Source: Algoriphagus sanaruensis | GTDB taxonomy: Bacteria > Bacteroidota > Bacteroidia > Cytophagales > Cyclobacteriaceae | Reading direction: 5' to 3' | Assembly (NCBI RefSeq): GCF_001593605.1 | Contig: NZ_CP012836.1 | Location: 3,538,501 to 3,602,500 of the forward strand | DNA length: 64,000 nucleotides | Notes under the pieces: model-generated | Seen by the model: only the letters and a program-made list of their open reading frames with translations | Told to the model about the DNA's origin: nothing | The model's database searches: none | Shown: one piece after another, positions 1 through 64,000 of the stretch | Layout: each line of letters opens with the position of its first letter | Numbering within the stretch: the first letter of the stretch is position 1 | Program-made: the position numbers and the translations under genes

Positions 1-595
1 TTTTGCTGAGATCTGTAACTTGTATCAGCGGTTTTCCGGGAGCGGCAAAATCGCCAACCTCAGTCAATTTTGCTGTAACGATTCCAGAAAAAGGTGCCCG
101 AATGGAAGACTTGGCAATTTGTTCTTGGAGAGTTCCAATTTGCACTTCCAATCCTGCCAAGGCCAGCTCCGTTTTTTCCAGTTGTATACCCTGAATAGCT
201 TCATTATTTACCAAAACCTGATACCGTTTTAGATCAGCCTTCAGACCGTCCTTTTGCACTTCGGCTGCCTTCAACTGTAATTGAAGCAACGCTACATCCT
301 GCTGCACGAGAAGCTGATTGACGCGAACCTCTTGTCCTACCTCTACTGCCACAAGGTTCACCTTTCCCTGTACTTCTCCGCTGATTTTACTTTCTCTAAC
401 AGCCTCGATCACACCGGAAAAACTCCGCTGACTGGCGAGTTGCCCTTCGGTAGCTTTCACTGCAAAAACAGAAACCTTTTGTTCTTTATCATAAACATAC
501 ACCCGATCTTCGGCAGTTTTCTTATTCGATAGGAGCTTGATCGCGACCGCTGCAATCAGAGCCAATGGGATAATATAAATAAGGATCTTTTTCAT
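1..595 (-). CDS. RND efflux periplasmic adaptor (HlyD/MFP family), N-terminal part
   Basis: The minus strand from 595 reads an open frame of 198 codons that leaves the window at its left edge, so only the N-terminal part is visible. It starts MKKILIYIIPLALIAAVAIK, an N-terminal signal or membrane anchor. A lipoyl-like half follows (SGEVQGKV, then VEVGQEV), then a coiled-coil hairpin rich in Gln/Leu/Lys, then the second lipoyl half (IRAPFSGIVTAKLTEVGDF). This order is typical of membrane-fusion proteins that link an inner-membrane RND pump to a TolC channel. It starts 6 bp beyond the stop of the TolC-like gene, in the same direction, so it is the third gene of the tetR operon; an RND transporter would be expected just outside the window. 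Confidence 0.9.
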   Translation of the reverse strand, partial: MKKILIYIIPLALIAAVAIKLLSNKKTAEDRVYVYDKEQKVSVFAVKATEGQLASQRSFSGVIEAVRESKISGEVQGKVNLVAVEVGQEVRVNQLLVQQDVALLQLQLKAAEVQKDGLKADLKRYQVLVNNEAIQGIQLEKTELALAGLEVQIGTLQEQIAKSSIRAPFSGIVTAKLTEVGDFAAPGKPLIQVTDLSK

Positions 596-601
596 GAGTA
601 C

Positions 602-1918
602 TTAGTTGAGAAGTGTGGCAGATAATTTTTTGATTTCGAGTGTGGCCTTAAGGTAGTCGACCATTGCATCTAGGTAAGACTGTTGGGCAGTTCTGAGCGA
701 CTGATCCGCAAGCAAAATATCTGTGAGCGTGGCAAGCCCTTCCCGCTGTATTAGGATAGACTTGGCGTAAATCGATGCTGCCAAATCTATTTGTGCTTGA
801 GTCGTTTCGATTTGCTTTTTGGCTGTATTTTGCTGAAGTAGAGCCGCTTGGTATTGAACTTGTAATTGATCTCCAACCAGCGATTTTTGCAGAGCTGCAT
901 TTTCCAGTTCCAGTTCTTTTTGACGTATTTTTTTGGAAGTAATCGTACCGTTGAAAATTGGGAAATTCACTTGCGCTCCGATGAAACTTTGAGAATAGAA
1001 ATCCAAAAAGGATTCCGGAGCGCCCCTGTATCCGAAGCCTGTAGTACCATAGTTAGCTACCAGATTTAAACTTGGAATCCGGGATTTTTTTAAACCTTTC
1101 AGCTCTTCGGCCAATACTTTTTCTCGGAGCTCCTGAATCCTATAATCCGAAGTCAGCCCCGCATCGGGAAGTTCGGATTCCTCGAATTGCACCTCTGTGA
1201 CGACGTCCATTTCCTCCTGAAGCGGCAAGCCAATCACTAATTTGAGCTGCTGTAAAATGGTTTGATATTGGCTTTCCAATTGGATTATTTGAGACACTAA
1301 CTGTTGATTTTGGAGGATCACTTTATCCAAATCAGTTCGACTAGCAAGCTTTTGCTCAAAAAGTAATCGGACATTTCGCTCGAGCTTTTCACCATTTACC
1401 TGATTGGCTTGAAGAAAGGCAAGTTTGTTTTTCGAAATCTGTGCATTGTAGTAAAGGTTCGACACCTCTAGGTAAACCTGCTCCTCAGTTCTGACACGTT
1501 GCAGATCGATCAACTGCTGATACGATTCTGAAACCTGTATTCCAGCCATGATTTGGGGATCATAAATGGGCATCCGGAGATTTAAGTTGCCCATGATCGT
1601 ATGTGGCACTCCAAATTGAATCGCCCTATATACACCCGAGGGGCCTCCAAAAGCCTCTTGCGGAAGAATTTGATAGGGCAATTGAGTGAAATACTTGTAG
1701 TCCGCAATTGCCATCACTTTTGGCAAAAGGTGACTCTTGGCCTCTTGATTTTTCAAGACGGCTGCGTTAGATAGATTTTGGGAGATTAATAGCGTTCGAT
1801 TATGCTGCATCGCAGTATCCAAACTTTGCAATAAAGTCCACTCTTGAGCCTTTGCATTCCCTATCCCCAAGAAAAAAAGAAAGGTTAATAAGATTTGTTT
1901 GTGAGTATTTACTAACAT
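602..1918 (-). CDS. TolC-family outer-membrane efflux protein
   Basis: This 438-residue protein has a signal peptide ending near residue 24 (FLGIGNAKAQ) and then two long alpha-helical repeats rich in Gln, Leu and Ala. That is the OEP domain of TolC/OprM-type channels, and the length is normal for the family. It would form the outer-membrane exit duct for the HlyD-family adaptor encoded next, and it sits between tetR (upstream, 16 bp gap) and that adaptor. Its first codons coincide with a copy of the TetR-type operator: codons 2-6 (Leu-Val-Asn-Thr-His) are spelled by the operator at 1901-1916. Substrate is unknown; a drug, solvent or metal efflux role is an inference from the gene set. Confidence 0.9.
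   Translation of the reverse strand: MLVNTHKQILLTFLFFLGIGNAKAQEWTLLQSLDTAMQHNRTLLISQNLSNAAVLKNQEAKSHLLPKVMAIADYKYFTQLPYQILPQEAFGGPSGVYRAIQFGVPHTIMGNLNLRMPIYDPQIMAGIQVSESYQQLIDLQRVRTEEQVYLEVSNLYYNAQISKNKLAFLQANQVNGEKLERNVRLLFEQKLASRTDLDKVILQNQQLVSQIIQLESQYQTILQQLKLVIGLPLQEEMDVVTEVQFEESELPDAGLTSDYRIQELREKVLAEELKGLKKSRIPSLNLVANYGTTGFGYRGAPESFLDFYSQSFIGAQVNFPIFNGTITSKKIRQKELELENAALQKSLVGDQLQVQYQAALLQQNTAKKQIETTQAQIDLAASIYAKSILIQREGLATLTDILLADQSLRTAQQSYLDAMVDYLKATLEIKKLSATLLN
1901..1916. promoter_or_regulatory. second copy of TetR-type operator, overlapping tolC start
   Basis: GTGAGTATTTACTAAC differs at one base from the perfect inverted repeat at 2521-2536. It touches the start codon of the TolC-like gene (ATG, minus strand, 1918-1916). 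The repetition of a 16-bp site on both sides of tetR is seen directly; that TetR binds it is inferred. Confidence 0.6.
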
Positions 1919-1934
1919 ATTGAGATAAATTTTT

Positions 1935-2510
1935 TTACTTTTTGATTACTAGTAAAATGGAATCGATCAACTTTTGACCAGATTGAATTAGGTCAAAACT
2001 GAATCCTGAAACTCGCCATTTGAACATCTGAAGCCTGAAAGCTCCCAATACCAAATGCACCAATTGCTCCTCAGCAACTTCAGACTTGAAGACACCTTTG
2101 GCCTGCCCCTCTGAAACCAAGGGCATCAAAAAGCTCATTTTTGTTTGCATTAAAGACAGAATCGCCTGATTGATCTGCTCACTCTCCTCCCAAAGCCCAT
2201 CCGAGAAAACCGCTACGACAAAATGTGGCTGACTGGAAAAAAAATGAAACTGACTTCTAAAAACCGCCCGAAAACGCTCCTCCAATTCCAAACCTGGATC
2301 CAAGGATGAAAGTCTAGAAGCCATATTTTCACGGAGATATTCTAACAAAGCCAGAATTATCAACTCCTTACTGGAAAAATGTCTATAAATGGCTGCTTCC
2401 GAAAACCCCATTTCGAAAGCGAGTTTTTTCGTAGTCAGGCCTCCAAGACCAGATTCAGTAAGGATTTTGCCTGCCGCATCGATGATTTCTCTTTGCCTTT
2501 CTGAGATCAT
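1935..2510 (-). CDS. TetR/AcrR-family transcriptional regulator
   Basis: This 191-residue protein has an N-terminal TetR helix-turn-helix at about residues 8-55 (LTTKKLAFEMGFSEAAIYRH, followed by FSSKELI) and a divergent all-helical C-terminal ligand-binding domain. It is the first gene of the operon with the TolC-like and HlyD-like genes, which suggests that it represses its own efflux pump and is released by a substrate. The promoter carries a perfect GTTAGTA-TT-TACTAAC inverted repeat right at the -7 box, and a near copy lies at the start of the next gene. Both fit autorepression. Confidence 0.9.
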   Translation of the reverse strand: MISERQREIIDAAGKILTESGLGGLTTKKLAFEMGFSEAAIYRHFSSKELIILALLEYLRENMASRLSSLDPGLELEERFRAVFRSQFHFFSSQPHFVVAVFSDGLWEESEQINQAILSLMQTKMSFLMPLVSEGQAKGVFKSEVAEEQLVHLVLGAFRLQMFKWRVSGFSFDLIQSGQKLIDSILLVIKK

Positions 2511-2520
2511 TTTTCAGTTA

Positions 2521-2536
2521 GTTAGTATTTACTAAC
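2521..2536. promoter_or_regulatory. TetR-type operator (perfect 7-2-7 inverted repeat)
   Basis: GTTAGTATTTACTAAC has arms GTTAGTA and TACTAAC around a TT centre. It overlaps the last base of the -7 box of the efflux operon promoter by one base and lies 10 bp before the tetR start codon, where a bound repressor would block transcription. A one-mismatch copy lies at 1901-1916. Confidence 0.7.
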
Positions 2537-2567
2537 AAATTTAAATCTTGTTTTTTAATAATCCAAA
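2536..2567 (-). promoter_or_regulatory. Bacteroidota-type promoter of the tetR-tolC-hlyD operon
   Basis: On the minus strand a -33 TTTG (2567-2564) is followed after 20 bp by TAAATTTG (2543-2536), which matches the Bacteroidota -7 consensus TAnnTTTG. The operator starts at the last base of the -7 box. Confidence 0.7.
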
Positions 2568-2711
2568 ACAAATCTTTTGAGATGTCGAAAAGCCAAAGTC
2601 AATTTGAATCTGAAAAAATTTAGCCCCATCGTTCTTTTATACTGAACCTTTTTCTTAAAACCTCTCAAAACTAGTTAGTCCCAGTTGCATCTTTCGTCAA
2701 TAGGGGGAGCG

Positions 2712-2746
2712 AAAAAGCCTTCAGATTTAGATCTGAGGGCTTTTTT
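2712..2746 (+). terminator. strong rho-independent hairpin
   Basis: AAGCCTTCAGAT pairs with ATCTGAGGGCTT around a TTAG loop and is followed by a T run; the A run on the left makes it potentially bidirectional. No intact gene ends just before it on either strand. It may be a leftover of the gene whose remains lie downstream, or of an unseen short transcript between 2570 and 2711. Confidence 0.6.
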
Positions 2747-2769
2747 CATTTTTGGACATGACATGCCCT

Positions 2770-3327
2770 GAAATAGTGTTACGCAAAAAGTAATGCTAAG
2801 AAAGAATATCAAGAATTGCTTTGCAGAAAGCTAGCAGAAGAGGGAAAACCTATTCTTCCCAGCGGTGATCGGTGGTGAAATTCATCGCTTCAGACCCTTG
2901 GTATATCTTTATTGGGAAACTGGGGATTAAGTCGGATTTTCTCAGAAAGAACTAAAAGTTGGAATTCATTCTTTGGGCAATGTGGGAAGAACCCATGAAG
3001 AAGCAGTTGAAGCTTACTAACCAGGTTATACAGAGACCTTCACCCGAATCGGAAAAGAGCGAGGTTGGCCATAGATGACTTGGGGAAATTTCGATGCAAA
3101 ATCTCCAAAAGAGGAGCGTATTAAGTAGGAAATTCCAATGATGTACCAGATAGGATACCCCGATCCATTGAGTAGTTAAGAGGGATTGAACATTTTAAAT
3201 CTCAGATGAACAAGGCAGGACTGAGTCACCAGCAGCTTTCTGTCAGTATGGCTCTATAATCGGTGAAGAAGTAATTGCGAAATTGTGGAAAATAAGCAAT
3301 GAACAATTTTCGATGCTCAATTTTTAA
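2770..3327 (+). pseudogene. decayed LLM-class flavin-dependent oxidoreductase (C-terminal half)
   Basis: One plus-strand frame from about 2856 reads FPAVIGGEIHRFRPL, then KVGIHSLGNVGRTHEEAVEA, then PGYTETFTRIGKERGWP, interrupted by in-frame stops (for example TAA at 2928 and one after EEAVEAY). After a frame change comes QMNKAGLSHQQL, and after another EEVIAKLW. These pieces, in this order, match the C-terminal half of bacterial luciferase-like monooxygenases. The N-terminal half is not recognisable. Several nonsense changes plus at least two frameshifts mean it is no longer coding. The family match is from memory of conserved segments; the stops are seen directly. Confidence 0.7.
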
Positions 3328-3407
3328 GGTTCTCAATATGATTTCATTGAGTATGATCATTGACTATTGAGTTTGAATCCTAATCCCTTTTTGCAGTAGC
3401 TTGCCCC

Positions 3408-3899
3408 ATGAAACTTTACAAATTATCCCCAATTATAATCTTTGTATCCTTTCTAGTTGCTTCAGTATGTCCTTTTGAAGGAATTACCCAAACAAAGACC
3501 GTACTTCTCACAGTTACCAAAGTATCTGACGGAGATACGTTTTGGGTCATCCATCCTTCAGGAAAAGAAGAGAAAATTCGCCTGATTGGGATCAACGCAC
3601 CCGAGTCGAGAAAAACTGGCAGTAAGGATGTGGAATTTTTTGGAAAAGAGGCTAGTACTTATACTAAGCAACTGCTACTCAATAAGCGCGTGAGATTGGA
3701 ATTTGATGTCCAAAAATACGATCGATATAAACGTACCTTGGCCTATGCTTACCTCGAATCAGGCAGTATGGTCAATGCCCACTTAGTAAAGGAAGGCTAC
3801 GCACGCGTAGCTACTTATCCGCCCAACGTTAAATACCAGGAACAATTTCAAAAATTGGAACGGGAAGCTCGAATTGAAAGAAGGGGGCTTTGGAGGTGA
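3408..3899 (+). CDS. secreted thermonuclease-family (SNase-like) protein
   Basis: This 163-residue protein has a signal peptide (about residues 1-28) and one SNase OB-fold domain. Family signatures are VSDGDTFWV, IRLIGINAPES and YDRYKRTLAYAYL, the last holding the arginine equivalent to Arg87 of staphylococcal nuclease. In the RLLLVDTPE-like segment the residue aligned with Asp40 (a calcium ligand) is Asn. Arg35 and Glu43 equivalents are present. It would hydrolyse DNA or RNA outside the cytoplasm or in the periplasm. It stands alone between the LLM pseudogene and a long AT-rich gap. Confidence 0.85.
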   Translation: MKLYKLSPIIIFVSFLVASVCPFEGITQTKTVLLTVTKVSDGDTFWVIHPSGKEEKIRLIGINAPESRKTGSKDVEFFGKEASTYTKQLLLNKRVRLEFDVQKYDRYKRTLAYAYLESGSMVNAHLVKEGYARVATYPPNVKYQEQFQKLEREARIERRGLWR

Positions 3900-4398
3900 T
3901 TTTGACTGTGGTTTGTGATTAAAAATCTAATAAAAAGATAGGAAGCTCATCTATATTTAAATTCCTGCTATTAATTTAAATAATAAAAAATAAGTCATTT
4001 ATAAGGCTGATTACCATAGCTTTAAAAGGTTATTTTTTGTTTTAAACATGAATAAATAATGTTTTTTCGATTTAGGGATTTTTCTTGAAAAATTTAAATT
4101 GCTGTCAATATCCAATTTTAGTATAAACTTTAATTTTTTAGAAATTATAAAATTTTTTCACAAATATATATTAGAAAATACCTGATAAGAAGGGTTTTAT
4201 AAAGTGAAAAAAGTCATGCTTTTATTAGTTTATTTAGTGTACCTTACAAAGGTCAATGCAAAAAGATATATCAGTTTTTAAGAAATTACCCGACTTTAGC
4301 AATTTAAAACTACTTCTAAGGCAAAGCAGCAAGAGCCTTATATGATGGTAGCGGATCCAACTTGTAATCTATTTTGAGCTTGCCAAAATCACAGCACC
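3900..4398. other. AT-rich intergenic region
   Basis: About 500 bp of very AT-rich sequence without a credible gene. A 26-codon frame from GTG 4204 with a hydrophobic start is too short to support. It probably holds the promoter of the CheB/CheR hybrid kinase, but no clear TAnnTTTG box was found. Confidence 0.6.
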
Positions 4399-7300
4399 AT
4401 GAAAAAAGGCGGAAAGAATTATGAAAAAGAGCCCTACATTATTGCAATAGGGGCATCAGCGGGAGGAATGGAGGCTATTCACCTGCTATTTGACCATACC
4501 CCAGAGGATGGGGTGGCTTATGTGATTATTCAGCATCTTTCGCCAGATCATAAAAGTTTCATGTCAGAGCTTCTTGCGAAGCATAGCAAACTTAAAATCA
4601 CGGTTGCCGAAAATGAGATGTTTGTGGAAACAAATCATGTTTACCTGATGCCGCAGGGAAAGAACATGACCATCAAAAATCGGAGATTATTCCTTACTGA
4701 TCTCAAGCCTTATCAACCTAATAAATCCATTGACGTTTTTTTTGATTCCCTAGCGGAGAGCCACAAGGAAAAAAGCATTGCCGTGATCCTTTCCGGAACA
4801 GGGACTGATGGCACCAAAGGTATTGCAGCTATCAAAAGAAACGGCGGCTTTGTGATTGTTCAAGATCCTCAAAGCGCAAAGTTTAATGGCATGCCATTGA
4901 GTGCTATTGACACGGGCCATGTAGATGCAATCCTTACTCCAGATTTGATTCCAGAGGAAATTATTACCCACTTAAAGAGTCAGGATTTGGAAGATGATAT
5001 TTCTGGAAATTCCAATGAAGACCTTGAGTCTGACTTATTGAAAATTCTTGAACTGATCCAAAAAAACACTCCCTTAGATTTTTCAGACTATAAGCGACCA
5101 ACAATAGTAAGAAGGATCATTTTGAGAATGGCTAAAAATAAGATAGCCTCCTTAAAGGAATATGTGTCTTTTTTAGAAACCCATCCTTCTGAAATTTCAA
5201 ATTTGGCAAAAGAATTCCTGATCAGTGTGACCAAGTTTTTCAGGGATAAAGAGGCGTTTGAGGTGATCCAGAAAAAAGTCATCCCAGAGATCATTGACAA
5301 TAAATTGCAGGTTGACACATTTAAGGTTTGGGTAGTGGGGTGTGCAACAGGGGAAGAAGCGTATTCCCTCGCAATTCTTATCTCGGAGTGTCTTTCTGAA
5401 CGGAAGAAGAATCTGGAGGTAAAGATTTTTGCGAGTGATATTGATAAAGCTGCACTTCAACATGCCTCTAAAGGTATTTATCCTGCAAGAATCGAAAATG
5501 ATATTTCACAAGAACGGTTAAGCAAGTTTTTTACCAAGCAAGGTGATCATTACCGAGTGAGAGATCACCTTAGAAAAATGCTCATTTTCGCTGATCATGA
5601 TATTGTCAAGCAGCCTCCTTATGGTAAGATGGATTTGATTAGCTGCAGGAATCTCTTGATCTACATCAATCCTATCCTACAGAAGAAAATCCTTACCTCA
5701 CTTCACTTTTGCCTCAATTTGGGAGGATACCTCTTTTTGGGACCAAGTGAAAGTCTTGGAGAGGCAAAGAAGTCTTTTATAGAGGTAAATAAGAAATGGA
5801 GAATCTTTAAAAGTATTGAAGTAGCCCGGAATTTCAGAGATACTACTTACAGTACACCTGGCTTGGAAAGGCAATTAGAAAGCATAAACCAAGTCTCTAC
5901 CCCACCGAAAAATACCGAAAAAGGTAACCTGCTGGATCTTTTTAATCATTCACTACTGGAACTATCCGGATTTGAAGCAGCAATTTGGATTAACAGGAAC
6001 TTCAAAATAGTTCAGACTTTGGGTAACTATGAAAAATACCTGCTTCCCAAACTTTTTAATTTCAACTTGTTGGAGATGTTGCCTGAGGAACTCTCCATTG
6101 CCACCTCCACTACTATCCATCAAGCATTGAAAAACAATAAAGAGGCTGGTGTTAAAAAAGTAATCTTCCATAAGGATGACAAACCCCACGCTGTTAATGT
6201 TTTTGTAAAGCCTTTTTTGTCTGACATTGATACTGTTTCAGGCTACTTTTTGGTTCTTTTTAGTGATGATAAATCAAAAAAGGTATTTCGGCCCGAAACT
6301 GTTGATTTTGAAAAAGAGGCACAGGTTATTGAATATATAGATAATCTCAAGGAAGAGCTTTCGGAAACAAAGCAAAAACTGACCGAAGTGAATCATGCAT
6401 TGGAAGAATCCAATGATAATATTTCTTCCTACAATGAAGAGCTCATTTCGAGTAATGAGGAAATGCAAAGCGTCAATGAGGAACTTCAGTCTGTCAATGA
6501 AGAATTGCAAACCGTCAACAACGAATACCAACTCAAAATAAAAGAGTTGGCGGAATTGAATGATGAATTGAATAATTACTTCAAGTCAACTATCAGCGCG
6601 CAACTTTATGTAGACCAAGACCTTGTCCTTAAGAAGTTTACCCCATCTGCGATTAAGCAGATCAATCTTAAAGAGAGTGATGTAGGAAGGGTAATAAGTG
6701 ATATTACTACCAATATTCGTTTTTCTACGGTGATCACAGATATCCAAAAAGTAATTACTTCTTCTGAGGTAATTGAAAAGGAGGTTCAAACTCTGGATGG
6801 AAGATGGTATCAAATGATGGGAATTCCCTATGTGAGACAACAGGATAATAGGAACGATGGTGTGATAATTACCTTTAATGATATTACGGAACTAAAAAAG
6901 ATTCAGGATAAACTCTCAAAAATCAATGATGAGCATAAAACCTTTATTTATTCAGTTTCTCATGATTTAAGGGGGCCGTTAGCCAATTTGAGGACATTTA
7001 TTTCACTCTTAAAAGAGGAAATAGAACAGGGATCCAATGATCTGTTGGAGTTGGTAAATATGACAGATAAATCAGTTGCCAACCTAAATACCATTGTCCG
7101 AGAACTCACAGACGTCGTAAAAATCGAAAGTGAAATAGATGTTCCGGAATGGGTTAACCTGAAAGAATTACTCACTGAAATTGAATCAGTCTTGAAGGAT
7201 ATATTCGTGAATTTAAATTCCAAAATCAATTATGATTTAAAGGAATCTAGAATTCAATTTTCAAAAAAGAATTTAAGAAGTATCCTGTTTAATATTTTGA

Positions 7301-7599
7301 GCAATGCCATGAAATATAGATCACCCGAACGGGATCTAGTGGTTAATATTCGAACAGAAAAATCAGATGGTCAAATAATTTTGACGATTCAGGATAATGG
7401 ATTGGGGATTGAAGAAAGTGAAAGAAGTAAGATTTTTGGAGTATTTCACCGCGCACATGACCATGTCGAAGGAATTGGAGTAGGCTTGTATTTGGTGAAG
7501 AAAATAATCAACAACGCAGGAGGCGACATTGAGGTCGAAAGTGAGGTAGGGAAAGGCTCAAGTTTCAAGATTTACTTCCCAAAAAGTCAGGAATCGTAA
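4399..7599 (+). CDS. CheB/CheR hybrid sensor histidine kinase
   Basis: This 1066-residue cytoplasmic protein joins a CheB methylesterase (residues 1-190; IGASAGGMEA with Ser20, QHLSPDH with His46, SGTGTDG with Asp137) to a CheR methyltransferase (about 205-470; FKVWVVGCATGEEAYSLA is the SAM site). A coiled coil with the EELxxxNEEL/EELQSVNEELQ pattern (about 636-724) and a PAS domain (about 725-840) follow. The C-terminus is a kinase core: H-box SVSHDLRGPL with His855, N-box ILSNAMKY, G-boxes DNGLGIEE and GIGVGLYLVKKI. All catalytic residues are present. No receiver domain and no chemoreceptor genes lie nearby, so a general stress or light/oxygen sensing role is more likely than flagellar chemotaxis. 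It is monocistronic. Confidence 0.9.
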   Translation: MKKGGKNYEKEPYIIAIGASAGGMEAIHLLFDHTPEDGVAYVIIQHLSPDHKSFMSELLAKHSKLKITVAENEMFVETNHVYLMPQGKNMTIKNRRLFLTDLKPYQPNKSIDVFFDSLAESHKEKSIAVILSGTGTDGTKGIAAIKRNGGFVIVQDPQSAKFNGMPLSAIDTGHVDAILTPDLIPEEIITHLKSQDLEDDISGNSNEDLESDLLKILELIQKNTPLDFSDYKRPTIVRRIILRMAKNKIASLKEYVSFLETHPSEISNLAKEFLISVTKFFRDKEAFEVIQKKVIPEIIDNKLQVDTFKVWVVGCATGEEAYSLAILISECLSERKKNLEVKIFASDIDKAALQHASKGIYPARIENDISQERLSKFFTKQGDHYRVRDHLRKMLIFADHDIVKQPPYGKMDLISCRNLLIYINPILQKKILTSLHFCLNLGGYLFLGPSESLGEAKKSFIEVNKKWRIFKSIEVARNFRDTTYSTPGLERQLESINQVSTPPKNTEKGNLLDLFNHSLLELSGFEAAIWINRNFKIVQTLGNYEKYLLPKLFNFNLLEMLPEELSIATSTTIHQALKNNKEAGVKKVIFHKDDKPHAVNVFVKPFLSDIDTVSGYFLVLFSDDKSKKVFRPETVDFEKEAQVIEYIDNLKEELSETKQKLTEVNHALEESNDNISSYNEELISSNEEMQSVNEELQSVNEELQTVNNEYQLKIKELAELNDELNNYFKSTISAQLYVDQDLVLKKFTPSAIKQINLKESDVGRVISDITTNIRFSTVITDIQKVITSSEVIEKEVQTLDGRWYQMMGIPYVRQQDNRNDGVIITFNDITELKKIQDKLSKINDEHKTFIYSVSHDLRGPLANLRTFISLLKEEIEQGSNDLLELVNMTDKSVANLNTIVRELTDVVKIESEIDVPEWVNLKELLTEIESVLKDIFVNLNSKINYDLKESRIQFSKKNLRSILFNILSNAMKYRSPERDLVVNIRTEKSDGQIILTIQDNGLGIEESERSKIFGVFHRAHDHVEGIGVGLYLVKKIINNAGGDIEVESEVGKGSSFKIYFPKSQES

Positions 7600-7609
7600 A
7601 GAGTTACAA

Positions 7610-7970
7610 TCCTAGTTTGGGAGCTTTGGAGATTGATTTGAACCATTTTCCAGTTGATGACAGATTCTTGATTTCCCCATTTTTCCGGAAAAATTGACTT
7701 TCTTTTTCCATGTTTGATTGTCTTGATTATCCTAAATCTTGGCCTGAGCTGGTTTTTGAATCTAGGTTTGAAATAGGTAGAAAGAGCAAAATTCCATTTG
7801 CCTAGTCACTGATTGTTTGGGATGAAACCGAAAGAAGGTATAGACCTGTCTTTGTTGACAGTCGGGTGTATATCAAAGGGTATGAGCGATATGGAAAATC
7901 ACCAGCCACAAAGACCCCTGTAGCTGCCTGTCACCTATATTCGAAAGGTAGGATTAGCTGATTTATTGTA
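7610..7970 (+). pseudogene. possible decayed coding remnant, family not recognised
   Basis: One plus-strand frame from about 7611 reads protein-like sequence (for example FESRFEIGRKSKIPF, then SLIVWDETERRYRPVFVDSR, then YIKGYERYGKSPA) broken by two stop codons. The composition resembles coding rather than the surrounding AT-rich DNA. I cannot name a family. It could also be chance. Confidence 0.3.
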
Positions 7971-8132
7971 GTTACAAATCGATTTTGGTTGTTCTAAAAT
8001 GCTTGTAAAAAAGCTTTTTTCTTTGGCCAAAAATCCCTAACTATCTGTAAGCGTTTGAGTTTCTTTTTTCTTTTCAGACACAGATTAGTGAATAGTTCGA
8101 ATTATCCTTTTACGATCAAAACCCAAAAAACT

Positions 8133-8567
8133 ATGGAACACTACAAGCAAGTCGGGGTATGGATAGACCATTCCAAAGCGCATTTGATAGGATTCAAAAG
8201 TGGCCAAGCCAGACTTTTGGAAACAGTGGAATCTCCTTATGAGAGTGTCAGGCGGGTTGAAGGGGAAGGAAATGACATGACAAGATTTTCATCCAGTCCG
8301 GAGTATTCTTCAAACAACGAGTACAAAAAGCATCAAATTGTCCAAAATGAAATCAATGAATACATGAGGATAATGGAGCAAAAGCTAGTATCCTTTGAGG
8401 ACATACTGCTATTTGGACCCGGCACCATGAAAGAGCGGATGAAAAACCGGCTACGGGAGAAAAAAGCATTTGAAGGAAAATGGCTTTCAGTGGAGGACTC
8501 AGACAAGCTCACTGATAACCAACTCGTGGCCTTTGTCAGAGAGTTTTATAAAAAAGAAGGAGTTTGA
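8133..8567 (+). CDS. small baeRF-like (eRF1 domain-like) protein, 144 residues
   Basis: The start chosen is ATG 8133 (MEHYKQVGVWIDHSKAHLIG) because the 26 codons upstream in frame look non-coding. Features are an N-terminal WIDHSKA strand-loop, a variable charged middle, and the C-terminal LLFGPGTMKERMKNRLRE. Short proteins with this pattern (WxDHxxA, LLFGPxxxK) are common in Bacteroidota. They resemble the bacterial relatives of archaeo-eukaryotic release factor domains, where a ribosome or RNA role has been proposed. That relation is an inference from the motif pattern. It is convergent with the FAD monooxygenase fusion gene. Confidence 0.7.
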   Translation: MEHYKQVGVWIDHSKAHLIGFKSGQARLLETVESPYESVRRVEGEGNDMTRFSSSPEYSSNNEYKKHQIVQNEINEYMRIMEQKLVSFEDILLFGPGTMKERMKNRLREKKAFEGKWLSVEDSDKLTDNQLVAFVREFYKKEGV

Positions 8568-8606
8568 TCCCTCTTTCCAATAATTGAAAAGCCAAATGAA
8601 ATGATC

Positions 8607-8639
8607 TGCCCCCAAAAGTTGGATATTTTTTGGGGGGCA
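8607..8639. terminator. hairpin between convergent genes
   Basis: TGCCCCCAAAA and TTTTTGGGGGGCA form a GC-rich inverted repeat between the convergent genes ending at 8567 and 8704. It could terminate both. A clean T tail follows on neither strand. Confidence 0.45.
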
Positions 8640-8703
8640 CATCAGACGAGTAGCTTTTTTAGTTTTTATACCATTGTTTTTGGTAGGAGATTTTAAATGG
8701 AAA

Positions 8704-10656
8704 CTAGGCGTTGAGCTTTTCGAAATTACTTTTCCAAATATTTCCGGCAAAGCTTTCAAATCGGGTAATCAATTCCTTGGAATATAAATCCTCAAGAATT
8801 TTTCGTGATTCAACATCTTTTTCCGACCGCATAAAGGCAAACTCTTTTGTCGTAATCGTGGGAAATATCTTGAACAGATATTCGGGGGAATTGTCGTAAG
8901 ACCGTTTGGTTAGATTTGGCTCCAACTTATGGATGATTTCCTCCAAGTTTTCATATTCCACATATCCCTTGATGGAGGATTGCAACCCCTCCTTGTTGGT
9001 AAAAATCAGGGTTGGCAACTCATCTATTTCCAGTGCATCTGAAAGGATAAGGTCTTCCCTAAATAGTAGCTGAGCCTTCCCTTCCAAGTCCCGCATCAAC
9101 CTTGCCGCGTCCAAGCCCACTTCAAAAGCTGCTTTAAACAAAAACTCCTTCTTAATAATATTCTTCTTTTCAAGGAAAACCATCTCTCTGATTCTCCTCA
9201 AAAACATGACTGCCAAATCAGTGTCTTGCAACTGGGCAGCTTTAAAAGCAATAGAGGGAGGATACGAAGACGGCAAAGGGTCTTCAAGCCAAATATTCTG
9301 GTTAATTGGCATCTGATAAAACTCACAAACCTTTTCCCAATGCTCCGCCACATCCGCGGGTGACTTAATTCCCCGTCGGTCAAAATTGTCCCAGGAGGGC
9401 AATAATCCCCCCATTTTATATTCGATTTTGACAGACTCGTCATATTCTAGCTGGAGTTTTCTCAGCTGTGGTTGAATCGCCCAGCAGGTGGAACAAATGG
9501 GGTCTGTGTAATACAAAACATGGATCGTTCGATCGCTTCCAAGCTTTGAGACTAGGTTTTGTTGTTTTTTAATCAGGGGTACAATGAGGTCGTCATCTGT
9601 TTTATTCAGAGGATTCAAAAAGTCCTTTTTCAGATTTCGTCCTAGTTCAATCTGTTCCTTTATTTCAGTGGCTCGTAACTCATAAAATTTTGAAAAGGCT
9701 TGCTCAAGATCTTTCTCATTAAGCATACAATTGATCAACGTATTCGCATCTACCAAAGCATTGGTAGTGCCCGCACTGGTAAATGGAAGCGACAAATGCG
9801 CGGCATCTCCGATTAAAACAACGTTGGATTTATGAAAACTAGGGAGAAGATCAAAATCTCTGGTATTCCAGATATAGGCATTTTGATATGTCTCTTTTTC
9901 AATGATTTCCTGAACAATAGGAGGGAATTCACTGAGAAGTTCTTTACAAAATTTCCGGAGAGATCTTGGATTTAAAGCATCAGTTAAATCATTGATCCGA
10001 ACATCATACTGGGAATACCAAACCAGCTTGTCTTCCGTGGCGGGAATAAACCCAAACGAAAGCCCCTTGGATCGATGTTGAAATTTGGTTAATTGACCAC
10101 GATACCTGTCACAGATATCCTTATCCTGCAATAATCCCAAAACTTCTTTGACCTCTGTGGGAGTAAAATCTGTTTTCCCAAACAGCTCTTCCCGGACTTT
10201 TGAAAGTCCCCCATCCGCACCGATAAACAGATCTCCGTATTCCTTCTCTCCATTTAAAAAGACGGCAGCTATTGCCTTGCCATCCTTGTATTCAAAATGT
10301 GAAAAATTCCTATCGTATTTGATCAAATGGTCAGGTGAGAAACTGTCAAGGTATTCAATGATTTCCTTTCGTTTGATGCACTGCCAAGGCTCCATTTTCT
10401 GAAATATTACTTCAGAATCATCTGGCCTTCTGAGACTAAATCGGTCAATGATACTTCCGGGAAAGGTATTATTTGTGAATCCTCCATAGGTTAATTCCTT
10501 CAAAATCCTCACCCCTTCCGAGTGCATCAAAAATGCATTGCCTCGGTTAGGCGTTGCCAATTCCCGCTCACAGATAATAATCTCAAAATTGCTCCTCCTC
10601 AAAAAAATGCCGATAGAAAGTCCCGCAATGCCGCCCCCGATAATTACTACTTTCAT
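8704..10656 (-). CDS. fusion: FAD-dependent monooxygenase + DsbA/SpxH-like thioredoxin-fold domain
   Basis: This is a 650-residue protein in two parts. Residues 1-370 are an FAD monooxygenase of the PHBH/UbiH type: GGGIAGLSIGIFLRR at the N-terminus binds ADP, GADGG follows at mid-domain, and GDAAHLSLPF near residue 286 is the second flavin motif. Residues about 378-600 look like the DsbA-family SpxH/YjbH adaptor fold: YYTDPICSTCWAIQPQL with CxxC at 388-391, then KMGGLLPSWDNFDRRG, and ELPTLIF, which holds the cis-Pro. No signal peptide is present, so it acts in the cytoplasm. Its ATG overlaps the stop of the upstream PLP-enzyme gene (ATGA), so the two are translationally coupled. I know of no standard protein with this fusion. 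The function is open: oxidation of a substrate linked to thiol-disulfide exchange, or a redox-sensing hydroxylase. Confidence 0.85.
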   Translation of the reverse strand: MKVVIIGGGIAGLSIGIFLRRSNFEIIICERELATPNRGNAFLMHSEGVRILKELTYGGFTNNTFPGSIIDRFSLRRPDDSEVIFQKMEPWQCIKRKEIIEYLDSFSPDHLIKYDRNFSHFEYKDGKAIAAVFLNGEKEYGDLFIGADGGLSKVREELFGKTDFTPTEVKEVLGLLQDKDICDRYRGQLTKFQHRSKGLSFGFIPATEDKLVWYSQYDVRINDLTDALNPRSLRKFCKELLSEFPPIVQEIIEKETYQNAYIWNTRDFDLLPSFHKSNVVLIGDAAHLSLPFTSAGTTNALVDANTLINCMLNEKDLEQAFSKFYELRATEIKEQIELGRNLKKDFLNPLNKTDDDLIVPLIKKQQNLVSKLGSDRTIHVLYYTDPICSTCWAIQPQLRKLQLEYDESVKIEYKMGGLLPSWDNFDRRGIKSPADVAEHWEKVCEFYQMPINQNIWLEDPLPSSYPPSIAFKAAQLQDTDLAVMFLRRIREMVFLEKKNIIKKEFLFKAAFEVGLDAARLMRDLEGKAQLLFREDLILSDALEIDELPTLIFTNKEGLQSSIKGYVEYENLEEIIHKLEPNLTKRSYDNSPEYLFKIFPTITTKEFAFMRSEKDVESRKILEDLYSKELITRFESFAGNIWKSNFEKLNA

Positions 10657-11834
10657 TTAATCAACACATTTTGAATTCTTTCCATGGCTTGGGTTAAAAT
10701 GGACTCTGAGGTAGCAAAGCTGATGCGGATATATCCATTTGCTCCGGCTCCAAACCATTGCGCAAGTCCTGGGACTATTGCAACTTTTGCCTCATGAAGT
10801 ATCTTTTCATGCATTGCACTACTATCCAAACCTGTTTTTCGGATATCGGCAAATGCCAGGTAACATCCCTCCGGCGATTCACAGGAAATCCCGGGAATTT
10901 TATTCAGCTCACTCACAGTCAGATCTCGCATACGCTGTAAATGAATTAAAAAATTATCGAGCCAGTCATCACACTCATTTAATGCCGCTGTAGCAGCCAC
11001 TTGTCCCAAAATATTGGCGCCATGGATTGTGGATTGATGTCTGGAGTTTTCGAGCAACTTCTCAAAATGTGAGGGATTAGTAGCCATCACTGCCCCAATT
11101 CTTAAGCCTGCCAATCCATAGGATTTACTAAAGCCCGTTACAAGCAAGGTTTGACGCTGGATCGATTCATCAAGCGAAGCAATACTTGTGAAAACGGTCG
11201 GCTTGAAAATGATATCACTCCAAATTTCGTCCGAAAGGATCAAAAGATTATGCTTAACCGCAATTCGTCCCAGTTCTTCAAGCTCTTCCCGAGTAAATAC
11301 CTTACCCGTTGGGTTGAGTGGATTGCAAAGGCAAATCATCCGGGTTTTGGGTGAAACCAACTCTTCTAGCTTTCCAAAGTCTACCTTGGGGGTATTAACA
11401 GGAATTGGAAAAGTAACGGCCGTCGCCCCAACTGCCTCAATCGAATGTTTAAACAAAAAATCAACGGGGTCGAAAATGATCGCCTCATCCTCTTTTCTGA
11501 GAAAGGTTTTGCAAATGAGATAGATCCCATACGCAGCACTATCAACAGGCAAAATGTAAGCTGGATTTAATGAGACATTTTTTCTCCTTTTATAGCTATT
11601 CGCCAAGGCTTCTTTCAATGGCGCATAGCCTAAAGGATTCCCATACGAGAAGTAACCTTCCTTGGTAAATTTGAGGATTGCATCTTGAATCGGAGCTGCA
11701 ACGGGAAAATCCGGATCGGCAGCCGTCAAGGGAATTACCCCCTCTTCCACCGAAGCCCATCTTAAATTGAAAGCTCGTTGCTTTAAAATGGGCAGATCTA
11801 CTGATTCGTTACTGAACATAGTATATAAGCTCAT
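10653..11834 (-). CDS. PLP-dependent aminotransferase class I/II (C-S lyase possible)
   Basis: This is a 393-residue fold-type I PLP enzyme. Motifs seen are YGNPLGYAPLKEALA near residue 65, CNPLNPTGKVFTREELEELG (PLP-binding Asn), SDEIWSDIIF, the lysine motif VTGFSKSYGLAGLRIG and the C-terminal arginine motif GYIRISFA. The sequence fits the large aspartate aminotransferase / MalY-PatB superfamily, so it may be an aminotransferase or a beta C-S lyase; sequence alone does not decide. It is the first gene of a two-gene operon with the monooxygenase-DsbA fusion (4-bp overlap), which favours a role on a sulfur or aromatic amino-acid substrate. Confidence 0.8.
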   Translation of the reverse strand: MSLYTMFSNESVDLPILKQRAFNLRWASVEEGVIPLTAADPDFPVAAPIQDAILKFTKEGYFSYGNPLGYAPLKEALANSYKRRKNVSLNPAYILPVDSAAYGIYLICKTFLRKEDEAIIFDPVDFLFKHSIEAVGATAVTFPIPVNTPKVDFGKLEELVSPKTRMICLCNPLNPTGKVFTREELEELGRIAVKHNLLILSDEIWSDIIFKPTVFTSIASLDESIQRQTLLVTGFSKSYGLAGLRIGAVMATNPSHFEKLLENSRHQSTIHGANILGQVAATAALNECDDWLDNFLIHLQRMRDLTVSELNKIPGISCESPEGCYLAFADIRKTGLDSSAMHEKILHEAKVAIVPGLAQWFGAGANGYIRISFATSESILTQAMERIQNVLIK

Positions 11835-12451
11835 AGAATCACATTAAAAAGATACCCTTTGATAAATTGTATTCTAGTTTTTATCATGAAAATTATTCAG
11901 ATAGTGCTATAATGAACATTATTTCTAATTTAGAAAGCAAGAAAAATCTGTCTTCATAAATCTTGAAATGCATTTATCATTAAATGTAAGCCAACGAATA
12001 GTTTAGACCAATAGATTCTTTATTCAAAAAAACATATGGACAAATTATGTAAACGACTGAGTTAAAATAAAAAGCTTTTTATAAAACAATCACCAAATAC
12101 TATTACTCAAAAAATAACTTACCCAAAGCAATTACACATTCCCTAAACTCAAAATATTCTTTATTTTATAATCTATAATTTTTAAAAAATAACTTAATTA
12201 ATTATAATATTTTAATTTTTAAATATTTCAATTAAAATTATTAATAATTTTATAAAATAAGGAAAACGAAATTCAAGCTTGATTCATAGCGATTCAAATT
12301 CAAATGGAGATATCGGAGCGATCCACCTCTAAAGAGTAAAAAAGCTTCTTTTTAAACATTGGCAACTAATTCATTGTGATTTTATCATCCCGTTTTTAAA
12401 AGGTAAATTTCAGAATTAGATTGATTGATCAATTTTAATTGAAATTACTCC
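11835..12451. other. AT-rich intergenic region between divergent genes
   Basis: About 620 bp, strongly AT-rich (especially 12140-12250), without a credible coding frame. It must contain the promoters of the divergent PLP-enzyme operon and the PqqB-like gene. TCAATTTTAATTGA near 12430 is a small inverted repeat 20 bp before the PqqB-like start. Nothing else was recognised. Confidence 0.5.
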
Positions 12452-13336
12452 ATGCGACTAGCAATAGTTTTCTTTTTCTTGATTGTCCCATTTATCGGGA
12501 ATACCCAAACCCTCATCATCCTCGGCACGCTACAGGATGGGGGTTCTCCTCACATGGGATGTGAAAAGGAATGTTGTGCGAATCCCCAGGAAAATGATTT
12601 TGTCGCTTCTTTGGGAATCATGGATGATTCTGGCCCCATTTTAATTGACGCCACCCTTGACTTTGTCGCTCAAACCAATTTTCTGAAGGAGATCACTAAA
12701 TCAGGCGAACTGAAAATTTTCTTGACCCATGCCCATATGGGACACTATGCAGGACTGCTTCATTTGGGGAGGGAAGCCGCCAATGCCAAACAAATTCCAG
12801 TTTACGCCATGCCTAAAATGAGTGAATTTCTTTCCCAAAATGGACCATGGAATCAGTTACTTGAGCTGGAAAACATTTCATTAAAAAATCTCCAAAACAA
12901 TCACCCGATCAATTTTTCCTCAGGCTTAAGTTTAACGCCAATCCAAGTACCTCACCGGGATGAATATTCCGAGACAGTCGGATACTTAATCCAAGGGAAA
13001 AATAAAAAGGCTATTTACATTCCGGATATCGATAAATGGAGTAAATGGGAAATAGATATTCGAGAGTTGGTGCGAGATGTCGATTATGCTTTTTTGGATG
13101 GGACCTTTTTTGCAGACGGGGAAGTGCCCCGACCGATGGAAGAAGTACCCCATCCATTCATAACGGAGAGCGCTACCTTATTTGAAAGTTTGCCACGAGA
13201 GGAACGGGGAAAAATCATTTTTATCCACCTGAATCATAGTAATCCTGTTAGGAAAGAGGAGTTTGCAGGCAGAAAATTATTGGAGCAACAAGGCTTCCGA
13301 TTTGCAAAATTCGGAGAGAAATTCAGTTTAGACTAA
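12452..13336 (+). CDS. secreted PqqB-like MBL-fold metallohydrolase
   Basis: This 294-residue protein has an N-terminal signal peptide (VFFFLIVPFIGNTQ), followed by the PqqB-type opening GTLQDGGSPHMGC-EKECC and the metal site THAHMGHYAGL. PqqB relatives open with a similar Gly-rich, Cys-containing segment. Classical PqqB is cytoplasmic, has no signal peptide and sits with pqqA-E; no pqq genes are here. The role is therefore probably a periplasmic hydrolase of unknown substrate rather than PQQ synthesis. Four or more conserved His/Asp metal ligands (THAH, PHRDE, PDIDKW, IHLNHSNP) are present. Confidence 0.8.
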   Translation: MRLAIVFFFLIVPFIGNTQTLIILGTLQDGGSPHMGCEKECCANPQENDFVASLGIMDDSGPILIDATLDFVAQTNFLKEITKSGELKIFLTHAHMGHYAGLLHLGREAANAKQIPVYAMPKMSEFLSQNGPWNQLLELENISLKNLQNNHPINFSSGLSLTPIQVPHRDEYSETVGYLIQGKNKKAIYIPDIDKWSKWEIDIRELVRDVDYAFLDGTFFADGEVPRPMEEVPHPFITESATLFESLPREERGKIIFIHLNHSNPVRKEEFAGRKLLEQQGFRFAKFGEKFSLD

Positions 13337-13368
13337 GTCAAATTGCCCGACATGAACTACATCCATTT

Positions 13369-14700
13369 TCAGGAATTGATCATGTAAAAGAAAAATCGCT
13401 TGTCATTCGGATTCCTTTCTCTGACAATCAACTCCTTATTTTTCATCTTTTTGTACTCTTGATTGATTTCATTGATTAATCTAGAACGTTTGATTCGACG
13501 GGAATCAAAATTTTGGGTATGATCAATTTTCAAGATTAAGTCCAAAGACTCCGTGGTGAGCTTTTCACCTTCTTTTGTTAATAGTTCAGAAATTACTTCG
13601 GAGCTTATATCAACTTCCTCATTCTCAATCGTTCTTGTTAATTTGGATTTTTTACGTTGAAAATTCTTGATCCCCAAACCAGCCAAAACAACAATGAAAA
13701 ACCCAATTACTCCAAAGACATAGACAATTAGATTTTTATTTGGAGGTGAAGAAGAACTCACCCCATAATTTATTTGACCTACTTTCAACGAAGCTTGGTG
13801 AATTTGACCCAAGTCGATTTGCATTTCCTTCCCTTTCGGATCCATATAACTCACCAAATCGCCAAAAATCTCTATGTAAGGAGAGCTAAATACTTCGAAA
13901 TTTCGGGTATCAGGGTACACAAAAATTTCTCCTGTCTCTTTATCGATGATATTCCATCCTAAATTTTTCAATTCGGTATTCGATGCCAGAAAAACAAAGT
14001 GTTCGGTTTCTAAAAAATCAGTAGAGTAATTTTTCCTCAAATAAGCCAGATCAACTCCCTCAATTTCTATGGAAATAGGACTCCATTCCTGAGTCTTCCA
14101 ATCTAAGAAATAGCCCATTTCCTCAGTATTTCGGACAGAATTCCGAGGATTGTAATGATTTCCAAAAAGCGCTGTGATCCCCTTGGAGTTTTGGAATGCA
14201 CCCAGAGGAAGGTAATCGTCTGGCTGGTATTCGGTCCTCACCAATTCCCAAGAGCCATACAAACTGTCAAATTTCATGAGGTCGGAATGGTTTTTCCAAA
14301 ACCCACTCCCCCCCAGTAGAAAAAATCTCCCATCACGTTGAAAAGGTGTCGCTCCGCAGGTATATCCTCTGTTGTTGAACTTATATATTTTGTGGAGTTT
14401 ATTCTCTTCTAACAAATAAAAGTCAAAGGTACATTGGACGAAAACATAGATAGAACCCTTGGAATCCATTAAAAATGAATACGCTGATGGAGCATCTTTA
14501 TAAGTACTATCCAACTGAATTAATACCTCTCTTGAAATTTCATTAGTTAAAAAATTGGATTTCGAACTTTTTTTCCAATCCTCATTATGGATGACTGCTC
14601 GCTGAAATGTTTGAGAAAACCCAGAAAATGACAGCATAACAGCCAAAACAGACCCTATAATCCTATGTATATATTTTTTATTTATCAGAATATATGACAT
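13369..14700 (-). CDS. membrane protein, beta-propeller-like ectodomain and cytoplasmic C-terminus
   Basis: The start at 14700 (MSYILINKKYIHR) is preferred over one 15 codons upstream because it places a signal peptide at the N-terminus (SVLAVMLSFSGFSQ). Residues up to about 315 form a beta-rich ectodomain with Kelch-like turns (GGSGFWKNHSDLMKFDSLYG). One transmembrane helix follows (VYVFGVIGFFIVVLAGLGIK). The cytoplasmic tail is about 100 residues and charged (LTTESLDLILKI, RRIKRSRLINEINQEY, LIVRERNPNDKRFFFY). Related tails recur in Bacteroidota membrane proteins and look like a small regulatory domain, but no family name was recognised. A trans-envelope sensor is possible. Confidence 0.7.
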   Translation of the reverse strand: MSYILINKKYIHRIIGSVLAVMLSFSGFSQTFQRAVIHNEDWKKSSKSNFLTNEISREVLIQLDSTYKDAPSAYSFLMDSKGSIYVFVQCTFDFYLLEENKLHKIYKFNNRGYTCGATPFQRDGRFFLLGGSGFWKNHSDLMKFDSLYGSWELVRTEYQPDDYLPLGAFQNSKGITALFGNHYNPRNSVRNTEEMGYFLDWKTQEWSPISIEIEGVDLAYLRKNYSTDFLETEHFVFLASNTELKNLGWNIIDKETGEIFVYPDTRNFEVFSSPYIEIFGDLVSYMDPKGKEMQIDLGQIHQASLKVGQINYGVSSSSPPNKNLIVYVFGVIGFFIVVLAGLGIKNFQRKKSKLTRTIENEEVDISSEVISELLTKEGEKLTTESLDLILKIDHTQNFDSRRIKRSRLINEINQEYKKMKNKELIVRERNPNDKRFFFYMINS

Positions 14701-14916
14701 TATATATATAACTATTTCATGAATAAATATACTCCACCAAACCAAATCACATGATTTTAAAATAGTACTGATGGTTCAGTTTATCCTCAACCCCTATTTC
14801 CAATCATCAACAAATATTCAAACATAAAATAAGAAACAAAAATAGGAAACAAAAGGAGAAACATATATTACATGATTCATTTGGGGACATTTTAGCTTGA
14901 ATTCTTCATTTGCAAG

Positions 14917-15543
14917 ATGTTTAAAATTACCCCCTTCGTATTCATACTGCTGATCGATTTAGCGGGCTGTAGCCTAATGGATGAACAAGCTGTAGTTGAC
15001 GAGGGAGAAGACATCCACTTTGTCTTTGACGACGGATTAAATGATGATCCGAATTTTCGCTTACCCAAAGACGCCAATGGATTTTATTCCATGACCCTTA
15101 CTAAAGAAGGGCAAAACATCCAGCGAATCTCAGTACGACTCCTCAATTCCAACAACATTCTGGAAAGTAAATGCTGTGGGAAACGACATACCATCCGATG
15201 GTCCAATAATTTGAATTGGTGGCTCCTTTCTGGAGATACGGTAGCTCATATTTCGAAGACCTTCATCAATCCATTAACTGGCGAACTTATCTACACCAAC
15301 TTACCTCCTTTACTTAACTGGAAAGACGAGCTCGTCCCCACGATTAACGCCTCTTCAATCACCGATGAAACCACCGGAAGAGCAAGTACCGTCATCGCTC
15401 CCATCGGAATTATGAAAGGAGACACAATGGTAATCCGAGTCAAATACACCCATTTGATTACGAGTAGCGAACCTAATTCCTCATTTTTTACAACGATCGG
15501 CGAAAAAGAACTAACAGACTCAGTAAAAATCATCCTTAAATAA
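14917..15543 (+). CDS. hypothetical lipoprotein
   Basis: This 208-residue protein has a lipoprotein signal sequence with lipobox LAGC (Cys18). The mature part is beta-rich with an unusual CC pair (ESKCCGKRH). No known domain was recognised. It lies 5 bp upstream of the MORN-repeat lipoprotein and is probably co-transcribed with it. Some residues are acidic just after the lipid site (DEGED), which can mark surface export in Bacteroidota; that is an inference. Confidence 0.75.
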   Translation: MFKITPFVFILLIDLAGCSLMDEQAVVDEGEDIHFVFDDGLNDDPNFRLPKDANGFYSMTLTKEGQNIQRISVRLLNSNNILESKCCGKRHTIRWSNNLNWWLLSGDTVAHISKTFINPLTGELIYTNLPPLLNWKDELVPTINASSITDETTGRASTVIAPIGIMKGDTMVIRVKYTHLITSSEPNSSFFTTIGEKELTDSVKIILK

Positions 15544-15548
15544 ACAGC

Positions 15549-16562
15549 ATGCGAAAAATAATTTCTTTAGGCCTACTAGCTATTACCCTATTCTTTGGTG
15601 CTTGTACCACTGTGATCGACGGGGAAAAAGATCAGAAATACATCACCAAAACAAAAGGGATTGTTTATTTCAAAGGAATCCCATTCACTGGAAAACTAAT
15701 CAATCACCACAAAAATGGACAGTTGAAAGGCTTTGTCTTTTTTGTAGATGGGGAACGAGATGGTGACTATGAGCAATTTTATGAAGACGGTACACTAAAA
15801 GAGGAAGGACAATACCGGTCAGGAGAAAAACACGATGAATGGCAAGAATACTATGAATCTGGAAACTTGAAGACCGTAGAAAATTATTCAGACGGAACTC
15901 GTACAGGAAGATGGGAAGGGTATTATGACAATGGAAATCTTCAAGGGTACATTTACTTCAAGATGGGTGAAAGAGACGGAAAAGCAGAATCTTTCTATGA
16001 AATTGGCCAACTCAGAGATTTGAATAATTATGTAGATGGAAGTAAAGATGGATTATGGGAAGCATATTTCGAGGATGGAAAACTAAAATCCAGAAAAACC
16101 TTCAAAATGGGTACTGAAGTCGGTCTTTCAGAAGAATACAATGAAGTCGGATTTCCAGTTTCGAAAATAAACCGAAACGAAGACGGTAAATACCACGGCA
16201 AATTTGAAAAATTCCATGAAAACGGGAAGCCTCAAGAAAAAGGAACTTACGAAAATGGAATCCGAGTAGGTCTTTGGGAAGAATATTATTCGAGCGGACA
16301 GGTGAAGTCACGATACACCCTAAAAATAAATCCTGAAAACTCGAGAAATAGCTTTTATGATGGACTATATGAGCGATTTTATGAGAATGGCCAATTAGAA
16401 GAAAAAGGAAACTACCTCAATGGAAAACGAGATGGAATCCATGAGGAGTACTATGAAAATGGAAACCTGTACAAAAGAATAAATTACAAAGAAGGGAATT
16501 ATGAAGGAATCTATGAATCTTTTAATTCAGACGGAAGCCTTTCATACCGAACTACCTATTGA
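15549..16562 (+). CDS. lipoprotein with MORN-like repeats (YwqK antitoxin family)
   Basis: This 337-residue protein has lipobox FFGAC and then about a dozen 22-24-residue repeats of the form YxNGxLxxxxxYxxGxxxGxWxxYY (for example EDGTLKEEGQYRSGEKHDEW). This is the MORN_2 pattern used in proteins annotated as YwqK-family antitoxins. Many such proteins are simply surface beta-sheet lipoproteins, and no toxin gene is visible here, so the antitoxin label should not be taken literally. It follows the preceding lipoprotein by 5 bp and ends before a clear terminator. Confidence 0.85.
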   Translation: MRKIISLGLLAITLFFGACTTVIDGEKDQKYITKTKGIVYFKGIPFTGKLINHHKNGQLKGFVFFVDGERDGDYEQFYEDGTLKEEGQYRSGEKHDEWQEYYESGNLKTVENYSDGTRTGRWEGYYDNGNLQGYIYFKMGERDGKAESFYEIGQLRDLNNYVDGSKDGLWEAYFEDGKLKSRKTFKMGTEVGLSEEYNEVGFPVSKINRNEDGKYHGKFEKFHENGKPQEKGTYENGIRVGLWEEYYSSGQVKSRYTLKINPENSRNSFYDGLYERFYENGQLEEKGNYLNGKRDGIHEEYYENGNLYKRINYKEGNYEGIYESFNSDGSLSYRTTY

Positions 16563-16621
16563 ATTTAAATAACATCTAAAAGTCACAAAAAACACTAAGC
16601 CCAATCTAAATTTTTCGCCTA

Positions 16622-16660
16622 TTAATAAGCCGTTTCTAGCAAGAGACGGCTTATTTTTTG
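16622..16660 (+). terminator. rho-independent terminator after the lipoprotein pair
   Basis: AATAAGCCGT pairs with ACGGCTTATT, followed by T6. It ends the 14917-16562 operon. Confidence 0.85.
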
Positions 16661-16799
16661 AAGAAGGCTGTATGATTTTTTTTCAACTTAAAATCAAAGT
16701 TCAGTTCAAAGCGACCTTTTATTTCATTCATTTCAGTTTTCTTTTTAAAAACAAGGTATTAGATTGGCAATTCAAGCAAACACCCACAGATTCATTTAA

Positions 16800-16822
16800 A
16801 TTATTCTAATAATTAGAATAAT
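16800..16822. promoter_or_regulatory. perfect 23-bp palindrome, Fur/PerR-like 7-1-7 box
   Basis: An 11-base arm ATTATTCTAAT, a central A, and the exact reverse-complement arm. Its core TTCTAAT-A-ATTAGAA has the 7-1-7 geometry of Fur-superfamily boxes (the PerR consensus is TTATAAT-n-ATTATAA). It lies 46 bp upstream of the ICMT-like gene. The palindrome is seen; the regulator is inferred. Confidence 0.55.
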
Positions 16823-16868
16823 TATTTGGATTTTAAGATCACCCAAAATACCACCCCATCCCTCCCAA

Positions 16869-17624
16869 ATGGCATTACAAGAAGAATTAGAATCCCAAGG
16901 AAATTGGCTTTTCAAGTACCGAAGTTTCTTACCACTAGTCATTTTAATTTTAGCAATCCCAATCTATCTCAGAAGGGATTTGCACCCTGAAGAGTACCTC
17001 TTCTATCGCGAGGAATATGCATCCTTCTTAATCTATTTTGGCTTGGCAGTTGGTTTAGCAGGATTGATCATCCGGATTTATACCGTTGGCCATACTCCAA
17101 AAAATACCTCTGGTAGAAACACCAAAGAAGGGCAGCTTGCAGACACCCTTAATACAACCGGAATTTATTCTGTAGTCAGGCATCCGTTATACTTGGGCAA
17201 TTTCCTCATGTGGTTAGGTCCTGCTATTCTTACCGGTCACCTTTGGTTTATTCTATCCTTCATTTTAATGTATTGGGTCTACTATGAGCGGATTATGTTT
17301 GCAGAGGAGCAATTCCTCAGAAAAAAATTCGGTGATCAATACTTGGAGTGGTCCCAGCAGGTGCCAGCTTTCATCCCAAAATGGAAGGGGTTTAAAAAAT
17401 CAAACCTTCATTTTAGCTGGAAAAAAGTCCTTAGAAAGGAAAAAAATGGACTTTTTGCCTTGTTTTTAATTTTCTGCGCCTTCGATATTTGCGGAGTTTT
17501 GATTCACAACAAACCAGAAATCAATCTCTTTTTGGCCAGCTTTACTACCTTCACAGGAATTCTTTATTTCGTACTGAAAGTATTAAAAAGAAAGACAACC
17601 TTATTAAATGAAGTGGATAGATAA
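16869..17624 (+). CDS. ICMT/phospholipid-methyltransferase-like membrane protein
   Basis: This 251-residue protein has about six hydrophobic segments and the ICMT/PEMT signature VVRHPLYLGNFL near residue 102, then a downstream EEQFLRKKFGDQYLEW motif (residues 140-156) that binds SAM in the family. Such enzymes methylate isoprenylcysteine in eukaryotes. The bacterial ones usually act on lipids or unknown small substrates. It is preceded by the Fur-like palindrome and followed by an AT-rich gap, so it is monocistronic. Confidence 0.8.
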   Translation: MALQEELESQGNWLFKYRSFLPLVILILAIPIYLRRDLHPEEYLFYREEYASFLIYFGLAVGLAGLIIRIYTVGHTPKNTSGRNTKEGQLADTLNTTGIYSVVRHPLYLGNFLMWLGPAILTGHLWFILSFILMYWVYYERIMFAEEQFLRKKFGDQYLEWSQQVPAFIPKWKGFKKSNLHFSWKKVLRKEKNGLFALFLIFCAFDICGVLIHNKPEINLFLASFTTFTGILYFVLKVLKRKTTLLNEVDR

Positions 17625-17755
17625 AGCCTATTATTGAATTAAAGATATTATTTAATAATATATAATATAAATATATTTAATTAATAAATTATCAAAAATA
17701 TACAACCTAAATAATTTATATATCCGTAAGAGGTTGAAAATAATCAATCTCTTAA

Positions 17756-18370
17756 ATGAAAAAAAACATAATCACCCTAGTTAGTTGTTTTTTTATTTCA
17801 ACGGGAGTTTTGCTTGCACAAGAAACGCCTAAAACACTGTTGAACGGCAGTCTCTCCTCCTCTCAAATTGGGTTTATGATCAGCCCAGGGTTCCAAGCCA
17901 CTCAACTAGGATCGGATCCTGCTGGATATTTTTTAGTGAAAGGAGGCCTTGTTTTCAATGATAAACTTACACTTGGAGCCTTTTATGGGCAGGTTTTGGA
18001 TCCACTTGATCAAGCTAGAGGCTTTGCCTCTCGTTTAGATTCTTATCAGGCAGGAGGATTGATCGAATACACCTTGCATGCTTCCAATCTTTTCCACTTT
18101 TCATTCCCCATTTCTTTTGGAGTCAATGAAATCGAATTTGAAGATGAGGGAGACAATTGGAACAATGAAGAATCAAAATTTTTATTCATTGAACCAGCCG
18201 CTCAAATCGAAGTCAATCTTCATACCCATGCTAGACTATTTGCTGGAGTAGGATATCGAATCATGGGAGGAACTATTCAGCAAGCTCCTGATCTCCCTGT
18301 GGTTGAAAATCAGCCCACTTTTACTGCCGGTCTAAAATTTGGCCTTTTTCGAGCCAACTCTTCCAAATAA
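17756..18370 (+). CDS. outer-membrane beta-barrel-like protein
   Basis: This 204-residue protein has a signal peptide (ISTGVLLAQ) and amphipathic beta strands. The aromatic-ended C-terminal strand is weak (TAGLKFGLFRANSSK). It resembles small porin-like or surface barrels common in Bacteroidota. No specific family was recognised. The lipoprotein downstream is 45 bp away and could be co-transcribed. Confidence 0.65.
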   Translation: MKKNIITLVSCFFISTGVLLAQETPKTLLNGSLSSSQIGFMISPGFQATQLGSDPAGYFLVKGGLVFNDKLTLGAFYGQVLDPLDQARGFASRLDSYQAGGLIEYTLHASNLFHFSFPISFGVNEIEFEDEGDNWNNEESKFLFIEPAAQIEVNLHTHARLFAGVGYRIMGGTIQQAPDLPVVENQPTFTAGLKFGLFRANSSK

Positions 18371-18415
18371 ATCCCCTTTCCAAAAAATTCAAATCACCCT
18401 CTAACTAGTAAAAAT

Positions 18416-19252
18416 ATGAGAATCCAACATTTCATCTGGACTATTTCCCTGACTCTATTGGCATCTTGCGATCTGGTAAACCAAGATCAAAATCCACAAA
18501 ATGAGATCCCCTTAAATGAGATTTTCAGCGCTCCTCCGAGTGCTGATAATCCAGGATCTATGAGTTCGGGTTGGAAAGTTGCTTTCTTGGAGGAAGAGGG
18601 AATTGACCTGACATCCAACTTTAAAGAAATCGAATTTAGTTTCTCTCAAAACGGGGAATTGAATGCTACCTCAAACCAAGAGTCGGTTAATGGCACTTGG
18701 AGATTTGATCGCGATACGCCTAAAAATGAGCTATACCTTATTTTCCCAGCAGGATCTGTTTTAGAGGAACTCACTGAGGACTGGTATATCGTCATGCAGA
18801 CCGACAACTTGATCCAATTGGAATACCCTGAGGAAGGCTTTACCAATCACTTGGTCTTTACCAAAAACACGACCTCTCCAATTTCAACTTCATCCCCTCA
18901 AAATGCTACTGTAGCTGATCAGTTGTTCGAAAAAGTCAATACGAAGAGCTTTTCCATCGAATCATTTTGGGATGCTGAGGATAACATGAGTTCGGCATTT
19001 CGAAATTTCGAACTTCAATTTAACAACTTGGGAAGACTCGAATTAAAGCGTCCAAATCAACCATCTATTTCTGGCTTGTGGCAGGTAAACTTTACCCAAA
19101 CTGAGATCTTCCTAGATATCGAGCTTAAACAAACTGGCCTAATCGGCGAATTGGATGAGGAATGGACCTTGGTTCAAAAATCTGATGGAAGAATTGAATT
19201 CAAAGAAGTTGAAGAAAATGAAATCTATCGACTCACTTTGAAAAGAAATTAA
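18416..19252 (+). CDS. lipoprotein with two lipocalin-like repeats
   Basis: This 278-residue protein has lipobox LLASC. Two similar halves follow: SSGWKVAFLEEEGIDLTSNF then GTWRFDRDTPKNELYLIFP, and again FSIESFWDAEDNMSSAFRNF then GLWQVNFTQTEIFLDIEL. The repeat of a strand carrying GxW with a following acidic strand suggests two lipocalin-like barrels, but this is an inference from the pattern. Function unknown. Confidence 0.7.
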   Translation: MRIQHFIWTISLTLLASCDLVNQDQNPQNEIPLNEIFSAPPSADNPGSMSSGWKVAFLEEEGIDLTSNFKEIEFSFSQNGELNATSNQESVNGTWRFDRDTPKNELYLIFPAGSVLEELTEDWYIVMQTDNLIQLEYPEEGFTNHLVFTKNTTSPISTSSPQNATVADQLFEKVNTKSFSIESFWDAEDNMSSAFRNFELQFNNLGRLELKRPNQPSISGLWQVNFTQTEIFLDIELKQTGLIGELDEEWTLVQKSDGRIEFKEVEENEIYRLTLKRN

Positions 19253-19452
19253 CCGTCAAAGGAGTCAATCACCCGATTGGGGAAAGTAAGGAATTTACTT
19301 TCCCCTTCTTTTTTTGATAAAAACTGAACGCCTAAAACGATCAATACACTTATAATCACTCCTAAAATCCCTTTTTGATAATTCAATAGCGTGATTTTTT
19401 TCAACTGTTTCTTAAAAAGGCAACTCTTTGAAAAACAGCTATCAAGCGACAT
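19249..19452 (-). CDS. possible 67-residue small membrane protein
   Basis: This short minus-strand frame has one clear hydrophobic helix (GILGVIISVLIVLGVQFL) between a Cys- and Lys-rich N-terminus (SLDSCFSKSCLFKKQLKK) and a charged tail. Its stop overlaps the end of the lipoprotein gene by 4 bp in convergent orientation. No promoter box was found and no homologue is known to me. It may be real or may be chance; codon use is compatible with the genome. Confidence 0.35.
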   Translation of the reverse strand: MSLDSCFSKSCLFKKQLKKITLLNYQKGILGVIISVLIVLGVQFLSKKEGESKFLTFPNRVIDSFDG

Positions 19453-19553
19453 AAACTGTATTCAAAACGCAATTTTATTTTTACAAAATTCATTTTTGAA
19501 TTTTTTTATTTTGAAAACCTGCAAAAAATCATCATAAACAATGATTTTTTATT

Positions 19554-19586
19554 GAAATCTTAAGGAAATCTTAAGCTAGATTTAAC
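19554..19586. promoter_or_regulatory. tandem 11-bp repeat, OmpR/PmrA-type response-regulator box
   Basis: GAAATCTTAAG occurs twice head to tail (19554-19564, 19565-19575), giving CTTAAG-N5-CTTAAG. A third, degenerate half site TTTAAC follows at 19581-19586, again with N5. One site per DNA turn on one face is the layout bound by OmpR/PhoB-family dimers, and CTTAAG-N5-CTTAAG resembles the PmrA/QseB box. It lies 97-129 bp upstream of the cytochrome operon. Confidence 0.5.
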
Positions 19587-19682
19587 TGACTTGGTATCCG
19601 TTTAAACTAATTTTAAACCACCAATACATTCTTTATTACCTAGTTTTCACCCGTAGGCTTTTCCTACAAAATCAGTTTTAAA

Positions 19683-20477
19683 ATGAATAGATTGCTTCAT
19701 GCCCTATTCGTATGGTCCATGGTAGTAACCGTGGTCGTGGTAACTGCATACCTTTTTTACACGGGTTATGACTACTATTCTCTGCCGGTTGAAGAGCGCT
19801 TTTATCATGAACATTACGATTGGTTTAAGCCTTCTGGAGCATTTGGTCATGGATTGGGCATAGTTGGCACTCTCCTAGTCACCATTGGAGTAATCCTCTA
19901 CATCGCAAGAAAACAATATGGATTTTTGGAGCGGTGGGTGAGAATCAAATACATGCTGGAGTTTCACATCTTCCTCTGCACGCTTGGCCCCATCCTGATC
20001 CTTTTCCATACTACGTTTAAGTTTAACGGAATCGTCAGCATCTCCTTTTGGAGCATGGTAGTGGTCGTACTTAGCGGAGTGGTGGGACGATTTATATACA
20101 TCCGAATCCCTAGAAGTGAGTCGGGCAAGGAACTGGAATTTGTGGAAGTTGAAAATCTTCATAAAAATCTCCAGCTCGAGTTACAAAAATCCGGGCTGCT
20201 GCAACTAAGCCAAAGTAATGCCTTGGAGTTTTCAGGCCTACGAACCATTCGGAAAACCATTCGAACCTCCTCTTTGGAAAAAGTAGAACAAAACAGGATT
20301 TGGAATCTTGCCAAGCAAGAGTACCTCATTCAGCGTCGACTCAAAAATCTCGATCTGATGAAAAAACTCTTCGAATACTGGCATGTAGCCCACCGTCCTT
20401 TCGCCCTAATCATGTTTGTCATCCTTGTAGTCCACGTGATTGCGACCCTAGCCCTTGGTTACCGATGGATTTTCTGA
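19683..20477 (+). CDS. b-type-haem-like integral membrane protein, first gene of cytochrome operon
   Basis: This is a 264-residue inner-membrane protein with about five helices. Candidate axial ligands are His56, His95 and His109 in neighbouring helices (EFHIFLCTLGPILILFHTTF) and His234, His237 and His251 near the C-terminus (WHVAHRPF ... VVHVIATL). The 13-14-residue spacing of intramembrane His pairs is typical of di-haem cytochromes b. A charged cytoplasmic loop (about 140-225) separates the helices. It overlaps the ferredoxin-flavoprotein gene by 13 bp. It may pass electrons from that protein, or from quinol, to the periplasmic multiheme cytochromes. No family name was recognised. Confidence 0.7.
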   Translation: MNRLLHALFVWSMVVTVVVVTAYLFYTGYDYYSLPVEERFYHEHYDWFKPSGAFGHGLGIVGTLLVTIGVILYIARKQYGFLERWVRIKYMLEFHIFLCTLGPILILFHTTFKFNGIVSISFWSMVVVVLSGVVGRFIYIRIPRSESGKELEFVEVENLHKNLQLELQKSGLLQLSQSNALEFSGLRTIRKTIRTSSLEKVEQNRIWNLAKQEYLIQRRLKNLDLMKKLFEYWHVAHRPFALIMFVILVVHVIATLALGYRWIF

Positions 20478-21832
20478 TCGATCTATTATTAGAGACTTGG
20501 TTTATTTATACCGTCACCTTCCTGATTTGCTTCGGGCTGGTGTTTTTTTATATGGTCCATGAGAAAAATAAATCCAAAGAAATCCAGAAGAAAATAGAGG
20601 AGGCAAAAGAACTTGGCCGATTTGAGCCGATTTCACTTCATCCCTTTATTGATCTCGACTCTTGCATAGGAAGTGGCGCTTGTGTTAGAGCCTGCCCTGA
20701 AGAAGATGTAATTGGTGTAGTCAATGGAAAGGCCAGTGTCATCAATGCGACCAGTTGCATTGGTCATGGGGCCTGCTTCCACGCATGCCCGGTAGAGGCT
20801 ATTTCGCTTCGAATAGGCACAGAAACCCGAGGAGTAGATTTACCTCATATTCAGCCCAATTATGAAACGAATATCCCCGGAATATTTATTGCTGGAGAAT
20901 TGGGAGGCATGGGCTTGATCAAAAACAGCATTGAGCAGGGTGTACAGGCGATCAATTACCTTTCTGAAAAACGACTTCCTTCCACTCCAGGTAGATTAGA
21001 TCTTATTATCGTAGGCGCTGGGCCTGCAGGTATCGGAGCGGGACTAAATGCGCTGCAACGAGGATTGACCTTTGAAATCCTCGAACAAGATTCTCTGGGA
21101 GGCACGGTCTTTACTTTTCCTCGGGAGAAAGTCATCATGACCCGCCCGGTGGATTTACCGATTTACGGGAAGGTGAAATTCTTCAATACTTCCAAACAAG
21201 AAGTGCTGACCTTCTGGAAAACCTTAATCAAAGATCATCAGATCACCGTTAGGGAACACACCAAGGTAGAATCCATCCTTCCATTACCCGAAGGCGGATT
21301 TAGAATCAAAGCTGCAAACGGAGAGGAATTTGAAGCCAATCAAATCTTACTTGCTTTGGGTCGAAGAGGTACTCCTAGAAAACTGAACATTCCAGGGGAA
21401 GATTTACCAAAGGTTTTTTATAGACTCCTCGAACCTGAACATTTTCAAAACATGGATATTCTGGTCGTAGGAGGTGGAGATTCTGCTGTGGAATCAGCCA
21501 TGCTTCTCATGGATACCAATCGAGTGACCCTTTCCTATCGAAGTGAAAAGTTTGCCCGTATCAAGCCACAAAACCAAAAAAATCTGGAAAATGCGATCGA
21601 AAAAGGAAAACTCCAGGTGATCCTGAATTCTGAAGCCCGAGAAATTAAAGAAAAGTCGGTCCTTCTCTGGAAAAAAGACCAAAATACGCAAGAAACAATA
21701 CCAAATGATCGGGTATTTATCTTCGCTGGAGGGGAACTTCCGCTTCCTTTCCTGAAAAACATCGGCATTAATGTCGAGAAAAAGTTTGGCAAAGTAGTCC
21801 GGGTTCATAAAAGCAAATCCAAGAAATCATGA
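20465..21832 (+). CDS. membrane-anchored dicluster ferredoxin/NAD(P)-flavoprotein reductase
   Basis: The start chosen is ATG 20465 (MDFLIDLLLETWFIYT), which overlaps the upstream stop; a longer frame reading back to 20300 lies inside the neighbour and is not credible. A single TM helix (FIYTVTFLICFGLVFFYMVH) is followed by two ferredoxin motifs (CIGSGACVRACP and CIGHGACFHACP) and a thioredoxin-reductase-like fold: FAD site IVGAGPAGIGAG and NAD(P) site VVGGGDSAVESA. The reductase-type CxxC is absent. The second Cys of each CxxCxxCxxxCP motif is replaced, by Ser in the first and His in the second. It is the likely electron entry point from NAD(P)H to the cytochrome operon. Confidence 0.8.
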   Translation: MDFLIDLLLETWFIYTVTFLICFGLVFFYMVHEKNKSKEIQKKIEEAKELGRFEPISLHPFIDLDSCIGSGACVRACPEEDVIGVVNGKASVINATSCIGHGACFHACPVEAISLRIGTETRGVDLPHIQPNYETNIPGIFIAGELGGMGLIKNSIEQGVQAINYLSEKRLPSTPGRLDLIIVGAGPAGIGAGLNALQRGLTFEILEQDSLGGTVFTFPREKVIMTRPVDLPIYGKVKFFNTSKQEVLTFWKTLIKDHQITVREHTKVESILPLPEGGFRIKAANGEEFEANQILLALGRRGTPRKLNIPGEDLPKVFYRLLEPEHFQNMDILVVGGGDSAVESAMLLMDTNRVTLSYRSEKFARIKPQNQKNLENAIEKGKLQVILNSEAREIKEKSVLLWKKDQNTQETIPNDRVFIFAGGELPLPFLKNIGINVEKKFGKVVRVHKSKSKKS

Positions 21833-23430
21833 CAAAGGCCTGGCTCTTTCTTTCATTGCTTTTTTGGACTTCCATTTCATGGGCCCAGTTGTCTCCTGGT
21901 GATTTATCCAAAGGTCACAGCAAATGGGAAGGCATGAAAAATTGTACCCAATGCCACACCATCGGTGAAAAAATTTCCGATCAAAAATGTCTGGATTGCC
22001 ACAAGGAAATCAAAACCCTAATTGATCAAGATCGAGGATACCATGCTTCGAAAGAAGTAGCGCAAAAAACCTGCGTGGATTGTCACAGTGAGCATCACGG
22101 ACTGAACTTTGACTTAGATCGATTTGATCAAAAGAAATTCAACCACAACCTCAGCGGCTTCGAACTAGAGGGCGCGCACGTTCAAGTGGATTGTCGGGAT
22201 TGTCACAAGCCCGACCTAATCAAAAGCCCTGAAATCAAAAAATTAGAAGGTACCTTTTTGGGGATGGGTATTACCTGTTTGGATTGTCATGACGACTACC
22301 ATCAAAACACCCTAGATAAAAATTGCACGGAATGTCATAATCAAAACGACTGGGCTCCTGCTGATTTATTTGATCATAATCAGGCTGATTTTAAACTGAA
22401 AGGTGCTCACGTCGAGGTTGATTGCAAAGATTGCCATCAGGAAACTACCCGAAACGGCAAACCATTTCAGGAATTTTCAGGAATCAAATTCGCCAATTGT
22501 GTGGATTGCCACGAGGATGTGCACGAAGGGAATTTGGGAAATTCTTGTACCGAATGCCACACCGAATCGAGTTGGAACCGTCTAAAGCAAGGCAATAAAT
22601 TTGACCACAACCTCACCTCCTTTCCGCTAGAGGGGCTTCATGTACAAGTAGACTGTAAAGAATGTCATACTTCGGGAAATTATACCCGAAATCTGAAGCA
22701 CCAAAAATGCATGGATTGTCATAAAGACTATCACGAAGGAGATTTTGCGGATACTAGTCCGGTCCCAGATTGCAACAGTTGCCATACCCTTACTGAGCCA
22801 TTTACTTACACCACCTACGGACTAGACGAACACCAAAATTCCTCATTTCCTTTAATGGGAAGTCATGAAGCCACTCCTTGTTTCTCCTGTCACATCAGTG
22901 AAGACAAATGGGAATTTGCAGACTTGGGAACTTCCTGCGTCGATTGTCATGAAAACATCCACCAGGAATTTATCTCGGAGAAATTTTATCCCAATCAAAA
23001 CTGCCTGAGCTGCCATTCGGAAAACAGTTGGAGCGAAGTAAAATTTGATCATGCACAGACTGCCTATCCCTTAGAAAAGGCGCATGAGGACGTTTCTTGT
23101 AAATCCTGCCATATCCAAGGAGACAGTTTCAATTCAAACTACAGTAATCAAAAATTCTCTGGCCTGAGTCAAAATTGTGTGGATTGCCATACCAATCCCC
23201 ATGGCAATCAATTTGGACTTCCTGAATCAGTGGATTGTACAAGTTGTCATACCCTTCTTCCAGGTTGGGATGCGGGCAATTTTGATCACGCCAACACCCA
23301 GTTCCCATTAGAAGGAAAACATATTGAAGTAGACTGTGCGTCTTGCCACACACCTACCCAAGTACCGAATCAGCCAGAACAGATCTTGTATAAAATCAAA
23401 AAATTCGAATGCAGAGACTGTCATTCTTAA
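21829..23430 (+). CDS. 20-heme c-type multiheme cytochrome
   Basis: This 533-residue exported protein has a signal peptide (SLLFWTSISWAQ) and 20 CxxCH motifs. Its repeating style is FDHN-x-FxLxGAHVxVDCxDCH followed by CVDCHEDVHEG then CTECHxxxxW, as in cytochrome c3-type families. The start overlaps the previous stop by 4 bp. It has no lipobox and no membrane anchor, so it is soluble in the periplasm or exported. It could carry electrons from the inner-membrane pair to later cytochromes. Its haem-binding sequences are unlike the repeats of the 13- and 61-heme proteins. Confidence 0.9.
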   Translation: MTKAWLFLSLLFWTSISWAQLSPGDLSKGHSKWEGMKNCTQCHTIGEKISDQKCLDCHKEIKTLIDQDRGYHASKEVAQKTCVDCHSEHHGLNFDLDRFDQKKFNHNLSGFELEGAHVQVDCRDCHKPDLIKSPEIKKLEGTFLGMGITCLDCHDDYHQNTLDKNCTECHNQNDWAPADLFDHNQADFKLKGAHVEVDCKDCHQETTRNGKPFQEFSGIKFANCVDCHEDVHEGNLGNSCTECHTESSWNRLKQGNKFDHNLTSFPLEGLHVQVDCKECHTSGNYTRNLKHQKCMDCHKDYHEGDFADTSPVPDCNSCHTLTEPFTYTTYGLDEHQNSSFPLMGSHEATPCFSCHISEDKWEFADLGTSCVDCHENIHQEFISEKFYPNQNCLSCHSENSWSEVKFDHAQTAYPLEKAHEDVSCKSCHIQGDSFNSNYSNQKFSGLSQNCVDCHTNPHGNQFGLPESVDCTSCHTLLPGWDAGNFDHANTQFPLEGKHIEVDCASCHTPTQVPNQPEQILYKIKKFECRDCHS

Positions 23431-24431
23431 TATTGACTCAACTCTTGGTGAGTTTTTCGGTGTGGGCTCAAAGCCCTCACGGGGAAAACCTCGTCCAAGA
23501 CTGCAAATCCTGCCATTCGGCAGGGAGTTGGGGATATGCAGAAAAAGCAGGATTTGATCACGAAAAGACAGGATTTACTTTGGATGGAAGGCACGAGGAG
23601 TTGACCTGCGTGGACTGCCATTCTACCTTGATTTTTGAGGAAGCAAAATCGAATTGCATTTCATGTCACTTGGACGTGCACACAGGTTCGGTCGGAAATG
23701 ACTGCCTCCGTTGCCATGACACCGAAAACTGGCTGGTCGACGAAATCCCGGAACTCCATGAGCAAAATGGATTCCCGCTACTCGGACAACATCAATTGGC
23801 AGATTGCGCGTCCTGCCATGTCTCAGAAACCAACCTTCAATGGAATCGATTAGGAGCAGATTGTGTCAATTGCCATTTACCCGATTACCAAAGCACAAAC
23901 AGCCCAAATCACCAATCCGCTGGATTTTCACTTTCCTGCTCGGATTGTCATGACATTCAAGCGAGAAGCTGGGCGGGTTCAGAAAATTTCCATCAGTTTT
24001 TCCCATTGACAGGGGGGCACTCGGTCGCGGATTGTTTTGCTTGCCATCAAGGATCCGATTACAAAGGATTGTCAACTGATTGTATCTCCTGCCATATCGA
24101 TGACTTTAATGCCACCCAAGATCCCAATCACAAACAATCGGGATTTTCCACGGATTGCACGCTTTGTCATACCACAGAGGCATGGTCCCCTGCCGGATTC
24201 CGAGACCATGATGCGGAGTTTTTCCCAATCTATTCGGGAACTCACCGAGGAGAATGGAATTCCTGTGTAGAATGTCATACTACACCTGGAAGTTACAAAT
24301 CATTCAGCTGCATCGACTGTCATGAACACAGCAATCGAACTGCAGTCACGCGAGAACATGATGAGGTTCGAAACTTCCAGTATGAAAGTAATGCCTGCTA
24401 TGCCTGTCACCCTAATGGAAAAGAAGACTAA
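23409..24431 (+). CDS. 13-heme c-type multiheme cytochrome
   Basis: This 340-residue protein has a signal peptide (LTQLLVSFSVWAQ) and 13 CxxCH motifs. The start codon lies 22 bp inside the preceding gene, which supports translational coupling; this start gives a proper signal peptide. The N-terminal seven and C-terminal three haem sites, and one central triheme unit (FFPLTGGHSVADCFACH ... CISCH ... CTLCHTTEAW), align with those of the 61-heme protein further down the operon. It is the unexpanded paralogue of that protein. Confidence 0.9.
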   Translation: MQRLSFLILTQLLVSFSVWAQSPHGENLVQDCKSCHSAGSWGYAEKAGFDHEKTGFTLDGRHEELTCVDCHSTLIFEEAKSNCISCHLDVHTGSVGNDCLRCHDTENWLVDEIPELHEQNGFPLLGQHQLADCASCHVSETNLQWNRLGADCVNCHLPDYQSTNSPNHQSAGFSLSCSDCHDIQARSWAGSENFHQFFPLTGGHSVADCFACHQGSDYKGLSTDCISCHIDDFNATQDPNHKQSGFSTDCTLCHTTEAWSPAGFRDHDAEFFPIYSGTHRGEWNSCVECHTTPGSYKSFSCIDCHEHSNRTAVTREHDEVRNFQYESNACYACHPNGKED

Positions 24432-24437
24432 GCCACT

Positions 24438-26039
24438 ATGAAAAAACTGATCCTACTTCTGTTCTTGTTTTTTGGATGGGTGCTGACCGGAAAAGCGCAG
24501 CAATCTTCTGCCGTCATGGATTCCATTCAAGGAAAGGTTACCTTTTTAACTTCTGATAATATTTACCTGAATTTTGATCAAACCGACCGAATTCAAGTCG
24601 GAGACACCCTATACCGAGTACAAAATCAAAGTAAAATCGCAGTTCTGGTGTTGTATCGAAAATCCTCTGTTTCGGTCATCGCAAAACCAATTCCAGGAAA
24701 CACCTTTAAAGTGGGAGATCCAATTTTGGCTTTGGTTCCAAAGCCAATTGAAAAGAAGGAAGAAAAACCAAGTCCCGCTCCAACGCCCGTCCCACGAAAA
24801 TCAACTGCTAAAGTGGCTCCGAAAGTGGAGAAAAAGGAAGAAACCTTGAGGGGCACTGTCGCTGTAAATAATTATTCAAGTTTGACCGAAGGAGATTTTA
24901 GCTCTAGATCTGTCGCTAGAATCAGCGCACATGCGGATGATATTAATGGCTCCGGTCTTTCCTTCAGAACCTATGCCCGCTACCGACAAAATAGAATTGA
25001 TCGAAATGCTCAACAGGATGTTTTTGGGAAATTCTTTTTGTATGAATTCGCCTTGGATTATAATGTAGAAGATCAATTTACTATCACCGCAGGAAGATTT
25101 ATCAATCGAAACATGGTTTCTGTCGGTGCGATGGACGGACTAAAATTGGAGAAAAACGGAAGAATTGGCTTTGGAGGTGTCGTAGCAGGATTTAGACCTG
25201 ACCCAGTTTCATTCGGACTCAATACCGATTTACTCCAATTTGGTGCTTATGCCGGATTGTATCATAATAAATCCCACAGCGCATTTACAAGTGTGGGTTT
25301 TATGGAGCAGACCAATAAAAGATTGACGGATAGACGCTACTTATACATGCAGCATCAAAGTAATTTATCCGAAAAGGTAAGTCTTTTTGCAAGTTCTGAA
25401 ATGGACCTTTACCAGAAAGATTCCAGCGGATTGGGTGGAATGTCTACCCGACTTTCCAATTTATTCCTCACCGCTAATTACCGATTTTCATCAGCCTTCA
25501 ATGTCTCAGCATCCTACGATGTCCGTAGAAACTTTATTCTCTATGAGTCTTTTGCAGAGGAACTAGATCGATTGCTTCGGGATGATCCTTATCGAACAGG
25601 ACTTCGATTGCGAGCCAATTACCGATTGAGCAAATATGTCCGCTGGGGAGTAGCTATGAGCCGTCGGCTTCAAAGCGACAAAAAGAATGAATATTCTCAA
25701 ATCAGCTCAACGCTTCAGTTTACCAAAATCCCCGGCATCCAAGGAAACTTGATGCTGATGGGCTCGCTCAACAAAAATGCCTTTCTCAGCTATCAATCCT
25801 TTTTGGTACGCTACTCCAAAGATTTTTGGAAAGGAAGAATCACCCTTGCTCCGTATGGTAGATACCTGAATTACAGTTATTTTAATACTGAAACTCCAGA
25901 TACTTGGCAAGTATATGCCGGGATGGATACCAACTTAGATATTACCAATCGATTGTCGCTTCGGCTGCTTTACGATTACTCCACTCGAAATTCCACGATT
26001 ACCCATCGATTTAACATCAACCTCACCCAGCGGTTTTAA
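24438..26039 (+). CDS. outer-membrane beta-barrel of the cytochrome operon
   Basis: This 533-residue protein has a signal peptide (FFGWVLTGKAQ). An N-terminal domain of about 120 residues ends in a Pro/Lys-rich linker (EKPSPAPTPVPRKS). A beta-barrel with many alternating strands follows and ends in an aromatic C-terminal residue (HRFNINLTQRF), typical of Bam substrates. It sits between the 13-heme cytochrome and the OB-fold lipoprotein, and in the porin-cytochrome systems of other bacteria a barrel holds cytochromes through the outer membrane. That role here is inferred from context; no MtrB/PioB homology can be claimed. No CxxC is present at the N-terminus, unlike MtrB. Confidence 0.8.
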   Translation: MKKLILLLFLFFGWVLTGKAQQSSAVMDSIQGKVTFLTSDNIYLNFDQTDRIQVGDTLYRVQNQSKIAVLVLYRKSSVSVIAKPIPGNTFKVGDPILALVPKPIEKKEEKPSPAPTPVPRKSTAKVAPKVEKKEETLRGTVAVNNYSSLTEGDFSSRSVARISAHADDINGSGLSFRTYARYRQNRIDRNAQQDVFGKFFLYEFALDYNVEDQFTITAGRFINRNMVSVGAMDGLKLEKNGRIGFGGVVAGFRPDPVSFGLNTDLLQFGAYAGLYHNKSHSAFTSVGFMEQTNKRLTDRRYLYMQHQSNLSEKVSLFASSEMDLYQKDSSGLGGMSTRLSNLFLTANYRFSSAFNVSASYDVRRNFILYESFAEELDRLLRDDPYRTGLRLRANYRLSKYVRWGVAMSRRLQSDKKNEYSQISSTLQFTKIPGIQGNLMLMGSLNKNAFLSYQSFLVRYSKDFWKGRITLAPYGRYLNYSYFNTETPDTWQVYAGMDTNLDITNRLSLRLLYDYSTRNSTITHRFNINLTQRF

Positions 26040-26040
26040 T

Positions 26041-26802
26041 ATGAAGTACCTCAGCACGTTTTCTAAACTACTCCTTATTGGCCTTGTGGCTGGAATTTTT
26101 GCCTGCTCCAATGCAAAAAAAATAGAACCTATTTTACCTTCAGAGGAAGGGGACACCTTTACTTTGGTTAATCCTGAATCTTCCGAAGATCCTAATGTGG
26201 CAGACCCAAATGCTTGGCATGAAGCCATCATCAAGGAGGTTTTGGCTTCCAACCGGTACTCTTATCTTGAAGTAGAAGAAAATGGAACTCGGATTTGGTT
26301 GGCTACCTCCAAAGGAGAATTTTCCCCCGAACAACGGCTTCGCTACCGAGGAGGATTGCTAAAAACAAACTTCAAAAGCGAGGAGCATGATCGTGTTTTT
26401 GATAAGCTTTATTTGGTTTCACAAATTCAGGTTCAAGGTCCTTCTACTACTACTACAAGCCCTGAAGCCTCTAGCCCTGGACCTGCAAAAAAGGTAGATC
26501 CGTCTACGGTCAAAGGAGCAACCACCATCAAGGAAATCATTCAAAACCCAGGAAAATACAAAGACCAAACCGTGAAAATCTTGGGAACGGTGACCAAGGT
26601 CAATCCCAACATTATGGGTAAAAACTGGATCCATGTTCAGGATGGATCTGCTGACCAATACGATTTTGTACTTACTTCCGCATCGAATATTCCAGCTGGA
26701 CATCAGGTAGTTTTTGAAGGTATTATTCGTCTGGATGTGGATTTTGGAGCAGGATACAGTTATGATATCATTATGGAGGACGCCAAATTTTCCCTACAAT
26801 GA
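26041..26802 (+). CDS. NrfJ-like OB-fold lipoprotein
   Basis: This 253-residue protein has lipobox IFAC (Cys22). Two OB-fold-like domains follow. The first (about residues 60-130, VLASNRYSYLEVEENGTRIW and then DKLYLVSQIQV) resembles the NrfJ family, found with cytochrome c nitrite reductase and cytochrome c maturation genes. The second (WIHVQDGSADQYDF) looks like a tOB/BOF domain. A Ser/Thr/Pro linker joins them. It is probably a helper for cytochrome assembly or a bound cofactor; the direct role is unknown. It starts 1 bp after the barrel gene. Confidence 0.7.
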   Translation: MKYLSTFSKLLLIGLVAGIFACSNAKKIEPILPSEEGDTFTLVNPESSEDPNVADPNAWHEAIIKEVLASNRYSYLEVEENGTRIWLATSKGEFSPEQRLRYRGGLLKTNFKSEEHDRVFDKLYLVSQIQVQGPSTTTTSPEASSPGPAKKVDPSTVKGATTIKEIIQNPGKYKDQTVKILGTVTKVNPNIMGKNWIHVQDGSADQYDFVLTSASNIPAGHQVVFEGIIRLDVDFGAGYSYDIIMEDAKFSLQ

Positions 26803-29800
26803 GCCGACTAAAATCCACTCTTCATCGGATTGACCAAGTATTGTTCGGAACTCGGGCTGCCGGGCTCTATTTACTTTTATTTGCTGCAGCTATTGGAGTT
26901 GCCACATTCATCGAAAATGATTTTGGGACCTCCGCTGCTCAAAAATTCATCTATCGGGCCACATGGTTTGAGCTACTCCTAGTTCTATTCTCAGGAACCC
27001 TTATTTCGAATGTAATTCGCTACCGAATGGTGGCACAGAAAAAGTGGGCGCAATTGATTTTTCACCTTTCCATGATTTTGATTCTTATTGGAGCAGGTCT
27101 CACGCGCTATTTGGGTTACGAGGGAGTAATGCATATCCGGGAAGGAGCCGCCTCCAATTTTATTTATTCCAATGAGCCTTACCTCAATTTTGAAGCGAGT
27201 CTGGCAGGACAGACATTCAAATTCGAAGAACCCATTTTGGTGTCCTCTTTAGGTAAAAATGACTTTGAACAAGAATTTCTCTTGGGGAACAAACCTGTAA
27301 AAGTCAAACTCCTTTCCATGATTCCTAATCCAAAACAGGAAGTGGAAGTGGTAGATGATGGTGTTCCCGTCTTAAATGTGGTTTTTGGTAGTAGCTCCGG
27401 GCGAATGGAGTATTACCTCGAATTTGGTTCAAAACAAACCATCAACGGGGTTAACTTCAACTTTTCGGACGAGTTGATTCCCGGCGCGTTCAATCTTTTT
27501 TTCCAGGAAAACACGCTCTATTGGTCTGCTGATCAAGCAGTCAGTGAACGAGTAATGGCTACTCAAGCCTTTTCAAATTTTGAGGCTAATACGCAAAATC
27601 CGCTTCAGTTTAGAGCACTTTACAATACAGGCTCTGGCCAATTTGTATTTGGAGGGCTGATTGAAAAAGGGAGGCTAACCGTGATTTCTGAGAAGCAAAA
27701 GATTGACCGTAGCAGCTTGCTTGGTCTTGAACTGGAAGTGACCCTTGGCAATGAAACAAAAAACCAAACCATTTACGGTTCTCCCGGGCAACCAGGAAGA
27801 CCCGCCTATTTCCAGTCAGATGACTTGGTTTTGGCGATTTCCTATGGAGCCAAAGAGGTAAACTTGCCATTTAGCTTGTTCCTAAGGGATTTTGAAATGG
27901 AGCGCTATCCCGGCACAAACAGCCCTGCCTCCTATGCCAGTGAAGTTACCCTTGTCGACAACCGAAACGGCACCAACCAAGAATACCGAATATTCATGAA
28001 TAACATTCTGGATTACGATGGCTACCGGTTTTTCCAGTCTTCTTACGATGGAGACGAGTTGGGTACTTACTTGAGTGTAAACCATGATTTCTGGGGCACT
28101 AATGTGACTTATTTGGGCTACGCCTTGTTGACGATAGGCATGGTGATGGTCTTCTTTTTTGGAAATACCCGTTTCAAAAATTTATCTGAAAAACTTCGCC
28201 AGCTTAAAGGAGCCTCTATTTTGGTTTTGGCATTTTCCCTTTCCACCTCTTCTTATGGACAAGTGGAGCTCATGCCCCAAGTGCCACAAATTGATGCAGG
28301 TCATGCGCAAGTTTTTTCAGGAGTCATTGTTCAGGATTTCCGTGGACGAATGAAGCCCCTGAATACCCTAAGTAAGGAAATGCTTCGAAAAGTGAGTGGA
28401 TCAGAGACTTGGAATGGAATGAATTCTGACCAAGTTCTGCTTTCGATGTATATCCAAAGTCGGGAATGGTACAGCGTTCCTTTGGTGAAATTAGGAAAGC
28501 ATGAGCGACTCAACTTATTGCTCGGCGTTGCTGAAGGTCAAAAGGCTGCCTACCGAGACTTCTTTGAAAAAGACGGGACCTACAAACTCAAAGACCTGAT
28601 CCTTCAAGTAAACAATCAGAATCCTGCAGACCGCGGAGTATTTGAAAAGGAAATCATTAAAGTCGATGAACGGGTCAATATCATGAATCTGATCTTTTCA
28701 GGCCGTTTTTTACGAATTTTTCCAGTTGCTAATGACCCAAACAATTCATGGCTGGCACCAAATAGTGTAAATCAAAATCAACCTGAAGCCTCCCGCTTTT
28801 TCAATGCCTATAACCAGGCGCTGGAAGAAGGAATTCAGTCAGGAAATTACACTCAGGCCAGTGGATTATTGGAAGGGCTCAAGCTCGTTCAGCGGCAAGT
28901 AAGTGAAGATTTAATCCCAAGCGAAGGCCAAGTTTCAGCCGAGCTCCTGCTGAATGACCTACAAATTTTCAGATTTCTGGCCTTGGCAAATACCTTATTG
29001 GGATTATCCTTTTTGGCAATTCTTTTTCTATCTGTTTTCCAACCTAACTGGAAATTGGATAAGGTTCTTTGGTTTCTATTTGGCGTCACCTTCTTATCAT
29101 TTCTTTACCATACCCTAGGATTAGGTCTTCGTTGGTATGTATCGGAAAGAGCTCCTTGGTCCAATGGCTATGAATCCATGATTTACATTGCTTGGACATC
29201 TACTTTGGCGGGCTTACTCTTTTCTCGAAAATCACCCGGGGGAATGGCCGCAACCATGATCCTTTCCGGAACCGTGCTGCTAATCGCATGGCTGAGTTAC
29301 TTAGATCCGGAAATCACTCCTTTAGTGCCTGTTTTAAAATCGTATTGGTTGACCATTCACGTCAGTCTTGAGGCTGGAAGCTATGGATTCTTGATGCTTG
29401 GAGCGATTATGGGATTGATCAACCTCTTGTTGATGCTCTTTAGTACGCCTTCCAGTTTGACCAAATCCAAACGAATCATCAATGAACTTTCTCTTTTAAG
29501 CGAAATGACACTCACTGGAGGTTTGGTGATGCTTTCTGTTGGAACTTATTTGGGAGGAGTTTGGGCCAATGAATCTTGGGGAAGGTATTGGGGCTGGGAT
29601 GCAAAAGAAACTTGGGCGCTGGTTTCTATTTTGGTTTATGCCTTCATCCTCCACATGCGACTTATTCCTGGATTACGAGGGGTTTATGCCTACAATGTTG
29701 CTACCTTGTTTGGGCTTTCGTCCGTGGTGATGACTTATTTTGGGGTGAACTACTATTTATCCGGTCTTCATTCCTATGCCGCTGGTGATCCAGTTCCGAT

Positions 29801-29909
29801 TCCAAACTGGGTGTATTACTCCGTCATTTCCCTGATTTTAATCAGCTTAGGAGCTTTTGTGAAATATAAAAAGTACTTTCAAAAGAAGTCCGATGCCAAA
29901 CCTATCTAA
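26799..29909 (+). CDS. CcsBA system II cytochrome c haem lyase (ResB-ResC fusion)
   Basis: This 1036-residue fusion has an N-terminal CcsB/ResB domain (about 1-450: four helices and a large periplasmic domain) and a C-terminal CcsA/ResC domain (about 700-1030). The WWD haem-handling motif is clear: WGRYWGWDAKETWAL near 927-941, flanked by the conserved histidines (HVSLEAGSYG, HMRLIPGLRG, LHSYAAGD). It attaches haem to CxxCH motifs on the periplasmic side. Its presence inside the operon, just before the 61-heme gene, suggests a lyase dedicated to the very large haem load. Its start overlaps the previous stop (ATGA). Length fits other fused CcsBA proteins. Confidence 0.92.
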   Translation: MSRLKSTLHRIDQVLFGTRAAGLYLLLFAAAIGVATFIENDFGTSAAQKFIYRATWFELLLVLFSGTLISNVIRYRMVAQKKWAQLIFHLSMILILIGAGLTRYLGYEGVMHIREGAASNFIYSNEPYLNFEASLAGQTFKFEEPILVSSLGKNDFEQEFLLGNKPVKVKLLSMIPNPKQEVEVVDDGVPVLNVVFGSSSGRMEYYLEFGSKQTINGVNFNFSDELIPGAFNLFFQENTLYWSADQAVSERVMATQAFSNFEANTQNPLQFRALYNTGSGQFVFGGLIEKGRLTVISEKQKIDRSSLLGLELEVTLGNETKNQTIYGSPGQPGRPAYFQSDDLVLAISYGAKEVNLPFSLFLRDFEMERYPGTNSPASYASEVTLVDNRNGTNQEYRIFMNNILDYDGYRFFQSSYDGDELGTYLSVNHDFWGTNVTYLGYALLTIGMVMVFFFGNTRFKNLSEKLRQLKGASILVLAFSLSTSSYGQVELMPQVPQIDAGHAQVFSGVIVQDFRGRMKPLNTLSKEMLRKVSGSETWNGMNSDQVLLSMYIQSREWYSVPLVKLGKHERLNLLLGVAEGQKAAYRDFFEKDGTYKLKDLILQVNNQNPADRGVFEKEIIKVDERVNIMNLIFSGRFLRIFPVANDPNNSWLAPNSVNQNQPEASRFFNAYNQALEEGIQSGNYTQASGLLEGLKLVQRQVSEDLIPSEGQVSAELLLNDLQIFRFLALANTLLGLSFLAILFLSVFQPNWKLDKVLWFLFGVTFLSFLYHTLGLGLRWYVSERAPWSNGYESMIYIAWTSTLAGLLFSRKSPGGMAATMILSGTVLLIAWLSYLDPEITPLVPVLKSYWLTIHVSLEAGSYGFLMLGAIMGLINLLLMLFSTPSSLTKSKRIINELSLLSEMTLTGGLVMLSVGTYLGGVWANESWGRYWGWDAKETWALVSILVYAFILHMRLIPGLRGVYAYNVATLFGLSSVVMTYFGVNYYLSGLHSYAAGDPVPIPNWVYYSVISLILISLGAFVKYKKYFQKKSDAKPI

Positions 29910-29937
29910 GTAAGTTTATCCAGCTTGCAATCAACCC

Positions 29938-32900
29938 ATGAAGCATCTCCTACTCTTCGGTCTTTTGGTTCTCATTTCCATAACTGGATTTGCGCAAAAT
30001 CCCCATGGAAAGAAATTTTCCATTGACTGTAAGGAGTGTCATACAGTAGGAGATTGGTCATTTAAGTCGATAGAAAATGGGTTTTCACATGATTCTGACA
30101 CTGATTTTCTATTAAAAGGAAGTCATTCAACGGTTACTTGTACAGACTGTCACCAAACCTTAGATTTTAAGGTTGAAAACCCTGCCTGCGTTTCCTGCCA
30201 TCAAGATGTTCACCTAAATTCTGTAGGCTCCGATTGTGCTCGATGCCATAATGAAACTGCTTGGCAAACTTTGGATATCCAAAATATCCATGAGCAGAAT
30301 GGATTTCCCTTGGTCGGCCAGCATCAAGCTATTTCTTGTGAAAATTGCCATGTTTCGGACAATAACCTTCGCTGGGATCGAATTGGAAATGATTGTATTT
30401 CCTGCCATCAAACAGATTTTTTAGAAACCGAAAATCCAAACCATGGAGAGGCGGGCTTCTCTACGAATTGCATTGAATGCCATCAAGATTCTGATATCAC
30501 CTGGGGAACTGGAGATTTTCATCATGAATTCCCGCTAACCGGTGCCCACGCGATCAATGATTGCGCGGCTTGTCATGATACCAACAACTTTGCAGCGGCT
30601 TCCCCGGATTGTATTTCCTGCCACCAGCCGGATTACAACGGAGCGAAAAATCCAGATCACCAGGCCTTAGGTTTCTCTCAGGATTGTTCGACTTGCCATA
30701 CCACAGAGTCTTGGGATGGAGCCCAATTCCCAGATCATGATTTCTTCCCACTAACTGGCGGACACGCGATCAATGATTGCGCGGCTTGTCATGATACCAA
30801 CAACTTTGCGGCAGCTTCCCCCGATTGTATTTCCTGCCACCAGCCCGATTACAACGGAGCCAAAAATCCAGATCACCAAGCACTCGGATTTAGTACGGAT
30901 TGTGCGACTTGTCATACCACCGAGTCTTGGGATGGAGCTCAGTTCCCGGATCATGATTTCTTCCCATTAACAGGTGGTCACGCGATCAATGACTGCGCAG
31001 CTTGTCATGACGTGAACAACTTTGCAGCTGCATCCCCCGATTGTATTTCCTGCCACCAGCCGGATTACAATGGAGCGAAAAATCCAGATCACCAAGCTTT
31101 AGGTTTCTCTCAGGATTGCGCGACTTGTCATACTACCGAGTCTTGGGATGGAGCTCAGTTCCCGGATCATGATTTCTTCCCTCTCACAGGTGGACACGCG
31201 ATCAACGATTGCGCGGCTTGTCATGACGTGAACAACTTTGCGGCGGCTTCCCCAGATTGTATCTCCTGCCACCAGCCGGATTACAACGGAGCAAAAAATC
31301 CTGATCACCAGGCCCTCGGATTTAGTACGGATTGCGCGACTTGTCATACTACCGAATCTTGGGATGGAGCTCAGTTCCCGGATCATGATTTCTTCCCGCT
31401 CACAGGCGGACACGCGATCAATGATTGCGCGGCTTGTCATGACGTGAACAACTTTGCAGCGGCTTCCCCGGATTGTATTTCCTGCCACCAGCCGGATTAC
31501 AATGGAGCAAAAAATCCTGATCACCAAGCGCTAGGATTTAGTACGGATTGTGCGACTTGTCATACCACCGAATCTTGGGATGGAGCTCAGTTCCCGGATC
31601 ATGATTTCTTCCCACTCACAGGCGGACACGCGATCAACGATTGCGCGGCTTGTCATGATACCAACAACTTCGCTGCGGCTTCACCGGATTGTATTTCCTG
31701 CCACCAGCCGGATTATAACGGAGCAAAAAATCCAGATCACCAGGCCCTCGGATTTAGTACGGATTGCGCGACTTGTCATACTACCGAATCTTGGGATGGA
31801 GCTCAGTTCCCGGATCATGATTTCTTCCCTCTCACAGGCGGACACGCGATCAATGATTGCGCGGCCTGTCATGATACCAACAACTTCGCTGCGGCTTCCC
31901 CGGATTGTATTTCCTGCCACCAGCCGGATTACAATGGAGTCAAAAATCCTGATCACCAAGCGCTAGGATTTAGTACGGATTGTGCGACTTGTCATACCAC
32001 CGAATCTTGGGATGGAGCTCAGTTCCCGGATCATGATTTCTTCCCACTCACAGGCGGACACGCAATCAACGATTGCGCAGCTTGTCATGATACCAACAAC
32101 TTTGCGGCGGCTTCCCCGGATTGTATTTCCTGCCACCAGCCGGATTACAACGGAGCCAAAAATCCAGATCATCAAGCTTTAGGTTTCTCTCAGGATTGTG
32201 CGACTTGTCATACTACTGAATCCTGGGATGGAGCGCAATTCCCAGATCATGATTTCTTCCCTCTCACAGGCGGACACGCGATCAACGATTGCGCGGCTTG
32301 TCATGATGTGAACAACTTTGCAGCGGCTTCACCGGATTGTATTTCCTGTCACCAGCCGGATTACAACGGAGCCAAAAATCCTGATCACCAAGCTTTAGGT
32401 TTCTCTCAGGATTGTGCGACTTGCCATACTACCGAGTCTTGGGATGGAGCGCAATTCCCGGATCATGATTTCTTCCCTCTCACAGGTGGACACGCGATCA
32501 ACGATTGCGCGGCTTGTCATGACGTGAACAACTTTGCGGCGGCTTCCCCAGATTGTATTTCTTGTCACCAGCCGGATTACAACGGAGCAAAAAATCCAGA
32601 TCACCAAGCGCTCGGATTTAGTACGGATTGCGCTACTTGTCATACCACCGAATCATGGGATGGAGCGCAATTCTCGGATCATGATTTCTTCCCATTAACA
32701 GGTGGTCACGCGATCAATGATTGCGCGGCTTGTCATGATACCAACAACTTTGCGGCGGCTTCACCGGATTGTATTTCCTGCCACCAGCCGGATTACAACG
32801 GAGCGAAAAATCCAGATCACCAGGCCTTAGGTTTCTCTCAGGATTGTGCGACTTGCCATACTACCGAATCCTGGGATGGAGCTCAATTCCCAGATCATGA

Positions 32901-34413
32901 TTTCTTCCCGTTGACTGGTGGACATGCGATCAATGATTGCGCGGCTTGTCATGATACCAACAACTTTGCGGCGGCTTCCCCGGATTGTATTTCCTGCCAC
33001 CAGCCGGATTATAACGGAGCCAAAAATCCAGATCACCAAGCCTTAGGTTTCTCTCAGGATTGCGCGACTTGTCATACGACCGAATCTTGGGATGGAGCCC
33101 AATTCCCGGATCATGATTTCTTCCCTCTAACAGGCGGACACGCAATCAATGATTGCGCGGCTTGTCATGACGTGAACAACTTTGCAGCGGCTTCACCGGA
33201 TTGTATTTCCTGCCACCAGCCGGATTACAGCGGAGCAAAAAATCCAGATCACCAAGCTTTAGGTTTCTCTCAGGATTGCGCGTCTTGTCATACCACCGAA
33301 TCATGGGATGGAGCTCAGTTCCCGGATCATGATTTCTTCCCTCTCACAGGCGGACACGCGATCAATGACTGCGCAGCTTGTCATGACGTGAACAACTTTG
33401 CAGCGGCTTCCCCGGATTGTATTTCCTGCCACCAGCCGGATTACAACGGAGCCAAAAATCCAGATCACCAAGCCTTAGGTTTCTCTCAGGATTGCGCGAC
33501 TTGTCATACCACCGAATCATGGGATGGAGCTCAGTTCCCGGATCATGATTTCTTCCCTCTCACAGGTGGACACGCGATCAATGATTGCGCGGCTTGTCAT
33601 GATACCAACAACTTCGCAGCGGCTTCCCCGGATTGTATTTCCTGCCACCAGCCGGATTACAGCGGAGCCAAAAATCCAGATCACCAAGCGCTCGGATTTA
33701 GTACGGATTGTGCGACTTGTCATACCACCGAATCTTGGGATGGAGCACAATTCCCGGATCATGATTTCTTCCCACTCACAGGCGGACACGCGATCAATGA
33801 TTGCGCAGCTTGTCATGACGTGAACAACTTTGCAGCGGCTTCACCGGATTGTATTTCCTGCCACCAGCCGGATTACAGCGGAGCAAAAAATCCAGATCAC
33901 CAAGCTTTAGGTTTCTCTCAGGATTGCGCGTCTTGTCATACCACCGAATCATGGGATGGAGCTCAGTTCCCGGATCATGATTTCTTCCCTCTCACAGGCG
34001 GACACGCGATCAATGATTGCGCAGCTTGTCATGACGTGAACAACTTTGCAGCTGCATCCCCGGATTGTATTTCCTGCCACCAAAGCGACTATAACGCAAC
34101 TCGATCACCCAATCACCAGACTTCGGGCTTTAATACGGAATGTATATTGTGTCACTATACCAATGCTTGGAAACCTGCAGACTTCCGGGAACATGACGCC
34201 CTTTACTTCCCTATTTATTCTGGAAGACATCGAAACGAATGGGACTCATGTGTCGAATGCCATACCAACACTGGATCTTATGCAAGTTTCAGTTGTATAG
34301 ATTGCCATGAGCACAGCAATCAATCTAAGGTCACCAGAGACCATCAAGGAGTTAGAAACTTCGTCTACCAAAGTGCAGCATGCTTTGAATGTCATCCTGA
34401 TGGCAGAAACTAA
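29938..34413 (+). CDS. giant 61-heme c-type cytochrome built of 17 triheme modules
   Basis: This 1491-residue exported protein has a signal peptide (VLISITGFAQ) and 61 CxxCH motifs: 7 in an N-terminal region, 51 in seventeen 72-residue modules (CAACH, CISCH, then CATCH or CASCH) and 3 in a C-terminal cap (CVECH, CIDCH, CFECH). Each full module also has three other His (PDHDFF, GGHAIN, NPDHQA), giving one free His per haem. Ends and module match the 13-heme protein at 23409-24431, which has just one module (13 + 16 x 3 = 61). The first module differs slightly (HHEFPLTGAHAIN) and the last diverges (CHQSDYNATRS). No lipobox or anchor is visible. It starts 28 bp after ccsBA, in the same operon. 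Likely a long haem wire. Confidence 0.93.
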   Translation: MKHLLLFGLLVLISITGFAQNPHGKKFSIDCKECHTVGDWSFKSIENGFSHDSDTDFLLKGSHSTVTCTDCHQTLDFKVENPACVSCHQDVHLNSVGSDCARCHNETAWQTLDIQNIHEQNGFPLVGQHQAISCENCHVSDNNLRWDRIGNDCISCHQTDFLETENPNHGEAGFSTNCIECHQDSDITWGTGDFHHEFPLTGAHAINDCAACHDTNNFAAASPDCISCHQPDYNGAKNPDHQALGFSQDCSTCHTTESWDGAQFPDHDFFPLTGGHAINDCAACHDTNNFAAASPDCISCHQPDYNGAKNPDHQALGFSTDCATCHTTESWDGAQFPDHDFFPLTGGHAINDCAACHDVNNFAAASPDCISCHQPDYNGAKNPDHQALGFSQDCATCHTTESWDGAQFPDHDFFPLTGGHAINDCAACHDVNNFAAASPDCISCHQPDYNGAKNPDHQALGFSTDCATCHTTESWDGAQFPDHDFFPLTGGHAINDCAACHDVNNFAAASPDCISCHQPDYNGAKNPDHQALGFSTDCATCHTTESWDGAQFPDHDFFPLTGGHAINDCAACHDTNNFAAASPDCISCHQPDYNGAKNPDHQALGFSTDCATCHTTESWDGAQFPDHDFFPLTGGHAINDCAACHDTNNFAAASPDCISCHQPDYNGVKNPDHQALGFSTDCATCHTTESWDGAQFPDHDFFPLTGGHAINDCAACHDTNNFAAASPDCISCHQPDYNGAKNPDHQALGFSQDCATCHTTESWDGAQFPDHDFFPLTGGHAINDCAACHDVNNFAAASPDCISCHQPDYNGAKNPDHQALGFSQDCATCHTTESWDGAQFPDHDFFPLTGGHAINDCAACHDVNNFAAASPDCISCHQPDYNGAKNPDHQALGFSTDCATCHTTESWDGAQFSDHDFFPLTGGHAINDCAACHDTNNFAAASPDCISCHQPDYNGAKNPDHQALGFSQDCATCHTTESWDGAQFPDHDFFPLTGGHAINDCAACHDTNNFAAASPDCISCHQPDYNGAKNPDHQALGFSQDCATCHTTESWDGAQFPDHDFFPLTGGHAINDCAACHDVNNFAAASPDCISCHQPDYSGAKNPDHQALGFSQDCASCHTTESWDGAQFPDHDFFPLTGGHAINDCAACHDVNNFAAASPDCISCHQPDYNGAKNPDHQALGFSQDCATCHTTESWDGAQFPDHDFFPLTGGHAINDCAACHDTNNFAAASPDCISCHQPDYSGAKNPDHQALGFSTDCATCHTTESWDGAQFPDHDFFPLTGGHAINDCAACHDVNNFAAASPDCISCHQPDYSGAKNPDHQALGFSQDCASCHTTESWDGAQFPDHDFFPLTGGHAINDCAACHDVNNFAAASPDCISCHQSDYNATRSPNHQTSGFNTECILCHYTNAWKPADFREHDALYFPIYSGRHRNEWDSCVECHTNTGSYASFSCIDCHEHSNQSKVTRDHQGVRNFVYQSAACFECHPDGRN
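30520..34155 (+). repeat. tandem array of 216-bp units (17 periods) encoding triheme modules
   Basis: The period is exactly 216 bp. The HAINDC codons start at 30547 in unit 1 and 34003 in unit 17 (16 x 216 = 3456), so no indel has accumulated. Units differ mainly by synonymous changes and by three coding markers: DTNNF or DVNNF, STDC or SQDC, YNG or YSG. A stretch of about 190 bp around 33224 recurs 648 bp (three units) later with almost no change, a sign of recent multi-unit duplication. Confidence 0.95.
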
Positions 34414-34519
34414 ATAAACCCTCAAACCTGAGTCATCATTTAAAGTTTTCAAATAAAAATTAGCTGGAAATTTTAGAGATATTTTCATTAAATCTGTCTT
34501 TGGAAAAAAGCCAGTGATT

Positions 34520-35356
34520 ATGAAAAAAATCTACTTATTGATCCTTGTCCTCCTCCCATTTTTCACCCAAGCGCAATCCGTTTGCACTCCAGAAAGTCGA
34601 GCCAAACTGGAATCTTTTTTAACCCAACTTCCAGCTTTGGATAAAAATCACACTCCCAATCAACTAGCAGTTGAAATTGGGCAATGGTTTTTAAATACGG
34701 ACTATGTAGAAAAAACTCTTGAGATACCGGGACCAGAACAATTGGTTATCAACTTACAAGGTGTCGATTGTACGACCTTTTTAGAGTCGGTCGTGGCCTT
34801 AGCTAGGTTGGCCAAAAGTGGTAAAAATACCATGGGATCCTTCGAACATGAATTGGAAAATATCCGATATCGCTATGGAAAAAACGAAGGCTATCCGAGC
34901 AGGCTTCATTATTTCTCAGAATGGATCTCACGAAATGAAGAAAAAGGAATTCTCACCGACGTTACAAAGGAAATCGGTGGCATAGATTACCCAAATGCGC
35001 CGACATTTATGACTGAAAACCCTCAGTTTTATCCTCAACTGAGTGATCCTGAAAATCTGGATGAGTTGAAAAAAGCAGAAGTAGAACTTTCCAAAAAGAC
35101 CTTCCACTTTATCCCAAAAGATAAAATACAATCCCTTGAATCGAAGATTCAATCCGGTGACTTGATCGCAATTACTACTTCAATCAAAAACCTAGACATG
35201 GTGCATGTGGGATTTGCTTTTGAGAAAAATGGACGAATCCATTTAATGCATGCTAGCTCAATAAATAAAAAAGTTGAGATTTCAGATTTACCTCTTTCAG
35301 ACTATCTAGCAGGAAACAAATCCCAATCCGGCATCATGGTTGGCAGGTTGAAATAA
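34520..35356 (+). CDS. DUF1460 (N-acetylmuramoyl-L-alanine amidase-like) protein
   Basis: This 278-residue exported protein has a signal peptide (LILVLLPFFTQAQ). ATG 34520 is used; the in-frame GTG two codons earlier is less likely. The family motif with the catalytic Cys of an NlpC/P60-like papain fold is LQGVDCTTFLESV, and MVHVGFAFEKNG near residue 235 holds the His. DUF1460 proteins act on cell-wall peptides or amide bonds. It starts about 100 bp after the giant cytochrome gene and may be a separate unit. A link with the cytochrome operon is not shown. Confidence 0.85.
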   Translation: MKKIYLLILVLLPFFTQAQSVCTPESRAKLESFLTQLPALDKNHTPNQLAVEIGQWFLNTDYVEKTLEIPGPEQLVINLQGVDCTTFLESVVALARLAKSGKNTMGSFEHELENIRYRYGKNEGYPSRLHYFSEWISRNEEKGILTDVTKEIGGIDYPNAPTFMTENPQFYPQLSDPENLDELKKAEVELSKKTFHFIPKDKIQSLESKIQSGDLIAITTSIKNLDMVHVGFAFEKNGRIHLMHASSINKKVEISDLPLSDYLAGNKSQSGIMVGRLK

Positions 35357-35467
35357 TTTCAACTCATAGCCAAAACCCTAAACATTCAAGGTGGGAGAGG
35401 TAGCTAATCTAAATCCATTCTTATTTTCTAAATTCTTACCTTATTTCCTTATTCGAAATTTTGTCCC

Positions 35468-35923
35468 ATGGAAACATACAATCTTCACATCAATGGCAAA
35501 AAACAGGAGGTAACTGCCCCTGAAGACATGCCTTTGCTTTGGGTTCTTCGAGACCTCCTGCAATTAAAAGGAACCAAATTTGGATGTGGTCAAGCCCTTT
35601 GCGGTGCATGCACGGTTCATTTGGATGATATTGCTGTTCGATCCTGCAGCCTTCCTATTTCAGAAGTAGGAAATGGAAAAATTACAACGATCGAAGGCCT
35701 TTCCAAAGAAGGGACTCACCCACTCCAAGAAGCTTGGGTGGAGAATGTTGTTCCTCAATGTGGGTATTGCCAAGGTGGACAAATCATGTCTGCAGCAGCT
35801 TTGCTCAAGCAAAATCCAAGTCCGACAGAGGAAGAAATCGAATCTGTAATGCAAGGCAATCTTTGCAGATGCGGCACCTACAATCGAATCAAAGAAGCCA
35901 TCCTTACCGCATCTAAACACTAA
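35468..35923 (+). CDS. molybdenum hydroxylase [2Fe-2S] subunit (IorA-type)
   Basis: This 151-residue protein binds two [2Fe-2S] clusters: plant-type [15 protein letters not shown], then CGYCQGGQ and [11 protein letters not shown]. This is the small subunit of the xanthine dehydrogenase family, IorA type. It lies 11 bp upstream of the molybdopterin subunit. No FAD (CoxM-type) subunit gene is present, so electrons probably leave to a cytochrome or other acceptor instead of NAD+. Confidence 0.92.
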
Positions 35924-35934
35924 TCCGATAGCTT

Positions 35935-38223
35935 ATGAAAAATTTTATCCCAGTGTTTAAGGAAAAAAATAAATCTGCCGAGGATCGATCAAAGGTATTC
36001 ATAGCTTCTCGACGAGATTTCCTAAAAATCGGATCCCTCGCAGCAGGTGGTTTTGTCTTAGGAGTCAATTTCCAATGCTCAAGTCCAAGTGGAGAAGTAA
36101 TCACCTTTGCCCCAAATGTGTATATATCCATAGGATCAGATAATGTGGTCACCTTGATCGCACACCGATCTGAAATGGGCACAGGGATCAGAACATCCTT
36201 GCCGATGATTATGGCGGATGAGTTGGGAGCCGATTGGAATGCAATCAAAATTGTTCAGGCTGAAGGAGATGAGGAAAAATATGGCAATCAGAATACCGAT
36301 GGCTCATTTTCAGTTCGGATGTTTTTTGAACCGATGCGAAAAGCTGGAGCAACAGCAAGGGAGCTTTTGATTCAAGCGGCTGCCTCTAAATGGGGCGTAG
36401 ATCCTGCCGAATGCTACACTGAAAACTCAGAAGTACACCTGAAGGAAAGCCGAAAAAAAGTCAAGTTCGGGGATTTAGTAGAAATCCTTCCTACTCTCCC
36501 ACTTCCTGACGCGAACAGTGTAAAAACAAAGGATTTGGCGGAATACAAATTGGTTGGAACCGATGTAGCCATCTATGATGCTAAAGACATAGCGACAGGA
36601 AAGGCAGTATTTGGTGCGGACGTGGACTTACCCAATATGCAGATCGCAATGATCGCAAGAAGCCCAGTCGTAGGTGCAAAAATCCTTTCTTATTCGGATG
36701 AAAAAGCATTGGCCATTCCAGGGGTGAGTCAGGTAATTAAAATTGAAGGTGCAGGAATCCCAGCAGGATTAGACAAGCCTTTGGAAGGTTTGGCTGTATT
36801 AGCTTCAAATACTTGGGCTGCCAAAAAAGGCAGAGAGGCCCTGGAAATTGAATGGGATTTAGGACCAAATCAAACCTACAACTCAGCAGAACAACTGGCT
36901 GAAATGGTTCAATCCACTCAGAAACCCGGAAAGGTAAGACGAGAACGAGGGAACTTCAATAGCGCTAAATCCAGCGCTAGTAAGGTCTTGGACAAAACAT
37001 TTCAAGCTCCATTTTATGCCCATGCGACGATGGAACCCATTGCAGTCATTGCCGAATATCGCGGAGATGGCTCAATCGAAATCTGGGCACCCACTCAACA
37101 TCCTCAATGGGCCCGAGGTGCTGTGGCAGGAGCTTTAGGCCTTGAATTGGAAAAAGTAAAAATGAACGTCACACTGCTGGGAGGTGGATTTGGGAGAAAA
37201 TCCAAACCTGATGCAGTGGTGGAAGCAGCGCTTCTTTCTAAAGCTGCTAAAGTTCCGGTTCGAGTTCAATGGACCCGAGAGGACGATATTCATCACGATT
37301 TTTACCATGCTCAAAGTGCGCAGCGAATTGTTGCTACGCTAGATTCTTCTAATCAACTGACTGGCTGGAACCATCATACCGTTTTCCCTGCAATTGGAGC
37401 TACCGGAAATCCGGATGAACTTCATCCTTCCGATGGTGAATTAGGTTTGGGTTGTACTGATTATCCATTTGATGTTCCAAATCTTCGAATTGAAACGCAC
37501 GAGTCCAAAGCTCATACACGAATCGGCTGGCTTCGCTCGGTGAGTAATATTCACCATGCTTTTGCTATCCAATGCATGATGGATGAGATAGCAGAAATGA
37601 GAGGAAAAGATCCGATTGAGCAGGCCATCGAACTCTTAGGCGAAGATCGAAACTTGAGTTTTGCAGAAGAAACCGGTGGAAAATATGAAAACTATGGGGA
37701 GAAAATCGAAGACTTCCCATGGAATACCGGGAGAATGAAAAAGGTGATTCAGGCCGTAGCGGAAAAATCTAACTGGGCGGCTCAAGTGGCTGCTGGCAAA
37801 GCAGTGGGATTTGCCGCGCATAAGAGCTTCTTGACCTATGTGGCTTGTGTCGTTTTGGTAGAAAAGGATGCCAACGGACGATTGACGATCCCGGAAGTAC
37901 ATTATGCGGTAGATTGTGGAATCCCTGTAAATACGGATCGAATCAAGTCTCAATTTGAAGGAGGAGCGCAATTTGCTACCAGTTTGGCGATGACTTCTGC
38001 GATTACGTTCGAAAATGGCCAAGTACAGCAAAACAACTTTGATTCGTATCAAATCATCCGAATGCCACAGGCTCCAAAGAAAATTGAAGTACATATCGTT
38101 TCAAGTACCGAAAAACCGACTGGGGTGGGTGAACCACCAGTTCCGCCTTACATTCCAGCGTTGGCAAATGCCGTTTATAAGTTGACAGGAAAGCGGATTT
38201 ACAGTTTGCCGTTCAGCATCTAA
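35935..38223 (+). CDS. molybdenum hydroxylase molybdopterin subunit (IorB-type)
   Basis: This 762-residue catalytic subunit has a Tat-type signal (SRRDFLKIGSLAAGGFVLGV), which indicates periplasmic location with the cofactor inserted before export; a Cys after the signal (FQCSS) leaves open a lipid anchor. The C-terminal GVGEPPVPPYIPALANA holds the catalytic Glu of the family. GGGFGRKSKPDAV is the cofactor-binding segment. Substrate is unknown: aldehyde or N-heterocycle. It is the second gene of the pair and ends at a strong terminator. A MoaC/MoaB gene for the cofactor lies about 9 kb away. Confidence 0.92.
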   Translation: MKNFIPVFKEKNKSAEDRSKVFIASRRDFLKIGSLAAGGFVLGVNFQCSSPSGEVITFAPNVYISIGSDNVVTLIAHRSEMGTGIRTSLPMIMADELGADWNAIKIVQAEGDEEKYGNQNTDGSFSVRMFFEPMRKAGATARELLIQAAASKWGVDPAECYTENSEVHLKESRKKVKFGDLVEILPTLPLPDANSVKTKDLAEYKLVGTDVAIYDAKDIATGKAVFGADVDLPNMQIAMIARSPVVGAKILSYSDEKALAIPGVSQVIKIEGAGIPAGLDKPLEGLAVLASNTWAAKKGREALEIEWDLGPNQTYNSAEQLAEMVQSTQKPGKVRRERGNFNSAKSSASKVLDKTFQAPFYAHATMEPIAVIAEYRGDGSIEIWAPTQHPQWARGAVAGALGLELEKVKMNVTLLGGGFGRKSKPDAVVEAALLSKAAKVPVRVQWTREDDIHHDFYHAQSAQRIVATLDSSNQLTGWNHHTVFPAIGATGNPDELHPSDGELGLGCTDYPFDVPNLRIETHESKAHTRIGWLRSVSNIHHAFAIQCMMDEIAEMRGKDPIEQAIELLGEDRNLSFAEETGGKYENYGEKIEDFPWNTGRMKKVIQAVAEKSNWAAQVAAGKAVGFAAHKSFLTYVACVVLVEKDANGRLTIPEVHYAVDCGIPVNTDRIKSQFEGGAQFATSLAMTSAITFENGQVQQNNFDSYQIIRMPQAPKKIEVHIVSSTEKPTGVGEPPVPPYIPALANAVYKLTGKRIYSLPFSI

Positions 38224-38233
38224 GAAAAAACCA

Positions 38234-38262
38234 AAAAGCCATCCCTGGGGATGGCTTTTCTT
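38234..38262 (+). terminator. terminator between convergent genes
   Basis: AAAAGCCATCC pairs with GGATGGCTTTT around loop CTGG, followed by CTTTT. It can serve the iorAB pair on the plus strand and the cupin gene on the minus strand. Confidence 0.85.
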
Positions 38263-38269
38263 TTAATTC

Positions 38270-38758
38270 TTATCGACCAAAATCATCCTGAAGCCTTACG
38301 ATATCATCTTCATCTGAGGGATTTTCACGGTCAGTATGTTGCCAGATTTCAGCGACGACGCACCAATTTTCTAAGCCTATTAATCGGTGTCTTTCTCCCT
38401 GCTGCAATTTGATTTTATCTCCTTTTTTCAAAACAACTCGACCTTGTTCTTCATCAGTCAGGCTGGTGGCTACAGCCACTTCACCTTCAATGCACCGCCA
38501 AATTTCAGCTCTACGAAAATGGTATTGCCAACTCAACCGCATTTCTGGAGCCACCAATAAAATTTTGGGACTGAGTTTTCCTGAGATTTTCAAGGAGTCA
38601 AGATCTTCCTCTGGAAAAAATTCAGCTGCAAATTCTTTCGCTTGATCCTCATTGATTACCAAAAATCCACCCCAAGGTCGATCTCGATCTTGCTTGACTA
38701 CTTCAAGCCCCAGACTTTCCATCAAGGCAATCGCCTTTTCAAAAATTTCTTGCTTCAT
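38270..38758 (-). CDS. cupin protein, phosphomannose-isomerase-like
   Basis: This 162-residue protein has a single cupin domain. Seen are DRPWGGF, the strand SWQYHFRRAEIWRCIEGEVAV (His-Arg-Arg-Glu, a weak metal site), and QGERHRLIGLENWCVVAEIW. This matches type II mannose-6-phosphate isomerase-like cupins, but the usual HxHxxE is replaced by HFRRAE, so catalysis is not certain. It is alone on the minus strand, convergent with iorB. Confidence 0.7.
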   Translation of the reverse strand: MKQEIFEKAIALMESLGLEVVKQDRDRPWGGFLVINEDQAKEFAAEFFPEEDLDSLKISGKLSPKILLVAPEMRLSWQYHFRRAEIWRCIEGEVAVATSLTDEEQGRVVLKKGDKIKLQQGERHRLIGLENWCVVAEIWQHTDRENPSDEDDIVRLQDDFGR

Positions 38759-38913
38759 TTTTTACAATTCTAACCTGAGTGATTTCTACATTTCTTCACT
38801 CCTGCAAACTTAAGATATCATTAACCTTTATCAGTGGCAAATTTCCATTTCTTAATCTTTATGAATTAAATTTCAGATAAAGACCCAAATTTCTATCTGA
38901 TATTCCCCTCAAA

Positions 38914-39801
38914 ATGAAAAAAATCAACCTCATATTGGCATTTTCCCTTCTTTCGCTTAATCTGACTTTCGCCCAAGAAAAACCCCTTCGGATTCTAATG
39001 ATCGGTGCACATCCAGATGATTGCGATATCAAGGCCGGAGGCACAGCAGCCTTATTTTCAAAAATGGGTCATGAAGTCAAATTCCTTTCTGTGACAAACG
39101 GAGATGCCGGACACATGGAAATGGGAGGTGGAATACTGGCCAAAAGAAGATACGCAGAGACTCAGGAAGTGGCTAAGCGTTTGGGGATCCAATACGATGT
39201 ATTAGATAATCACGATGGGGAATTGTTACCAACCTTAGAAATCCGACTCGAGGTGATTCGGAAAATCAGAGAGTGGGGTGCCGATGTGGTTATTTCTCAC
39301 CGACCCAACGACTATCATCCTGATCATCGGTATACTGGAGTCTTGGTTCAAGATGCCGCATTTATGGTAGGAGTTCCAAATATTGCAGCAGACACGCCTC
39401 CTCTTCGGAAAAATCCGATTTTCCTTTATTACCAAGACAATTTTCAAAAGCCAAATCCATTCTCGCCAGATGTGGTAATTGACATTACTTCGGTCATCGA
39501 TCAGAAAATAGCGGCACTTGATGCCCATACCTCCCAGTTTTATGAGTGGCTTCCGTGGATTGGCAATGAAACAGATGTCATCCCTGAGGGAAAGGAAGAG
39601 CGGATCACATGGCTTAAATCCAAACGAGCTTTGGCCCCGAATCAAGCTGTAAAACAGGCACTTGAAAACTGGTATGGAAAAGAAAAAGCCTCAGCAGTAG
39701 AATTTGCTGAGGCATTTGAAATTTGTGAATATGGAAGCCGGCCTACTCAAGCGGATTTATTACGCTTATTCCCGATGATTTCGAATCAAAAGGAACAGTA
39801 G
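38914..39801 (+). CDS. exported PIG-L/LmbE-family deacetylase
   Basis: This 295-residue protein has a signal peptide (LLSLNLTFAQ). The zinc motifs of PIG-L N-acetylglucosaminyl deacetylases are intact: GAHPDDCDIKAGG at the N-terminus and NDYHPDHRYTG in the middle. An exported form suggests action on extracellular or periplasmic amino-sugars. It is monocistronic and ends 7 bp from the convergent CotH gene. Confidence 0.88.
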   Translation: MKKINLILAFSLLSLNLTFAQEKPLRILMIGAHPDDCDIKAGGTAALFSKMGHEVKFLSVTNGDAGHMEMGGGILAKRRYAETQEVAKRLGIQYDVLDNHDGELLPTLEIRLEVIRKIREWGADVVISHRPNDYHPDHRYTGVLVQDAAFMVGVPNIAADTPPLRKNPIFLYYQDNFQKPNPFSPDVVIDITSVIDQKIAALDAHTSQFYEWLPWIGNETDVIPEGKEERITWLKSKRALAPNQAVKQALENWYGKEKASAVEFAEAFEICEYGSRPTQADLLRLFPMISNQKEQ

Positions 39802-39808
39802 GTCAAGG

Positions 39809-41269
39809 TTACCAGGACCCTATTTCTGAATCCATCCAAGCACTTCGTTGATTGATATAATCCTTCAGAGAAATGATAATTCCATCATAATCAACTCCTA
39901 GGCCCTTGTCCCATTTGGCATAATTTCGTTCTACGGCGCCATTGGTTCTCAGGTAACTGACTGCATCATCTACTACTTTTTGGAGACTAGCATTACTCCA
40001 GACATCCTTTCGAATGGCATTCCAACGAGTTTTCACCTGTTGACGAAATTGTGGATCAGCCAATAATTTGGGCCACCAAAAATGAATCATCCATGGATCA
40101 TTGGATACATAGTTATTGTAATTCATGACCCAACCATCCATTGGAATTCTTCCTCCCTCATCAAATGCGAGATTCATATCCCAAACTGGCCCCATTTCAA
40201 GTTTACCATCCCGATTTTTTACCAAATAGGTACTGAGACGATAGGCATCCACATTTCGAGTTAGTTCATTGACCAGAAAATAATCTACAAATGTGCTTAC
40301 CTCAATGTAATCTGTGTAAGTCCGCAAATCCGAAGAAAAATCATCAGCAAGGAGTGCTGCCTCAAACTCTTCGATGTAATTCGCGATGTAGTCCTTTTGA
40401 CTTGCGGTAATATCTTCAGCCTTGGGATATTCATACGTAAAGTAGGTTTCTAGAAACTGCTGAGGATGATAAGGAGCACTATAGGCTGGAAATGTGAGTC
40501 TATTCCCATTGATGTCATAATTACTCCTGAAACTGTTTTGAGCAGTATATCGAGCATCATCTTCCCAATTATTCATAAAGTATGAAATCGGCTTTCCATC
40601 ATGCTCAGGACCTGCATCGGCTTTGTCAATTTTTAAAATATAGCCCCCTGTGAGATTGGTCGAAGCTTCATTGAGCGATTTGATATCGATTCGATTGGAA
40701 TCTCTTTTCAATTTTTCCTGAAGGAGATAGACTCCCAAATATTCCCCGTTGACCTCGAGTTCTACAAATTTTCCTCGACTCGCATACTTTCCAATCATTC
40801 GGGAAAACTCGTAACCCACATGATTAAAGATCAAACTTCGATCCCAAGCATATTTTTCATTCAAATTGACCACATGACCAACAAATCTCCAGTCCTCCTC
40901 TGCAGGTAATCCCAACAGCTCAACGTCCACCCCTTCTCCAGTGCCATCCACCGTTTCAAAATTATATCCTTTCTTGTCAGAAAGCCGAAAAGATGTTTTC
41001 CCTCTAAACTCGATATTAATCCCTTGAGTGAGCTCTAATTTTTTCTTGTTGTAGATTTTCATTTCTGCCAATACTCCTGGCTCGTAAAGGATTTCCTTGC
41101 CCTTGGTATCGACTACGATATATGGAATTTGACTGTCTTTGGTATCAACTGCAAATACAACTCCGTCATCACCTTTGACAACAGGAGCAATTTCTGGATC
41201 CTTGCAGCCAAGAAGTAGCAACATCAGAACCCATCCAAACAGACTCCACTTTTCTAAAACTCGATTCAT
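39809..41269 (-). CDS. CotH-kinase-family lipoprotein
   Basis: This 486-residue protein has lipobox LLLLGC. The CotH kinase core is visible: IEFRGKTSFRLSDKKGYNFE, YLGVYLLQEKLKRDSNRIDI, GGYILKIDKAD, then GPVWDMNLAFDEGG, which holds the metal-binding Asp. CotH-fold proteins can phosphorylate proteins or polysaccharides; the substrate here is unknown. The stretch between its start and the next gene (41270-41613) is non-coding. Confidence 0.88.
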   Translation of the reverse strand: MNRVLEKWSLFGWVLMLLLLGCKDPEIAPVVKGDDGVVFAVDTKDSQIPYIVVDTKGKEILYEPGVLAEMKIYNKKKLELTQGINIEFRGKTSFRLSDKKGYNFETVDGTGEGVDVELLGLPAEEDWRFVGHVVNLNEKYAWDRSLIFNHVGYEFSRMIGKYASRGKFVELEVNGEYLGVYLLQEKLKRDSNRIDIKSLNEASTNLTGGYILKIDKADAGPEHDGKPISYFMNNWEDDARYTAQNSFRSNYDINGNRLTFPAYSAPYHPQQFLETYFTYEYPKAEDITASQKDYIANYIEEFEAALLADDFSSDLRTYTDYIEVSTFVDYFLVNELTRNVDAYRLSTYLVKNRDGKLEMGPVWDMNLAFDEGGRIPMDGWVMNYNNYVSNDPWMIHFWWPKLLADPQFRQQVKTRWNAIRKDVWSNASLQKVVDDAVSYLRTNGAVERNYAKWDKGLGVDYDGIIISLKDYINQRSAWMDSEIGSW

Positions 41270-41613
41270 TTAACTTCAATTTTTTTTGAAAATATACTCC
41301 TGATTTGGAATTACCTGCTTTTCCTTCCCAAATGTTTTAAAAGGGAGAAATAATCTTGATATGAGATTTAGAAAATCAGATGACATCTACTAGAGGGAAA
41401 CTGATAGGCTTGGCTAAAAATGTGGATAACTATCCTGCAATTGTTCCAAAAAATACCCAGTTGTGGGTATTTATACCTGACTATCCTTGTTTAGTATTGA
41501 AACATCGAAAGAGGAAAAATCGCCCTTCAACCTTTCCTTCCTTAAACTAACACCAAAAACCAGCTAAAACACCTTTCGGCTTTTATGCTTGAGGGAATGG
41601 AAATGCACAGCAG
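41270..41613. other. intergenic region with a NarL-like inverted repeat
   Basis: About 340 bp between two divergent genes. AAATACCCA (41451-41459) and TGGGTATTT (41464-41472) form a perfect 9-bp inverted repeat around GTTG. No clear coding frame is present. Confidence 0.5.
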
Positions 41614-41931
41614 ATGATCGCTAATTCTTCAATACCAAAGAAAATTACCCAAATGAGTTCGATCTATTTTCAGCACGAAGTCAGAAAATACCTCCAAGAA
41701 ATGAGAGGTAAAATTGAGGCTGTGAAAATGAATAATGATGATCAAAAATTTTTTGAAGATGCATTTTCCAAAATCAATAGTTTACTGGAAAAAGCGGATC
41801 GATTGGAAAAAACCAATGAACGCCTCTACCGAGAAGCGCTTAACCAAGCTCTGGTCATCCGCCTAAAAGCATTTCTGAGATTGGACGACTTGATTGCTGA
41901 TCAAGCCAAGAAAAACCACTCCAATCTATAA
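41614..41931 (+). CDS. small alpha-helical protein, function unknown
   Basis: This 105-residue protein (start could be Met14 at 41653 instead) is Lys/Glu-rich, predicted mostly helical with coiled-coil tendency (AFSKINSLLEKADRLEKT). No signal peptide or TM segment and no recognised family. It is flanked by the DUF302 gene on the opposite strand. Confidence 0.6.
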   Translation: MIANSSIPKKITQMSSIYFQHEVRKYLQEMRGKIEAVKMNNDDQKFFEDAFSKINSLLEKADRLEKTNERLYREALNQALVIRLKAFLRLDDLIADQAKKNHSNL

Positions 41932-41951
41932 AGCTTCGAATTCGATTTCGA

Positions 41952-42347
41952 TCATTCGGAAATTGAATCCAGCATTTTCATCAGCTTTGTTCTCACCTCT
42001 CCTGCCAAAGATTCGATTTCAGGATTATTAACTACAGCCATCGCAGCAGCTGGATCCATCACTGAAACTTCAAAAGAATCAGCTCCTAGACTTCGAATCG
42101 TTACATTACAAGGCAAAAGTGCACTTACATGGGGTTCTGCACTTAGGACCTTATCCGCAAACACCGGATTGCAAGCACCCAAAATCAGAAATGGAGGATA
42201 GTCTTTATCCAATTTCTTTTTCATCGTAGCCAAAATATCGATTTCAGTAAGGATCCCGAATCCAACCTCCTTAAGGGCAGCTTCCACCTGATGACGAAGG
42301 CTCAAAATATCTGGGGCGATCACAATTTTTGATTGGTAATAGTTCAT
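41952..42347 (-). CDS. DUF302 domain protein
   Basis: This 131-residue protein matches the DUF302 pattern: VEAALKEVGFGILTEIDILA near residue 22, then FLILGACNPVFADKVLSAEP, and LLPCNVTIRS. Members bind a small ligand or haem-like molecule in other bacteria, but the role is not known for sure. It has no signal peptide. A short stretch separates it from the divergent GH3 gene. Confidence 0.85.
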   Translation of the reverse strand: MNYYQSKIVIAPDILSLRHQVEAALKEVGFGILTEIDILATMKKKLDKDYPPFLILGACNPVFADKVLSAEPHVSALLPCNVTIRSLGADSFEVSVMDPAAAMAVVNNPEIESLAGEVRTKLMKMLDSISE

Positions 42348-42557
42348 AGTGATATCTTTTTAGGATGTTCAAGTTAATTTTCAGCTGATCCAAACAGTCA
42401 GAAAGTCTCAAATCCCAATCAAATTCCTAAGTTTTCAATAAACCTTCAGTAACCTGAATCACAGGAGTGAAATCGTTTCCGTAATTGGCTCGGTTCTCCA
42501 CTTTAAATAAGCGTCTGAAAATCGGAGATTTAAAACAACATTATTCCCTTATCATCC

Positions 42558-44567
42558 ATGAGAATTAAATCTATTGCGACCCTAATTTGCTTTGTAGCAC
42601 TCTACTCCTGCAGCCAAAAAGTGGAAATCCAGCAACCAGAGTTGGGCTTTCGATCTGTCCCAATCTTGGAAATCGATCAACTCAAGTTTAAAGATTTAAA
42701 CAAAAACAATACTTTGGACTCATATGAGGACTGGAGGTTGCCGGTTGAGGATCGAATCAACGATTTGATTTCTCAAATGACTTTGGAGGAGAAAGTTGGA
42801 TTTATGCTAATCAGTACCACCCGATTGGATGGAGATTTTTCCTTTCAACCAGGAGCACCTAAAGCAGAAGTCACTTCGGGATTTAATGAGGAGGATTTGA
42901 TCCAACAGATCAATATGTTCACTCGAGAGCCTCTTTCCTATCCCTTGATGTTTGCCTCAGGTACAACCAAAGGTGTACGCGAGCGAAATCTCCGCCATTT
43001 TATCCTTCGAGTAAATACCAGTGCGGAAATCATGGCCGAATGGAGCAATAATCTACAAGCACTTTGCGAAGACACTCGTTTGGGAATTCCCGCAATTGTG
43101 GCCTCTAATCCAAGGAACCATATTACCATGGATGCCGCAATCGGCTTAAGCCAAGGTACCACCGTGTTTTCCAAATGGCCTGGAGAATTGGGACTTTCTG
43201 CGATGCAGGATTTAGGAATGGTTCGAAAATTTGCAGATATCGCTAGACAAGAATGGGCTTCTGTAGGAATTCGAAAGGGCTATCAGTACATGGCAGATTT
43301 AGCCACCGAACCAAGATGGCAACGAAATGAAGGTACTTTCGGAGAGGATGCCGATTGGGCAGCGGCTGTTATTCGAGAAGTGGTTCTTGGATTTCAAGGT
43401 GAGAAACTTGGTGCTAGTTCAGTCGCATTGACCACAAAACACTTTCCTGGAGGTGGACCACAAGTAGATGGTCAAGACCCTCATTTCGCATTTGGCCAAG
43501 ATCAGCATTATCCTGGAGGGATGTTTGAATACCATCTGAAGCCTTTCCAAGCGGCAATTGATGCTGGAACTTCAGCCATCATGCCCTATTATGCAAAGCC
43601 GATCGGAACCGAATTTGAAGAAGTCGCTTTCGCTTATAACAAGCGAATCATCAAGGACCTGCTTCGTGATAAAATGGGCTTCCAGGGAATTATCAATTCC
43701 GATACCGGTCCTATTGAGATGCAACCATGGGGAATGGAACAATACACCATCGAGGAGCGCTACGGAAAGGCTATTGATGCAGGAGTAGATTTGTTTTCTG
43801 GAACAGGAGATCCGACTCAACTCCTAACTGCAGTGAAAATGGGCTATGTCACCGAAGAGCGAATCAACGAGTCGATCTTCCGATTGTTAAAGGAAAAATT
43901 TGACTTAGGATTATTTGAAAACCCTTATGTTGATCCAGAAAAAGCATCACAGCTTGTCGGCAATCCAGAATTTCAAGCGGCAGGAGACCTGGCGATGAGA
44001 AAATCAATTGTTCTCCTGAAAAACGATCAAAACCTGCTTCCAATCGCGAGCAAAACCAAGGTGTATTTTGAAACTTATTTTGAAGGATCGCCTGACCAAA
44101 CCCCTCAAACAGCATTTACCACAAATTCGGTTAATTGGGACTTTGAATTGGTTCAGAATAAGGAAGAAGCAGACCTAATCGTGCTTTGGCTCAACCCTCA
44201 TTTCAACTCACTTTTCAGTTCCGATGGCTCGAAGATTGACATCCGACTAAGTAATAATAAAATCGATGTGGGCTATGTCAACACTACGCTCCAATCCAAG
44301 CCAACCATTACAGTAATCAACTTTACCAACCCATGGGTAATTTCAGAAATTGACAATCCAAACCTGCACACCTTACTTGCCACTTTCGGGACTACTCCCG
44401 AGGCAATCTTGGATGTACTTAGTGGAAAAATCAAACCAAGTGGAAAGCTTCCATTTACCATTCCAGCTAATGTGGAACAAGTTGAAAACAACCTTTCGGA
44501 TGTGCCTGGATCCAAAGAAAAAGAAGGTTATGCCTTGTTTAACTATGGACATGGATTGAGTTATTAA
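42558..44567 (+). CDS. GH3 beta-glycosidase lipoprotein
   Basis: This 669-residue lipoprotein (lipobox ALYSC) has the GH3 N-terminal barrel (LATEPRWQRNEGTFGED, TTKHFPGGGPQVDG) and nucleophile motif GFQGIINSDTG, with Asp382 as the likely nucleophile. The C-terminal alpha/beta domain follows (RKSIVLLKNDQNLLPI). Members cleave beta-glucosides or other beta-glycans. It ends before a terminator and is monocistronic. Confidence 0.92.
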   Translation: MRIKSIATLICFVALYSCSQKVEIQQPELGFRSVPILEIDQLKFKDLNKNNTLDSYEDWRLPVEDRINDLISQMTLEEKVGFMLISTTRLDGDFSFQPGAPKAEVTSGFNEEDLIQQINMFTREPLSYPLMFASGTTKGVRERNLRHFILRVNTSAEIMAEWSNNLQALCEDTRLGIPAIVASNPRNHITMDAAIGLSQGTTVFSKWPGELGLSAMQDLGMVRKFADIARQEWASVGIRKGYQYMADLATEPRWQRNEGTFGEDADWAAAVIREVVLGFQGEKLGASSVALTTKHFPGGGPQVDGQDPHFAFGQDQHYPGGMFEYHLKPFQAAIDAGTSAIMPYYAKPIGTEFEEVAFAYNKRIIKDLLRDKMGFQGIINSDTGPIEMQPWGMEQYTIEERYGKAIDAGVDLFSGTGDPTQLLTAVKMGYVTEERINESIFRLLKEKFDLGLFENPYVDPEKASQLVGNPEFQAAGDLAMRKSIVLLKNDQNLLPIASKTKVYFETYFEGSPDQTPQTAFTTNSVNWDFELVQNKEEADLIVLWLNPHFNSLFSSDGSKIDIRLSNNKIDVGYVNTTLQSKPTITVINFTNPWVISEIDNPNLHTLLATFGTTPEAILDVLSGKIKPSGKLPFTIPANVEQVENNLSDVPGSKEKEGYALFNYGHGLSY

Positions 44568-44582
44568 TTTGGAAAAACAATT

Positions 44583-44622
44583 AAAAAAAGGGAACTGCAA
44601 ACTGAAGCGGTTCCCTTTTTTA
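44583..44622 (+). terminator. terminator of the GH3 gene
   Basis: AAAAAGGGAAC pairs with GTTCCCTTTTT, followed by TATTT, just past the GH3 stop. Confidence 0.8.
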
Positions 44623-44655
44623 TTTCCCCACTACTTTGAAAAGCTGACTTTTATC

Positions 44656-44671
44656 ACTCGTAGTTACGAGT
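44656..44671. promoter_or_regulatory. perfect 7-2-7 inverted repeat upstream of the copper-receptor operon
   Basis: ACTCGTA-GT-TACGAGT is an exact inverted repeat. It ends 19 bp before the -7 box, so it covers the -33 region, a position where a repressor would compete with RNA polymerase. The regulator is unknown. Confidence 0.55.
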
Positions 44672-44690
44672 TAAATGTTTCTCGGAATTC

Positions 44691-44698
44691 TAATTTTG
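44691..44698 (+). promoter_or_regulatory. -7 element TAATTTTG of the copper-receptor operon
   Basis: TAATTTTG matches the Bacteroidota TAnnTTTG -7 consensus. A perfect TTTG at -33 is not present, so an activator or the operator region may matter. Confidence 0.5.
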
Positions 44699-44758
44699 CA
44701 AAGCGAGAGTAACCAAAATCACCAATCTCCCTCCTTATAATTTCCAACTTGCGACTGA

Positions 44759-45133
44759 GTGCGTAGTCCTTGGATTCATATTGTCTTGATCCTGCTCATT
44801 CTTCAAAATGGAATGGGCTATTCTTTAATTCAAACCCAATTTTACTTAGATCGGGAGGAAATTACTGCGCTCTACTGCGTCAATAAGGATAAACCTGAAC
44901 TTCAATGTGACGGAAAATGTGAATTGGGAAAGCGGTTATCGCAAGCTAAGGATTACCAAGAAAACGAGGCAGAAATTACACTCGAAGAGCTCTCCCTCAC
45001 TTTCCTGCATACCAAAGAGGAGATTCAGGTAACCCAACAAAAGGTTAAAATTCCAATCATTCACCAAGGCTTTTATTCGATCCTTCAGAACTCGGAAAGA
45101 GGTCTGGATTTTTTTCACCCACCCAAAGGATAA
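44759..45133 (+). CDS. small exported Cys-containing partner of the copper receptor
   Basis: This 124-residue protein starts at GTG 44759, since an in-frame stop precedes it directly and no ATG gives a signal peptide. A hydrophobic N-terminal helix (HIVLILLILQNGMGY) and the motif CVNKDKPELQCDGKCELGK with three Cys follow. Proteins like this occur beside TonB-dependent copper receptors in Bacteroidota. Cys residues could bind Cu(I). The function is not established. Confidence 0.65.
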   Translation: MRSPWIHIVLILLILQNGMGYSLIQTQFYLDREEITALYCVNKDKPELQCDGKCELGKRLSQAKDYQENEAEITLEELSLTFLHTKEEIQVTQQKVKIPIIHQGFYSILQNSERGLDFFHPPKG

Positions 45134-45199
45134 GTGGTCTTCTTTTAGAAACCTACCCCATGTAAGTTTCTTTTTTCCAATTCACTTATTTCTAAATCA

Positions 45200-47461
45200 A
45201 TGAAAATCAATCATTCCAGGTTTTCAAGGATAATTATTATCCTTGTCCTGACCTTCTATACCCTGACGACACTAAGAGCTCAGGAAAAAAAATCAATTCA
45301 GATTATCGACCAAGAGACTGAAACCTCAATATCCAATACCCATTACAGGTATGGCAGTCAAAAAGGCATTTCAGACGAGTTGGGCAAAATTTATTTAACG
45401 CAAGAACCTGAAGCATGGCTTTTCCTTTCCCATGTAGGGTTTGGAACCTGGTCACTTAACCCAGAGCAGGTTCAACTCGCCTTAGCTTCAGGAAAAATCC
45501 TACACAAGGAGTTGATATATTCTCTCCAGCCGGTGTCTGTTATTTCCTTAAAAATGCAGGACGACAAGGACAAATCGGTATTAATTTCTGAGCAGGAGCG
45601 GCTACATCACGATGCTGGCGCTGTTCTCAGTTTAGATCCGGCTGTTTCAGGAATTCGGAAGAGTGGCAATTTTGCCTTTGATCCTGTCTTACGGGGATTT
45701 AAATACGACCAACTTAATGTAGTGATCAATGGTCTCCAATCTGCAAACGCCGCTTGCCCAAATCGAATGGACCCCCCAACCTCACAGGTTGCTCTTAATC
45801 GAATCAAAAATGTTGAAATCCTCAAAGGTCCACATGCTCTTCGCTATGGCATTGGACTCGGAGGTACAATCAATTATGTCCAAGAATCCCCAAATTTCTC
45901 GGATCAATCGGGAATGTACGGACGGGCCTCTACCCTTTATGAATCAAATGGCTCCATTTGGAGAAATGAAGGGCGAATAGGCTTTCAAGGAAAAAAATAT
46001 GACATAGGATTTCTGGGGAGTTATTCCTCAGGATCAGACTATGTAGATGGAAGCGGAAACACGATCTCTGGAAATTTCAACCGAGGAACACTTGGACTTT
46101 ATGCGGATTTGCAGCCCAAAAAGGAAGACTTGATTCAATTTTCAATTAACCGAAATTTTGCTCGTGATGTAGCATTTCCCTCCTTGGGAATGGATTTGCG
46201 GACAGATGACACTTGGATGACAAGCCTAAAACATAGTCATGCAATTACCGGAAAATCGCTGATCAATTGGACCAATTCAGCATTTTTCACCCAAGTCAAT
46301 CACCTCATGGACAACTTGCTCCGTGAACCCCGAATGATGGATATGAGCACTCCTGCCAAGACCACCACGTATGGGTTAAGAACTGAAGGGGAATGGAAAT
46401 TTGGTCTTGGAAAACTATTTGCAGGAGGTGATTTCAAGCAAGAAGGAGCAGAGGGAGCCCGAAGCCGAACCGCGCTAATGGGTCCCATGGCTGGAAAAAC
46501 GTTCTATGATAATGTCTGGCAAGATGCTCAAATTCAAAAAACAGGTTTATTCACCAACTACCTGTTTCCGATAGGTTCCAGTATTATTTCGGCAAGTGCA
46601 CGCATCGAAATTAACCAAGCATCCGCTAAGTCACCCAGTGAACAATTTGTCTTAATCCATCCTGAAAATCAAAACACCCAATTCAACCCTGGAATCAGTT
46701 TGGGAATGCAAAGGGATTTGGGAAAGGCATTTAATTTGGAAATTTGGGGAGCACGAGTTCAGCGAAGCGGTAGCCTATTAGAGCGATATGCAAATTTTCT
46801 CGCAGTAGGATTAGACCCTTGGGAGTTGGTTGGAAATCCTCAAATCAAGCCTGAAACCAATTATGAACTGGACGCAGTCCTTGGATATACTGGTGAGAAT
46901 CTCGCCCTGGAATTGACTTGGTTTGGAGCTTACCTGACAGATTACATCACCTCAGAGAAAACGGATTTTAAACCTTTACTCCCAACCAGTCCAGGAGTTA
47001 GGCAGTACATCAATATCGACAAGGCTATTAAAACAGGGGTTGAGTTTAATCTCAAACACCAAATAGGCAACCTAAGTCAGACCTTGGGAATGGCATATAC
47101 CTATGGACAAGATTTAGAACTAGCTGCCCCACTTCCAGAAATAGCCCCTTTAGACCTTCGCTATTCATTGAGAGGATATTTTTTGGAAAGAAAACTTCAA
47201 ACAGGCATCAATTTGAGACATGTTTTGCCTCAAGATCGAGTTTCAAAAGCATTTGGAGAAGGGAAAACTCCAGGCTTTACCTTATTGGATATAGATGCCT
47301 CCTATCCTATCGGAAAGCTTCTACTTCTAAAGGGAGGAGTTCAAAATCTTTTGAACGAGACCTATTATGAGCACCTCTCTCGACCTATTGGAATGAATAA
47401 AACCCCGATGTATGCACCGGGGAGAAACTTATTTTTGATGGTCAGCTTTAAGTTTGACTGA
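45200..47461 (+). CDS. oprC: TonB-dependent copper receptor (OprC-like)
   Basis: This 753-residue receptor has a signal peptide (FYTLTTLRAQ), a small N-terminal domain, a plug and a 22-strand-type barrel ending in Phe-Lys-Phe-Asp. The OprC hallmark is the plug motif AACPNRMDPP with Cys186 and Met190, matching the CxxxM copper site of OprC, and a Met-rich loop MMDMSTPAKTTTYG resembling its further copper ligands. It imports copper, or a copper chelate, across the outer membrane. It is preceded by the small Cys protein and ends at a terminator. The specific name rests on the motif, so it is less certain than the TonB family. Confidence 0.8.
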   Translation: MKINHSRFSRIIIILVLTFYTLTTLRAQEKKSIQIIDQETETSISNTHYRYGSQKGISDELGKIYLTQEPEAWLFLSHVGFGTWSLNPEQVQLALASGKILHKELIYSLQPVSVISLKMQDDKDKSVLISEQERLHHDAGAVLSLDPAVSGIRKSGNFAFDPVLRGFKYDQLNVVINGLQSANAACPNRMDPPTSQVALNRIKNVEILKGPHALRYGIGLGGTINYVQESPNFSDQSGMYGRASTLYESNGSIWRNEGRIGFQGKKYDIGFLGSYSSGSDYVDGSGNTISGNFNRGTLGLYADLQPKKEDLIQFSINRNFARDVAFPSLGMDLRTDDTWMTSLKHSHAITGKSLINWTNSAFFTQVNHLMDNLLREPRMMDMSTPAKTTTYGLRTEGEWKFGLGKLFAGGDFKQEGAEGARSRTALMGPMAGKTFYDNVWQDAQIQKTGLFTNYLFPIGSSIISASARIEINQASAKSPSEQFVLIHPENQNTQFNPGISLGMQRDLGKAFNLEIWGARVQRSGSLLERYANFLAVGLDPWELVGNPQIKPETNYELDAVLGYTGENLALELTWFGAYLTDYITSEKTDFKPLLPTSPGVRQYINIDKAIKTGVEFNLKHQIGNLSQTLGMAYTYGQDLELAAPLPEIAPLDLRYSLRGYFLERKLQTGINLRHVLPQDRVSKAFGEGKTPGFTLLDIDASYPIGKLLLLKGGVQNLLNETYYEHLSRPIGMNKTPMYAPGRNLFLMVSFKFD

Positions 47462-47466
47462 TCTAG

Positions 47467-47508
47467 ATAGACCTGTCAGGTTTTAAGAACCTGATAGGTC
47501 TTTTTTTA
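47467..47508 (+). terminator. terminator after the copper receptor
   Basis: AGACCTGTCAGGTT pairs with AACCTGATAGGTCT, followed by T7. Confidence 0.85.
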
Positions 47509-47524
47509 TACCCTCATTCTTTTT

Positions 47525-48436
47525 TCAATCATGCCGCTTTCCTTCCATTACTTTAAAAACATGAAGGAATGCAGGAAAAATCGCATCGATGGATTCGCCC
47601 GCGCCTGAACTTGATCCTGGAAGCGCTAAAACAACGGAGTCGCCGATTTGACCAACCAATGACCTGGAAAGCATGGCATAAGGTGTTCGCTGTTGACCAT
47701 AGGATCGAATTGCCTCCTCAATTCCTGGAATTCGCCGGTCTATAATTTCAGCCAAAGCTTCGGGGGTAATATCCCGAGGGGAAAGTCCAGTTCCGCCGGT
47801 AAACACGATTAGGTCAATGCCTTTCATCTGCGATTCCTTCGCCAAGGATTGAATCTGGTCTCGATCATCAGGAATGATCAATTTATCTACCACTTGAACT
47901 CCGTGCTTTTCCAACTTCTCTCGAATGATTTCTCCGGCTCGATCTTCCCCTTTTCCCGCAGAAATGGTATCCGAGCAAACCACAATCCGCGCGGAGATAG
48001 ATTTTGTAACTCCTGGAGTTCGATCTGATTTCCCACCTCGTTTTTCAACTAATTTAATTTGCTCGATAGTCACACCCTTATCGATTGGCTTGAGCATATC
48101 ATACATGGTCAAAGCCACTACCGATGCTGCATGCATGGCTTCCACCTCCACACCAGTCTTATATATGGTATGGATTTCTACAAAAATGGTGACCTCCATA
48201 TCCGATACTTCATAGTTTACCGAAGTGAATTCGACAGGAAGCGGGTGACAATCTGGAATCATATCAGCAGTTCGTTTGGCGGCAAAGAGTCCAGCCACAC
48301 GAGCACATTCCAACACATCCCCTTTAGGAACGGTACGATTTCGGATCGCCTCGATGGTTTGAGGAAGACTTACTCGGACTATAGCTTGGGCAATTGCTTT
48401 TCGAAGGGTATTGGATTTATATGTGATATCTACCAT
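47525..48436 (-). CDS. bifunctional MoaC/MoaB molybdenum cofactor biosynthesis protein
   Basis: This 303-residue protein joins MoaC (about 1-155: GLFAAKRTADMIPDCHPLPV, GVEVEAMHAASVVALTMYDM, KGVTIEQIKLVEKRGGKS) to a MoaB/MogA domain (about 160-303: FTGGTGLSPRDITPEAL). MoaC makes cyclic pyranopterin monophosphate and the MoaB part adenylates molybdopterin. This supplies the Moco used by the molybdenum hydroxylase at 35468-38223. Its ATG directly follows the stop of the upstream decarboxylase gene. MoaC and MoaB fusions are typical of Bacteroidota. Confidence 0.9.
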   Translation of the reverse strand: MVDITYKSNTLRKAIAQAIVRVSLPQTIEAIRNRTVPKGDVLECARVAGLFAAKRTADMIPDCHPLPVEFTSVNYEVSDMEVTIFVEIHTIYKTGVEVEAMHAASVVALTMYDMLKPIDKGVTIEQIKLVEKRGGKSDRTPGVTKSISARIVVCSDTISAGKGEDRAGEIIREKLEKHGVQVVDKLIIPDDRDQIQSLAKESQMKGIDLIVFTGGTGLSPRDITPEALAEIIDRRIPGIEEAIRSYGQQRTPYAMLSRSLVGQIGDSVVLALPGSSSGAGESIDAIFPAFLHVFKVMEGKRHD

Positions 48437-49696
48437 TTAGTTGGAATTAAGTGTTTTAGCCTCCACAAGATCTTGAATGAAATCTTTGAGGTGCTCGATT
48501 TCGACATGATCCATCAAGACAATTTTATACCATTGATTAGACTCGTCATGGGTTTGGGGAACAAGATTGTATTTACGGGCAATAGCAGCAGGAACGCATT
48601 CGGATCGAATAGTCACGATATTCATTTCAGGCTCTCTGAAATAAGTAATCCCTAAGTCATCCAAATGCCTGCAGAGCCAATTGGTTCTCATTTTAATGAC
48701 TGAAATTTTCTCAAACCACTTATGCGGACCATAGGTAGTAAGAATTACCCAAACGGCAACCGCATTGGCACCTGACCTACTACCACATAGCGTCAAATCC
48801 ATCCCTTCCACGTACTTGGCCTCCTCGGTGAGCACATTTTCAATCAAGCCTTTTCGACAAACAAAAATTCCCGTTCCATATGGCGCTTGTAGCATTTTGT
48901 GTGCATCAATGGTGATCGAAGAAATATTCGGATTGGTGAAATTGATCTGATTTTCAAAATCTCCAAAAGGATAGATAAAACCACCATAAGCCCCATCAAT
49001 ATGCAATCGAAACGGCAAATTGTACTCTTTCAAAACCTCGATATACACATTTGGATCATCTACTGAACCAAACATCGTCGTCCCCATATTGGATACGACT
49101 ATGAAAAACTTTTTCCCCTTAGCTAAACTCTGAGCCACACCTTCTCTGACCGCCGAAGCAGTAACTTCTCTACTTTTGGGGTCTACGGATATTTTTTCCC
49201 AGTCCAACATCAAGAGATTAGCTGCTTTCGGGATGGAATAATGAGTGTCCTCTGATGCCAAAATCACAACTTCCTCGAGTTTGGCTTGATGCTTTTTGAT
49301 GAATTCATTTCGATAAATCCACATGGCTTGGATATTCGCTTCGGTGCCTCCCGGTGAAATATACCCATCAAACTGGCCCTCTTCAATCTTGAATAAATCA
49401 ACTGCCATCATACTCAATACTTCTCGCTCGATAGCTTGTGTGCCTCTAAAGGCAAACTCCGAGGTCCCAAAAGTATGGCAACCGATATGGTTTGGGTTAG
49501 CGACGAAGGTGCTAAGCACTGGAGCTTCTCGAAGAAAAATAGCATCATTGGAAAAGACTTTATCGTCTAGTCTCGATGCTGGATATCCTAAACTTGCGTC
49601 TTTGTAAAAGTCAACGTTGTCTTTTAAGGCTTGTTGGACGCGATGAAGTCTCTCCTCGGGAGTCCACTTCTTCCAAAATTTCATCGCAATGTGCAT
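48437..49696 (-). CDS. PLP-dependent group II amino-acid decarboxylase
   Basis: This 419-residue protein belongs to the group II decarboxylases (glutamate/aspartate/aromatic amino acids). The PLP lysine motif is TIDAHKMLQAPYGTGIF, with HIDGAYGGF upstream (PLP Asp) and GYISPGGTEANIQA in the cofactor fold. The substrate cannot be read from sequence; Asp, Glu or aromatic acids are possible. It directly adjoins the moaC/moaB gene with no gap, so the two share a transcript. Confidence 0.85.
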   Translation of the reverse strand: MHIAMKFWKKWTPEERLHRVQQALKDNVDFYKDASLGYPASRLDDKVFSNDAIFLREAPVLSTFVANPNHIGCHTFGTSEFAFRGTQAIEREVLSMMAVDLFKIEEGQFDGYISPGGTEANIQAMWIYRNEFIKKHQAKLEEVVILASEDTHYSIPKAANLLMLDWEKISVDPKSREVTASAVREGVAQSLAKGKKFFIVVSNMGTTMFGSVDDPNVYIEVLKEYNLPFRLHIDGAYGGFIYPFGDFENQINFTNPNISSITIDAHKMLQAPYGTGIFVCRKGLIENVLTEEAKYVEGMDLTLCGSRSGANAVAVWVILTTYGPHKWFEKISVIKMRTNWLCRHLDDLGITYFREPEMNIVTIRSECVPAAIARKYNLVPQTHDESNQWYKIVLMDHVEIEHLKDFIQDLVEAKTLNSN

Positions 49697-49775
49697 GGTT
49701 TGCTGATTTTAGTGCTGGTAAACAAATTTAACCTAGGTCGCCTTATTCAGTCAGAAAATCCGGAAATAATTGGTC

Positions 49776-49807
49776 AAAAAAATAAGGGGCAAGCCCCTTA
49801 TTTTTTT
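49776..49807 (-). terminator. hairpin terminator overlapping the sulfatase stop codon
   Basis: ATAAGGGGC pairs with GCCCCTTAT and is flanked by A and T runs. It works in either direction and includes the TAA of the sulfatase ending at 49798. Confidence 0.8.
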
Positions 49808-51492
49808 GATTCTATCAGTTTTCTACGCTCGCGAATTTGCTCTACTCGTTCCTTACCGACTCCAAATACTTTCCCATTGTCAGCATCTTCTAAAAGCTTA
49901 TCGATGTATCCTTGGCTGATTTGTGCATTGTCTCCATACTGTTCACGAAGCTTTTCCAGTCTCTGATGAAGATCCGCTCTTACTTGAGCATAAGCAGGAT
50001 CGTCGTATACATTTTTCAATTCCTGTGGATCCTTGACGCGATCAATTAGCTCCCATTGATCTTCTACATAGTAATAGTGGATCAATTTGTATTCTTTGGT
50101 CACGATCGCATAGTGTCGATTGACCATGTGTTCGGCTGGGTATTCATAGTAATGGTAATACACCGCATCTCTGGTCCACTTCTCGGTATTTCCTGTCAAA
50201 AGTGGAATCAGACTTTCCCCTTGCATATCAGCCGGGGCAGGAACTCCAGCTGCTTCCAAAAATGTCTGAGCGAAATCCAGATTTTGAACCAAAGCATCAG
50301 AGCGTGTTCCAGGCTGAGTTTTTCCGGGCCAAGCTACCAGTAATGGGGTTTTGAAGCTTTCGTCATAGACAAAACGCTTGTCATACCACCCGTGCTCCCC
50401 AAGGTAAAATCCCTGATCCGAGGTATAGACAATGATCGTGTTTTCCATCAAGTTATTTGCTTCCAAGTAATCTAAAAGCCTTCCTACATTTTCATCTACG
50501 GCTTTGATGGTGCCGAGGTAGTCCTGCATATAGCGCTGGTACTTCCAGCGCATCTTGTCTTCATCAGTCATCGAAGGATAGTTCTTCACAAACTCCTCCT
50601 CGATCGGACCATAATATTTTCGAAAATTTTCGGCTTGGGATGGCGTAAATCGGGCGAATTCACTTTTATACCGAATTGAATCATATCCTCCCACATCGGC
50701 AATGCCCAGTTTTTTAATAATCTCGGGGCTCAGCTTATTGTCTCCCGACCAACCCATGTGCGTGAGAATGTTCATCTCGGCCTCTCCTGCCGGTGAAGTA
50801 CGACCTGAATAATCGTCAAAAAGCGTGGCCGGCTCCGCAAAAGTCCGCCGGGTAAACTCCTCCATGTGTCGCTCTGCCATCAGCCAAGGTCGGTGCGGAG
50901 ACTTGTGCAAATACATGAGCATAAATGGCCGCTCGGCTTTTCGTTCATTTTGCAGCCAATCCAACGTCATGTCGGTGACGATATCGGTCACATAGCCCTC
51001 GACTTTTATATTGCCTTCATTTTTGGTGATAAAGTCCGGATTGTAGTACGAACCCTGCCCAGGCAAAATCTTAAACTGGTCAAATCCTTTGGGATTGTTT
51101 CCAAAATGCAATTTCCCAAACATCGCCGTTTGATAACCTGCCCGTTGCAAAAGCTGTGGGAAAGTCACGTTAGTGGTATCGAAAGGAAAATGGTTATCAA
51201 TCTTTCCATTCATGTGAGAATGCTTACCCGTCAAAATGGTAGCTCGGCTAGGTGCACAGATGGAATTGGTTACCGACGCTTGGGTAAATAGCATCCCCAT
51301 CTGGGCTATCCGATCGATATTGGGGGTTTCAATAAGTCGATTATCATAAGCCGAAATAGCTTGATAAGCATGATCATCGGACATTATGAAAATGATATTC
51401 GGTCGTTTGGAATTTAATTCTTCCTGAGTTTGACAGGAAAAAAGTCCTACTAACAAGAAAGAAAAGAGAATGGAAAGGCGGGTAAACTTCAT
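49798..51492 (-). CDS. type I sulfatase, lipoprotein (first of a tandem pair)
   Basis: This 564-residue lipoprotein (lipobox LFSC) has a full sulfatase core: metal site IMSDDHAYQAISA and formylglycine motif NSICAPSRATILTGK with Cys79. It is closely related to the neighbour at 51531-53222, so a tandem duplication is likely. As a type I sulfatase it removes sulfate from a glycan or other ester. It is 38 bp downstream of its paralogue, on the same strand. Confidence 0.93.
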   Translation of the reverse strand: MKFTRLSILFSFLLVGLFSCQTQEELNSKRPNIIFIMSDDHAYQAISAYDNRLIETPNIDRIAQMGMLFTQASVTNSICAPSRATILTGKHSHMNGKIDNHFPFDTTNVTFPQLLQRAGYQTAMFGKLHFGNNPKGFDQFKILPGQGSYYNPDFITKNEGNIKVEGYVTDIVTDMTLDWLQNERKAERPFMLMYLHKSPHRPWLMAERHMEEFTRRTFAEPATLFDDYSGRTSPAGEAEMNILTHMGWSGDNKLSPEIIKKLGIADVGGYDSIRYKSEFARFTPSQAENFRKYYGPIEEEFVKNYPSMTDEDKMRWKYQRYMQDYLGTIKAVDENVGRLLDYLEANNLMENTIIVYTSDQGFYLGEHGWYDKRFVYDESFKTPLLVAWPGKTQPGTRSDALVQNLDFAQTFLEAAGVPAPADMQGESLIPLLTGNTEKWTRDAVYYHYYEYPAEHMVNRHYAIVTKEYKLIHYYYVEDQWELIDRVKDPQELKNVYDDPAYAQVRADLHQRLEKLREQYGDNAQISQGYIDKLLEDADNGKVFGVGKERVEQIRERRKLIESKK

Positions 51493-51530
51493 AGGTTATT
51501 TAGGTTTGGATACTGGTAATTACAGAAAAA

Positions 51531-53222
51531 TCATTGCTTTTGATTTTTTCGATCCTCGAGGATTTTCTGGGTAACTTCTTTATTCGATCCACCAAACTGC
51601 TGTCGCTCTTCCAACCGATCCAAATAGCGATCAATGTAGCTTTGCGAAAGCTCCTTACTGTCTCCGTATTTTTCCCTTAAGCCATCGAGTTTGCGATGCA
51701 ATTCATTCTTGATTTCGGTGAAGGCAGGATCATCGTACACGTTTTTAAGTTCCTGAGGATCCTTAATTCGATCGATCAGTTCCCACTCGTCGGTATCAAA
51801 ATAGTAATGTGTGAGCTTGTATTCTTTGGTCACAATGGCATAATGTCTTTTCACCATGTGAACCGATGGATACTCGTAATAGTGGTAATACACTGCATCC
51901 CGAGTCCATTTTTCAGTATTGCCCGTAAGAAGTGGAACCAGACTTTCTCCCTGCATATCTGCCGGCGCAGGGATTCCTGCCGCATCCAAAAATGTCTGTG
52001 CAAAATCCAGATTTTGTACCATCTCATCGGTCTTACTTCCTGCCTTCACCTTGCCCGGCCAAGCTACAAGCAAAGGCGTTTTGAAGCTTTCATCATAGAC
52101 AAATCGCTTGTCAAACCATCCATGCTCACCCAGGTAAAATCCCTGATCGGACGTGTATACAATGATGGTGTTTTCCATCAAGTTATTGTCCTCCAAATAA
52201 TCGAGAACCCTACCCACATTCTCATCCACTGCCTGAATCGTACCTAAGTAATCCTGCATGTAGCGCTGATAGCGCCATTGCATTTTTTCCTTTTCGGTCA
52301 TAGTCGGGAAAGCTTTTTTGAACTCCTCGTTCATCGGCCCATACACCGCATCCCAATTGGCGCGCTGAGTAGGATTTAAGCGACCTACCTCTCGCTGAAA
52401 AGCTCCTTTGTCCCATCCCGAGGCATCTGGAATTCCTAATTCATCCATGACCTCAGGATAAATTTTGGAATCTCCCGCCCAGTTCATGTGCTTCAGAAGG
52501 TTCATCTCGGCCTCTTTGGCCGCTCGACCCCGACCGGAATAATCGTCAAAAAGGGTAACCGGCTCAGGAAAGGTCCGCTTCGCAAAATCTGCAATATGCC
52601 GCTCCGCAGGAAGCCATTCACGATGTGGTGCTTTATGAAGATAGAAAAGCAAGAAAGGCTGATCCGCTTTGCGCTCGTTTTGTAACCAATCCAAGGTCAT
52701 ATCTGTGATGATATCGGTCACGTAACCTTCGACCTTGATATTTCCTTCGTTTTTGGTAATAAAATCGGGATTGTAATAAGCGCCTTGACCCGGTAAAATC
52801 TTGAATTGATCAAAGCCTTTGGGGTTATTGCCAAAGTGAAGCTTGCCAAACATAGCCGTCTGATAGCCTGCTTGCTGAAAAAGCTGAGGGAAAGTCACAT
52901 TGGTTGTATCGAATGGAAAGTCGTTGTCAATCTTCCCATTTAAATGACTGTGCTTACCTGTCAAAATCGTCGCCCGGCTTGGTGCACAAATAGAATTGGT
53001 CACCGTCGCATTGGTAAACAACATCCCCATCTTGGCAATCCGATCAATATTTGGAGTTTCAATCAAATGATTGCTGTAAGCCGAAATAGCCTGATAAGCA
53101 TGGTCATCCGACATGATAAAGATGATGTTGGGCGGAGGGGTAGCTTGATTTTGAGTTGTTTCTGAACAGGCAATTAAACCAAGCACGAAAACCCATAAAA
53201 TCAAAAATTTCAATCTGGACAT
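51531..53222 (-). CDS. type I sulfatase, lipoprotein (second of the pair)
   Basis: This 563-residue lipoprotein starts at 53222 (MSRLKFLILW, lipobox LIAC), not 18 codons upstream, where no signal peptide could form. The active site is NSICAPSRATILTGK with Cys79. It matches the preceding sulfatase nearly throughout (for example FPQLFQQAGYQTAMFGKLHF), diverging most in the middle (about 230-290). The substrate may differ between the two. Confidence 0.92.
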   Translation of the reverse strand: MSRLKFLILWVFVLGLIACSETTQNQATPPPNIIFIMSDDHAYQAISAYSNHLIETPNIDRIAKMGMLFTNATVTNSICAPSRATILTGKHSHLNGKIDNDFPFDTTNVTFPQLFQQAGYQTAMFGKLHFGNNPKGFDQFKILPGQGAYYNPDFITKNEGNIKVEGYVTDIITDMTLDWLQNERKADQPFLLFYLHKAPHREWLPAERHIADFAKRTFPEPVTLFDDYSGRGRAAKEAEMNLLKHMNWAGDSKIYPEVMDELGIPDASGWDKGAFQREVGRLNPTQRANWDAVYGPMNEEFKKAFPTMTEKEKMQWRYQRYMQDYLGTIQAVDENVGRVLDYLEDNNLMENTIIVYTSDQGFYLGEHGWFDKRFVYDESFKTPLLVAWPGKVKAGSKTDEMVQNLDFAQTFLDAAGIPAPADMQGESLVPLLTGNTEKWTRDAVYYHYYEYPSVHMVKRHYAIVTKEYKLTHYYFDTDEWELIDRIKDPQELKNVYDDPAFTEIKNELHRKLDGLREKYGDSKELSQSYIDRYLDRLEERQQFGGSNKEVTQKILEDRKNQKQ

Positions 53223-53366
53223 AGAGCGAAAGGAAGAATTTTGGAACAAGTAATCACTCGAATAAATAGAAGCCAAACCCTTTATGATTAGCGGGGAAAA
53301 TTTATTCTTGTTTAATTTAAAAAAACAAAATAAAGAAAAGACAGCCTAGTCCATCTCCCAATTTTC

Positions 53367-54809
53367 ATGAAGTATTTGATTCTGATCTGCTATTTACTTT
53401 TTGCTAACCCTCTATTTTCTCAGGAAAAAAGGCCCTTGAATGTGCTAATCATTATCGCTGATGATCTTAATACTGGGGCTTTAGGCACTTATGGAAATCG
53501 CCTAATGCAAACCCCTTCCATTGACCAACTGGCCAAAGATGGATTTACTTTTAAAAACACCTACTCTCAGTTTCCAGTTTGCGGACCTTCCCGGGCTTCT
53601 CTTCTTTTCGGATATTATCCAACTGCCACAGAAACTTATGGATATACCAGCGGCCGCGAAAATGTGGGACCACAACGTGAATCTCTTCCTCAATTCTTCA
53701 AAAACAGGGGATACTATACAGCGAGAGTAAGTAAAATATTCCACATGGGTGTGCCCGGTGATATCGAATCAGGAAGCGATGGACAGGATGATGAAGCTTC
53801 TTGGACTGAACGATTTAACTCCCCAGGTCCGGAATGGAAATCACCAGGAAAGGCAGAACTGGTTCAGAAAAATCCTGATGGACTGATAGAACGAAAAGGA
53901 GGAAATGTGATGACGATCGTGGAAGCGGATGGAGGCGATCTATCCCAATCCGATGGAATCACAGCTGAAAAGGCCGTTGAACTGATCCGAACTCACAAAA
54001 ACTCGCCTTTCTTCTTGGCTGTAGGACTTGTTCGGCCTCATGTACCCTTTGTTGCTCCAAAAGAATATTTCCTTCCGTATCCTTGGCAGAATATTCAACC
54101 ACCACCCATTATTCCGAATGACTGGGAAGACATCCCCGCCAAGGGAATCAATTATGTTACCACTCAAAATTCGGAGATGAATTTTATGCAGAAGCAAAAG
54201 GCCATCGCTGGGTATTATGCTTCAGTAACCTTCATGGATCAGCAGGTTGGAAAAATCCTCCAGACCTTGAAAGAAGAACATTTGGATGAACATACACTAG
54301 TAATATTTACGTCTGACCACGGATTTCATCTTGGCGAACACGATTTTTGGATGAAAGTATCCTTGAAAGAGGAATCGGTGAAGGTTCCATTAATTTTTAG
54401 AGGACCAAATATTCCAAAAGGATCGACTTCTTCCTTTGCAGAACTAGTTGACCTTTTTCCTACCATTTTGGACTTAACTGAACACAACATTCCAGAACGG
54501 CTCCAAGGAGAAAGCTTAGTTCCCGTGATGCATGACCCTAAGTCTATCATAAAGGACCTGGCGTTTTCAGTAAGCCTTAATGGAAAGGCCTTTTTGGTAC
54601 GTACTTCGGATTGGGCTTATATCCAATATGGGGAACAAGGAGAAGATGGGATGGAGCTTTTTGACATGAAAGAAGACCCGTATCAATACACCAATTTGGC
54701 TTATCTTGAAAAATACAAAACCAAACTTCAAGAAATGAAGTCCTTACTTTCCCAAAAAATCCAGACTGTCAGGCAAAATGACCTTCAAAAAACATATTCC
54801 CATGATTAG
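53367..54809 (+). CDS. exported sulfatase, iduronate-2-sulfatase-like
   Basis: This 480-residue protein has a signal peptide (LFANPLFSQ). The core motif is VCGPSRASLLFGYYPT with Cys72, and the metal site is IADDLNTGALGTYGN. This pattern fits iduronate-2-sulfatase-like enzymes (GPSR, HVPFVAPKEY). It overlaps the next sulfatase by 8 bp and is divergent from the pair on the minus strand. Confidence 0.9.
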   Translation: MKYLILICYLLFANPLFSQEKRPLNVLIIIADDLNTGALGTYGNRLMQTPSIDQLAKDGFTFKNTYSQFPVCGPSRASLLFGYYPTATETYGYTSGRENVGPQRESLPQFFKNRGYYTARVSKIFHMGVPGDIESGSDGQDDEASWTERFNSPGPEWKSPGKAELVQKNPDGLIERKGGNVMTIVEADGGDLSQSDGITAEKAVELIRTHKNSPFFLAVGLVRPHVPFVAPKEYFLPYPWQNIQPPPIIPNDWEDIPAKGINYVTTQNSEMNFMQKQKAIAGYYASVTFMDQQVGKILQTLKEEHLDEHTLVIFTSDHGFHLGEHDFWMKVSLKEESVKVPLIFRGPNIPKGSTSSFAELVDLFPTILDLTEHNIPERLQGESLVPVMHDPKSIIKDLAFSVSLNGKAFLVRTSDWAYIQYGEQGEDGMELFDMKEDPYQYTNLAYLEKYKTKLQEMKSLLSQKIQTVRQNDLQKTYSHD

Positions 54810-56253
54810 ACTTTGCCTTCTACTTACCCTTCTTTCCATTTGGTCTTGTAAACCTACAGAACCAGTCCAGCCCAATATCCTCTTCCTTTTTGCAGACGAT
54901 CAGCGGGCGGATGCTTTAGGGATTTCGGGAAATTCCATCTTACAAACACCCAGTATTGATGAATTAGCTCGGCATGGAGTTCTATTTACCAATGCCTATG
55001 TGATGGGAGGAAACCATGGCGCTATTTGTATGGCAAGTCGGGCGATGCTTTTTAGCGGAAAGCAACTCTTTCAGGTCTATGACCGACTTCAGGGATTGGA
55101 AACGATGACCATGGATTTTGCTCGAGCGGGCTATACCACCTTTGGAACAGGCAAATGGCACAATGAACGAGAGGCTTTCGAGGCGAGTTTTCAACAAGCA
55201 AAAACGGTGTACCTCGGCGGAATGGCTGATCATTATGGGGTTGCCGTCAGAGATTATGACTCTTTAGGAATGCTTGGTGAACCTGAAATCAAGGGATATT
55301 CCACGGAAATCTTTGCTCAAAGCGCGATTGACTTTATCAGATCCCAAGAAGGCGCCACCAATCCCTTCTTTTGTTATGTAGCATTTACGGTTCCACATGA
55401 CCCGTACTCGCCAAAACCAGAATTTATCGGAAAGTATCCTGATGGAAGCATTCCGATTCCTCCTAACTACCTACCATTTCACCCCTTCGAGTTTGATCAA
55501 CTGACAGTTCGGGATGAAAACCTAACCGGATGGCCACGAAAACCGGAAGTTATCCAGATGATTTTATCGGATTACTACAGCATGATCTCCCATTTAGACA
55601 CGCAAATCTCCAAGATCATCGCAACGCTAAAAGAAACGGGGCAATTCGAAAATACGATCATCGTATATGCGGCGGACAATGGGCTGGCTGCAGGAAGTCA
55701 TGGACTTTTGGGAAAGCAATCTCTTTATGAACATAGCATTAAAGTCCCTTTGATTATTCAAGGACCGGGAATCCCTAAGGATAAAAGCTTCGATGCCTTT
55801 GCTTATATACATGATATTTACCCCACTTTAGCCGAATTGGCTGGACTACCCAAGCGTGAGGATCTGGATGGAAAAAGTTTGGTTCCTGTCATCCAAGGCG
55901 AGCAAGATTCCATTCGGGAAATCATGTTCAATGCCTACCGCCATACCGTGAGGTCAGTTCGGAAAGAAAACTGGAAGCTGATTCGCTATCCGGAAAGGGA
56001 TTTCACGCAGTTGTTTGATCTATCTCTAGATCCCCACGAGATCAAAAACTTGGCTGATGATTCTTCATTTTTGGACAAAAAATTGGAGCTGATCCACTTG
56101 ATGGAAAAAAGTCAATTTTTAGCAGGAGACACGGTTTCATTCACCGCCAAAACTCTTAAGCCTCTCGCGTACAATCCCGACACTTTGACCCGCAAACCCG
56201 ATCAATGGCAGCCGGAATACACCCTCAGACGATATTTTGACCAAGACAAGTAA
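54802..56253 (+). CDS. lipoprotein sulfatase with a CMASR active-site motif
   Basis: The start at 54802 (MIRLCLLLTLLSIWSC) gives a lipoprotein signal; a start 8 codons earlier is possible but has no clear reason. The metal site is FADDQRADALGIS. The formylglycine motif is ICMASRAMLFSG, with Cys76 followed by Met-Ala-Ser-Arg, so Ala replaces the Pro of the CxPxR consensus. This lowers confidence in normal maturation, though CxAxR is known. The rest of the protein is a normal sulfatase. It ends before a terminator. Confidence 0.85.
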   Translation: MIRLCLLLTLLSIWSCKPTEPVQPNILFLFADDQRADALGISGNSILQTPSIDELARHGVLFTNAYVMGGNHGAICMASRAMLFSGKQLFQVYDRLQGLETMTMDFARAGYTTFGTGKWHNEREAFEASFQQAKTVYLGGMADHYGVAVRDYDSLGMLGEPEIKGYSTEIFAQSAIDFIRSQEGATNPFFCYVAFTVPHDPYSPKPEFIGKYPDGSIPIPPNYLPFHPFEFDQLTVRDENLTGWPRKPEVIQMILSDYYSMISHLDTQISKIIATLKETGQFENTIIVYAADNGLAAGSHGLLGKQSLYEHSIKVPLIIQGPGIPKDKSFDAFAYIHDIYPTLAELAGLPKREDLDGKSLVPVIQGEQDSIREIMFNAYRHTVRSVRKENWKLIRYPERDFTQLFDLSLDPHEIKNLADDSSFLDKKLELIHLMEKSQFLAGDTVSFTAKTLKPLAYNPDTLTRKPDQWQPEYTLRRYFDQDK

Positions 56254-56276
56254 AGCCTGGCCTATTTCTCTAATAC

Positions 56277-56305
56277 AAAAAAGCCATCCTTTCGGATGGC
56301 TTTTT
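56277..56305 (+). terminator. terminator between convergent genes
   Basis: GCCATCC pairs with GGATGGC around TTTC, with flanking A and T runs. It can end both the sulfatase operon and the FecA-like gene. Confidence 0.85.
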
Positions 56306-56318
56306 CGGTTCAATTGAT

Positions 56319-58745
56319 TTAAAACCGGATTCCAAAGGTCGTGTAGAAAGTCCTTCCATCAGCAGGCATAATTCCTGGACCAGGATACCCTCCTGCTCTT
56401 CGGGTAAAATACCGCTCATCGGTCAAATTATTAACTCCAGCCTTTAAGGTATACTTTTTCTTTAGCGTGTAGCTCGCAGACAAATCCTGAACTTGGTAAG
56501 CTGGGATCAGTCCTGTAGTTGCAGCAGCATTTGGCTCGAAGGTATTGGAGGCATCCGCAAATGCTTCTCCCATGTCGCTCAACTGCCAGGTCATCGAAAA
56601 GTCTTTGAACCGGTAAGTAGCACCATAGCGATTGATTTTACGAGGGGCATTTTCGACTCGATTCCCTGCTAGGTTACGCTCCACCACATTTCCATCGACA
56701 ATACTAGTCACCAAGAAGTCTTGGTATTCAGCATTGACATGGGCCAAAGAAGCAAAGACGTGCAGGTAGCCATATCTGGAAGATTTGAAAATTGCAGTAA
56801 TCGGATCAAACTCCAAATATGCCTCAACCCCTTGACTAATAGACTGACCCAAATTGGTACGGAATCGATACGACTGGCCCATGAGATCGATTTGCGAAAT
56901 AGTTCCGATTCGATCGTTGTAATTCAGGTAGAAATAGCTCACATCGAAGTGAAAAACTGTTCCAATATTTCCTCGATATCCAAAGTCAAAGTTAAATCCT
57001 TTAGCGTCTTTCAAATTCGGATCAATCACATCAATGGTAGCCGGAGGCGTCAAATCAGAAATCAAAACTGGACGATAGGCCTGGGACCAATTGGAATAAA
57101 ACTCCGAAGTTGGGGTCACATGGTATTCTGCACCTATTCCTGCCAAAATAAACGAACGAGCTCTGCTCACTGGATCCAAAATCACTGGTGCTCCATTGCT
57201 TACGCCAAATTGACCTTGATTTTCAGATTGAATGGATTCCATTCTTAAACCAGCAGTAACCAAAACTTTATCTGAAAATTTGAACGCATTCTCTGCAAAT
57301 GCTGCAAGATTAGTATTTCTGAAATCCAAATCTCTTGGATACGCCTGCCCAGGAGCTAGATCAAAATTCATTTCCGTTCCGGCATCCCCCACTCCCTGTT
57401 GCTTGCGGTCAATGTGTCCATTAAAGTAACGAAGTCCGGCGGCAAGGGTATTCGAGATTCCAAACAAGCGATGGTCAGCAGTCATTCTCAATTCCGATCC
57501 ATAAGTCGTATAGTAATCGCGGTCCACTTGTCTGCTACCTAGATCATCCTCTTGGTTGATCGGACGCATAAATCCAATACTATTTCGCTCTGCAATGGTC
57601 CCGAATACTTTCCACTCCACCTTTGTAGCAGGTGAAATAATGTATTGGGCAGAAAAAGATGGAACAAACCAGGGAGTGCTAAACCAGTTTCGACTTCGAA
57701 TACTTTGCTGTGCATCTTGGTTAAACAACTCATCGGTCAATCCTCCGGGTTGCTGACTTTCGGTAGTCATATAGGTTGCTTCCACCCCAAGTTTTAACTT
57801 ATTGCTCGCAGCATAGGAAACTTCAGCATGGGCATGGTCCGTATTGAAGTAGCCATTTTCTCTCCAGCCCTGTCCTACTCTTTTTTGGTAATATGCAGTA
57901 TAGCTCCATTTTCCTTCTGTTCCTCCCACATAGTTGAAAGTGCTGAACAGTCCATTACTTCCAAATGTATTGAGTGTTTCAGCAGTAAATCGAGTGGTTT
58001 GATCTGGCTTTCTCAGGACGAAATTCATCAATCCTCCGAACTGTGGACCATATTGTAAAGAAGAAGCTCCACGGATAATTTCAATTTTTTCCACCACTTC
58101 CATTGGAGGAGTGAAGTAAGCCTCAGGATATCCCATCGGATCAGGAGTAATATCATAGCCATTCATTCTGACATTAAACTCCCAAGAGCGATTTGGACTC
58201 AATCCTCGAGAAGCAACCCCTAGTTGAATTCCGGAGCCGTCATTTTCCCAGATCGAGATCCCAGGAGTTCGGGCAAAAATCTGCCGGCTATTATTCATTG
58301 CTAAGTTGGCATCGATATCTCTGACACGGATGACCTCATTTTTCTTTCCGGCATTGATTCGGAAGTTCTCGATTTCAGGTAATTTTTCCTGACCAAGTAT
58401 CCCTCTACTGGATAATAACTCAAACGAATTCACCCAAATTGGCTCTTCCGTCAAGGCTAAGTTGACTACTTTTTCCTCTCCGGCGCCAAGCTCAACAGGG
58501 ACTTCAAACTCTTCATAGCCTAACAAAAGCACCTGAATAAAATACTGTCCGCTTGGCAAATCTTTCAAGGTATAGTTTCCCTGCAAATCACTTTGTACGC
58601 CTCTGACAGTTCCCTTAAGCAAGATGGACGCATAAGGAAGTGGATTTTGGTTTTTATCGGTAACCTTGCCAGAGATCATACTCTTTTGGGCAAAAGCGAA
58701 GGTGACTAGGGTAGTTAAGAAAATAGAAAAGCAAAATTTACGCAT
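56319..58745 (-). CDS. TonB-dependent receptor, FecA-like, with carboxypeptidase-regulatory domain
   Basis: This 808-residue receptor has a signal peptide (LTTLVTFAFAQ), an N-terminal carboxypeptidase-regulatory domain (ISGKVTDKNQNPLPYASILL), a plug (EIIRGASSLQYGPQFGG) and a barrel ending in Phe. The C-terminal pattern NNLTDERYFTRRAGGYPGPG is shared with FecA-type ferric dicitrate receptors, so iron(III) citrate or another siderophore is the likely cargo. No fecIR-like genes are nearby. Its promoter is flanked by inverted copies of an 11-mer (58764-58774 and 58813-58823). Confidence 0.85.
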   Translation of the reverse strand: MRKFCFSIFLTTLVTFAFAQKSMISGKVTDKNQNPLPYASILLKGTVRGVQSDLQGNYTLKDLPSGQYFIQVLLLGYEEFEVPVELGAGEEKVVNLALTEEPIWVNSFELLSSRGILGQEKLPEIENFRINAGKKNEVIRVRDIDANLAMNNSRQIFARTPGISIWENDGSGIQLGVASRGLSPNRSWEFNVRMNGYDITPDPMGYPEAYFTPPMEVVEKIEIIRGASSLQYGPQFGGLMNFVLRKPDQTTRFTAETLNTFGSNGLFSTFNYVGGTEGKWSYTAYYQKRVGQGWRENGYFNTDHAHAEVSYAASNKLKLGVEATYMTTESQQPGGLTDELFNQDAQQSIRSRNWFSTPWFVPSFSAQYIISPATKVEWKVFGTIAERNSIGFMRPINQEDDLGSRQVDRDYYTTYGSELRMTADHRLFGISNTLAAGLRYFNGHIDRKQQGVGDAGTEMNFDLAPGQAYPRDLDFRNTNLAAFAENAFKFSDKVLVTAGLRMESIQSENQGQFGVSNGAPVILDPVSRARSFILAGIGAEYHVTPTSEFYSNWSQAYRPVLISDLTPPATIDVIDPNLKDAKGFNFDFGYRGNIGTVFHFDVSYFYLNYNDRIGTISQIDLMGQSYRFRTNLGQSISQGVEAYLEFDPITAIFKSSRYGYLHVFASLAHVNAEYQDFLVTSIVDGNVVERNLAGNRVENAPRKINRYGATYRFKDFSMTWQLSDMGEAFADASNTFEPNAAATTGLIPAYQVQDLSASYTLKKKYTLKAGVNNLTDERYFTRRAGGYPGPGIMPADGRTFYTTFGIRF

Positions 58746-58763
58746 ATCGGTTTAATTGGACTG

Positions 58764-58774
58764 TTTCTAAATAA
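58764..58774. promoter_or_regulatory. 11-mer TTTCTAAATAA, near +1 of the FecA-like gene
   Basis: This is one arm of an exact inverted pair; the other arm is at 58813-58823 on the far side of the promoter. It starts five bases downstream of the -7 box on the minus strand. A repressor bound to both arms would bracket RNA polymerase. Confidence 0.45.
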
Positions 58775-58779
58775 CGACA

Positions 58780-58811
58780 CAAACATAAATCTCGAAAAAA
58801 TGCGAAGCAAG
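58780..58811 (-). promoter_or_regulatory. Bacteroidota promoter of the FecA-like gene
   Basis: On the minus strand CTTG (58811-58808) and TATGTTTG (58787-58780) are separated by 20 bp, the same spacing as in the efflux operon promoter. TATGTTTG matches TAnnTTTG. Confidence 0.65.
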
Positions 58812-58812
58812 T

Positions 58813-58823
58813 TTATTTAGAAA
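58813..58823. promoter_or_regulatory. 11-mer TTATTTAGAAA, upstream of the -33 of the FecA-like gene
   Basis: The exact reverse complement of the 11-mer at 58764-58774. It lies just upstream of the -33 element. Confidence 0.45.
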
Positions 58824-58852
58824 AAATCTAATTAAAATTAGCGGGCTAAAAA

Positions 58853-58877
58853 AAGGCCGATTCAAATTGAATCGGCC
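58853..58877 (-). terminator. terminator of the YceI-porin operon
   Basis: GGCCGATTC pairs with GAATCGGCC around AAATT; on the minus strand the hairpin is followed by T7. It lies 12 bp past the stop of the last operon gene. Confidence 0.85.
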
Positions 58878-58889
58878 CATAAGGTTGGC

Positions 58890-59411
58890 TTAAAATCCGA
58901 GTAAAACTTCCAGATCGAGGTTTTCCTCGACTTTGACTAATCCTCCCAATTTATTTGGAGGCTGAAGCTCCAGTCGATCGAAGCTCAATCTAAGATCAGT
59001 AAAAAGCCCATGTTGACTTTGGTGAAGTTTTAGGTTGGGGAATTCTAATTTTTTCCCTACCAGGAGAACGGTCATATCACAGAGAATTTCACCGTTTTGA
59101 GTTTTAAAATTTCCTACTTGGACCTCACAAACTGGATATTTTTCAGCCTTGATAGTGGATCTAAAATCCTTGTTGAGGAGAAAATTTCCGCAGGAAAAAT
59201 CCCTAACTGGAATCTGAAACCGCATGGCTTTCTGAATTCCCCGGGCATTTAAAACCAACGTGTCCTTCAATCCGACTTGGGTGTAGTCACAGTTGAACGC
59301 TCCGAAAGAAGTCTGCCCACTGACTGTGATTTTTTGCTTTGTAATGATCAGTTCGCTGGGATTTTCTCCCTTCATCCAAAGCATCCCAAGTAGAATCAAA
59401 AGGACACGCAT
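58890..59411 (-). CDS. YceI-like exported protein, third gene of the operon
   Basis: This 173-residue protein has a short N-terminal hydrophobic stretch (LLILLGMLWMKG) and a lipocalin-like beta pattern (VSGQTSFGAFNCDYTQVGLK, KAEKYPVCEVQVGNF). The layout resembles the YceI family but lacks some core positions, so the family call is cautious. It follows the porin gene by 14 bp and is co-transcribed with it and the YceI gene. It has four Cys. Confidence 0.65.
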   Translation of the reverse strand: MRVLLILLGMLWMKGENPSELIITKQKITVSGQTSFGAFNCDYTQVGLKDTLVLNARGIQKAMRFQIPVRDFSCGNFLLNKDFRSTIKAEKYPVCEVQVGNFKTQNGEILCDMTVLLVGKKLEFPNLKLHQSQHGLFTDLRLSFDRLELQPPNKLGGLVKVEENLDLEVLLGF

Positions 59412-59425
59412 GGTTAATGTTAAAT

Positions 59426-60715
59426 TTAGAAGCCGATTACACCTTCGATCATCAGACCATTGAAGTTACCGTTTTTACGGATATCATTGGCTGCGAACCC
59501 TTTGTAATTTTGGCTGACATACTCAAGCTTGGCTAGAATGTTTTTGCTGATAAACCAGCCTCCACCAATTTGAGCTCTTTCCATTTCTACTTCCAAACCT
59601 GAACCTGCCAAAGGACCATTTACTCGGTTACCTCTTGCGGCGAGATAGAATTTTTCATTTTGACCAAATCTGTAGACTACGTCGATCGCAGTTTGTTTCC
59701 AAGTTCTATCTACTGATTCGTTAGCAGCTTTTCCTTTAGAAGACTCAAAATTACCGAAGATTTCAAGGCCTTTGTATTTCAAGAATGGGTTGAAAACCAT
59801 GGCAGTGATATTATCAGTTTGTCCTGGATTGATTCGGCCGGAAGTAAAGTTGGCAGAAGTAGAGGCAAGGGTATTTTCAAGAACCAAATAGTATCTTGAA
59901 CCACCCCGGTCACCACCCCAAAGAGTATTTCTAGCAGAACCGGAAGTAGTGTACACAGATCCAGTCAATCTCAATCGGAAATCATCACTAAGTTGTTTGT
60001 CGTATCCTAATTTACCGATGAAATTTGGCTTTCTCTTGGAAGGATTAGTGATACCACCTTGGATTTCACCACCAGTCAAACCAGCTACGATCAACAATCC
60101 ATTGTTTTGGAAAGTCAAGTCACCACCAACTTCAGTAGTAAAGGCATCCATGATGTAGTTACCTACGAATGGGTTGTACATCGCATTACCGTTATCAGTT
60201 CTTCGGAAGTGAGCATCACCATAGTTGATTTCCATGTGTCCCACACGCAAAGTCATGTACTTAGTGAAGAATTCTGGGTTTCCTAAGAAAGGAAGTTTGT
60301 CAAATTGGAGGTAACCACCTTTTACCCATGTTTCAGAGTGGTGTCTAGAAGAAAGATAAGAGACCAGATTTAATCGAACACCATCCATCAACAACACGTC
60401 GATGTTCAAGTTTGCAGTAGCCAAGTTGGTACCTGCACCGATTTCAATCAGCTGATTGACATTGACATTACTAGCATTCAAAACCGGAGTAGCAGCATTG
60501 GAATGACTTAGATTTTGCCATTGCTGTGTAAAGTGACCACCGATTCTAACTTTCATACCATCAAAGGCAACGGTATCAGCTTTACCTGTTTCAAAAACTC
60601 CTACACCTCGTTGGTCATAGGATCTCCAAAATTGGAGGTCACGTTGTAAGCCTTGGGACATAGCTGCAGAAGCTAGCCCAGCAAACATAATTGCGGAAAT
60701 AAATAGCTTTTTCAT
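59426..60715 (-). CDS. outer-membrane porin-like beta-barrel
   Basis: This 429-residue protein has a signal peptide (MFAGLASAAMSQ) and a beta-barrel with an aromatic C-terminal residue (LMIEGVIGF). An early segment (MKVRIGGHFTQQWQNLSH) is typical of Bacteroidota phosphate-selective-type porins. The sequence is between two YceI-like proteins in one operon. The substrate is unknown; a lipid or quinone link through YceI is possible. Confidence 0.75.
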   Translation of the reverse strand: MKKLFISAIMFAGLASAAMSQGLQRDLQFWRSYDQRGVGVFETGKADTVAFDGMKVRIGGHFTQQWQNLSHSNAATPVLNASNVNVNQLIEIGAGTNLATANLNIDVLLMDGVRLNLVSYLSSRHHSETWVKGGYLQFDKLPFLGNPEFFTKYMTLRVGHMEINYGDAHFRRTDNGNAMYNPFVGNYIMDAFTTEVGGDLTFQNNGLLIVAGLTGGEIQGGITNPSKRKPNFIGKLGYDKQLSDDFRLRLTGSVYTTSGSARNTLWGGDRGGSRYYLVLENTLASTSANFTSGRINPGQTDNITAMVFNPFLKYKGLEIFGNFESSKGKAANESVDRTWKQTAIDVVYRFGQNEKFYLAARGNRVNGPLAGSGLEVEMERAQIGGGWFISKNILAKLEYVSQNYKGFAANDIRKNGNFNGLMIEGVIGF

Positions 60716-60726
60716 AGCTGTTGGGA

Positions 60727-61296
60727 TTAAAGGGATTGGAAAGTTGTTTTAAAAGAAAGTGTTATTTCATCGTCGGTTTTTACCGTACCCATCAAAGCTG
60801 TGGGAGGGGTAATGTTGAAGAAGGTTAGTTTTGTTTTTAAGCTACCTTCGAAGTGATACTTGCCAGCAGTCCCAGAAAGCTTGACTGGAAAAGAGACGGA
60901 TTTGGTGGCGCCAGCAATGCTCAAATCGCCTGTGGCTGTGAAGCTGGTACCTGATCCACTGAGGGACTTTAAGGTGAACTTGATATCCTTGTATTGCTCA
61001 GTTTTCAAGGATTTGTAGGCATTCTTGTCCAAACCGCTTGTGCCACTTTTAAGTGTTTCGGCTACAAAGGACAAAACCAAACTTGAAGCACCTTTAAACT
61101 GTCCGCCTTCTATGGTGAAAACACCTTCACCTTTAGCAGATGACGTTGCCATGTGCCAATCGTGTAAGGTTGAACCACCTTCTACTTTCAGCTCCGAACC
61201 CGGGCTTAATACCACTTTTGTTTGTGCTAATAGGTTGCCTGCAAAAAGCATTATAAAGACTGCAGATAACGAGAGTGTTTTCAAATAGCTGTTCAT
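60727..61296 (-). CDS. YceI-family protein
   Basis: This 189-residue exported protein has a signal peptide (VFIMLFAGNLLAQ) and the YceI lipocalin pattern: LSPGSELKVEGGSTLHDW, then ALKTEQYKDIKFTLKSL-like LKTEQYKDIKFTLKSL, and ATGDLSIAGATKSVSFPV. YceI relatives bind isoprenoid lipids such as ubiquinone-8 analogues. It is the first gene of a three-gene operon with the porin 11 bp downstream. Confidence 0.9.
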   Translation of the reverse strand: MNSYLKTLSLSAVFIMLFAGNLLAQTKVVLSPGSELKVEGGSTLHDWHMATSSAKGEGVFTIEGGQFKGASSLVLSFVAETLKSGTSGLDKNAYKSLKTEQYKDIKFTLKSLSGSGTSFTATGDLSIAGATKSVSFPVKLSGTAGKYHFEGSLKTKLTFFNITPPTALMGTVKTDDEITLSFKTTFQSL

Positions 61297-61695
61297 GGAT
61301 GTGAGGGTTAATTTGATGATGCTAAGATTGAGGTCTTTCCTGAGGCGTTAGGTGACAAAAATCAGCTAATAGCATGATTGATCACAAAAACAGCGCTTTC
61401 ACAAAACAGAACATTATTCCAATTATTAGATACAATTATTAAAATATTTTATTATTATTATATTTTTGGATCATTTAGCAGAATATTATTTCTTATTATG
61501 AAAATTTAACCAAATAAAAAATTAAGCCGACCACAGCCTTTAACTAAACCATTTTTCTTTATTTTTTTCTATTAAATATCTGATTGATACCATAAAATGA
61601 GGCAAAATATGATCCTACCCTCATTGAAAATTCAAGTTTAATCGCTCTCCAAAATTCATTTTTTCTTTTCTTTAAGTCCCCCAAATAACCTTCCC
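61297..61695. other. AT-rich intergenic region
   Basis: About 400 bp between the divergent YceI operon and the sialidase gene. A near-consensus minus-strand promoter is present: TTTG (61388-61385), 21 bp, then GATTTTTG (61363-61356). No gene was seen. A weak AT-rich stretch (61430-61480) has no clear structure. Confidence 0.5.
61356..61388 (-). promoter_or_regulatory. probable promoter of the YceI-porin operon
   Basis: TTTG-N21-GATTTTTG on the minus strand differs from the TTTG-N20-TAnnTTTG pattern by one base in the -7 and one in spacing. Confidence 0.4.
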
Positions 61696-62859
61696 ATGAA
61701 ATATTTAAGCGTATTACTATTCGCTTTCAACCTTCATAGTTTTGCTATTGCACAAGAGACACTCGTATTTGTAGCTGAAAAAGAAGGGCATGCGATTTAC
61801 AGGATTCCAGCAATCATTAGCCTTCCGAATGGAGACTTACTAGCATTTGCCGAAGGCCGAGTTCATGGAAGCGATGATTTTGGTGATGTGAATTTGGTCA
61901 TGAAAAAAAGCCATGACAGAGGATATACCTGGTCTCCTCTTATGACACTTGTCGATTACGATAGTCTGCAAGCCGGCAACCCTGCTCCAGTCGTAGATCG
62001 TTTTGATCCAGAATATCCAGAAGGAGTGATTATTCTATTTTACAACACCGGGAATAATCATGAATACGACATCCGTCTTAATAAAGGAGTTCGAGAAAAT
62101 TGGATGATCAAATCCTATGATCAAGGAAAATCCTGGACCGAAGCGGTCAATATCACCTCTCAGGTTCACCGTCCCAACAATCCCAACTTTAATCCCCATT
62201 ATTCCTTTCAAGAGGATTGGCGATCCTATGCCAATACCCCAGGTCATGCGTTTCAATTTGAAAAAGGCCGCTTTGCAGGTCGTATTTTTGTAGCCGCAAA
62301 TCATTCGGCTGGGCCGCCACAAGAAGAATTTGTCGACTATCAAGCCCATGGATTTTATACCGATGATCATGGAAAATCCTTTAAAATTTCAGAATCAGTC
62401 CCATTTCCCGGTAGTAATGAATCCATTGCCGCTGAACTCTCCAATGGTAAATTGATTATGAGTAGCCGAAATCAGAAAGGCGATATTCGACAGCGGATCC
62501 TTTCCTACTCTTCAGATGGTGGAGCCACTTGGGAGAAGTCTTTTTTTGAAAATCAACTGCCAGACCCAGTAAACCAAGGCTCTATTCTAGACCTTGGTGA
62601 AGAGAATGGGAAAATGATTCTAGCGCATTCTAATGCCGCCGACGAACAAGATAGAAACTTCCTAACGATCAAAATCAGCTATGACGAGGGCAAAACTTGG
62701 GATCATATCATCCCGGTAGATTTCACCTCTGATCCTAAAAAATTGCCTTGGACTGCCTACTCAGATTTAGTCCGTCTGGATGAAAATACAATCGGAATTC
62801 TTTACGAGCGAGATAACTATCGGCAGATCGTTTTCAAATCGATCCGATGGAAAAACTAA
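61696..62859 (+). CDS. exported sialidase (GH33 family)
   Basis: This 387-residue protein has a signal peptide (FAFNLHSFAIAQ). Sialidase marks are the YRIPAIISLPNG motif, the arginine strand in FAEGRVHGSDDFGD, and four Asp boxes (SHDRGYTW, SYDQGKSW, SSDGGATW, SYDEGKTW). The fold is a six-bladed propeller. It would remove terminal sialic acids (or related sugars) from glycoconjugates. It is monocistronic and converges on the GH97 gene. Confidence 0.9.
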   Translation: MKYLSVLLFAFNLHSFAIAQETLVFVAEKEGHAIYRIPAIISLPNGDLLAFAEGRVHGSDDFGDVNLVMKKSHDRGYTWSPLMTLVDYDSLQAGNPAPVVDRFDPEYPEGVIILFYNTGNNHEYDIRLNKGVRENWMIKSYDQGKSWTEAVNITSQVHRPNNPNFNPHYSFQEDWRSYANTPGHAFQFEKGRFAGRIFVAANHSAGPPQEEFVDYQAHGFYTDDHGKSFKISESVPFPGSNESIAAELSNGKLIMSSRNQKGDIRQRILSYSSDGGATWEKSFFENQLPDPVNQGSILDLGEENGKMILAHSNAADEQDRNFLTIKISYDEGKTWDHIIPVDFTSDPKKLPWTAYSDLVRLDENTIGILYERDNYRQIVFKSIRWKN

Positions 62860-62860
62860 A

Positions 62861-62882
62861 AAAGCGGCCTAAGCCGCTTTTT

Positions 62883-62884
<2 letters not shown>
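62861..62884. terminator. bidirectional terminator between sialidase and GH97 genes
   Basis: AAAGCGGC pairs with GCCGCTTT around CTAA, with T and A flanks. It sits 2 bp after the sialidase stop. Confidence 0.85.

Positions 62885-64000
<1,116 letters not shown>

Follow-up and report, generated by a model that had tools for sequence, protein, structure and literature searches.

Porin-cytochrome clusters of the PCC3 type have been published from Proteobacteria with a proposed function (PMC5566968). In the PCC3 clusters of Gallionellaceae, the periplasmic cytochrome carries 21, 24 or 27 haems and the extracellular cytochrome 10-35 (PMC10734462). Two HX13H sites (WX3HX13H) and SGXXG have been described for the inner-membrane proteins (IMPs) of both PCC3 and PCC4, yet PCC3 and PCC4 IMPs lack overall homology to each other despite the common motif (PMC5566968), so the motif marks a class and not descent. 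Barrels are also paired with multihaem cytochromes in MtrCAB, MtoAB and DmsE systems, but there the partners are decahaem proteins and no cytochrome has grown by repeats. In Geobacter, GSU1996 chains triheme domains in one polypeptide, and the nanowire-of-haems proteins GSU1996 and GSU2210 (12-27 haems) are described as periplasmic. OmcS, OmcE and OmcZ are polymeric filaments assembled head to tail. Finally, Bacteroidota cytochromes with more than 100 haem motifs, many from Saprospiraceae, have been reported (PMC11495043).

We analysed a 64,000-nucleotide stretch of the Algoriphagus sanaruensis genome (the window), in which an open reading frame at 29938..34413 (ATG start; all features given here lie on the plus strand) encodes a 1491-residue protein with 61 CxxCH motifs. 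Our recount reproduced exactly the arrangement given by the first-pass annotation: 7 motifs in a head (29998..30516, before residue 194), 51 in an array (30517..34188; residues 194-1417) of 17 modules, each 72 residues long, and 3 in a tail (34189..34410). The seventeen modules it reported are all present, with the small correction that the 17th diverges in its second half. The N-terminus (residues 1-20, ending AQ; 29938..29997) looks signal-peptide-like by eye, as had been claimed, and no lipobox was seen there by eye. A Q-(S/N/T)PHG junction like the one in this protein recurs in relatives. All 122 cysteines lie within CxxCH motifs, and a further 64 histidines lie outside them. With every haem bound, the protein would have a mass of about 196 kDa (158.6 + 37.6). 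Shuffling the residues 1000 times gave a mean of 0.8 CxxCH and a maximum of 5, and the motif was absent from 63 of 63 stop-to-stop open reading frames (at least 100 codons, wholly outside 21829-34413). PF22113, which covers MtrC/MtrF-like outer-membrane cytochrome domains, matched the protein at 121 bits (cut-off 30), while a Pfam scan of it gave no secretion-tail family. NCBIfam nanowire_3heme scored 66.8 (cut-off 40) over the whole protein, with single stretches each below the cut-off.

The 61-haem gene is the last of a tight eight-gene operon (19683-34413) with intergenic distances, in order, of -13, -4, -22, 6, 1, -4 and 28 bp. A terminator-like hairpin ahead of the operon (19279..19305; 12-pair stem, then a T run) is a consensus match only, and the scanned stretch held 24 such sites against 18.5 expected. 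The first gene (19683..20477) encodes a 264-residue IMP, a probable di-haem b protein that has no Pfam match. Its 40-row alignment contains H-x13-H twice plus SGxxG; the consensus is W-x3-H-x13-H at both sites, and at the first site, where many relatives have W, the A. sanaruensis protein has M. The second gene (20465..21832; Pfam Pyr_redox_3 and Fer4) encodes a flavoprotein. By eye its N-terminus is a membrane anchor, and it also has a ferredoxin-like iron-sulphur domain and two dinucleotide motifs; its nearest solved relatives are YpdA and thioredoxin-reductase-like ferredoxin-NADP reductases. Six cysteines are invariant across 67 rows and the other two usual cysteine positions hold S/T and an invariant histidine; the iron-sulphur domain thus lacks the usual second cysteine in both motifs, which makes the type of cluster uncertain and which we count against the best explanation given below.

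Two further cytochromes follow, with 20 (21829..23430) and 13 (23409..24431) CxxCH motifs, bringing the three to the 94 haem sites stated earlier. The 20-haem protein, probably periplasm-spanning, matched the DmsE family partially (52 bits, below the cut-off of 192) and the Pfam MtrC/MtrF-like domains at 35.5 bits (above the cut-off of 30). The 13-haem protein consists of a head (7), one module (3) and a tail (3). It is 48% identical to the 61-haem protein over the head region (residues 6-195) and 61% over C-terminal residues 1311-1490 and, judged by sequence, is a one-module paralogue of it. This kinship is a key relation that the first-pass annotation did not contain. The 13-haem family has 13 invariant non-motif histidines (31 rows), and one distal histidine is available per haem in both the 13-haem and the 61-haem proteins; the predicted 13-haem model (pLDDT 61, pTM 0.39) is too poor for wire geometry. 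The next gene (24438..26039) encodes a predicted outer-membrane beta-barrel of 22 strands with a small N-terminal beta domain (AlphaFold2, 53-row alignment, pLDDT 87, pTM 0.67). It has no Pfam match, and its structural matches are outer-membrane porins and receptor barrels, with MtrB at Foldseek rank 25, a general barrel match that comes behind ushers and porins. The remaining genes encode a lipoprotein (26041..26802) with a weak GW-domain match (21.8 bits, cut-off 21), whose lipobox Cys22 (by eye) is shared by 95% or more of the 22 aligned rows, and CcsBA (26799..29909), a ResB-CcsA fusion of cytochrome c maturation System II that is above the Pfam cut-off and below that of NCBIfam CcsB (173 bits, cut-off 188).

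Compared by description, PCC3 clusters and this operon share a porin, a multihaem cytochrome of narrow size range (periplasmic in PCC3, probably so here), a variable cytochrome built from repeats at about 25 residues per haem (extracellular in PCC3, presumably so here), and an IMP with two HX13H sites and SGXXG. The 20 haem sites here (20, 23 or 26 in 72 relatives) stand beside about 21 in PCC3, a likeness of number only, and the 61-haem protein resembles the PCC3 outer cytochrome in haem number and repeats only. The operon differs from PCC3 in adding the flavin/iron-sulphur protein, the 13-haem paralogue, the lipoprotein and CcsBA, in its Bacteroidota host, and in a barrel of 22 strands compared with up to 42 reported there. 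Among solved structures, the profile of the 13-haem family matched 1z1n best (E 1.5e-8, best stretch 202-255), a 16-haem cytochrome that we take to be HmcA; the match is only module-sized, and HmcA works with other partners. The match of the 13-haem profile to 3ov0, which is GSU1996 (PMC10138318), was weak (E 0.013). Each GSU1996 domain has one His-Met haem (PMC10138318), whereas each module here has three distal histidines, which would speak for bis-His ligation throughout. The 61 haem sites here lie in one chain.

Relatives of these genes revealed which part of the system varies. Intact relatives of the 20-haem type (n = 72) have 20 (37 proteins), 23 (34) or 26 (1) sites, whereas 82 intact proteins of the 13/61-haem type have 12 to 94, and 76 of the 82 follow a 10+3n rule (i.e., 1 mod 3). 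Length is therefore the variable, and 61 is no record. The same split between fixed inner and free outer haem numbers is reported for the PCC3 clusters of Gallionellaceae (PMC10734462). Of 65 loci that carry an intact relative (picked by similarity, not at random), 13 have one with at least 61 CxxCH, and the maximum is 94. Together with the published proteins of more than 100 motifs (PMC11495043), this shows that the size, called unusual earlier, is not exceptional for Bacteroidota. Those proteins are probably of the same family; the passages on them give counts and a suggested role, with no operon, module or ladder (PMC11495043). Across 79 related loci, many on contigs that end early, we found the 20-haem type in 75, the flavoprotein in 71, the IMP in 66, the barrel in 59, the lipoprotein in 42 and CcsBA in 29. 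IMP, flavoprotein, 20-haem type and 13-haem type lie in this order on one strand in 65 of the 79, followed by the barrel in 51. Culturable relatives that carry the operon are Draconibacterium sediminis, Maribellus luteus, Luteirhabdus pelagi and Emticicia oligotrophica. The IMP gene was found in 40 of 395 sampled Bacteroidota genomes. These results demonstrate that the gene set recurs across Bacteroidota and is not a rare kit. Methylophaga has an IMP homologue (27% identity, E 1e-6) whose gene adjoins that of a 7-CxxCH cytochrome, and the examined stretch around it carries no porin annotation.

Within the genus the operon is accessory (2 of 72 Algoriphagus genomes); sister genomes retain a conserved gene block from which it is absent, and in Emticicia it lies on a plasmid. 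We read the operon best as a PCC3-like electron conduit that was acquired horizontally and that lengthens its outer wire by adding triheme modules, although its accessory status and the operon of G266, which lacks a long paralogue, count against this reading. We hypothesize that NAD(P)H would donate electrons to the flavin and iron-sulphur protein, that the IMP would carry them across the inner membrane on its two b haems, and that the 20-haem cytochrome would pass them through the periplasm. The 22-stranded barrel and 13-haem cytochrome would then provide the outer-membrane crossing, and electrons would run along the 61-haem protein, with its 13-haem-like head and tail, to an acceptor outside the cell. 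The reach and charge capacity of this protein would be set by how many 3-haem modules it has, and its gene may descend from a duplicated 13-haem type whose module was then amplified.

In the array, non-motif histidines occur at positions 2, 11 and 48 in 17 of 17 modules (the first has one extra), which would be enough for bis-His ligation of each module's haems. The 216-bp tandem array (TRF, 30547-34082, 16.4 copies, 90%) contains no two modules with the same DNA (the most similar two agree at 98%). Across modules 2-16 the mean identity is 90% in DNA and 97% in protein (dN 0.029, dS 0.51), and the dN/dS of ~0.06 demonstrates that purifying selection acts on the modules. The array was also the most homogeneous of 36 measured, and this uniformity is what sets it apart. 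Tandem repeats assemble poorly, and an exact repeat of 209 bases is present here, so one could suspect that the array was misassembled or misannotated, or that it is decaying and haem-free. However, the DNA differs module by module, the frame is open across 1491 codons in a genome assembled as one contig, and a second Algoriphagus genome (a metagenome-assembled genome) encodes the C-terminal 248 residues of this gene's product at 86% identity (i.e., an orthologous array end), making an assembly artefact unlikely. Cysteines and histidines are also kept in all 17 modules, and CcsBA is encoded in the same operon. We regard this rival explanation, in all its forms, as highly improbable.

We consider it probable that the 61-haem gene encodes the wire at the outer end of a PCC3-like porin-cytochrome conduit. 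The very long haem wire proposed in the first-pass annotation is the most likely reading and is strengthened by operon context; its surface location and haem loading are, like the outward direction, the acceptor and the order of steps, what we infer. The 61-haem protein might instead stay periplasmic, since no lipobox was seen in it and its Pfam scan gave no secretion-tail family. An array that buffers electrons in the envelope when acceptors are scarce would fit the lack of a visible surface-export signal. The usual periplasm is narrower than ~49 nm. Stretched like OmcS (48 Å rise, PMC6584659; listed with six haems per subunit), 61 haems would span ~49 nm, and the operon also includes the barrel gene, which recurs in 59 of the 79 loci. 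Although the literature places GSU1996, with its triheme domains, in the periplasm and likens it to a capacitor (PMC10138318), and a capacitor role is also offered in the activated-sludge paper (PMC11495043), we find a purely periplasmic store unlikely; wire and store can both hold. An inward flow, in which Fe(II), Mn(II) or another donor outside the cell feeds the respiratory chain or NAD(P)+, would match the proposed PCC3 route from extracellular donor to quinone pool (PMC5566968). Two COX1-type oxidases in the genome, which agree with the earlier presumption of an aerobic host, are possible sinks. The flavoprotein, however, resembles NAD(P)H-using enzymes, which suits a cytosolic reductant without proving direction, and we judge inward flow quite unlikely. 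Building on the outward conduit, we tentatively propose, while leaning against it in full, a self-contained and horizontally moving Bacteroidota export cassette, powered by NAD(P)H from the cytosol and equipped with its own CcsBA system for haem ligation. Here wire length would be an evolutionary dial, with bis-His triheme copy number rising and falling repeatedly and quickly (13 to 94 haems, also among close relatives) and the membrane-spanning parts remaining unchanged.

Together, these data place what looked like an isolated giant cytochrome in a family whose members themselves form a length series. With the inner partner fixed and the outer one variable, it can be predicted which of them crosses the envelope and which extends outward. 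The 10+3n ladder supplies naturally occurring variants for measuring how conduction and charge storage scale with haem number. Cultured isolates are among the related loci, and the presence of the IMP gene in 40 of 395 sampled Bacteroidota genomes suggests that roughly one-tenth of the sampled genomes may have a capacity for extracellular electron transfer.

The open reading frame at 29938-34413 encodes, as the first-pass annotation had counted, a 1491-residue protein with 61 CxxCH motifs, split 7 + 51 + 3 between an N-terminal head, an array of modules and a C-terminal tail. All 122 of its cysteines sit in CxxCH, and 1000 shuffles of its residues yielded at most 5 such motifs. Each of the 17 array modules (72 residues, three CxxCH) carries its motif histidines at positions 20, 36 and 61 and further, non-motif histidines at positions 2, 11 and 48; the protein has 24.4 residues per haem. 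Comparison with the neighbouring 13-haem cytochrome (23409-24431; 340 aa, 13 CxxCH) revealed that residues 6-195 and 1311-1490 of the 61-haem protein are 48% and 61% identical to it, respectively, which gives 13 = 7 + 3 + 3 and 61 = 7 + 17x3 + 3. Judged by sequence, the two proteins follow a single plan, with 1 or 17 modules. The 13-haem relatives keep 13 non-motif histidines without exception across the alignment (31 rows), giving one per haem. In DNA, the single module of the 13-haem gene shares only 57-60% identity with the array modules, so the duplication that separated the two genes does not look recent.

The 61-haem gene is the last of eight, whose products are, in order, an inner-membrane protein (IMP), a flavin/iron-sulphur protein, a 20-haem cytochrome, the 13-haem cytochrome, a barrel (modelled with 22 strands, residues 136-532), a lipoprotein with a weak GW-domain match, CcsBA and the 61-haem cytochrome. 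Intergenic gaps are -13, -4, -22, 6, 1, -4 and 28 bp, a terminator-like hairpin lies upstream (19279-19305) and the next gene starts 100 bp past the operon end; we infer that the eight genes form one transcript. The flavoprotein gene (20465-21832) was started at 20465, not at the TTG at 20300 given by a mechanical ORF list. Among solved structures, its product is nearest to YpdA and thioredoxin-reductase-like ferredoxin-NADP reductases, and the ferredoxin-like part of the protein (residues 67-108) matches Fer4 families. The usual ferredoxin pattern is C-x2-C-x2-C-x3-C; across 67 rows, six cysteines are invariant here, three per motif. At the second usual position, one motif has S or T and the other a histidine that never varies. 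The protein may hold iron-sulphur clusters with a non-cysteine ligand. The host genome has two more Cytochrom_C_asm genes, like CcmF/NrfE and CcmC and below NCBIfam cut-offs, which would make CcsBA of the operon an additional maturation system.

On sequence grounds, the module array is under selection; modules 2-16 average 97% protein identity, 90% DNA identity, dN 0.029 and dS 0.51. All 17 modules differ in DNA, with no identical pair. Exact repeats reach 209 bases, a length at which assembly from short reads could break inside the array; a contig of the related MAG G694 ends within its own. G694 has one full array module, whose identity to window modules 1-16 is 88-94% for protein and 76-82% for DNA. 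The window modules are nearer one another in DNA (90%) than to this orthologue, which suggests that the window array was amplified or homogenised later. It is the most uniform of 36 arrays measured, mean between-module protein identity in the others being 40-90%. Long antisense frames within the array (31099-31527 and other minus-strand ORFs) are probably a by-product of the repeat. Near the G694 array end (L204 5838-6755) lies a gene whose product we take to be HipA-like.

Scanning a genome collection with the 13-haem alignment returned 445 relatives, of which the best 80 (79 loci) were taken. Over these loci, which describe near relatives and not a random sample, 65 of 79 have genes for IMP, flavoprotein, 20-haem type and 13-haem type in this sequence on a single strand, and in 51 a barrel gene comes after the series; CcsBA occurs in 29 (17 long copies that share the strand, 12 that are short or lie on the opposite one). 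The gene system is widespread: in a phylum-wide draw, IMP was found at E <= 1e-20 in 40 of 395 genomes and 33 of 170 genera. In ORFs not reaching a contig end, 20-haem relatives (n = 72) carry 20 (37 proteins), 23 (34) or 26 (1) CxxCH, and relatives of the 13/61-haem protein (n = 82) carry 12 to 94, with haem number equal to 10+3n in 76 of the 82. A protein with at least 61 CxxCH is present in 13 of 65 loci. At L093 9992-17765, three 13/61-haem-type cytochromes stand together, with 22, 39 and 18 motifs.

A tree was built from heads and tails (86 rows, 68 carrying a one-module or >=28-haem label); among the labelled rows, a raw count gives at least 10 switches between these two states. The window's 61-haem protein has a long branch and clusters (support 98/96) with three 13-haem proteins of Algoriphagus. 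Same-locus paralogues are sisters in L063, L041, L152, L154 and L052, so duplication and module growth took place repeatedly; in L033, L061 and L038 short and long copies fall in separate places and look older. The haem numbers of near relatives are whole modules apart (L033 94 vs L061 91; L096 88 vs L101 82; L091 49 vs L100 34); these are MAGs, and assembly error may affect the exact numbers.

IMP is found in 2 of 72 Algoriphagus genomes, and 61-haem matches at E <= 1e-20 in 7 of 245 genomes of a family draw, its own included. Algoriphagus sp. K-2018 (G266) has the 13-haem gene and lacks the long paralogue; neighbours differ from the window's both at its operon and at the G694 array end. The genome G294 groups up204, AmiA-like, [2Fe-2S] and molybdopterin subunit genes, with a gap of ~280 bp at the place that up278 and the operon occupy in the window, and G274 and G286 each have an up278-like stretch separated by ~120 bp from the AmiA-like gene. 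A xanthine-dehydrogenase-like enzyme, with [2Fe-2S] and molybdopterin-binding subunits, is encoded directly after the window operon (35468-38223); operon-less G294 has copies of these subunits that are 83-87% identical, so they probably have no tie to the operon. The Emticicia oligotrophica DSM 17448 plasmid pEMTOL02 (L190 14899-27483) carries a set that begins with ccsA and continues with IMP, flavoprotein, cytochromes of 23 and 40 haems, a barrel and a GW protein; replication and ParA genes lie nearby. A flanking repeat was looked for at the window operon and none was found. Elsewhere, the window holds a 1066-aa ORF (4399-7599) with a 21-bp tandem repeat (6454-6518) and a CotH kinase-like protein (39809-41269; Pfam CotH). 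At ~9 kb from a COX1 gene, an open frame of 421 aa (G000:C1:3508258-3508644; L208, L209) has two Cytochrome_C7-like matches and may belong to alternative complex III.

In the published description of PCC3, a porin is accompanied by cytochromes in the periplasm and outside the cell, with median site numbers of 21 and 34, respectively, and a maximum of 85. Repeats, a ratio of 22-39 residues per haem and an IMP carrying SGXXG and two WX3HX13H are further features, and the hosts named there are Alpha-, Beta- and Gammaproteobacteria (PMC5566968). Gallionellaceae have 21, 24 or 27 in the periplasmic protein and 10-35 in the extracellular one (PMC10734462), and the present family has the same split, 20/23/26 in the 20-haem type versus 12-94 in the 13/61-haem type. 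Proteins with very many haem sites appear in other reports: Bacteroidota cytochromes with >100 motifs, many from Saprospiraceae, and an acidobacterial protein with 112, with transfer or storage as the suggested role (PMC11495043); 113 haems in Methanoperedenaceae (PMC7082337); and up to 86 in ANME proteins (PMC9012536). No description of this Bacteroidota operon turned up in the literature searched, PMC9671151 included; subscription papers and preprints are thinly covered there, and the result is weak evidence of absence. A haem wire is the best reading of the 61-haem protein, and surface location is its weakest link. What makes the system interesting is less the count of 61 than the series of lengths built from modules and the occurrence of the operon across the phylum.
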